Virus record (IMG/VR): IMGVR_UViG_3300033273_000233
Location: 1 to 27,902 of that record
Length of the DNA stretch: 27,902 nucleotides
Reading direction: 5' to 3' (one strand)
Source: a virus
A program made the position numbers and the translations under genes. The stretch's first letter is position 1. Each line of letters starts with the position of its first letter. The notes under the pieces were generated by a model. The model was not told the DNA's origin, did no database searches, and worked only from the letters and a program-made list of their open reading frames with translations. Of this stretch, positions 1-27,902 are shown in pieces.

Positions 1-243
1 AAGCTCACGGTGACCCATCATAAGATCACGGAGACCAGCAGCACGACAGTATGCTTGCTCATGGTATTTAATCACATCATTGATGCAAGATAGCATTTCC
101 TCATATGCTTGTCGTGCTGATACTTTGTCATCTTGGAGGTAATCATCGATCGCATCTTGCATACGATCTTGGCGTTGCTTTGCATAAGTCTTGTTGAGAA
201 ACTCATCAGTACCAATCAATTCAGGGCGTCCTTCAATAGTCAC
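1..243 (-). CDS. Hypothetical phage protein, 5' part only
   Basis: The first 81 codons of an open frame that leaves the left edge of the window. I start it at GTG (243-241), because the GTG overlaps the TGA stop of the preceding gene (GTGA) and a strong ribosome binding site, GAGGAG, lies 8 bases upstream. The visible part is hydrophilic and looks helical, with many Asp, Gln, Arg and Tyr residues (for example KQRQDRMQDAIDDYLQDD). It has no signal peptide, membrane segment or motif that I recognise. Being last in an overlapping series, it is probably translated by coupling to its neighbour. Function unknown; the gene itself looks real. Confidence 0.75.
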   Translation of the reverse strand, partial: MTIEGRPELIGTDEFLNKTYAKQRQDRMQDAIDDYLQDDKVSARQAYEEMLSCINDVIKYHEQAYCRAAGLRDLMMGHREL

Positions 244-431
244 GAATTAAACTCCTCGTTACGGCGGCGGTCAAGGTAAGCAATGATCTCACCACGCCAT
301 TCTAGCAGTTCATGGTAGCATTTCTGCTCATGTGCATCTTGACGTAGCTCATGATCTGGTTTGAGAACACTCTCATAAAAAATGTAGAAAGCATCTTTGC
401 GTTTCTCTTGTTTGTTAGTGTCCCAATCCAT
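240..431 (-). CDS. Small hypothetical protein, 63 aa
   Basis: A 63-residue, highly charged protein (MDWDTNKQEKRKDAF...) rich in Glu, Lys and Arg, probably mostly helical and soluble. Its stop overlaps the GTG start of the next gene. There is no good ribosome binding site before the ATG, and the 69 bases upstream hold a small hairpin. I do not recognise a family. Its position in a tightly packed phage operon and its coding-like composition support it as a real gene, but its function cannot be told from the sequence. Confidence 0.6.
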   Translation of the reverse strand: MDWDTNKQEKRKDAFYIFYESVLKPDHELRQDAHEQKCYHELLEWRGEIIAYLDRRRNEEFNS

Positions 432-472
432 GTTAGTTTAGCGTAGTCCTAGGTATTTTAGATTGTTTTGTC

Positions 473-490
473 AGGATATCTGTATATCCT
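473..490 (-). terminator. Small hairpin between genes, possible weak terminator
   Basis: AGGATAT and ATATCCT form a perfect 7-bp stem around a 4-base loop, placed 11 bases after the stop of the oxygenase gene and about 40 bases before the next start. On the minus strand it is followed by GACAAAACA, not a run of T, so it is not a standard intrinsic terminator. It could instead be an RNA end-protecting or processing hairpin. Confidence 0.35.
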
Positions 491-500
491 CACACTTTCT

Positions 501-1085
501 TTACGATTCACGGACAGTTATCAAATTGACCGTGCTGTCATGTCTGCCGAACTTACCAACAGGTATAACATTAAATGCAAGACTGCATCGTGCTTCCTCT
601 TGATGATGTGGCAAGATGATGTGATGAACATGTGATGGAAACATTACGATATCACCTTTCTTTGGAGTAAATGCAAACTGATTTGATGCTAGAACACCAT
701 TGTTTCTGTCCTGAGCACCAGATGACCAGCGCCAGGGCAGTGGATGTCTGAACAAAATGGGAGAGCATTTATCTGTAAGATACAATACACCACTGTAGAA
801 AGAATTGCAATGCATATGATCAAAACCATGTCTGAATGTAGATGTGGTCTTGGTCATCCAACTGGTGAAGATGTCATAGTTATCATAACCCATCTGGTCC
901 ATCACATTCTTAGTGATAGAATTGATAGGATCAGATAGAAAACTGAATTGATTATCCAGAACATCTATACTATAACTCATTGCACCTGCAATTGGTGTGC
1001 TCATGATAGCAGAGACTAGTTTGCTATCATCAAATTCTACTGTATCAAAGAAGAATGGACATGCAAACAAGTCTTTCCTGTTCAT
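501..1085 (-). CDS. 2OG-Fe(II) oxygenase-like protein, H-x-H type
   Basis: A 194-residue protein resembling the phage 2-oxoglutarate/Fe(II) oxygenase group of TIGR02466/PF13759. What is seen: H90-M-H92 followed by NSFYSGVLYL, then GDIVMFPSHVHH (residues 144-155, with metal-ligand candidates H152, H154 and H155), then R166 in ARCSLAFNV, which would bind the 2-oxoglutarate carboxylate. The usual H-x-D is H-x-H here. I chose the ATG at 1085, which overlaps the previous stop as ATGA and has GGGGA just upstream, rather than the in-frame ATG four codons earlier. The substrate is unknown. It belongs to a cluster with four other oxygenase genes behind the tail fibre genes. Confidence 0.8.
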   Translation of the reverse strand: MNRKDLFACPFFFDTVEFDDSKLVSAIMSTPIAGAMSYSIDVLDNQFSFLSDPINSITKNVMDQMGYDNYDIFTSWMTKTTSTFRHGFDHMHCNSFYSGVLYLTDKCSPILFRHPLPWRWSSGAQDRNNGVLASNQFAFTPKKGDIVMFPSHVHHIILPHHQEEARCSLAFNVIPVGKFGRHDSTVNLITVRES

Positions 1086-1348
1086 TGTGGTCCCCAACCA
1101 TCATTCTCAGGCACACAGTCATCATCATCAACACGATCTACTGATGCAATGTCACATACTGGCACCTCATGCTCACCACCTACAAGATACCATGGCATGA
1201 CCTGCCCATGATACTCTGGATGTGCCTGATAGTCTTCTGGATAGACACGATCACCGAGATACTTTAGTTCGGTTTCGGGAATATCGTGATCGCGTAACAT
1301 TGCTTGCAGCTGCAAGTGTGTCAGTTCTGGTTGCGTAGGTACTTTCAT
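1082..1348 (-). CDS. Small hypothetical protein overlapping the DUF4385 gene
   Basis: An 88-residue frame starting MKVPTQPELT and ending with a strongly acidic tail that contains DRVDDDD. AAGGAA lies 11 bases before this ATG. An in-frame ATG at 1390 would add 14 residues, but these (TLNTNNNARNGD) look like a shadow of the DUF4385 frame. The first 98 bases overlap the end of the DUF4385 gene in another frame, an unusually long overlap for this operon. The composition of this frame (balanced hydrophobics, LGDRVYPEDYQ) looks more protein-like than the competing DUF4385 tail. No family recognised. Its stop is ATGA-coupled to the oxygenase gene that follows. Confidence 0.6.
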   Translation of the reverse strand: MKVPTQPELTHLQLQAMLRDHDIPETELKYLGDRVYPEDYQAHPEYHGQVMPWYLVGGEHEVPVCDIASVDRVDDDDCVPENDGWGPQ

Positions 1349-1802
1349 TAGATCGCCATTCCTTGCGTTGTTGTTGGTATTCAGGGTCATATGCTGCGAG
1401 ATCTCTCACTCGTTTGAAGATTTGTGCTGCTTTTGCCTTTTGATTCGTAAGGCAGTCGGACTCAATGGGTAATACACTCCCAGTTTCTCCATATTTGAGT
1501 CCCGAACTGTGATTGGCATACCGTCTGGCACGGGTAAATCCCATTTCAAGGAATTTTCTTGCCATGTCCATTCCAACGAAATCTTGCCGTGATTTATACT
1601 CACAGAACATCTCGTATATTTTATTAGAAGATTTAGTAGCCGCTTCCTCATCTACAAAGCGCCAGTGAGCGCAAATGTCGTTAGTGTAAGGGCGTACCAG
1701 TAGCACTCCTTGCTCTCCCCTTCCAATACGATAAAGTTTGCGAGTCTCTGTGTCTGTAAAGTCAAGGTCTTCATAAGGGAGTTCATAACAGAATTCAAGC
1801 AT
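1251..1802 (-). CDS. DUF4385 family protein
   Basis: A 183-residue protein matching what I recall of DUF4385 (PF14328), a family of unknown function found in bacteria and marine T4-like phages. Key segments are YRIGRGEQGVLL (24-35), AHWRF (45-49) and the highly conserved-looking block VGMDMARKFLEMGF (76-89) with TRARRYANH (90-98). The family region appears to end near KEWRSNE (147-153). The remaining 30 residues are Ser/Thr/Arg-rich (SRYSRNRTKVSR) and overlap the next gene, which suggests an out-of-frame tail. The start overlaps the stop of the oxygenase gene upstream by 8 bases. The family name is fairly sure; the biochemical role is unknown. Confidence 0.85.
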   Translation of the reverse strand: MLEFCYELPYEDLDFTDTETRKLYRIGRGEQGVLLVRPYTNDICAHWRFVDEEAATKSSNKIYEMFCEYKSRQDFVGMDMARKFLEMGFTRARRYANHSSGLKYGETGSVLPIESDCLTNQKAKAAQIFKRVRDLAAYDPEYQQQRKEWRSNESTYATRTDTLAAASNVTRSRYSRNRTKVSR

Positions 1803-2325
1803 TCTTTGTTTTGATGTTGAAAGAGAAGATCACACGTTCTGAATCAGATTGTACTGCCTTGCACTGGTGTGTCAAGGCAGACGGGAAGAAGATAATGTCT
1901 CCTTCACTGACCTCAGGAACATACTCTATCACGTTACCCTCAATGAAGTCAAGGAATGGAGCAAAGAATGACGTAGGTTGGTGGTCACTTTCTAAACTGG
2001 CATACACGATAGCACTGTACCCTAGTGCTCCATGGTTATGTGGTGGGTGATAACCACCACGAGAATACTTCTGACCCCACACATTATGGATGTCAAACTC
2101 TTCTGGATAAACTTTATTGAATTCCTCTAATGCAGGTTTGATAACTTCAAACAGTTTGTCTGCATATGGTGGTAATTGACCTTGTTGGTGATATTTAAAA
2201 TAATCTGTTTGATGACCATCACCATCCTCAGTATCAAGCATAGCAATGAGTTCATCTTTATGATCACTCCAGTTCTCAATAGTATGTGAGAAAACTGGAA
2301 CAGTAAATGCCATTTCAATGTTCAT
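1795..2325 (-). CDS. 2OG-Fe(II) oxygenase-like protein, H-x-H type
   Basis: A 176-residue protein with a double-stranded beta-helix oxygenase signature: GGYHPPHNHGALGYSAIVY (90-108), giving H93, H96 and H98; then GDIIFFPSALTHQ (142-154), giving H153; and R164 in SERVIFSFNI as the likely 2-oxoglutarate anchor. It appears related to the oxygenase at 501-1085 (the same H-x-H and FPS..H arrangement), but the two are divergent and not a recent duplication. The start forms ATGA with the previous stop and has AGGAA upstream. It is expected to be a soluble cytoplasmic enzyme in the infected cell; its substrate is unknown. Confidence 0.8.
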   Translation of the reverse strand: MNIEMAFTVPVFSHTIENWSDHKDELIAMLDTEDGDGHQTDYFKYHQQGQLPPYADKLFEVIKPALEEFNKVYPEEFDIHNVWGQKYSRGGYHPPHNHGALGYSAIVYASLESDHQPTSFFAPFLDFIEGNVIEYVPEVSEGDIIFFPSALTHQCKAVQSDSERVIFSFNIKTKNA

Positions 2326-2702
2326 TCTGGTCTGTTCCTACCTGCTCGTAGTTCTGCATTCTCATATTCTATCACACCACTGGGTGCAACGACATAACAA
2401 TGATACCAATACGTATCATCATCTACTTCATCCTTCCTAGGGAAGTAATCCATTACAAAATCTTCAGCAACCTGTGGATTTCTAAACTCAATGTATCCAT
2501 AATACTTACTCTCCATTAGTAGAATAAGTTCTGCTGGAACTTCTTCGTCAAGTTTGTAGTAATCAACGACAATAGATTTAGCGGCATCATCTGCTACCTC
2601 AAGTCTTGGGTTCTCCCAATACACTAGAGCACCAGCATTTGCAGCCGCTTCCTCAATTTCATCCCAATTCCTAGCACTATCAAATGTCTGTAGGTTCTGC
2701 AT
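2322..2702 (-). CDS. Hypothetical protein, 126 aa
   Basis: An acidic 126-residue protein with alternating beta-type segments (AKSIVVDYYKL, ESKYYGYIEFRN, YWYHCYVV) and no recognisable motif. The start ATG is supported by GAGGA about 6 bases upstream, and the first 23 bases overlap the preceding oxygenase gene. It sits between two oxygenase genes, linked to both by overlaps, so a shared function is possible but unproven. I do not recognise the family. Confidence 0.7.
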   Translation of the reverse strand: MQNLQTFDSARNWDEIEEAAANAGALVYWENPRLEVADDAAKSIVVDYYKLDEEVPAELILLMESKYYGYIEFRNPQVAEDFVMDYFPRKDEVDDDTYWYHCYVVAPSGVIEYENAELRAGRNRPE

Positions 2703-3213
2703 CTGTATCCTCTACTTTCTTTAATTTATAAGCTGCAGTGACTCTAATGCCATAAAACTCTCGTGTCACGTCTTCTGCATAGTGCAGCATGTTTGATGGG
2801 AACATAACAGCGGACCCAGGTTTGGGAAATACTGCATCAAATCTACCATCATCTTGCACAAAGATAGTTTTTCCACCCCATGTGAGATCCCACACAGGAT
2901 TGCAGAACAATAAGAATGTGTAATCTGCATCATCAGTATGCATATAACCATCCAGTGCTCTTGTGTGACCATTGACATAATAGTCAAGGATCTCTACTTT
3001 AAATGGTGATAACTTATGGATCTTCTCTGGAATAGTCTTATCAAACAATGATGTTCCTTTGACTTCCATCTTCCAGAACTTTTTATGTGGTGCAGAAACA
3101 CAGCTAGTAGCACCAAATTGCCAGCGAGGACGACTTACAATTCTATCAACTTCATCCATTTCTCCTTGAGTCATGATAGTGTCCCAAGATTTAATATCAG
3201 TTAGAAGTGCCAT
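2680..3213 (-). CDS. 2OG-Fe(II) oxygenase, prolyl 4-hydroxylase-like
   Basis: A 177-residue protein with a complete canonical iron and 2-oxoglutarate site: H92-T-D94 in GYMHTDDADYTFLL, WGGKTIF (112-118) as the strand that usually carries GGxT/E in this superfamily, H144 in MFPSNMLHYAEDV, and R157 in YGIRVTAAYKL. The order and spacing fit the PF13640/prolyl 4-hydroxylase-like group. Such enzymes couple oxidation of 2-oxoglutarate to hydroxylation of a protein or small molecule. The C-terminus is acidic and overlaps the next start. One base separates it from the preceding PKHD-type gene. Confidence 0.85.
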   Translation of the reverse strand: MALLTDIKSWDTIMTQGEMDEVDRIVSRPRWQFGATSCVSAPHKKFWKMEVKGTSLFDKTIPEKIHKLSPFKVEILDYYVNGHTRALDGYMHTDDADYTFLLFCNPVWDLTWGGKTIFVQDDGRFDAVFPKPGSAVMFPSNMLHYAEDVTREFYGIRVTAAYKLKKVEDTDAEPTDI

Positions 3214-3214
3214 G

Positions 3215-3862
3215 TCAATTTCTAAAAATACTACTACGTCTAATGATACCCATACGAACCAAGTCTAGTTCTCTGAGTGTCTCACCATCAAGTTGATCGT
3301 GAATCTTATTATATACACGATTAAGACCAAGAATATATTCTCTCATGAATGGATCACTAACAGAACTCTCAATCCAAAATGTGATACATTTTCTCACACC
3401 AGATGTGATAGGTCTTACACCATGAATGAACTCAGTAGGATACACCAGCATTCTACCCGCTGCTGGTTTCTTCTCAACTACTTCAGTTCCAATATTGATG
3501 TAATGCTCACCACCTTCAAAATCATCATTTAGATTAATAACAGCAGTATAATCTGTCCTGCAACCATTCATCTCAAAGAAGTCTGAATGATCATAGTAAT
3601 GCTGCCCTTCTTCATACTTCAGCATGAGACAAGGAGAACACTTGTTTAGTGGAATCTCCTTACACATCTTAGATGTTCGCATAATCTTGGCGATGCCAGT
3701 ATTGACCATTTTATTGATCTCAATGTCATCTTGCTGAGTATTATCTTTGACCTTTTTATCTTTCGGTCCTGATTTTGCACCATCAACAAACTTGCCAGCA
3801 TCAAAAAGACTAATCATCTGTCTCAATTGATTACTATCAAGGAAATCATATTCATGAATCAT
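3215..3862 (-). CDS. PKHD-type Fe(II)/2OG hydroxylase
   Basis: A 215-residue protein with the pattern of PiuC/YbiX-like PKHD hydroxylases (PF13640): KYEEGQHYYDHSDFF gives H92-S-D94, DFEGGEHYI (114-122) follows, YPTEFIHGVRPI supplies H147, and R157 in SGVRKCITFWIES would bind 2-oxoglutarate. The full triad and arginine are present, so it is probably active. Residues 1-75 form a charged N-terminal part with Cys-containing segments (C67, C75, C78). The start overlaps the previous stop as ATGA, with CAGGTG upstream. The substrate is unknown; in this context a phage or host protein side chain is one possibility. Confidence 0.88.
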   Translation of the reverse strand: MIHEYDFLDSNQLRQMISLFDAGKFVDGAKSGPKDKKVKDNTQQDDIEINKMVNTGIAKIMRTSKMCKEIPLNKCSPCLMLKYEEGQHYYDHSDFFEMNGCRTDYTAVINLNDDFEGGEHYINIGTEVVEKKPAAGRMLVYPTEFIHGVRPITSGVRKCITFWIESSVSDPFMREYILGLNRVYNKIHDQLDGETLRELDLVRMGIIRRSSIFRN

Positions 3863-4191
3863 GTGGTAACACCTGCTAAACTCTTAATAAATTGATCCAC
3901 TGCATCTTTATATGTCTCAGTGATATTATCCAGTGGAGCACAAATGTTCAAAATCTTATCAAATCCAACAAGGAATGATGTGTCACGAGAAAAGAACTTC
4001 CATGGAGTTAAGGTGACACCAACTCTCTGTTGAGAGATATCACCTGCTCTGGAAATAGTAAATGGATAAACTAGATTATAACATAACTTCTGTTCAACAC
4101 CATCAACTTCTTCTACATGATCTTTTACATTAGCGATCACCTCTTCCCCAGTAATCAGTGTGAGGATGAGAATATTAACTTTGTTTTCCAT
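3859..4191 (-). CDS. Small conserved-looking phage protein, possible Sm-like fold
   Basis: A 110-residue protein beginning MENKVNILILTLITGEEVIANV. The pattern of a strand, a TGEE turn, a second strand, then CYNLVYPF and VGVTLTPWKF resembles the small Sm-like beta barrels of RNA-binding proteins, and I recall similar small proteins in cyanophage genomes; this is an inference from pattern only. The C-terminal 30 residues look helical. It lies 2 bases after the tail-chaperone gene and overlaps the PKHD hydroxylase start. The role is not known. Confidence 0.7.
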   Translation of the reverse strand: MENKVNILILTLITGEEVIANVKDHVEEVDGVEQKLCYNLVYPFTISRAGDISQQRVGVTLTPWKFFSRDTSFLVGFDKILNICAPLDNITETYKDAVDQFIKSLAGVTT

Positions 4192-4193
4192 GA

Positions 4194-5036
4194 TTAAACG
4201 TTACTTTCTTGTACTGCTCGTAGGAGTGCTTCTAGTTCATCTTGGTCGTCAGTGAAGTTCTGCGTGAAGTTAGCAGGTTTGAAGATTACATCAGGGTTCT
4301 TGACCTTATAGTTAGATGCAATCGTCATGACGATTCTCTTAGCATACTCACCATATGTTGTTGCTGAGAAGATACCAAACTGATCAGATGTAGCAAGGTA
4401 TTCTTTACCTTCATTAACCAGTTCATCATTGTCACCACGTTTTGTGAGAAATCTAGCATACATGACAGGATTGATTGGGAATCTTACCTCATCAGCATCT
4501 TGACCATCATAATCTTGTGGTAACTGTCTCAGTTTTGTTCTGTATGCTGTCCATTGTGCTTTAAGATCAGCATCAATAGCAGCATCAGGCATCTGTGTCC
4601 AGTCACAATCAGCAAGGAGGAAGTTTCTGATCATTCTAATACCTTCCCATGAAACCTTATTCCATCTGCCATACTCATTAAATAGCTTCTCTTGGATGGT
4701 TTCTTGGTCAGAGTCTTGGAACTCAAAGTATTTCTCTTTGAGTCTTTCTGCAACCTCTCTTACCTCTTCATTAGTTGGTTCTCTCCACTCATATGTCTTC
4801 CACTTTCTTTCTTTAGTGGCACGATCATAGACATACTTTTTCTTCTCAATACCATATGATCCATCACTGAAATAATTCAGGTGAATCAAACGGTCTAGAT
4901 CAGATGTCCAGAATGGGAACAGAATATTTTGGATATTGGCATTCCAATAGTCCTCATCAATAAATTCTGTCTTACCATCAACGATGATAATTCTTTCTAG
5001 TGCATTGACTTGCACTACTACACGAATGTCTGCCAT
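4194..5036 (-). CDS. Tail assembly chaperone (APC) domain protein
   Basis: A 280-residue protein when started at MADIRVVVQV (5036), just after the stop of the oxygenase gene; an ATG at 5114 lies inside that gene and is less likely. Residues about 136-174 (RNFLLADCDWTQMPDA through QWTAYRTKLRQLP) closely match the phage tail assembly chaperone domain PF16778, which typically accompanies tail fibre genes. The N-terminal 90 residues (WNANIQNILFPFW, KKYVYDRATKERKWKTYEW) look like a separate beta-rich domain I cannot name, and residues 185-280 form a third part. It probably helps fold or assemble the fibre proteins encoded just upstream. Confidence 0.75.
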   Translation of the reverse strand: MADIRVVVQVNALERIIIVDGKTEFIDEDYWNANIQNILFPFWTSDLDRLIHLNYFSDGSYGIEKKKYVYDRATKERKWKTYEWREPTNEEVREVAERLKEKYFEFQDSDQETIQEKLFNEYGRWNKVSWEGIRMIRNFLLADCDWTQMPDAAIDADLKAQWTAYRTKLRQLPQDYDGQDADEVRFPINPVMYARFLTKRGDNDELVNEGKEYLATSDQFGIFSATTYGEYAKRIVMTIASNYKVKNPDVIFKPANFTQNFTDDQDELEALLRAVQESNV

Positions 5037-5040
5037 TAGA

Positions 5041-5661
5041 TTAAGGGAGTTTGATGAACCAGCCTGTCGCAATATATTTATCATGGGTGAAGACAGTGTT
5101 CCCACGATGAACATGTGTCATTCCTGCTGGCCAGATCAGCAATGTACCTGTCTGTGGTTTGTATCGTTTCTTTTGATACAAGAATTCTGTCTCTGCTTCA
5201 CCATCTGGCATGTCATTTAGATACACCATCCATGCCAATTCTCTGTTCGCTGCTCTAAAACTAGAGTTTTCATAATGCCAAGTATGATAACCACCGCCAG
5301 GTGGTGTCTTTTGAACTTTCAATCCAATAGATCCTAGTTTAACTCTACTGAGGTGATCATACTCTTGTCTATAGTTTTCAAATGCAGAGTTGAGATACTT
5401 ATAGAAATGAGTAGCAAGACCCATATCAACATCATCTAGCATAATGCTAACATCATGTCGTGCTAGTTTCTTCTCTGGCATTTGTTCCATGCCATATTGA
5501 ATAATTTCTGGATTGATCTCAAGATAACGTTCGAAGTTAGTTACAATAGCAGAACAAATTTCATGATGTACAAATCTTCTATACACACCAATAAAATCAT
5601 CAAACTTTCCTTCAATCCTATCAGGATCAATGATCAATCCACTCTCACTTGCTGCTAGCAT
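5041..5661 (-). CDS. 2OG-Fe(II) oxygenase, H-x-E type
   Basis: A 206-residue protein with a helical N-terminal half and an oxygenase core: GGGYHTWHYENSS (122-134) offers H129-Y-E131 as an H-x-E iron motif, AWMVYLND (143-150) and ETEFLYQKKRYKPQTGTLLIW form the barrel strands, and PAGMTHVHRGN supplies H183 or H185. The usual 2-oxoglutarate arginine may be replaced by K195 in HDKYIATGW. The gene is sandwiched between the polyglycine adhesin (TAATG overlap) and the tail assembly chaperone, which makes modification of a fibre protein an attractive but untested idea. Confidence 0.8.
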   Translation of the reverse strand: MLAASESGLIIDPDRIEGKFDDFIGVYRRFVHHEICSAIVTNFERYLEINPEIIQYGMEQMPEKKLARHDVSIMLDDVDMGLATHFYKYLNSAFENYRQEYDHLSRVKLGSIGLKVQKTPPGGGYHTWHYENSSFRAANRELAWMVYLNDMPDGEAETEFLYQKKRYKPQTGTLLIWPAGMTHVHRGNTVFTHDKYIATGWFIKLP

Positions 5662-8600
5662 TAATACGCTCTGATCATGTACTTCACTAAATGATAGCGT
5701 GTCAAGAGAGGAATGTCAATCTCTGGAGACAATGTTGATGTAACATTTAGTTTCACAGCAGATGACAGGGTGAATGTGCCCTCATTAACATCTAAACCAG
5801 CAGAGCTTAACGGATTGCCTTGTGGTTCAATACGCTCAGTAATAAATTCAATGCCAAGATCCGCCTTACCAGAAGGATATGTTGTGATAGTTTGCTCTAC
5901 TTCATCATGTTGGAACTCAACGTAATCAATACCGAAGTTATCACCATCAGAATTACCACTGCTACTTCTTGTTTGTCTAACTTCTAACAAAAGATTATTT
6001 ACTTGGAATGTAGTAGGAATGGGAACATCAACAAATGTCCAGGTTGTTGGACCAGAAGCAGAAGATATTGTACCGATTTTAGTAAAACTACCACCACTAT
6101 CATTACTTGCAAATAGTTCTAGTGGTTCCCCTGGTGCCTCTCCACCATTGCTACCATTGCCACGAATTACTCTAAATCTAGCATTGATGATTGGAGATCC
6201 CTTACTATTACTTGAAGATGCATTAATAGTAACAGTTCTTGCCCACCTAACTGCTTCATTTCCAAAGAATCTCAAATACTTCTCAGCATCTGTGGATTGG
6301 AATCCACCATTAGATCCACTACCCGTACCAGATTCAATGTAATCTACCGTTGCACTAGCAGAATCAAACAGTCCAGATGTTACAGATGTACCAGTACCAC
6401 CAGGAAGTTGTTGAGTAACAGTATAACCTACACCACCTTCACCATTAGCACCACCATTAGTTCCACCACTACCAACAACCAAAGTACCAGCATTAATGTT
6501 AGTGGGTCCAGTGATATTGAAGAAAAGATAGCAAGCAGATCCTCCGCCGCCGCCTCCAGAACCATAATATGTTTGGTTCTCGGTTGCCTTCATAATAACC
6601 TTTCCAGATCCGCCATCATTCTGCTGACCTATTGATACAGTACCACCATTGCCAGCATCTCCCTGCGATGCAACTGTTGCGGTTGGACCAGATCCACTAT
6701 TCTTAACAGCAGATTGTCCTCTATATCCACCAAAACCATCTCTACGGGCATTGGAACCGTTTCCGCCGCCGCCACCACCACCGATGCCAGAACCGATGCC
6801 AGTGCCTCCACCACCACCGCCTCCGCCGCCGCCAGAGCAGACAGAGTTACCGCCGTTGTTACCAGATCCAGAGAAGATACCACTTAGGTTTTGTACAGCA
6901 TCAGTTGATCCGTTTGGTTGACCATTCTGGTCAGCACCTTGTGATCCATCACCAGCGGCACCACCGCCACCACCACCACCAGCACCAGCGAGAACAGCAG
7001 ACGAAGTACCAACTGAGGAAGCACCACCACCGCCTCCGCCGCCTCCGCCGCCAGTTCCGTTACCACCATTACCACCAGAAGCGAAACCTACACCACCAGT
7101 TCCACGAGTTCTACCATTACCAGCATTACCGCCGCCACCAACGTAAATTCTTAAAGTACCAGTGCTACCTTGATTGATATTGGCAATAACTTTTTTACCA
7201 GATCCACCATTACCAGCGTGCCAACCGCCACCACCATCACCAGTACCACCAGATCCACCGCCGCCGCCCCAGATCTCTGCCTGAAGTTGATCTAGTGGCC
7301 AAGTGGTTGGGACATTATATGTGTAGAAACTACTGGATGGACTAGCAAATGTGTCCTCAACTAGATTTGTCCCTGTGAATAATGTTCTTGAACCATCGCC
7401 ACCTGCTCCACCAATATAACTGGAAGCACCACCAGTACCACCTGCTGAAGGACTACCATTTGTTGCATTATTGCCAGGATAAAGCAACTGAACATCAAGT
7501 GTAATACCACTTTGATTATAAGTGGTAGCTGTTGTAAGATTTACTGTTGTACTACCAGCGACTAATCTTGCAGTGCCACCAGAACCTCCAGCTCCTCCTC
7601 CATTACCACTTGTTCCACCAGTACCACCATCGGCATATAAAGTAAAATTAGTACCACTATAACTGAACTGATAGTATGTACTCCCTCCATTAGTACCATT
7701 ATTTTCAGTGGTTGCACCGCCACCACCTGCACCACCTAGGTATCCAGAAATACCCTGAATAGGTAGTTCCTCTGCATCTGGTGCTGGAACAGTATATGAT
7801 CCTGGCGAAGATTGTTGTGATTTATATACTGTAGTTGTCTGTTCTCCACCAGGAATAATGATAGTTTTACCACCAATTGTGTATGAGTTATCAATATCAA
7901 ATACAGTTGGTGATGGAGTTTGAATAACGGTTGTTGTATCGGCAGGTAAATTACCAGCAATCTTGTAACCTAACTCCAATACAATAGCTTCACTAGCAGA
8001 TCCATTTGTTGTAGCAACCAGTGCATTACCAAGTCTTGCATCATACTTAGTTTTTGCAATAGAGAATGTATTCTCATCAATTACAATTACATACCAAACA
8101 GTATTTGCAGCAAAAGCAATTTGCTGTGACCCATATGTAAATGATGCTTGTGTTGTTTGTTCATTAGACTGAACTCTGATCATATTACCAGTGAATAGAT
8201 CATGACCAGGAACATTGAATGTTGTTGATGTATTAATTCCAACAATAGCAGATGCTGTAATGGAGACTGTTTCTTTCTCACCAACACCAGCAACGTTACC
8301 AAAAGTAGATAGGTTAGGATCAGTAATAACGTAATCAACAATACCATGAGTGTGGAACAATGGAGACCCACCATTTGGTAAGAAGAAATTAACCTGACCT
8401 GTAGAGTTTTTGTATCCAACAGAATGGTTATCTGCGAAGAATCCAGCACCTTCAAATGCACCTGCCTCTGGTGCTGTTGATGTTAAAATAGCATGTTCGT
8501 GTTCTGGAACAGCAGAAATCATTTTTTCCTGCAGTGGTCCAACAACTAGAGTTACTTCACCATCTAAGGTTCCACCAACAAATTCCTGAACATTAGTATA

Positions 8601-9875
8601 TCCAGAGATAATAATATTTCCAATATCAAATAATGCTTCCTGTTGAGTTTTAGAAAAGAACCATCTACCACCAGTAGCACCAACAGTAGAGATAACATTA
8701 CCAGATACTGGAGATCCACCACCACTGACTCCACCACCAGCACCAACTAACTTTCTTGCCTTATAATCAGGCACCTTAAATGTTACCGTACTACTAGTAC
8801 CAAAGTCTTCTTTATCAAAAGTACCACCAGATCCACCATAATCATCAGATAAAACTTCGTATAATAGTGGATAATCTTGTGCATCATATTCAGATCCATC
8901 ACAATACAACCATCCAGGATATTGCATTGCTGGATCAGTAGCAGTTGTAGAAGATGTATTAACAACCTCAACTCTAGCAGTTCCACTGCTTCCTGGTTGT
9001 AGAATATACACTACATCACCATCAGAATATCCATATCCTGGGTTCTTAATTGTAACAAAATTGACACTGCCATCTAGATTAGCAGCAACACCAACAGTTA
9101 ATCCAAATCCTGTACTTGACGCAACTTTAAAAGTGCCAGCAGATCCCAGATCAGTTACATTATAGTATCTACCTGCAGCAATATCACCATTACTTCTAGC
9201 AAGTCTAAAACTATTTGCATCAATGTAATCAACGTAGAAAGTGAATCCATTCTCAAATGCAACACCACCTTGACCACCTGCAGATAATGTTGCAGTAGCC
9301 GCAGCACCGCTGCCGTTACCACCAACAAATGAAACTTGTGGGAATTGATAACCAACACCACCATCAGTTACAGTAACACCAGTTACCTGACCACTGCCAT
9401 TAATAACAGCAGTAAAAGAACCACCACTTACAGGACCACTACCAGTATCAGTTACCTGAACGAGAGGAGCAGCAGTATATCCAGATCCACCATTAGTAAC
9501 TGCAATTGTAGCAATAGATCCACCCAATGCCGTTTTGTTTGGTTGCTGATCTGCTTGAACTACTGTTAGTTTATCACCCTCAATAAAAGGATGACCAGTG
9601 AAATTAATTTGTTCTGAAGATACAGAGAAATTACCAGGAGCAAATGTTAATGTAACTGGACCAGTAGGATATCCAGCTACAGTTCCTAGATCAGTGGTAT
9701 ATCCTGATCCTCCACCCGCACCAGCAACAACAGAACCTAGACTAATAACAACACCATTATCAGTGATCTTATCATCATCTGCCTTAAAAATAGGCACAAT
9801 AGCACCGATTGGCATTGTCGTGTTGCCAAAAGTAGATTTATCTGTCAGAAAGTTAGAACGAATATTTCTTGGCAT
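5661..9875 (-). CDS. Tail collar / polyglycine-rich fibre adhesin
   Basis: A 1404-residue virion-type protein. Residues 1-310 hold repeated GGxGY units (GGGSGYTT, NGGSGYTAAP, DGGVGYQFP, NPGYGYSDGD). Around 318-375 is a phage tail collar domain (GWLYCDGSEYDAQDYPLLYEVL, then TFKVPDYKARKLVGAG). About 700-1130 is extremely glycine-rich, with runs of 7 to 11 Gly. The last 270 residues are a non-repetitive beta-rich C-terminus ending LVKYMIRAY, similar to the ending of the 395-aa collar protein. Gly-rich sequence of this kind forms stacked polyglycine II helices in the gp38 adhesins of T-even phages (known); I infer a similar receptor-binding tip here. One base separates it from the preceding collar gene. 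Confidence 0.82.
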   Translation of the reverse strand: MPRNIRSNFLTDKSTFGNTTMPIGAIVPIFKADDDKITDNGVVISLGSVVAGAGGGSGYTTDLGTVAGYPTGPVTLTFAPGNFSVSSEQINFTGHPFIEGDKLTVVQADQQPNKTALGGSIATIAVTNGGSGYTAAPLVQVTDTGSGPVSGGSFTAVINGSGQVTGVTVTDGGVGYQFPQVSFVGGNGSGAAATATLSAGGQGGVAFENGFTFYVDYIDANSFRLARSNGDIAAGRYYNVTDLGSAGTFKVASSTGFGLTVGVAANLDGSVNFVTIKNPGYGYSDGDVVYILQPGSSGTARVEVVNTSSTTATDPAMQYPGWLYCDGSEYDAQDYPLLYEVLSDDYGGSGGTFDKEDFGTSSTVTFKVPDYKARKLVGAGGGVSGGGSPVSGNVISTVGATGGRWFFSKTQQEALFDIGNIIISGYTNVQEFVGGTLDGEVTLVVGPLQEKMISAVPEHEHAILTSTAPEAGAFEGAGFFADNHSVGYKNSTGQVNFFLPNGGSPLFHTHGIVDYVITDPNLSTFGNVAGVGEKETVSITASAIVGINTSTTFNVPGHDLFTGNMIRVQSNEQTTQASFTYGSQQIAFAANTVWYVIVIDENTFSIAKTKYDARLGNALVATTNGSASEAIVLELGYKIAGNLPADTTTVIQTPSPTVFDIDNSYTIGGKTIIIPGGEQTTTVYKSQQSSPGSYTVPAPDAEELPIQGISGYLGGAGGGGATTENNGTNGGSTYYQFSYSGTNFTLYADGGTGGTSGNGGGAGGSGGTARLVAGSTTVNLTTATTYNQSGITLDVQLLYPGNNATNGSPSAGGTGGASSYIGGAGGDGSRTLFTGTNLVEDTFASPSSSFYTYNVPTTWPLDQLQAEIWGGGGGSGGTGDGGGGWHAGNGGSGKKVIANINQGSTGTLRIYVGGGGNAGNGRTRGTGGVGFASGGNGGNGTGGGGGGGGGGASSVGTSSAVLAGAGGGGGGGAAGDGSQGADQNGQPNGSTDAVQNLSGIFSGSGNNGGNSVCSGGGGGGGGGGTGIGSGIGGGGGGGNGSNARRDGFGGYRGQSAVKNSGSGPTATVASQGDAGNGGTVSIGQQNDGGSGKVIMKATENQTYYGSGGGGGGSACYLFFNITGPTNINAGTLVVGSGGTNGGANGEGGVGYTVTQQLPGGTGTSVTSGLFDSASATVDYIESGTGSGSNGGFQSTDAEKYLRFFGNEAVRWARTVTINASSSNSKGSPIINARFRVIRGNGSNGGEAPGEPLELFASNDSGGSFTKIGTISSASGPTTWTFVDVPIPTTFQVNNLLLEVRQTRSSSGNSDGDNFGIDYVEFQHDEVEQTITTYPSGKADLGIEFITERIEPQGNPLSSAGLDVNEGTFTLSSAVKLNVTSTLSPEIDIPLLTRYHLVKYMIRAY
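6530..7290 (-). repeat. Low-complexity GGN-codon tract coding for polyglycine
   Basis: On the plus strand the DNA is dominated by CCN triplets with several near-perfect runs of ccg/cca/cct, for example around 6760-6840, 6957-6990 and 7015-7053. These encode glycine runs near residues 941-954, 962-973, 1013-1040 and 1103-1116 of the 1404-aa fibre. The third codon position varies, so the tract appears kept for its protein sequence and is not a simple slipped DNA repeat, although slippage could still change its length. Confidence 0.85.
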
Positions 9876-9876
9876 C

Positions 9877-11565
9877 TTAGGTTTTAATTAGGTAATCTAC
9901 CATGATGAAGGGAGCGATGAGACTGTCTATCTTGGTATCAGTTTCTGCTTGAATATTAACAGAAGCTTCCATACCATCAGTAGAAATAAATGTCTCTGGT
10001 ATATTTAACTCATAATTCGTCAATCCTGTCTGATAAGTGATAGTATGAGTGTGTTGAGTTGGATCATCTTCATAATCAAATGGTTCCGTTGTCTCAACAA
10101 TGTTTGAGATCTGAGGATATGCAATAGATGCTGAATTATCTACAGATGTATCAAACGGAAGCATATCATGCAACGAAGTGTTGTGAGCATATCCAGCAGC
10201 ATCAGATGAGTTTGCAAAAGATGTAGTATCTACTCTCACACTAAATGCATTTGCACCAGCAGAACTAATAGCATAACCACCAACATCTGGGAATGTTAAA
10301 ATATCACCAGGAGAATATCCAGTACCTCTATCAACCCAAGCAATAATCTTATACCTAGTATTGTTGGGGTTTCCACCAGCTCCAGGATATGCTTCAAATC
10401 TGACAGTAGCACGAGCACCAGTGCCAGTTCCACCATTTAAATCAACATCACCTTGAGCAAAATCAGACAAGTTAGTCCATAATACTGATCCATAGTTTGA
10501 TAGTGCCCACTGTCCTAAACCTTTTCCATAATATCCAGCACCATTGGTAGTCTGATAATTTTCATACAACGAAAAACCTTGAATAGCACCACCACTACTA
10601 CCCGCTGTGGTTGGGATGTTATCATTTGAAACACCACTAGCACCCTCAACATAGTTTGCAGCAACAGTTCTAGAACTGCTAGCACATGCCATCTCCACAG
10701 TAATGAAGAGAATTGTTTGGAAACAAGGTCCTTCAGGTGTAGTATCTACATTATAAGATTTTCCTGTTGGAACCAAACAGTTGTTGATAAATCCACCACA
10801 AGATCCTTTACAAATACCATAATACTCAAACGATGCACCGAAACTAGATGAGATATATGCACCAGTTGCCCAAGTTTCAGACTGAGCATAATACTTACAT
10901 GCTGGTTGCTCTGTCGTGGCATCATACCAATTAACAACGCCAATTGTTGATGCATTAGTATAATAGTTCAATTCAAATACATCACTACCAGCACGCCTAA
11001 TTGTTCTACATCTATACGTGGTTGTATAGTGAGCGTGTGGTAAAAATGCCTGTGCAGATACAATTTCTTCGTCTGGTGCTCTTGGTCTAGTAAAACCAAC
11101 GTTACCTGTCAATTGTACAGTTCTAGGAGGAACTCTAAACTGACCAGTTAAATCAATAACCGCTTGAGCACCAACGTTAGATGACACATTAACACCAACG
11201 CCAGATCTTTCAACTGTCTGTCCATTGGCATTGGTCACAGTGCTATCATTAATAACACCTTGGTCAGATGCAGAACTAGCTCTAATAAATTTAGATCTTA
11301 AATCAGGAACTTGAAACTGTGTATCTAATAATGTTACCCCTTCCTGTCGAAAAGCACAAGACGCACCAGTTCCTAAAATTTCTGCTAGTGCTGGATATGT
11401 ATTTTCGTTGTAGATAGATCCATCACATCTCAAATAACCAGATGGCAATAAACTTAAACTCAATCCAGCAATAGGATCATTAACATCCAACTCTCTGGGA
11501 AATGCAATGAGCGTTCCCGTAGTCGTTCCGATCTTCGTTCTTTCTTGGTTTAAAAAGACTGGCAT
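9877..11565 (-). CDS. Phage tail collar domain fibre protein
   Basis: A 562-residue structural protein. Near its N-terminus (about residues 40-95) it has a phage tail collar domain (PF07484): SGYLRCDGSIYNENTYPALAEIL, then FQVPDLRSKFIRAS. A further His-containing strand, QAFLPHAHYTT, is typical of these fibres, in which histidines may bind metal in the trimer. The middle has many cysteines (CKYYAQ, GICKGSCGGFINNC) and a DRGTGYSPGDIL unit like the GGxGY units of the 1404-aa neighbour. The C-terminus ends FIMVDYLIKT. Spacing to both neighbours is a single base, so translational coupling is likely. Probably a short tail fibre or baseplate-attached adhesin. Confidence 0.85.
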   Translation of the reverse strand: MPVFLNQERTKIGTTTGTLIAFPRELDVNDPIAGLSLSLLPSGYLRCDGSIYNENTYPALAEILGTGASCAFRQEGVTLLDTQFQVPDLRSKFIRASSASDQGVINDSTVTNANGQTVERSGVGVNVSSNVGAQAVIDLTGQFRVPPRTVQLTGNVGFTRPRAPDEEIVSAQAFLPHAHYTTTYRCRTIRRAGSDVFELNYYTNASTIGVVNWYDATTEQPACKYYAQSETWATGAYISSSFGASFEYYGICKGSCGGFINNCLVPTGKSYNVDTTPEGPCFQTILFITVEMACASSSRTVAANYVEGASGVSNDNIPTTAGSSGGAIQGFSLYENYQTTNGAGYYGKGLGQWALSNYGSVLWTNLSDFAQGDVDLNGGTGTGARATVRFEAYPGAGGNPNNTRYKIIAWVDRGTGYSPGDILTFPDVGGYAISSAGANAFSVRVDTTSFANSSDAAGYAHNTSLHDMLPFDTSVDNSASIAYPQISNIVETTEPFDYEDDPTQHTHTITYQTGLTNYELNIPETFISTDGMEASVNIQAETDTKIDSLIAPFIMVDYLIKT

Positions 11566-11566
11566 T

Positions 11567-12754
11567 TTAGTAGGCTCTGATGATCATGATCACGGTCTGT
11601 GATGGAGTTTGATTGTCCATAAGAATATTTAACGCATCTGGGATGTCAGATACATTAACCGTGTAGGATTGTACGTTATTTACAGCGATATTTGGTGGAA
11701 TTCTTAATCCACCTCTATTCATAGAAATGTCAAAACTAAAGTGAGTGTGAGTAGCAAGAGTTGCATCCGTAGAGTCTTGTGCAGAGTGACTCAAGTTAGT
11801 TGGATATGTAGTTCCAACATCACCATTCAAATAGTTTGGTTTGCCAAACATTTCAACAGGAACTGGAAACACACCAGTATGCTGTTTCAAATAGTGATTG
11901 TAGTTGTATGTGTCACTAAACGCTTGAGTGTATGCACCAGATGCAGGAATAGTTCTAGTAAGACCCGCAGCAGGAATCTGATCCTGAGTAAATGTTTTAG
12001 TGCTATCAGTCAAAATCAGAGTGTTTTCATCATAATATGTAATGCCACCAGCACCATTTCTCCATGTATCAGCACTATCAGAACTTGTAATACCAGACAA
12101 GTTTGCAGATTCGTAGTTTGGAGATCCAGATACCTGTGCAACTGGTGCTTCAAATACCTGAACATACTTACCACTAGGAAACGCAGTTGTATATTGACCA
12201 CTGTGTTTGTGACCAGGAGTATGGTCAATGCCCAGTTTTCTGCCTACGGTATAATATGTTTTAGACCATGTAGGATCATTCAAAGTAATGTTTTGAATCT
12301 TACCTGCCATGGTATCAATTGGATCCAACTGAAATCCAAGATCAGTATCAGCACTGTAAATTGTAGGTGGAGTAACAGCAGTTCCATCACCCTCAATCAA
12401 ATCTCCAACAACAGCATCTGCATCTGACTGACCAAACTGATAAGCAGGATCTGACAGATAAGTTCTCTCAAGGTCGACCATTGACCTACCATTTAAATTA
12501 GGAACTCTAAATTGATCTGATTCGTCATAGTCAGGAAAGTTCCCGACGATTGAAGTATCTGTAGGACCATATGTATTTCCAATAACAGATGCTAGCAGTG
12601 GAAATTGTGTGGCAGGAAATGATCTGCCATCACAAACAATCCACCCAGTAGGAATATTGTCTGGATTATTTCCGTTGCTAGAGTTACCACCCCAGGGCAT
12701 GATAGTGCCAACTGGGGCAGACTTCATAGTCTTTAGTCTGTTGTAGAAAGCCAT
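11567..12754 (-). CDS. Phage tail collar domain protein, 395 aa
   Basis: Starts MAFYNRLKTMKSAPVGTIM and continues with a clear tail collar domain: TGWIVCDGRSFPATQFPLLA followed by FRVPNLNGRSMVDLE (about residues 36-100). Later segments carry His-containing fibre strands (DHTPGHKHSGQY, ATHTHFSF), and the C-terminus is VIMIIRAY, shared in form with the 1404-aa protein. The start overlaps the stop of the giant gene by one base (TAATG) and has no good ribosome binding site, so reinitiation after the giant gene is likely. The protein resembles short tail fibre proteins of T4-like phages in layout but is shorter than T4 gp12. Confidence 0.85.
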   Translation of the reverse strand: MAFYNRLKTMKSAPVGTIMPWGGNSSNGNNPDNIPTGWIVCDGRSFPATQFPLLASVIGNTYGPTDTSIVGNFPDYDESDQFRVPNLNGRSMVDLERTYLSDPAYQFGQSDADAVVGDLIEGDGTAVTPPTIYSADTDLGFQLDPIDTMAGKIQNITLNDPTWSKTYYTVGRKLGIDHTPGHKHSGQYTTAFPSGKYVQVFEAPVAQVSGSPNYESANLSGITSSDSADTWRNGAGGITYYDENTLILTDSTKTFTQDQIPAAGLTRTIPASGAYTQAFSDTYNYNHYLKQHTGVFPVPVEMFGKPNYLNGDVGTTYPTNLSHSAQDSTDATLATHTHFSFDISMNRGGLRIPPNIAVNNVQSYTVNVSDIPDALNILMDNQTPSQTVIMIIRAY

Positions 12755-15700
12755 TAGAGTTCAGTTAACCACCAACCTTGATAGACAGCAGGAATAAAGT
12801 TGTCTCCATCAGATTGTCCAACGTAAATGAGACCGAAAGAAGCATTTCTGTTTTGAACAACTAATTCACCAGATCCATATGCTGTAGATAGACCACCCAA
12901 CTTAGTTCCAGAAGTATCTCCTTGGAGTGCAACTGGTTCGCCACCTACGATTGGAGCACGAATTACGAGAGAGTTGTTGTAAGTCAATGCTCCAGCAACT
13001 TCAGTAATTCTGATAACGTCACCCGTTTCAGGATTAGATGGTAGAGTTAGGATAAGAGCACCAGTAGAAGGTGCTACTGCTACAATATAATTTATATTGA
13101 CAGAGAGGGTGGAATTTGCATTAACGAATGTTGCCTTGTGACCACCATTTTTGTTCTTCCAACCAGTGTATCCAAATGCGTCAATAGAACAATCTTGCTT
13201 GACAGTTAGAGACTTGGTTCCACCATCACCGAGATTTCTAATATCAAGGATCTTCGTAGTGTTAGAAGCAGTTGTAGATTGAATGCCATTAACATCAAGC
13301 AATCTACCAACGAAAGTATCACCAAATTCTGGTTCAACTCTAAATGTTGGTGTGAATGTCTTATTAGTGAATTGAATAGCATTTGGATCCTCAACACAAG
13401 TAGTTGGGAAGATTCTCAACTGACCACTAATATCAGTGCTTGCGTTAATATCAAGTGCGCCAGCTTCAAAGTGGTGTTCTTCGTTGTTGATCAACTTAAG
13501 GATAGGTACATTGTTATCTGTACCAGTGATCTCGAAGTTAGAACCAACAAACTTAACATCATCATATACAGTCAAGCGACCATGATGATAATCTTTCTTG
13601 ACTAGAACTGTACCACCATCATTGGTGTTAGAGCTAGTAACAAAGAAGATTTCGTTGTTGATTACGATCCAATATTCACGATCAAGGAAGAATGGAACAA
13701 CATCACTATTCTCCATTCCAATTTCAACAGAAGTAGAACCTGTTGCAGGAATTGCAGAAGTCAGAACAGTATTCTCTCTGAAGAGAATTCTGAATACGGA
13801 CTCACCATCTTGGTGAGTCTGATTAGTTCCAGGAACATTAGTTAGAGATGCTACACGAGTGACAGGCAAGTTACCAGCAGGTGCAGTACCGCTAGTTGTT
13901 GGATTGCCATTGATCTGCATGATCTCTTCATTACCACCAGATCCATAACCAACAAAGATGAAGTCTCCATCTTCGAAGTTAGTGATGTCATCAACAGGAA
14001 TTGTTGTAGCACTGGTTGTAATAGTAGCAACAGTATTAACAAATGTAGTTGCAATGCCGTTATCAACCTTTGGATCCTTGAGGATAGTATAAACTGTATC
14101 ACCAGCAGCATGTGCCTGTGCAACAGTTCCATACTGAGATCTAGATGCTAGAACAACACCACTTGGGTTACCGATTACAGTGTCACCACTGCAACCATCG
14201 ACAGTGAAGATATCACGGACTCTATCAGTAATTCTAAACTTCTCGTCCTTAGTTGCTCTAAAGGAAATGCCAGTTGCATTTCCAGAACCAGTAAATGGAA
14301 GGTTAAGTGTTACAGTGCTACCAACAATGCTTACAATTTGAGGATCAGATAGTCTGACCTCACCAGAATCAGATGGGAATCTGTTCTGCTCAAGTGTAAC
14401 TGTACCACCGTTAGATACGAGTTCAACATAATCACCAACCTCAAGTCCATCAACAGAAGGAATAGCAGTAATTGTATTGAGTCCTTCTTGTGCATTACCA
14501 GTGAATGTTTGAGCAGAAGCAGTCTTACAACCACCCTTGAATTCAAACGAACCATTGATGGTTAGTTTTCCATTTTCACCGTCAATACCATCGTTACCGA
14601 CGACTGTTTCACCAGTGACGCTATCAACAGAGAAGACAACATCGCCATTTGGACAACCATTAGTGATTTCAAACTTCTTATTAACAATTGATAGAGCAGT
14701 TGCAAGTTTAAATGCTTCACCCTGGTTGAAGTCTCCATCATCGTTGGTGTCTTCGCGAGAAATAATAACATAATCAACACCAATGTTGAGTGTTCCACCA
14801 AATGTTGCTAGATATACATTTTCTTCAGCAGATGCATCTCTTGTTCCATCAATTGCTTGCTCGATCCATGTAGCATCGAATGCAATATTGACTTTATAAA
14901 CAGAAGTTCTGTTTCCTGGTTCATCAGGGTGTGTGTCAATCTGAGGAGCAAAGGAACCAAGTGGTTCTCTCTCAACAGTTACATAATAAGGAGCAGTTTC
15001 AGCACCAACTAGACCACCAGTTGCGATACGAACGATCTCAGGTCTGGTGTTGTTACCTACATCAACTGGAGCATCAAGAATTAGATAATCACCCTCATTA
15101 AAGTAACCTGCAACAGGTGCATTTAAGAGTGGTAGATAGTATTGATTGCCAGTTAGTGCAGGTAGATCAGCACCTTCAGGACCTGCGCCAGGTTTGGTTG
15201 CTTGGAATGTTGCATCACCCCATGTTGCAGAACCTGCGGTATCAATTCTGTTGTATCTAGAATCAGAAGATGGCAACTGAAGAACATTAACAATGTCAAT
15301 GTTCTGATTGAATGATGTAGGTCCAAGGATACCAGATGCGTGAGCAATAGCAGTTGTCCCTAGAGATTGTCCAACACCAACAAAGGAGAAGGAAGAAGTA
15401 CCACCACAGAGTTTGACACTGCTGTTGAATGTAGTCTCACCATCAATCTCAAGACTGTTTCTGATAGTAGTTGTACCACCCTGACCAGCAATATTAACTT
15501 CAGAAGCATTAGTAGCGAAGTCAATTGTCTGAGTATTTCCAGAGAAGAAGCTAACAATACCTGCTTCAGTACCGATAGTTACAACTTGTTCTGCGTTGAG
15601 TCTATCACCACCAAGTTGCTTATTAGCACCAAAGATTACATCACCAGCAAACTTGGTTTGTCTGACTTTGAAATCAACAAAGGATAGAGAAGAAACACGA

Positions 15701-18700
15701 TCATAAGCACCACCCATGGTGATCTTAGAAATCGCTGCATCTTGATCAATGTTACCGATAAAGATGTTAGAATGGTTTGCAGAATTACCAATCTTAACGA
15801 ACTGGTCACCAGTAGACTTATCACCAATGTAGACCCACTGAGTAGAAGTGGTGTTGTAATCACCAATTCTAATAGTCTTAGCGTAACCACCAATATGTAA
15901 ACCAGCAGCATCATCTCCACCAACAAATGTGCTATCATTGAAGAGATTAACAGTTCCAGTTGTGATATCAGTTCTGACTTCAGCAAGTGTGCCGTCGCCC
16001 TGAACTTCAATGTCACGCTCAAACTGTACATCTTCAGTGAATCTTGCATCACCCTTGACAACTAGTGCTCTGTTAAGTTCAGAATTTTCAGCGTTGATAC
16101 CAACTTTACCATCAGCAACTGGTCTTCCAGATTCTAATGGTGTAGAAGTTTCGGTAGAAACTCTTAGGACTGCCTCATCATTAGGAGCAGCACTGTCACC
16201 ACCAACAATCAGAGCATCAGAGATTCTATTCTTGTCGCGATCAGCGAAGTTTGCATGATCAAGGAAGTCGGGTGTGTTACGACCACTGATGTATGCATTA
16301 CCAACAACATCAAGGTTTGCACGAGGATCAGTTGTGAGGTTATCAACCCAAGCATTTGCATTTGCTTCATGTGGTGCTCTAGCAACAGTGTTAATACCGA
16401 GTTTGTAGTTACCAATGGTCTCTGTCTCAGTTCTGAGTGCTTCAGCACCAATTACACCAACTTCCTTGAAGTTAGCGTTAGAGAATTCAATTGTAGGAGC
16501 ATCAGAACCAACAGCAGTTCCAGCAATGATATCTTCCCATGCTTGAGTAGATTGTGGAATCTGATCAATTACTTGGAAATGAACGTAGTTGTTAGTTGCA
16601 ACGAATGGATCACCTGGCTTCGCAGCATAAACAGTCCAAGTTAGGTTCAGTCTAGGATCAAAGTAGAAGTTCTTGATTCTAATCTGAGAAGTAGATGTAA
16701 TACCAATATCAGTTCCAGCAGCAAGGGCAATGCCACTATCGAAATCTCTAAACTCAATCTTGACAACGTTAGAACCGTCAAAGACGATGTTGTCAATTTG
16801 ATTGTTGGCAATCGTAGAGAAGTAGTTTGCAAGAACCCATGCAATCGATCCGTTCTTACCAACTTCAGATCCCTTGAATAGAACGTCACCAGGAGCAGGT
16901 AGGACACCACCATAAGTGATATACTGAGCAGAATCGATTCTAGTACCACCATTAGCAATCAATGCAGACTGGTTTGGTGTTCTGTTAGATGCAATTCCAG
17001 CAACGGTATGTGTCTGGAACATGTACTTCTGACCATTTCCTCTAGCATTGAACTGGAATACAGCAGCCTGTACTTTGTTCTTGCTGATTCTGATGTCACC
17101 CTCAGTTGGTGGCGAGAATGCAGTTCTGTCTAGACTCTCATCTTGCTCAAGTTGTGTAACAGGATCAACCGAAGTTACGTTAGAGCGGATGATTAGTGCA
17201 TCACGAGCTTGAGTTAGATCAGCATCCTGAACAGCAACAATCAGTGGAGATTCAAATGTATTGACTAGTTCTCCATCACCACCAACAACAGTAATATTCT
17301 GGTTGAATGTTACAGGTGTGTCAAAGGTAGTAACGAGACCGCCAATGGTATCATCCTCGTCTCCATCATCTGCAAGAACTGCAGCATCAATGAATGTCTC
17401 TTCACCAGTAATAGCGTTGATTCTTCTGTTACCAATGTAGAGATCACCTTGGGAGTTAATACCAGTGTAGAAGACGATACCAGCGTCCTGTTTCTTACTT
17501 TGGGCATAGAAGTCCTCTTCAGGAGTTAGAACGACTTCCTGACGCGCTGGAAGACCTGTGGAGTAGTTACCAGGACCGAAACCAAGGTATTCAAACGTGT
17601 GGTTACCAGCACGAGCGATAGATGGTCTTCTAAGTTCAACATAGTAACGTTGATCAGAGAGAACTGTGCTATCACCAGAGATAGGAATTAGACGATCTTC
17701 AGAACCAGAAGTTGCGTTACCATCCTGTGCTTGAATTGCATTCGCACCACTATAGGTGTTCATGATGAATGCAGGTTGGTTTGTTAGATCTTCGACAAGT
17801 TCTCTAGTTACAGAGTTCTTGAAGTCATTAACCGTAACAAGACCATGGATATAGTTGTCAGCAGCAGAGAATGCAGCAGGTGGATCAATTAGGTTTGCAT
17901 AGTAATCTTTTTCTGCCTGAGTTGTACCAGAGTTCTTGAACCAAAGAGGATCGTTTCTGTAGTTCAGAGGATACAGTTTGCTGACTGGTTGAGAGAACTT
18001 AAACTTCTTAAAGTTGTTGGTTACACCAGCACCAGTTGGGAATGGCGAGATGTTACCACGGAGTGCAGTAATATAGTAGATACCATCTTGCTGACCAGCA
18101 ATTCTGCGCTGTAGGGTCTCATAACCGAAGATGTAGAAGGTGTCTTCGATGACGCCTGCATCCTCAACACTATCAACATAGTATTCAACACCTGCGCTGT
18201 CTTGAATACGATCACCAGGAGTGATGGTATAAACGTTAGCGCCGTTTTGCTTGTAGAAAAACTGGGGATTATTTTTTGCAATTTGGGTCTTCAGTGGTAG
18301 CGATTTGCCCATATCCTGGTCTTCCAGCATATCAGCAAAGACAGTACCCTGAGTAAATCTGGTGTTAGCAAATTCACTATACTCAAGAACACCACCACGG
18401 ATATTCTTGATGATGAGATAATGCTCACCATTTACAGTGTAGTAAGCATGGATGTTTGCAAGACCAGAAGAATTACCAGCGAAACTGACAGCATTATCAG
18501 AATTTGCCTGATTTTCAGTCTTGCTTACTTCAAAGTTACCACCCTGTGGAGCAGTGATCTTAACAGTTGTTAGAATCTCGTTTCTTAGACCAGGGAAATT
18601 TTTTGTATCAATTGTGTGATCATTGACAGTTAGTTCGAGATACTTGATAGAAGAATCAAGAACGTCCTCCACATAACGAGCAGATTGAATAGTTGCCTGA

Positions 18701-21700
18701 ACACCAGAGGTGAATCTTGCAAACGCTCTGTACTCGATACCAGATCCAGTCTGATCCTTCTTATATGGATCATACTGTGCATCTAGGTTGAGGTTGTTGT
18801 TAGTAAAGTCTTGAGCATCATATCCAATGAATTCTCCTGCCTGTACTGGGTTCTCGAAACGAGCACCATATACAGTTCCAACAACAGGTTTGAGTAGAAT
18901 CTTCTGAGGTACTAACTTACGGGTATCGTCAGTTCTAGTCTTAAGAACGAAACCGTTGATAGGATCTCTAGCATTCTCAAGATACTTAGGAATGACATAA
19001 CGTAGTTTATATGTTCTATCATCTGCATCTCGGGTGTCATCGAGACGCTCATACCACATGTCTGTGGATCTCTGTCTGTCATTGTAATCAGACTCATTGA
19101 TTCTCCAGAAGATGTTGTTCTTCTTGACACTATCTGGTTGTCCTGTGACTTCATCCTTACACTGAATGTACCACTTACCAGTAGTTGTTGTGTTATCAGT
19201 AAATCCAGGATCAAAGCGCATTGGGTTGCGACGCTTGTTCGCATAAACCTCAAATACTAAACCTGCTTGACCAGACGCAAATACAATTGGATCAGCACCA
19301 CTGATCGCATTTGCATATGTTTCGTGAATGGTGAAGGTCTTATTGTTCTGGTATCTCACAAAGAATTCAACGTTTGGATTGATTCTACCAACGTTAGCAT
19401 TATTAGGATCAGTTACGGCAACATTAGAGTTACCAGCAAATTGAGTTGCAACTAGAGGTAGCTGACTACCCTCACTTGCTCTGATGAATACCTTCTGTGC
19501 ATCTGTAGAAGATAGAGAAGAAGATGGTTTATCAAATACGTGAGATACATCAGTCTCAATACCAGCAACAACAGAGGTGCTAAGTGTTGCCTTGTAGTTG
19601 TGTAGATCATAGGTATCATCCAAGATGAATTGATACATATCGATCTCAACATCCTTATCAATGCTGTCTGTCTCAGAAGCATAGATGTAGATACCTGCTG
19701 CTGCATTCTCTTTAGAGGTTGCAAGCATCAACTTGGTCTGATCACTACCATCGAAGAATGATGTACCACCATAGTTTTCAGGTTGTGTTACCCTACCAGG
19801 AGCGATAACATAGTATGTTCTGTTAGTCTCGAAACCGTTAGGTAGTCTAACGAGACGCTTATCAACATCAACATACTTACCAGTTACCTGATCAAAGCGA
19901 GGACGTGGTACAAGTCTGACAGGAGTTCCAGTCTCAAACTTGTGTGGGTCGGATGGGTTACCACCAACGTCGATGGTAAATACTGTTGCTCTAGATGCTA
20001 GAAGTGCAGTATTTACAGTTTGTTCTTGTCTTACTACAGAACCAAGACCATTGTCAATAATAGTTGTGATGTTGCCAATTAGAGTTTCAATCGCATCAGC
20101 AGTTCCAGAACACTCTCTGTAAGTTGGGGAGGTTAGTGTATCCTGAATAACATCAGGACCATCTGCCTCAGGACCAACAGTTACAGTTGATGGTAGTGTA
20201 TCTGCCCAAATTCCGCTTTCATATACAAAGTATAGATCAGTTGTGCTGCTAGTTTGTAGAGCATTTACAGTGTTTCCTTCTGTTAGTCTGGAGTTAGCAA
20301 CACCAAGTTCAATCTGAGTATTGCTGACGATTCTCTTAACAAAAGTTCCTTCTGGAATGTTAGTGTAGATAGGAGTTGCATTGTCCTGTAGAAGACCATT
20401 GACGAATGCTGGGTTGGCAGGATTAATCTGACCTCTAGAATTCTCATACTCAACAACACTCATACCAATGATGATGCCTCTGGTATCATTAACATCAATG
20501 ATTGCAGATCCAGAAGTTGTGGAGCAATTGAATGCAAGAACGTCAAAGTTTCTCATGGCAGCAGTTGCCATTTGACCGACGTAATCCCATGCATCTAGAG
20601 TCTCAGTCTTCTCACCATCGATATACTCTAGATTGTTACCAACATAATATGCTTCACCTGCTTGGATGCTGTTAATGTTACCACCAAGTCTGAGGTCATT
20701 GACAACAGCATCAACGATGTAGGAAACATCACGGAAGCACTTCGATGCTTCATTGTTGATTGTGAAGTCACCCTTATTGAGTGGAGGAAGACCAGCAAGT
20801 GTTCCGTTGCTGATTGCATCAGTGAGAATATCAAACAAGTTCTCGATAGAAGATCTGACGTTTGCACAATCCCACTCACCATTATTTACAGGTGGTAGAT
20901 TGTCAAGATTACCTTCATTGAGAGAGACACATACAATATCAACCAGAGCATTTACAGTTGCTAGGACATCAGAACAGTTGCCCTCATTGTATGTGGTTGG
21001 TTGATACTTACCAGATGCTCTAGGATATGCATGTGTAGTAACATTATTATCCTTAGTGCATTTGAAGATGAGTCCTTCATCCTTGAGCTTGATGCTGGTT
21101 CCTGTGGTTAGAGTATGTGCTCCAATGGTAAGTGCTACAGATCCAGTCAGAGGATCATATACTGCATTAGATACATTGTGCTCAACTAGAGGAGATGCAC
21201 CAACATTTACGGTGATACTATAATCAGTTACCGAAGTAATGTTAATGTTCTGACCAGCAATAGGATCATTACCAGGGCGAGGATATGTCTTAGTTGTTGC
21301 ATTTCTACCCATTTCACAAGAGAATGTGAAAGAGTTGTCATCCAAGGACAACTGAGCAGGTAGAGTTACACCATGTGGAGCACCAAAGTAGATGACAAAA
21401 TCACCAGTGGTAGCATCGTAAGTAGCATTGTCTGGTGTTAGTTGAGAACCATTGAGGATATTAACAGAGTTTGGTGTAGCACTGACAAATGTATGTGGAT
21501 AGTTACCACCAGAAACAACTGCACCAGCAGTTGCTCCAACAAATGTATGTGGATACTGATCACCAGATGCAGAAGCACCAACATTAACAGTGATAGATGT
21601 TGCAGTAGTGCTTAGAATTTCAAGTGGTGTATTCCATGCTGGATCTGCATCATCAGGAGTAGTTCTGACTACACCGTTGAGGTTACCTACGCCACCGTCA

Positions 21701-24700
21701 TTACCGATTGCCTGAATGACGATACCCATAAGAGTATCAACAGCAGCAACAGCAGAACCACACTTAGGTAGTAGTTCGTCTTCATCCCAGTCATCAACAA
21801 TCGTGGTGTCAATGCTTTGAGTTAAAGTGTTGCCAGCAGAAACAGTTACCGCTTCATTCTTAATGACCTGTATTGCAATGTTCTTCGCTTCCAGGAAGAC
21901 CTTTGCTGCTTCATCACGCTCAGAATCGATGAATGTTTCAATAGTAGAACCATCTCTGTAATCAACGTTGGTGATATAGATCTTAGCGGCATCGTAAGTC
22001 TTATAGTTACCACCAAACTTAACGTCCCACATAACTTCCTTAAGGACGCTAACAACATCATCCTTACAATCCTGTGCAGTGTTTTCTGCTTGTGGAGTGT
22101 AGAGAGGATATGCAGCAATCATACGGAGATATGCTTCCTCAGCGATAAAGTCAAGGTTCTCCATGACCATATCGTGTGCATCAGCTTCGATATCACCTAC
22201 AACTGGAGGATCACCTGTCTGATCTAGAGTGATATTAAGATCACGATCATAGTAGGTGTTGTTCAATGCACGCTGCATCAAATCTTCAGCACGCTTGAAT
22301 GCAGTGATCGAAGGACCAACTTCGTTATCAACGCCATTGTTGATCAATGCATTGTTGTTGAAGTATTCCTTAGTTGCTGCAACGGTATATTCGTTACCAC
22401 CAAACCAGAGATCCTGTGCAACAGCATCAACAATGTGTCCGATATCTCTACGACACTTAGCTTCACCAGTGATGAATGTTCCAGAATTGTCTGCTTGACT
22501 CCAAATGCCACCGCTAATGTTTCCATTGCTGATTGCATCAGTAACAATAACTCCAAGAGTATCGAGTGCTGCCTGTACATCAGCACAAGCATTGGAGGAT
22601 TGTCTGTCAATAGGACCATCGCCATTTCCATAGACGCTATCACCTTCAGTAACAGTTAGATCCTTATAGTACAGTGCATTATATACTGCCTTCTTCATCT
22701 CTGCAATAGCAGTATTGAATGCAGTAACGCTTTCTGCTTCTTCTCCTGCTAGACCATCACTAATAGGCGTTGTAGCATCAGTGAAATACTGTCTAGTGAA
22801 TTCCTTGGTATGTCTGTTACCTTCACAGAACATATCAACAGAGATAGCATCGATGAAGTAACCAATATCTCTGCGGCACTTAGCACCACCAGGACCATCA
22901 GATCCTTTGTTGAGTTCTAGTGGCATACTGCTGAGGTTACCAGCAGCGAATACATCTTGAACAATGGTGTTTAGAGTGTCAATTGCTGCCTGTACATCAG
23001 AGCAGAGAGCAGGTTGTGCATCAATTAGTTGGTTTGCAGTGTTGCCAGCGAAAGTAACTGCATTGCTAGCAGCACGTACAAATGTATGTACGCTAGTGTT
23101 TGTACCACCATCACCAACATTAACAGTAATTGTATCTGTGGTGACAGCACTAATTCTAATGTACTGACCCGCTGCGGGGTCAGTAGAGCGAGGATAGGTA
23201 TGCTCGGTAGCATCGCTATCAAGATCACAAGTAAAGGTTAGCGAGTCAGTAGCAATGGTGATATAGTCGCCAACAGACAGACCATGATTAGCAATGCTAA
23301 GAACCGTAGTACCAGTGTTTGGATCATAAGTTGCACCATGTGGAGTGAAACTCTTAGTTACTTGACCATATGCAGATCCAGGTGCGTTGTCTGCAGTGAT
23401 CGTTAGATCTTTTTCATAAAGTTGGTTAGAAATCGCCTGCTTCATCATATCAGCAGCTTTAGCGAATGCAGTTCTGCTTTCTGTTTCTTCACCTATAAGA
23501 CCATCAGCAATTTGTGTGCTAACATTCTCAAAGTATTCTGCACAGAACTTCCAGGTGTATTCGTTGCTGTTCATGAACACGTCAAGTGCAACAGCATCTA
23601 CAAAGTAACCAATATCTCTACGGCACTTGCTTTCACCAGGACCAGATTCGGGATAGTTTCCAACAAATGGATCAGCAGGAATGCTACCCAAAGAGAGTAG
23701 ATTGCCATCTGCAATAGGTGTGGTGATAATATTGACAAGAGTGTCAATTGCAGACTGAACATCATCGCAAGCATTGGTGCTTGTTCTAGAGACGGGGTTG
23801 CCGCCACCACCATATTGTGCAGGACCCTCAGTAACTGTAGGATCAGTAATGCTCAACTGGTTAGAAACAGCAGCACCCATCAGATCGCGTGCTTGGTTAA
23901 ATGCTTCGATACTCTGTGATTCTTCTCCCTGAAGACCACCAGAAATCCATGCAGTACCAGTAGAATTAAAGTATTCAGAAATAAACTTCTGAGAATACTT
24001 ACTACCACCAACAAAAATGTCAAGAGATACAGCATCAACAAAGAATCCTAAGTCACGCTTACACTTGGTTTCTGTAGATGCAGCACCAGCATAAGATGCT
24101 AGCATGTTAGTCCATGCTGTATTGATGATCTCAGTCTTATTCTGTTGGATCAAACGATAACCATCAGCATATCTGGAACGAGAATCAGTCTGCTGATCAC
24201 CTGGGATATAGAAATCAGGATGACCAATAGCAATCTGTGCTAGTGCAGTATCAACAATCTGATCTTTGTTCTGTTCAATTAGACGATATGCATCAGCATA
24301 TCTAGAACCACTATCAGTCTGAGTATCTCCAGGGATGTAGAAGTCTGGGTGAGATACTGCGATGGATGCTAATGCTTTATCACCAATCTCTTTGCTGTTA
24401 CGACGAATGAGACGGAATGCATCAGCTAGTCTGGACTGTGCATTAGTTTGAGAGTCGCCAGGAATGTAGAAGTCAGGATGATATACACTGATCTCTGCCA
24501 GTGCTGCGTCGAGAATGAACTCTCTATTGGCGACAATTCTGTTACGAGCATCCTTGTAGCGGGAAGCAGGATCTGCCTTGAGTGCAAGGTCGATCGTTAC
24601 ACCGTTGGTTGTATCACCATCTAGTTCTGCCTGAGAACCTGTCTTACCGATGTTGATGCCATAAGGAGCAAGGTTGCTGTTAGGATCAGGATCATATAGA

Positions 24701-27126
24701 TCTGCCTTAACTGTTAATAGGTTAGCAATTGCTTTCTTACAGAGATCTCTTGCTCTGTTAAATGCAAAGATCGATTGCTCTTCTTCACCTACAAGACCAT
24801 TGTTGATTGGAGCACCAGCACCATCAAAGTAGAATCTAGTTGCTTCAATGATGTTAGCATTACCACCATCTCTGAGATCTTCTGCGATAGCATCGACAAT
24901 GAAACCAATGTCACGCTTACACTTACCATCAGAAACGCCTTGGATGTTGGAAATACCAAACGTTTCGACCATTTGATCGAATGCGGTATCAACAATCTCC
25001 TGACGATTTGCTTGGATTAGATTACGTGCGTCAAAATATCTATTACCAGCAGGATTTAGACCAGGATTGACATAAGGAATATTCTGGAGTCTAGGATACT
25101 TCTCTAGGATATATCCAAAGACTTCCTCCTGAATCATGCGACGGTTAGATTCAATGAGGTTAGCAGCATCAGCATAGACGCTATTAACTACACCACCAGA
25201 TGGGTTGAGTACATCACCCTTAGCAACATACTTAACAAAACCAGTTGGTTCTAGGGATGCATTGAAGAACTCGTCAGTACCAGCTGCTGGGTCTAGTTTG
25301 ACATATAGTTTATCATCAGACTTAGCACCAATTCTGTAACCAGTGATAGTAGCAGCAGGGCGAGTTAGAGGACTGTCGATCTCATCACTACCCAAGAATA
25401 GTTTGGTATAGTTTCCAGAAGTTTGTAGAGTTCCCTGAATATCAATTGTGTAATAATTGATCTTCTTGGTGCTAGCAGCGTTATCAACAACTCTCTTTGG
25501 TGGAATGATGTCAGTAATGTAACCACCCTTATCTTGGTTAAAGGCGAAACCTTTGAAACCAATAGCATGTAGAGAGGTGTTACCGAAGTTGGAGTTCGAG
25601 TTGGTGATCGACATGTCACCACCACTCTCCATTAGGAAGTGATCAGCGAAACCAACAGCGAAGATCGAAACGTTCTGGATGAATGCATCTTCCGAAGCAC
25701 GAACGTGGAAGTTTCTCCACTCATCCTTCCAATAACTATCACCCTTGGTGTGGTAAGGAACTGTTGCAAATGCGTCCGTTAATGATGCTTGATTCCAAGT
25801 GTTGGTGTATTCATCGTAACGAATGAACGCTCTATCGTCTTTCTGGAGCGAAACACCCGTGTATTGCGCGATAACCATGGATTTGAATCCAGTGGCTTTT
25901 AGACCGTTTGCCCAGATTCCACAAATACCCCAAGTAGAACGGATGGATACGTTGAAAACGTAAGGAGATGCGGACTCAACCGAATCAACTTCCGCAAGAG
26001 TTTGTGCATTCTGTCCTAGTGCAGGAGTAGTATCTACGCTAACAACCTTTCCAGACGTGATGTTAGTTCCAATTGCCGTAGCAACGAACGGAACTTCATA
26101 TGTAAATTTACGTGCATCGTTTTGATCAATCGACTTGATCTGGAAGATACCCTCCAGTACATCATCAATTTCAGTGTTAGAGATAGCAACAAACTGACCT
26201 TGAAAGTATCCATGATCAACTTTAGTCGTTACTTCAATCTCAGAAGTAGAAGCAGGGATGCTAGAGTCAGTTGTGTTGTCAGTAATCTTCAGACTCTCAA
26301 TAACTCTAGAGTCAGATAGAGGACCAACAATTCTGTTTTCCTGAATTCTTTCAGAGAATTCGCCTGGGTCATCAATTGTTGGTTGATATGCAGAGAATGC
26401 TTTAGCAATCTTTCTATAGAAAATACCCAGTTCTTCCTGATCTGCATATTCAAATACAGTCAGTTTGTGGTGAGAGTAGTTAGGTGCTGCTTTCTTAGTA
26501 AAGTCAGAAGGATCATAATAAACTTCACCAGTGCCTGCTGCAACATTATACAGAGGAGATTCAGTAGTTGTTTGTCCATCCTTAATGGTGAATTGCCAGA
26601 AGTAACAACCACCAGTTACGTTGAAAATTGCAGAGCGGGGGATTTCACGTTCCGTTACAGCAGGATCAGGAACGTACATTGGGCGAACAACAGTTCTTCT
26701 TAGGTCATAACCTACGAGAGAAGAACCTCTAGGGATGATAGCACCACCCTCAGTGTTGTTAAACTTCCAGAAGATGTTATCTGGATTAGAGATATCAAGG
26801 ATGCTGTCATCAGTCCAAGCATTAGTGCCTTGATCAAATCCAAATACATCAATACCAGAAGTGTCAGCAAGACCAGGACGGTTGTCAATGTAGTGAATAC
26901 CAGGCATCAGCATGATGCTGAACTGGTCAAATCTATCATTACCAAAACCAGGAAGATACGAATATCTTGCGATTTCTAGGAATGCACGCTGAATACTCTT
27001 GAATGGAGTAACAGGCGAGTTACCTCTATTAGATAACGCATCTGTCGCGTTGAAATCGTCTGGCGAAACATAAAGATACTTACCAGTTTTTGAGCTGATA
27101 AGGTTATCTAAACGTGTTAAAGGCAT
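12754..27126 (-). CDS. Giant modular virion structural protein
   Basis: A single 4790-residue frame, roughly half a megadalton. Residues about 18-90 (YLYVSPDDFNATDALSNRG, PFKSIQRAFLEIAR) resemble the first turn of right-handed beta-helix proteins. From about 650 come helical repeats, including a 43-residue tandem unit at 855-1014. Between 736 and about 2250 lie at least seven modules with CRRDIGYxVDAV and CxDVQxAIDTL motifs. A conserved-looking segment with MWYERLDDTRDADDRTYKL is near 2686. The region after about 3500 has fibre-like KLGIN and KVGIN units. The final 130 residues (LPSNPETGDVIRITEV ... WWLTEL) resemble C-termini of cyanophage tail fibres. An exact late promoter lies 36 bases before the ATG. 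Probably a long tail fibre or other outer virion component; no peptidase S74-type chaperone domain is seen. Confidence 0.85.
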   Translation of the reverse strand: MPLTRLDNLISSKTGKYLYVSPDDFNATDALSNRGNSPVTPFKSIQRAFLEIARYSYLPGFGNDRFDQFSIMLMPGIHYIDNRPGLADTSGIDVFGFDQGTNAWTDDSILDISNPDNIFWKFNNTEGGAIIPRGSSLVGYDLRRTVVRPMYVPDPAVTEREIPRSAIFNVTGGCYFWQFTIKDGQTTTESPLYNVAAGTGEVYYDPSDFTKKAAPNYSHHKLTVFEYADQEELGIFYRKIAKAFSAYQPTIDDPGEFSERIQENRIVGPLSDSRVIESLKITDNTTDSSIPASTSEIEVTTKVDHGYFQGQFVAISNTEIDDVLEGIFQIKSIDQNDARKFTYEVPFVATAIGTNITSGKVVSVDTTPALGQNAQTLAEVDSVESASPYVFNVSIRSTWGICGIWANGLKATGFKSMVIAQYTGVSLQKDDRAFIRYDEYTNTWNQASLTDAFATVPYHTKGDSYWKDEWRNFHVRASEDAFIQNVSIFAVGFADHFLMESGGDMSITNSNSNFGNTSLHAIGFKGFAFNQDKGGYITDIIPPKRVVDNAASTKKINYYTIDIQGTLQTSGNYTKLFLGSDEIDSPLTRPAATITGYRIGAKSDDKLYVKLDPAAGTDEFFNASLEPTGFVKYVAKGDVLNPSGGVVNSVYADAANLIESNRRMIQEEVFGYILEKYPRLQNIPYVNPGLNPAGNRYFDARNLIQANRQEIVDTAFDQMVETFGISNIQGVSDGKCKRDIGFIVDAIAEDLRDGGNANIIEATRFYFDGAGAPINNGLVGEEEQSIFAFNRARDLCKKAIANLLTVKADLYDPDPNSNLAPYGINIGKTGSQAELDGDTTNGVTIDLALKADPASRYKDARNRIVANREFILDAALAEISVYHPDFYIPGDSQTNAQSRLADAFRLIRRNSKEIGDKALASIAVSHPDFYIPGDTQTDSGSRYADAYRLIEQNKDQIVDTALAQIAIGHPDFYIPGDQQTDSRSRYADGYRLIQQNKTEIINTAWTNMLASYAGAASTETKCKRDLGFFVDAVSLDIFVGGSKYSQKFISEYFNSTGTAWISGGLQGEESQSIEAFNQARDLMGAAVSNQLSITDPTVTEGPAQYGGGGNPVSRTSTNACDDVQSAIDTLVNIITTPIADGNLLSLGSIPADPFVGNYPESGPGESKCRRDIGYFVDAVALDVFMNSNEYTWKFCAEYFENVSTQIADGLIGEETESRTAFAKAADMMKQAISNQLYEKDLTITADNAPGSAYGQVTKSFTPHGATYDPNTGTTVLSIANHGLSVGDYITIATDSLTFTCDLDSDATEHTYPRSTDPAAGQYIRISAVTTDTITVNVGDGGTNTSVHTFVRAASNAVTFAGNTANQLIDAQPALCSDVQAAIDTLNTIVQDVFAAGNLSSMPLELNKGSDGPGGAKCRRDIGYFIDAISVDMFCEGNRHTKEFTRQYFTDATTPISDGLAGEEAESVTAFNTAIAEMKKAVYNALYYKDLTVTEGDSVYGNGDGPIDRQSSNACADVQAALDTLGVIVTDAISNGNISGGIWSQADNSGTFITGEAKCRRDIGHIVDAVAQDLWFGGNEYTVAATKEYFNNNALINNGVDNEVGPSITAFKRAEDLMQRALNNTYYDRDLNITLDQTGDPPVVGDIEADAHDMVMENLDFIAEEAYLRMIAAYPLYTPQAENTAQDCKDDVVSVLKEVMWDVKFGGNYKTYDAAKIYITNVDYRDGSTIETFIDSERDEAAKVFLEAKNIAIQVIKNEAVTVSAGNTLTQSIDTTIVDDWDEDELLPKCGSAVAAVDTLMGIVIQAIGNDGGVGNLNGVVRTTPDDADPAWNTPLEILSTTATSITVNVGASASGDQYPHTFVGATAGAVVSGGNYPHTFVSATPNSVNILNGSQLTPDNATYDATTGDFVIYFGAPHGVTLPAQLSLDDNSFTFSCEMGRNATTKTYPRPGNDPIAGQNINITSVTDYSITVNVGASPLVEHNVSNAVYDPLTGSVALTIGAHTLTTGTSIKLKDEGLIFKCTKDNNVTTHAYPRASGKYQPTTYNEGNCSDVLATVNALVDIVCVSLNEGNLDNLPPVNNGEWDCANVRSSIENLFDILTDAISNGTLAGLPPLNKGDFTINNEASKCFRDVSYIVDAVVNDLRLGGNINSIQAGEAYYVGNNLEYIDGEKTETLDAWDYVGQMATAAMRNFDVLAFNCSTTSGSAIIDVNDTRGIIIGMSVVEYENSRGQINPANPAFVNGLLQDNATPIYTNIPEGTFVKRIVSNTQIELGVANSRLTEGNTVNALQTSSTTDLYFVYESGIWADTLPSTVTVGPEADGPDVIQDTLTSPTYRECSGTADAIETLIGNITTIIDNGLGSVVRQEQTVNTALLASRATVFTIDVGGNPSDPHKFETGTPVRLVPRPRFDQVTGKYVDVDKRLVRLPNGFETNRTYYVIAPGRVTQPENYGGTSFFDGSDQTKLMLATSKENAAAGIYIYASETDSIDKDVEIDMYQFILDDTYDLHNYKATLSTSVVAGIETDVSHVFDKPSSSLSSTDAQKVFIRASEGSQLPLVATQFAGNSNVAVTDPNNANVGRINPNVEFFVRYQNNKTFTIHETYANAISGADPIVFASGQAGLVFEVYANKRRNPMRFDPGFTDNTTTTGKWYIQCKDEVTGQPDSVKKNNIFWRINESDYNDRQRSTDMWYERLDDTRDADDRTYKLRYVIPKYLENARDPINGFVLKTRTDDTRKLVPQKILLKPVVGTVYGARFENPVQAGEFIGYDAQDFTNNNLNLDAQYDPYKKDQTGSGIEYRAFARFTSGVQATIQSARYVEDVLDSSIKYLELTVNDHTIDTKNFPGLRNEILTTVKITAPQGGNFEVSKTENQANSDNAVSFAGNSSGLANIHAYYTVNGEHYLIIKNIRGGVLEYSEFANTRFTQGTVFADMLEDQDMGKSLPLKTQIAKNNPQFFYKQNGANVYTITPGDRIQDSAGVEYYVDSVEDAGVIEDTFYIFGYETLQRRIAGQQDGIYYITALRGNISPFPTGAGVTNNFKKFKFSQPVSKLYPLNYRNDPLWFKNSGTTQAEKDYYANLIDPPAAFSAADNYIHGLVTVNDFKNSVTRELVEDLTNQPAFIMNTYSGANAIQAQDGNATSGSEDRLIPISGDSTVLSDQRYYVELRRPSIARAGNHTFEYLGFGPGNYSTGLPARQEVVLTPEEDFYAQSKKQDAGIVFYTGINSQGDLYIGNRRINAITGEETFIDAAVLADDGDEDDTIGGLVTTFDTPVTFNQNITVVGGDGELVNTFESPLIVAVQDADLTQARDALIIRSNVTSVDPVTQLEQDESLDRTAFSPPTEGDIRISKNKVQAAVFQFNARGNGQKYMFQTHTVAGIASNRTPNQSALIANGGTRIDSAQYITYGGVLPAPGDVLFKGSEVGKNGSIAWVLANYFSTIANNQIDNIVFDGSNVVKIEFRDFDSGIALAAGTDIGITSTSQIRIKNFYFDPRLNLTWTVYAAKPGDPFVATNNYVHFQVIDQIPQSTQAWEDIIAGTAVGSDAPTIEFSNANFKEVGVIGAEALRTETETIGNYKLGINTVARAPHEANANAWVDNLTTDPRANLDVVGNAYISGRNTPDFLDHANFADRDKNRISDALIVGGDSAAPNDEAVLRVSTETSTPLESGRPVADGKVGINAENSELNRALVVKGDARFTEDVQFERDIEVQGDGTLAEVRTDITTGTVNLFNDSTFVGGDDAAGLHIGGYAKTIRIGDYNTTSTQWVYIGDKSTGDQFVKIGNSANHSNIFIGNIDQDAAISKITMGGAYDRVSSLSFVDFKVRQTKFAGDVIFGANKQLGGDRLNAEQVVTIGTEAGIVSFFSGNTQTIDFATNASEVNIAGQGGTTTIRNSLEIDGETTFNSSVKLCGGTSSFSFVGVGQSLGTTAIAHASGILGPTSFNQNIDIVNVLQLPSSDSRYNRIDTAGSATWGDATFQATKPGAGPEGADLPALTGNQYYLPLLNAPVAGYFNEGDYLILDAPVDVGNNTRPEIVRIATGGLVGAETAPYYVTVEREPLGSFAPQIDTHPDEPGNRTSVYKVNIAFDATWIEQAIDGTRDASAEENVYLATFGGTLNIGVDYVIISREDTNDDGDFNQGEAFKLATALSIVNKKFEITNGCPNGDVVFSVDSVTGETVVGNDGIDGENGKLTINGSFEFKGGCKTASAQTFTGNAQEGLNTITAIPSVDGLEVGDYVELVSNGGTVTLEQNRFPSDSGEVRLSDPQIVSIVGSTVTLNLPFTGSGNATGISFRATKDEKFRITDRVRDIFTVDGCSGDTVIGNPSGVVLASRSQYGTVAQAHAAGDTVYTILKDPKVDNGIATTFVNTVATITTSATTIPVDDITNFEDGDFIFVGYGSGGNEEIMQINGNPTTSGTAPAGNLPVTRVASLTNVPGTNQTHQDGESVFRILFRENTVLTSAIPATGSTSVEIGMENSDVVPFFLDREYWIVINNEIFFVTSSNTNDGGTVLVKKDYHHGRLTVYDDVKFVGSNFEITGTDNNVPILKLINNEEHHFEAGALDINASTDISGQLRIFPTTCVEDPNAIQFTNKTFTPTFRVEPEFGDTFVGRLLDVNGIQSTTASNTTKILDIRNLGDGGTKSLTVKQDCSIDAFGYTGWKNKNGGHKATFVNANSTLSVNINYIVAVAPSTGALILTLPSNPETGDVIRITEVAGALTYNNSLVIRAPIVGGEPVALQGDTSGTKLGGLSTAYGSGELVVQNRNASFGLIYVGQSDGDNFIPAVYQGWWLTEL
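20990..21610 (-). repeat. Beta-type repeat (TFxC...TYPR...SITVNVG) in the giant gene
   Basis: Several copies of a beta-rich unit: SFTFSCEMGRNATTKTYPRP followed by INITSVTDYSITVNVG; a shorter GLIFKCTKDNNVTTHAYPR; and partial copies carrying SITVNVGAS and two nearly identical YPHTFV segments. They interrupt the two-cysteine modules, as though a separate domain had been inserted and duplicated. Confidence 0.75.
23030..23272 (-). repeat. Further copy of the TFxC/TYPR beta unit
   Basis: Codes for SLTFTCDLDSDATEHTYPRS, then YIRISAVTTDTITVNVG and HTFVRAAS, clearly related to the units at 20990-21610. It lies between two-cysteine modules 3 and 4 and explains why that interval (about 750 bases) is longer than the 425 bases between modules 4 and 5. 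Confidence 0.75.
24085..24564 (-). repeat. 129-base (43-residue) tandem repeat in the giant gene
   Basis: Three complete in-phase units begin at 24564, 24435 and 24306, and a fourth partial one at 24177. The consensus is SRYADAYRLIxQNKxxI, then xxALAxI, then HPDFYIPGDxQTD. The spacing is exactly 43 codons each time. Two more diverged relatives lie upstream at about 25179 (VYADAANLIESNRR) and 25040 (NRYFDARNLIQANRQ). The first part of the unit looks helical, and the HPDFYIPGD part looks like a turn. Confidence 0.9.
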
Positions 27127-27161
27127 GACTACTCTGACCCTGCTAACTTGTGTCCTCGGTT

Positions 27162-27169
27162 TATTTATA
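27162..27169 (-). promoter_or_regulatory. T4-type late promoter for the giant gene
   Basis: The minus strand reads TATAAATA, an exact match to the T4 late promoter core, in the only sizeable non-coding gap upstream of the giant gene. The ATG is 36 bases downstream, leaving room for a leader of about 28 bases. The motif sits inside an inverted repeat (TCGGT/ACCGA). It probably drives the giant fibre, the collar genes and perhaps the whole cluster. Confidence 0.8.
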
Positions 27170-27195
27170 CCGAAAAAACTTGGAAAACACTGTCG

Positions 27196-27229
27196 GGTTC
27201 TAAGATTTGAAGACTACGAGATTTGAACC
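27196..27229 (-). other. Inverted and direct repeat after the HNH gene
   Basis: GGTTC and GAACC flank 24 bases, with a further partial pairing inside, and the 8-mer TTCAAATC occurs twice on the minus strand. It begins 1 base after the HNH stop. A run of six T follows on the minus strand 16 bases beyond the repeat, so it may be part of a weak transcript end, but it is not a classic terminator. Confidence 0.35.
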
Positions 27230-27580
27230 TTAAGGAATAACAATGAGATCAGGAAGTTCTACATACCCATGCTCCAGTAACCTGTGGCAGTTTGCACATA
27301 TTGGAGCAGACTTGTCAATCTCTTCCTGTAGTGTCTTGTAACTAGCAATCTGTAGTAGTTTTGATATGCTATGTTTCTTTGGTGTTGGATCAATATGCAA
27401 AAGATCCATTACTTCTGGTGGATATTGTTTATTACAGATAATACATGGATGCTTCTTTGCATCCTCTACTATCTGCTTTCTCCTCTGATAACTAATTTGA
27501 TTTGCTTTATAAGTCTTCGAGTTTTTTCTAGCCCACTCACGCTGATACTTACGATTTTCGTCTTTATTCTTATAAGGCAT
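27230..27580 (-). CDS. HNH homing-type endonuclease
   Basis: A 116-residue protein starting MPYKNKDENR. It has a basic N-terminal arm (KYQREWARKN, YQRRKQ) that suits DNA binding, followed by a treble-clef HNH domain: C46-I-I-C49, LLHID with H62, and C95-A-N-C98-H99-R. The two CxxC pairs would hold zinc and the histidines would form the metal-dependent nuclease site. I start it at 27580, where AAAGAAG lies upstream, rather than at the in-frame ATG 18 codons earlier (27634). It lies alone between a tRNA and the giant gene, a common position for free-standing phage homing endonucleases. It probably nicks or cuts a related phage genome to spread itself. Confidence 0.88.
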   Translation of the reverse strand: MPYKNKDENRKYQREWARKNSKTYKANQISYQRRKQIVEDAKKHPCIICNKQYPPEVMDLLHIDPTPKKHSISKLLQIASYKTLQEEIDKSAPICANCHRLLEHGYVELPDLIVIP

Positions 27581-27665
27581 AGTCTGAATACTTCTTTGAA
27601 ACAGATGTAGATGTAGTAGAACTGTTCGCCCCACGTTACATCTCCACGCAATTTATTTAACATAA

Positions 27666-27738
27666 CTCCTCCACCTGGGCTCGAACCAGGGACATAGTGA
27701 TTAACAGTCACTCGCTCTACCGACTGAGCTATAGAGGA
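27666..27738 (-). tRNA. tRNA-Asn (GTT)
   Basis: A complete 73-base cloverleaf on the minus strand: acceptor TCCTCTA with TGGAGGA (one G-T pair), D arm GCTC/GAGC, anticodon stem AGTGA/TCACT with loop CTGTTAA, and T arm CCTGG/CCAGG with loop TTCGAGC. The anticodon is GTT, reading AAC and AAT. CCA is not encoded; the discriminator base is G. The tRNA may supplement Asn decoding during late expression, as the fibre genes here are rich in Asn. Confidence 0.96.
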
Positions 27739-27744
27739 ATGTAA

Positions 27745-27758
27745 GGGTCCGAAGACCC
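27745..27758 (-). terminator. UUCG-loop hairpin before the tRNA
   Basis: The minus strand reads GGGTC TTCG GACCC, a 5-bp GC-rich stem capped by a C(UUCG)G tetraloop, a very stable form often seen in T4 terminators. Only a short TTACATT follows, so termination may be partial. It lies between the small upstream frame and tRNA-Asn and could equally serve as an RNA processing or stability element. Confidence 0.5.
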
Positions 27759-27762
27759 CATG

Positions 27763-27770
27763 TATTTATT
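27763..27770 (-). promoter_or_regulatory. Possible late promoter-like AATAAATA
   Basis: The minus strand reads AATAAATA, one base off the late core TATAAATA, overlapping the stop of the 43-residue frame and 25 bases before the tRNA. A transcript from here would start at or just before the UUCG hairpin. It may be chance in AT-rich DNA around a stop codon. Confidence 0.25.
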
Positions 27771-27900
27771 AGACAGTTGTTCTTGCAACTTCGTCAGCAC
27801 GCATACGAATATCAGTATCCGCCGACTTCATATAAGAAAGATATGAATCTGAACTATAACCAATAGCATGATTATGAGTTTCAGGAAGAATTGCTTTCAT
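27769..27900 (-). CDS. Short frame, 43 residues, whole gene or C-terminus
   Basis: Open frame MKAILPETHNHAIGYSSDSY ending VARTTV and a TAA stop followed by a terminator-like hairpin, which fits a real gene end. The ATG at 27900 is only 2 bases from the window edge, so the ribosome binding site cannot be seen and the frame may simply be the last 43 codons of a longer protein. No family recognised. Confidence 0.5.
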   Translation of the reverse strand: MKAILPETHNHAIGYSSDSYLSYMKSADTDIRMRADEVARTTV

Positions 27901-27902
27901 TA

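Follow-up and report, generated by a model that had tools for sequence, protein, structure and literature searches.

The window analysed in this study is the whole 27,902-nt stretch (positions 1 to 27,902) of the virus record IMGVR_UViG_3300033273_000233, which belongs to a marine T4-like cyanophage. Its oxygenase ORFs are named P1 to P5, and the following features were assigned.

501..1085, minus strand: P1, second (putative) oxygenase of family PF13759 (E 7e-14), rare accessory member
1082..1348, minus strand: small phrog_2020 protein; the ORF opens at 1390, the profile favours a start at 1348
1251..1802, minus strand: DUF4385 protein (PF14328)
1795..2325, minus strand: P2, putative PF13759 oxygenase (E 5e-12) with H96-x-H98, H153 and R164
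2322..2702, minus strand: conserved 126-aa protein of unassigned function between P3 and P2 (ORF and relatives)
2680..3213, minus strand: P3, phrog_274 oxygenase with H92-x-D94, H144 and R157 (PF13640, E 1e-6)
3215..3862, minus strand: P4, PiuC/PKHD-like oxygenase with H92-x-D94, H147 and R157 (PF13640, E 4e-14)
3859..4191, minus strand: DUF6561-like small protein between TAC and P4 (PF20198)
4194..5036, minus strand: tail (fibre) assembly chaperone, TAC (PF16778, phrog_4697)
5041..5661, minus strand: P5, core fibre-linked 2OG-Fe(II) oxygenase with H129-x-E131, H183 and K195 (PF13640, E 3e-10; phrog_61)
5661..9875, minus strand: collar-domain fibre of 1404 aa, 20% Gly, directly upstream of P5 (PF07484)
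9877..11565, minus strand: collar-domain fibre of 562 aa (collar-domain match)
11567..12754, minus strand: collar-domain short tail fibre of 395 aa (collar-domain match)
12754..27126, minus strand: giant fibre/virion protein of 4790 aa, in the position of SRSM4_214 of S-RSM4, which is annotated as short tail fiber protein
27162..27169, minus strand: T4-type late promoter motif TATAAATA, 36 nt ahead of the ATG that starts the giant fibre

All five oxygenase ORFs lie on the minus strand, at the positions given in the initial annotation. From the giant fibre (start at 27126) to P1, genes were separated by intergenic gaps of at most 4 nt or overlapped throughout, confirming the tight packing already described for this strand; the five enzymes, the fibres and the TAC form a single tightly packed late operon. 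The late promoter motif TATAAATA occurred as a single exact copy in the window, and scans for sigma-70 promoters and terminators gave counts at about chance level. The TAC was identified by its Phage_tail_APC domain (PF16778, E 6.5e-13, 48.8 bits, cut-off 26.6). Its ORF reaches 5114, but both the profile and the 4-nt gap favoured a corrected start at 5036, and the TAC therefore abuts P5.

The oxygenase fold proposed for the five ORFs was borne out by matches of all of them to 2OG-Fe(II) oxygenase Pfam models above the gathering scores (for P3 against PF13640, 29.8 bits with a cut-off of 27), and the PHROGs assignments concurred. Values of dN/dS against close environmental relatives were approximately 0.03-0.15, pointing to purifying selection on each of the five. 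An HxD/E...H metal triad was found in P3 and P4 (HxD) and in P5 (HxE), and the Arg or Lys following the distal His, expected to bind the 2OG carboxylate, was likewise invariant (K195 in P5, R157 in P4 and R157 in P3). Metal and 2OG ligands were conserved without exception in the distinct orthologues of P5 (n=85), P4 (n=67) and P3 (n=53). Because of the low dN/dS and these invariant ligands, the five ORFs are not chance reading frames. In P1 and P2 the classical HxD/E is replaced by HxH...H, which was invariant in 25 aligned PF13759 proteins, as was R164 of P2 in 25 relatives; both were classed as PF13759 proteins and, from their sequences, as putative 2OG oxygenases. The HxH pattern is a family-wide property of PF13759. 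Pairwise identity among P1-P5 was 20-26%, and the view that these genes are too divergent to stem from a recent duplication was therefore right.

Structures predicted with AF2 for P5 and P2 (pLDDT 87 and 90) both showed a double-stranded beta-helix, with hundreds of Foldseek matches to 2OG oxygenase structures. The best matches of P5 were vCPH, the collagen prolyl hydroxylase encoded by chlorella virus PBCV-1 (5c5t; E 9e-11, TM 0.59/0.66), which was also its top profile match (E 2e-4), followed by the single-domain protein prolyl hydroxylases P4H of Pseudomonas putida, which acts on EF-Tu (4j25/4iw3), and human PHD2. Profile comparison recovered these prolyl hydroxylases as well. The predicted fold of P5 is thus closest to protein prolyl hydroxylases, and of the two proteins modelled P5 alone had P4H/PHD enzymes as nearest fold neighbours. 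P5 also resembles vCPH in the Lys inferred as its 2OG ligand, but differs in its HxE, in an identity of only about 17% and in neighbouring fibres that lack collagen-like repeats. Identity to the P. putida enzyme and PHD2 was about 16%; these act on other substrates, and the likeness of P5 to the EF-Tu hydroxylase is one of fold and profile only. Small-molecule enzymes scored close behind the protein hydroxylases in the fold comparison. Likeness between predicted folds cannot prove a substrate. P2 had the antibiotic-tailoring enzymes HygX and SnoN, and also uncharacterised proteins, as fold neighbours. P4 aligned over its length with the PKHD-type structures 3dkq and 9ghl (E 5e-10 and 3e-8) and retained HxD/H/R, but reached 111 bits against the cut-off of 143 of NCBIfam NF003974, so that by sequence it is a distant relative of PiuC/YbiX only. 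Literature searches for PiuC and FlmC returned no relevant papers.

The position of P5 was compared in 79 environmental relatives. The TAC was the next gene downstream in 78, and a large protein, a collar fibre where compared, was the next gene upstream in 76; two of the three upstream exceptions had a contig end at that point. The upstream large proteins compared shared collar-region homology and a C-terminal motif. The same gene order was observed in the isolates S-RSM4, S-CAM4, S-PM2, Syn1 and Sf-CH1b and partly in S-H9-1. A converse search was anchored on the TAC, a non-oxygenase, with single-protein TAC queries against viral contigs. With TACs of the window type, P5 lay between fibre and TAC in 17/17 cases. 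With TACs of the S-WAM2 type, the fibre directly adjoined the TAC in 53/62, the arrangement known from tailed phages in which a fibre and its assembly chaperone are neighbours; the window, by contrast, has an oxygenase inserted between its collar fibre and its PF16778 protein. P5 occupied that spot in seven of the 62; the S-PM2-type query yielded two relatives only. On the TAC tree, P5 state must have changed twice or more. Distances between P5 proteins tracked fibre distances beyond what the TAC accounts for (partial r 0.47, permutation p 0.001), a mirror-tree result for which shared ancestry is a possible cause. The conserved linkage to fibre genes in related phages, on which the initial annotation had made its proposal depend, was thus found, and judging from gene order the linkage of P5 to fibre and TAC is close to absolute.

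The same annotation had suggested that the five enzymes work as one unit. This part was not supported, since their presence was nested and modular and did not form one obligatory set, whereas the association of P5 with the fibres and its protein-hydroxylase fold both stood. In the 44 P5+TAC loci whose downstream sequence extended for 3.5 kb or more, P5 was found alone in 7, with P4 in 1, with P4 and P3 in 15, and with P4, P3 and a PF13759 enzyme in 21. The set is therefore nested, with P5 as its core and P4+P3, then a P2-type enzyme and then the rare P1 added downstream. The order P4 then P3 was conserved, and close homologues of P1 were observed at three loci only. The best relative, cyanophage S-RSM4, carries four of the five enzymes, P1 and the DUF4385 protein being present in addition in the window.

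Taken together, P5 might be a dedicated maturation enzyme of the tail fibre. An Fe(II)/2OG enzyme with a predicted prolyl-hydroxylase fold, it would be produced late, from a transcript that also carries the preceding collar-domain fibre and the following TAC. It may hydroxylate at least one residue of the fibre or, with lower probability, of the chaperone. By fold, Pro would be the first choice of residue, with Asn, Asp or Lys possible. Modification would take place during fibre folding or before trimerisation and might tune fibre stability or receptor binding, with a possible effect on adsorption. P4+P3, and then P2 and P1, would have joined later, with targets elsewhere on the fibre or at the host surface. 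We regard the chances as about even that P5 hydroxylates the adjoining fibre or the TAC in late assembly, with the other enzymes as accessories. The wider proposition, that the fibre/chaperone gene pair of marine T4-like phages houses a hydroxylase dedicated to fibre maturation, so that the host-recognition fibre is enzymatically hydroxylated, with nested further hydroxylases in some lineages, is more tentative and falls somewhat short of even.

The leading candidate substrate of P5 is the 1404-aa collar-domain fibre. A collagen-type substrate was rejected, as collagen-like GXY runs (at least five) were absent from both the 1404-aa and the 4790-aa fibre. Fibre Pro content did not differ with and without P5 (4.8 versus 4.6%), and a search for P5-specific fibre domains or composition yielded only domains common to both; no substrate motif was therefore found. 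Homologous fibres of the S-WAM2 type occur without P5, which is therefore dispensable for assembly.

Glycans of the host surface, lipids or small molecules could instead be the substrates of these enzymes, e.g. in a superinfection block or receptor change, and the genes would then lie near the fibres as part of a host-interaction module. The resemblance of P4 to PiuC/PKHD enzymes and of P2 to antibiotic-tailoring enzymes would suit such a role, as would the oxygenases of S-SSM7 among sugar-nucleotide and carbamoyltransferase genes and the placing of Fe(II) oxygenases under host recognition in marine metaviromic islands (PMC3909814). Neither the position of P5 exactly between fibre and chaperone in nearly all relatives nor the late operon common to enzymes and fibres is explained in this way, and we consider it rather unlikely. 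A passive hot spot, in which insertions of unrelated function are tolerated downstream of the fibres, is less probable again; the variable, nested occurrence of P4, P3, P2 and P1 downstream of the TAC and the many oxygenases elsewhere in these genomes agree with it, but P5 does not sit at a loose end: it lies between two partner genes in an order fixed across distant lineages, the order P4 then P3 is conserved, and purifying selection is strong.

Two published ideas fit poorly. On the grounds of gene multiplicity and of NtcA sites, Sullivan et al. 2010 (PMC3037559) put forward a metabolic role, in which 2-oxoglutarate is lowered or rerouted during infection through NtcA signalling or succinate supply; a 2OG sink needs neither divergent, substrate-coupled enzymes nor a link to fibres and does not predict the synteny, which makes it very improbable here. 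Hardly more can be said for repair or modification of DNA or RNA (AlkB- or TET-like, or by a 'DNA endonuclease V'), to which we give the lowest probability, even with the suggestion of Weigele et al. for cyanophages, as cited in PMC3037559, and the RefSeq label DNA endonuclease V of P3 orthologues. No AlkB, TET or endonuclease V Pfam match was obtained for the window proteins (E<1) or six P3 orthologues (E<0.1), no nucleic-acid enzyme was present in the best 50 Foldseek matches of P5, and the 2OG ligands of P3 were invariant, indicating that the P3 label is an annotation error. A defence role was also discarded, the PADLOC match being to a generic CRISPR-associated 2OG domain only.

The multiplicity of these enzymes in cyanophages is already known: several 2OG-Fe(II) oxygenases per genome were reported in 14/16 cyanophages (PMC3037559) and 24, the highest number, in S-SCSM1 (PMC9602691). 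Known since at least 2010, these enzymes of T4-like cyanophages (T4-GC 28, 240 and relatives; phrog_61, phrog_81 and phrog_274) include annotated orthologues of P2-P5 in S-RSM4, S-PM2, Syn1, S-CAM4 and others. In the literature found they are treated as 2OG modulators, DNA repair enzymes or auxiliary metabolism; it contained neither the fibre-P5-TAC order nor biochemistry of these cyanophage enzymes, and searches for phage fibre hydroxylation gave nothing relevant. The arrangement of P5 narrows the question to which fibre residue would be hydroxylated. If the proposed maturation role is true, the receptor-binding apparatus of a phage would be enzymatically modified, host range would be subject to a level of control invisible in the fibre gene sequence, and part of the large class of 'auxiliary metabolic genes' would turn out to serve virion maturation. 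A natural experiment is offered by the homologous fibre-chaperone pairs, which enclose P5 in some lineages and not in others.

Oxygenase clusters were also observed beside other fibre genes, namely in a second cluster of S-RSM4 and in S-SM2 and S-SSM7. Many further oxygenases of cyanophages are encoded at a distance from the fibres, and many sit amid genes of replication and metabolism; a general rule that every cyanophage oxygenase is fibre-linked was rejected, and the linkage therefore holds for certain orthologue groups and not for the superfamily. In a proximity test with eight genomes, 25/70 oxygenases were located within 5 kb of the markers, with 6.9 expected (p 6e-4); for the three genomes not chosen through a P5 match, the count was 6/29, with 2.5 expected (p 0.13).

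All five oxygenase genes of the initial annotation were confirmed in the minus-strand fibre operon of the window, a 27.9-kb piece of a virus record. Their products (P1-P5) scored above the Pfam cut-offs for 2OG-Fe(II) oxygenase families, and a PHROGs search likewise assigned them to such families.

Oxygenase genes of the fibre operon, with Pfam family
501-1085, minus strand: P1, PF13759
1795-2325, minus strand: P2, PF13759
2680-3213, minus strand: P3, PF13640 (phrog_274)
3215-3862, minus strand: P4, PF13640
5041-5661, minus strand: P5, PF13640

From the giant fibre (start 27126) to P1, all genes lie on the minus strand with overlaps or intergenic gaps of at most 4 nt, in the order 4790-aa giant fibre, three collar-domain fibres, P5, tail assembly chaperone (TAC), DUF6561 protein, P4, P3, 126-aa protein, P2, DUF4385, phrog_2020 protein and P1. 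The only exact copy in the window of TATAAATA, the T4 late promoter motif, is located 36 nt 5′ of the giant fibre ATG; about one exact copy is expected by chance per whole window, and its weight rests on position and strand. The giant virion protein gene (12754-27126) covers about half of the window; its orthologues measure 10-14 kb in S-RSM4, S-CAM4, S-PM2, S-H9-1 and S-WAM2. A tRNA-Asn gene (27665-27739) lies 5′ of it, as in S-RSM4 and S-H9-1, which have a tRNA cluster there.

The annotated relative nearest to the window was cyanophage S-RSM4, with 71% identity across 82% of the initial 6.5 kb. It shares the order fibre, P5, TAC, P4, P3 and, further on, a PF13759 enzyme with S-CAM4, S-PM2 and Sf-CH1b; Syn1 follows this order as far as P3, S-H9-1 retained fibre-oxygenase-TAC-oxygenase, and S-WAM2 carries fibre and TAC without P5. 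Among viral contigs retrieved with P5 (80, the best of 574 relatives and thus biased to close orthologues), TAC was directly 3′ of P5 in 78/79, and the gene directly 5′ encoded a protein of 300 aa or more in 76/79. When the search was anchored on TAC, P5 was present at 17/17 loci of the window-type TAC lineage with a readable upstream gene; at S-WAM2-type loci a large protein directly adjoined TAC in 53/62 and P5 was there in 7/62. The state of P5 on the TAC tree required at least two changes. No description of the fibre-P5-TAC arrangement was found in the open-access literature searched.

P5, P4, P3 and the PF13759 enzyme form a strictly nested module: where a P5+TAC locus was followed by 3.5 kb or more of sequence (44 loci), 7 carried P5 alone, 1 also P4, 15 P4 and P3, and 21 all four. 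DUF4385 (phrog_5325; 1251-1802) was found in oxygenase-rich loci and also, at 86-88% identity, in S-WAM2-type loci lacking P5 (L146-L150, L167), and therefore moves independently of the oxygenases. All of P1-P5 are under purifying selection. Since they share 20-26% pairwise identity, against 43-49% between P5 and its orthologues in other phage genera, their split predates those phages.

The putative ligands, whose roles were deduced from the superfamily, were invariant in P5 (H129, E131, H183, K195; 85 distinct orthologues), P4 (H92, D94, H147, R157; 67) and P3 (H92, D94, H144, R157; 53). The predicted structure of P5 (pLDDT 87) best matched PBCV-1 collagen prolyl hydroxylase, P. putida P4H (including its EF-Tu complex) and PHD2, and the profile search concurred. 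P4 is a distant PiuC/YbiX relative. The P2 model (pLDDT 90) was nearest to the uncharacterised structures 3bvc and 2rg4, followed by 6n1f and PiuC-type enzymes. Unlike the classical HxD/E...H triad, the motif of the PF13759 proteins P1 and P2 is an invariant HxH...H...R and suggests a putative metal site of three histidines, which may bind iron; as the motif was invariant in 25 relatives of P2, it is a family trait and not decay. The phrog_274 proteins of the fibre locus (2680-3213 in the window, S-PM2p230, SRSM4_206, S-CAM4 gp227 and others), labelled 'DNA endonuclease V' in RefSeq, had no endonuclease Pfam match. They belong to the PF13640 2OG oxygenases and their HxD...H...R is invariant; the label on the phage proteins looks wrong. 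The 'ferrochelatase' label of P-SSM2 piuC (PF13640 match, 27992-28255) looks equally doubtful.

The proposal that the five oxygenases may work as a unit, for example on fibre or cell-surface substrates, was borne out in part: P5 is strongly linked to the fibre genes and could plausibly act as a protein hydroxylase, but the nested distribution contradicts action as a unit. In the simplest reading, P5 would modify the fibre encoded just 5′ of it, together with TAC, in late assembly. P5 distances correlated with fibre distances when TAC was controlled for (partial r 0.47, a value that shared ancestry can inflate). Fibres with and without P5 were alike in domains and composition, indicating that P5 would tune assembly and not enable it. 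No collagen-like repeats were found in the neighbouring fibres. For the enzymes downstream of TAC, the candidate targets are further residues of the fibres or the surface of the host. For cyanophage 2OG oxygenases, modulation of 2OG/NtcA has been proposed and DNA repair cited (Sullivan et al. 2010, PMC3037559), and a table in a paper on metaviromic islands (Front Microbiol 2014, PMC3909814) placed the Fe(II) oxygenases from islands of marine phages under 'host recognition', with no mechanism.

Oxygenases numbered from 0 to about 20 per genome in 20 phage genomes. With a circular shift preserving clusters, 25/70 lay within 5 kb of collar/TAC markers (6.9 expected; p 6e-4). The three genomes not selected through a P5 match, taken alone, gave a non-significant 6/29 (2.5 expected; p 0.13), and the strong claim is therefore limited to P5 and its neighbours and does not extend to the superfamily. 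S-RSM4 (NC_013085) has a second cluster of about 8 oxygenases (89336-95006) near g13-g15, where it directly follows a further gene for a long tail fibre. Dense clusters also lie between fibre genes in S-SM2 (36.9-39.4 kb) and around a 7-kb fibre in S-SSM7, and Syn9 and S-SM1 each have a cluster several kb 3′ of fibre genes; other oxygenases occur amid replication or metabolic genes (P-SSM2, 128-141 kb; P-HM1). A further 2OG oxygenase just 5′ of the giant fibre gene in S-PM2 (165610-165849), S-H9-1 (30970-31581) and Sf-CH1b (21896-22192) means that the fibre module there is oxygenase-flanked on both sides; none was found at this position in the window. In Syn9 (NC_008296; 32965-36070) two tryptophan halogenase genes separate the genes for tail fibre assembly from a cluster of seven oxygenases, possibly representing another fibre or surface modification. 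The pelagiphage HTVC008M (NC_020484), with about 16 oxygenases in its 147-kb genome, carries about five oxygenase-type genes (56808-59681) beside 'baseplate wedge initiator' genes, on the strand opposite to their neighbours.
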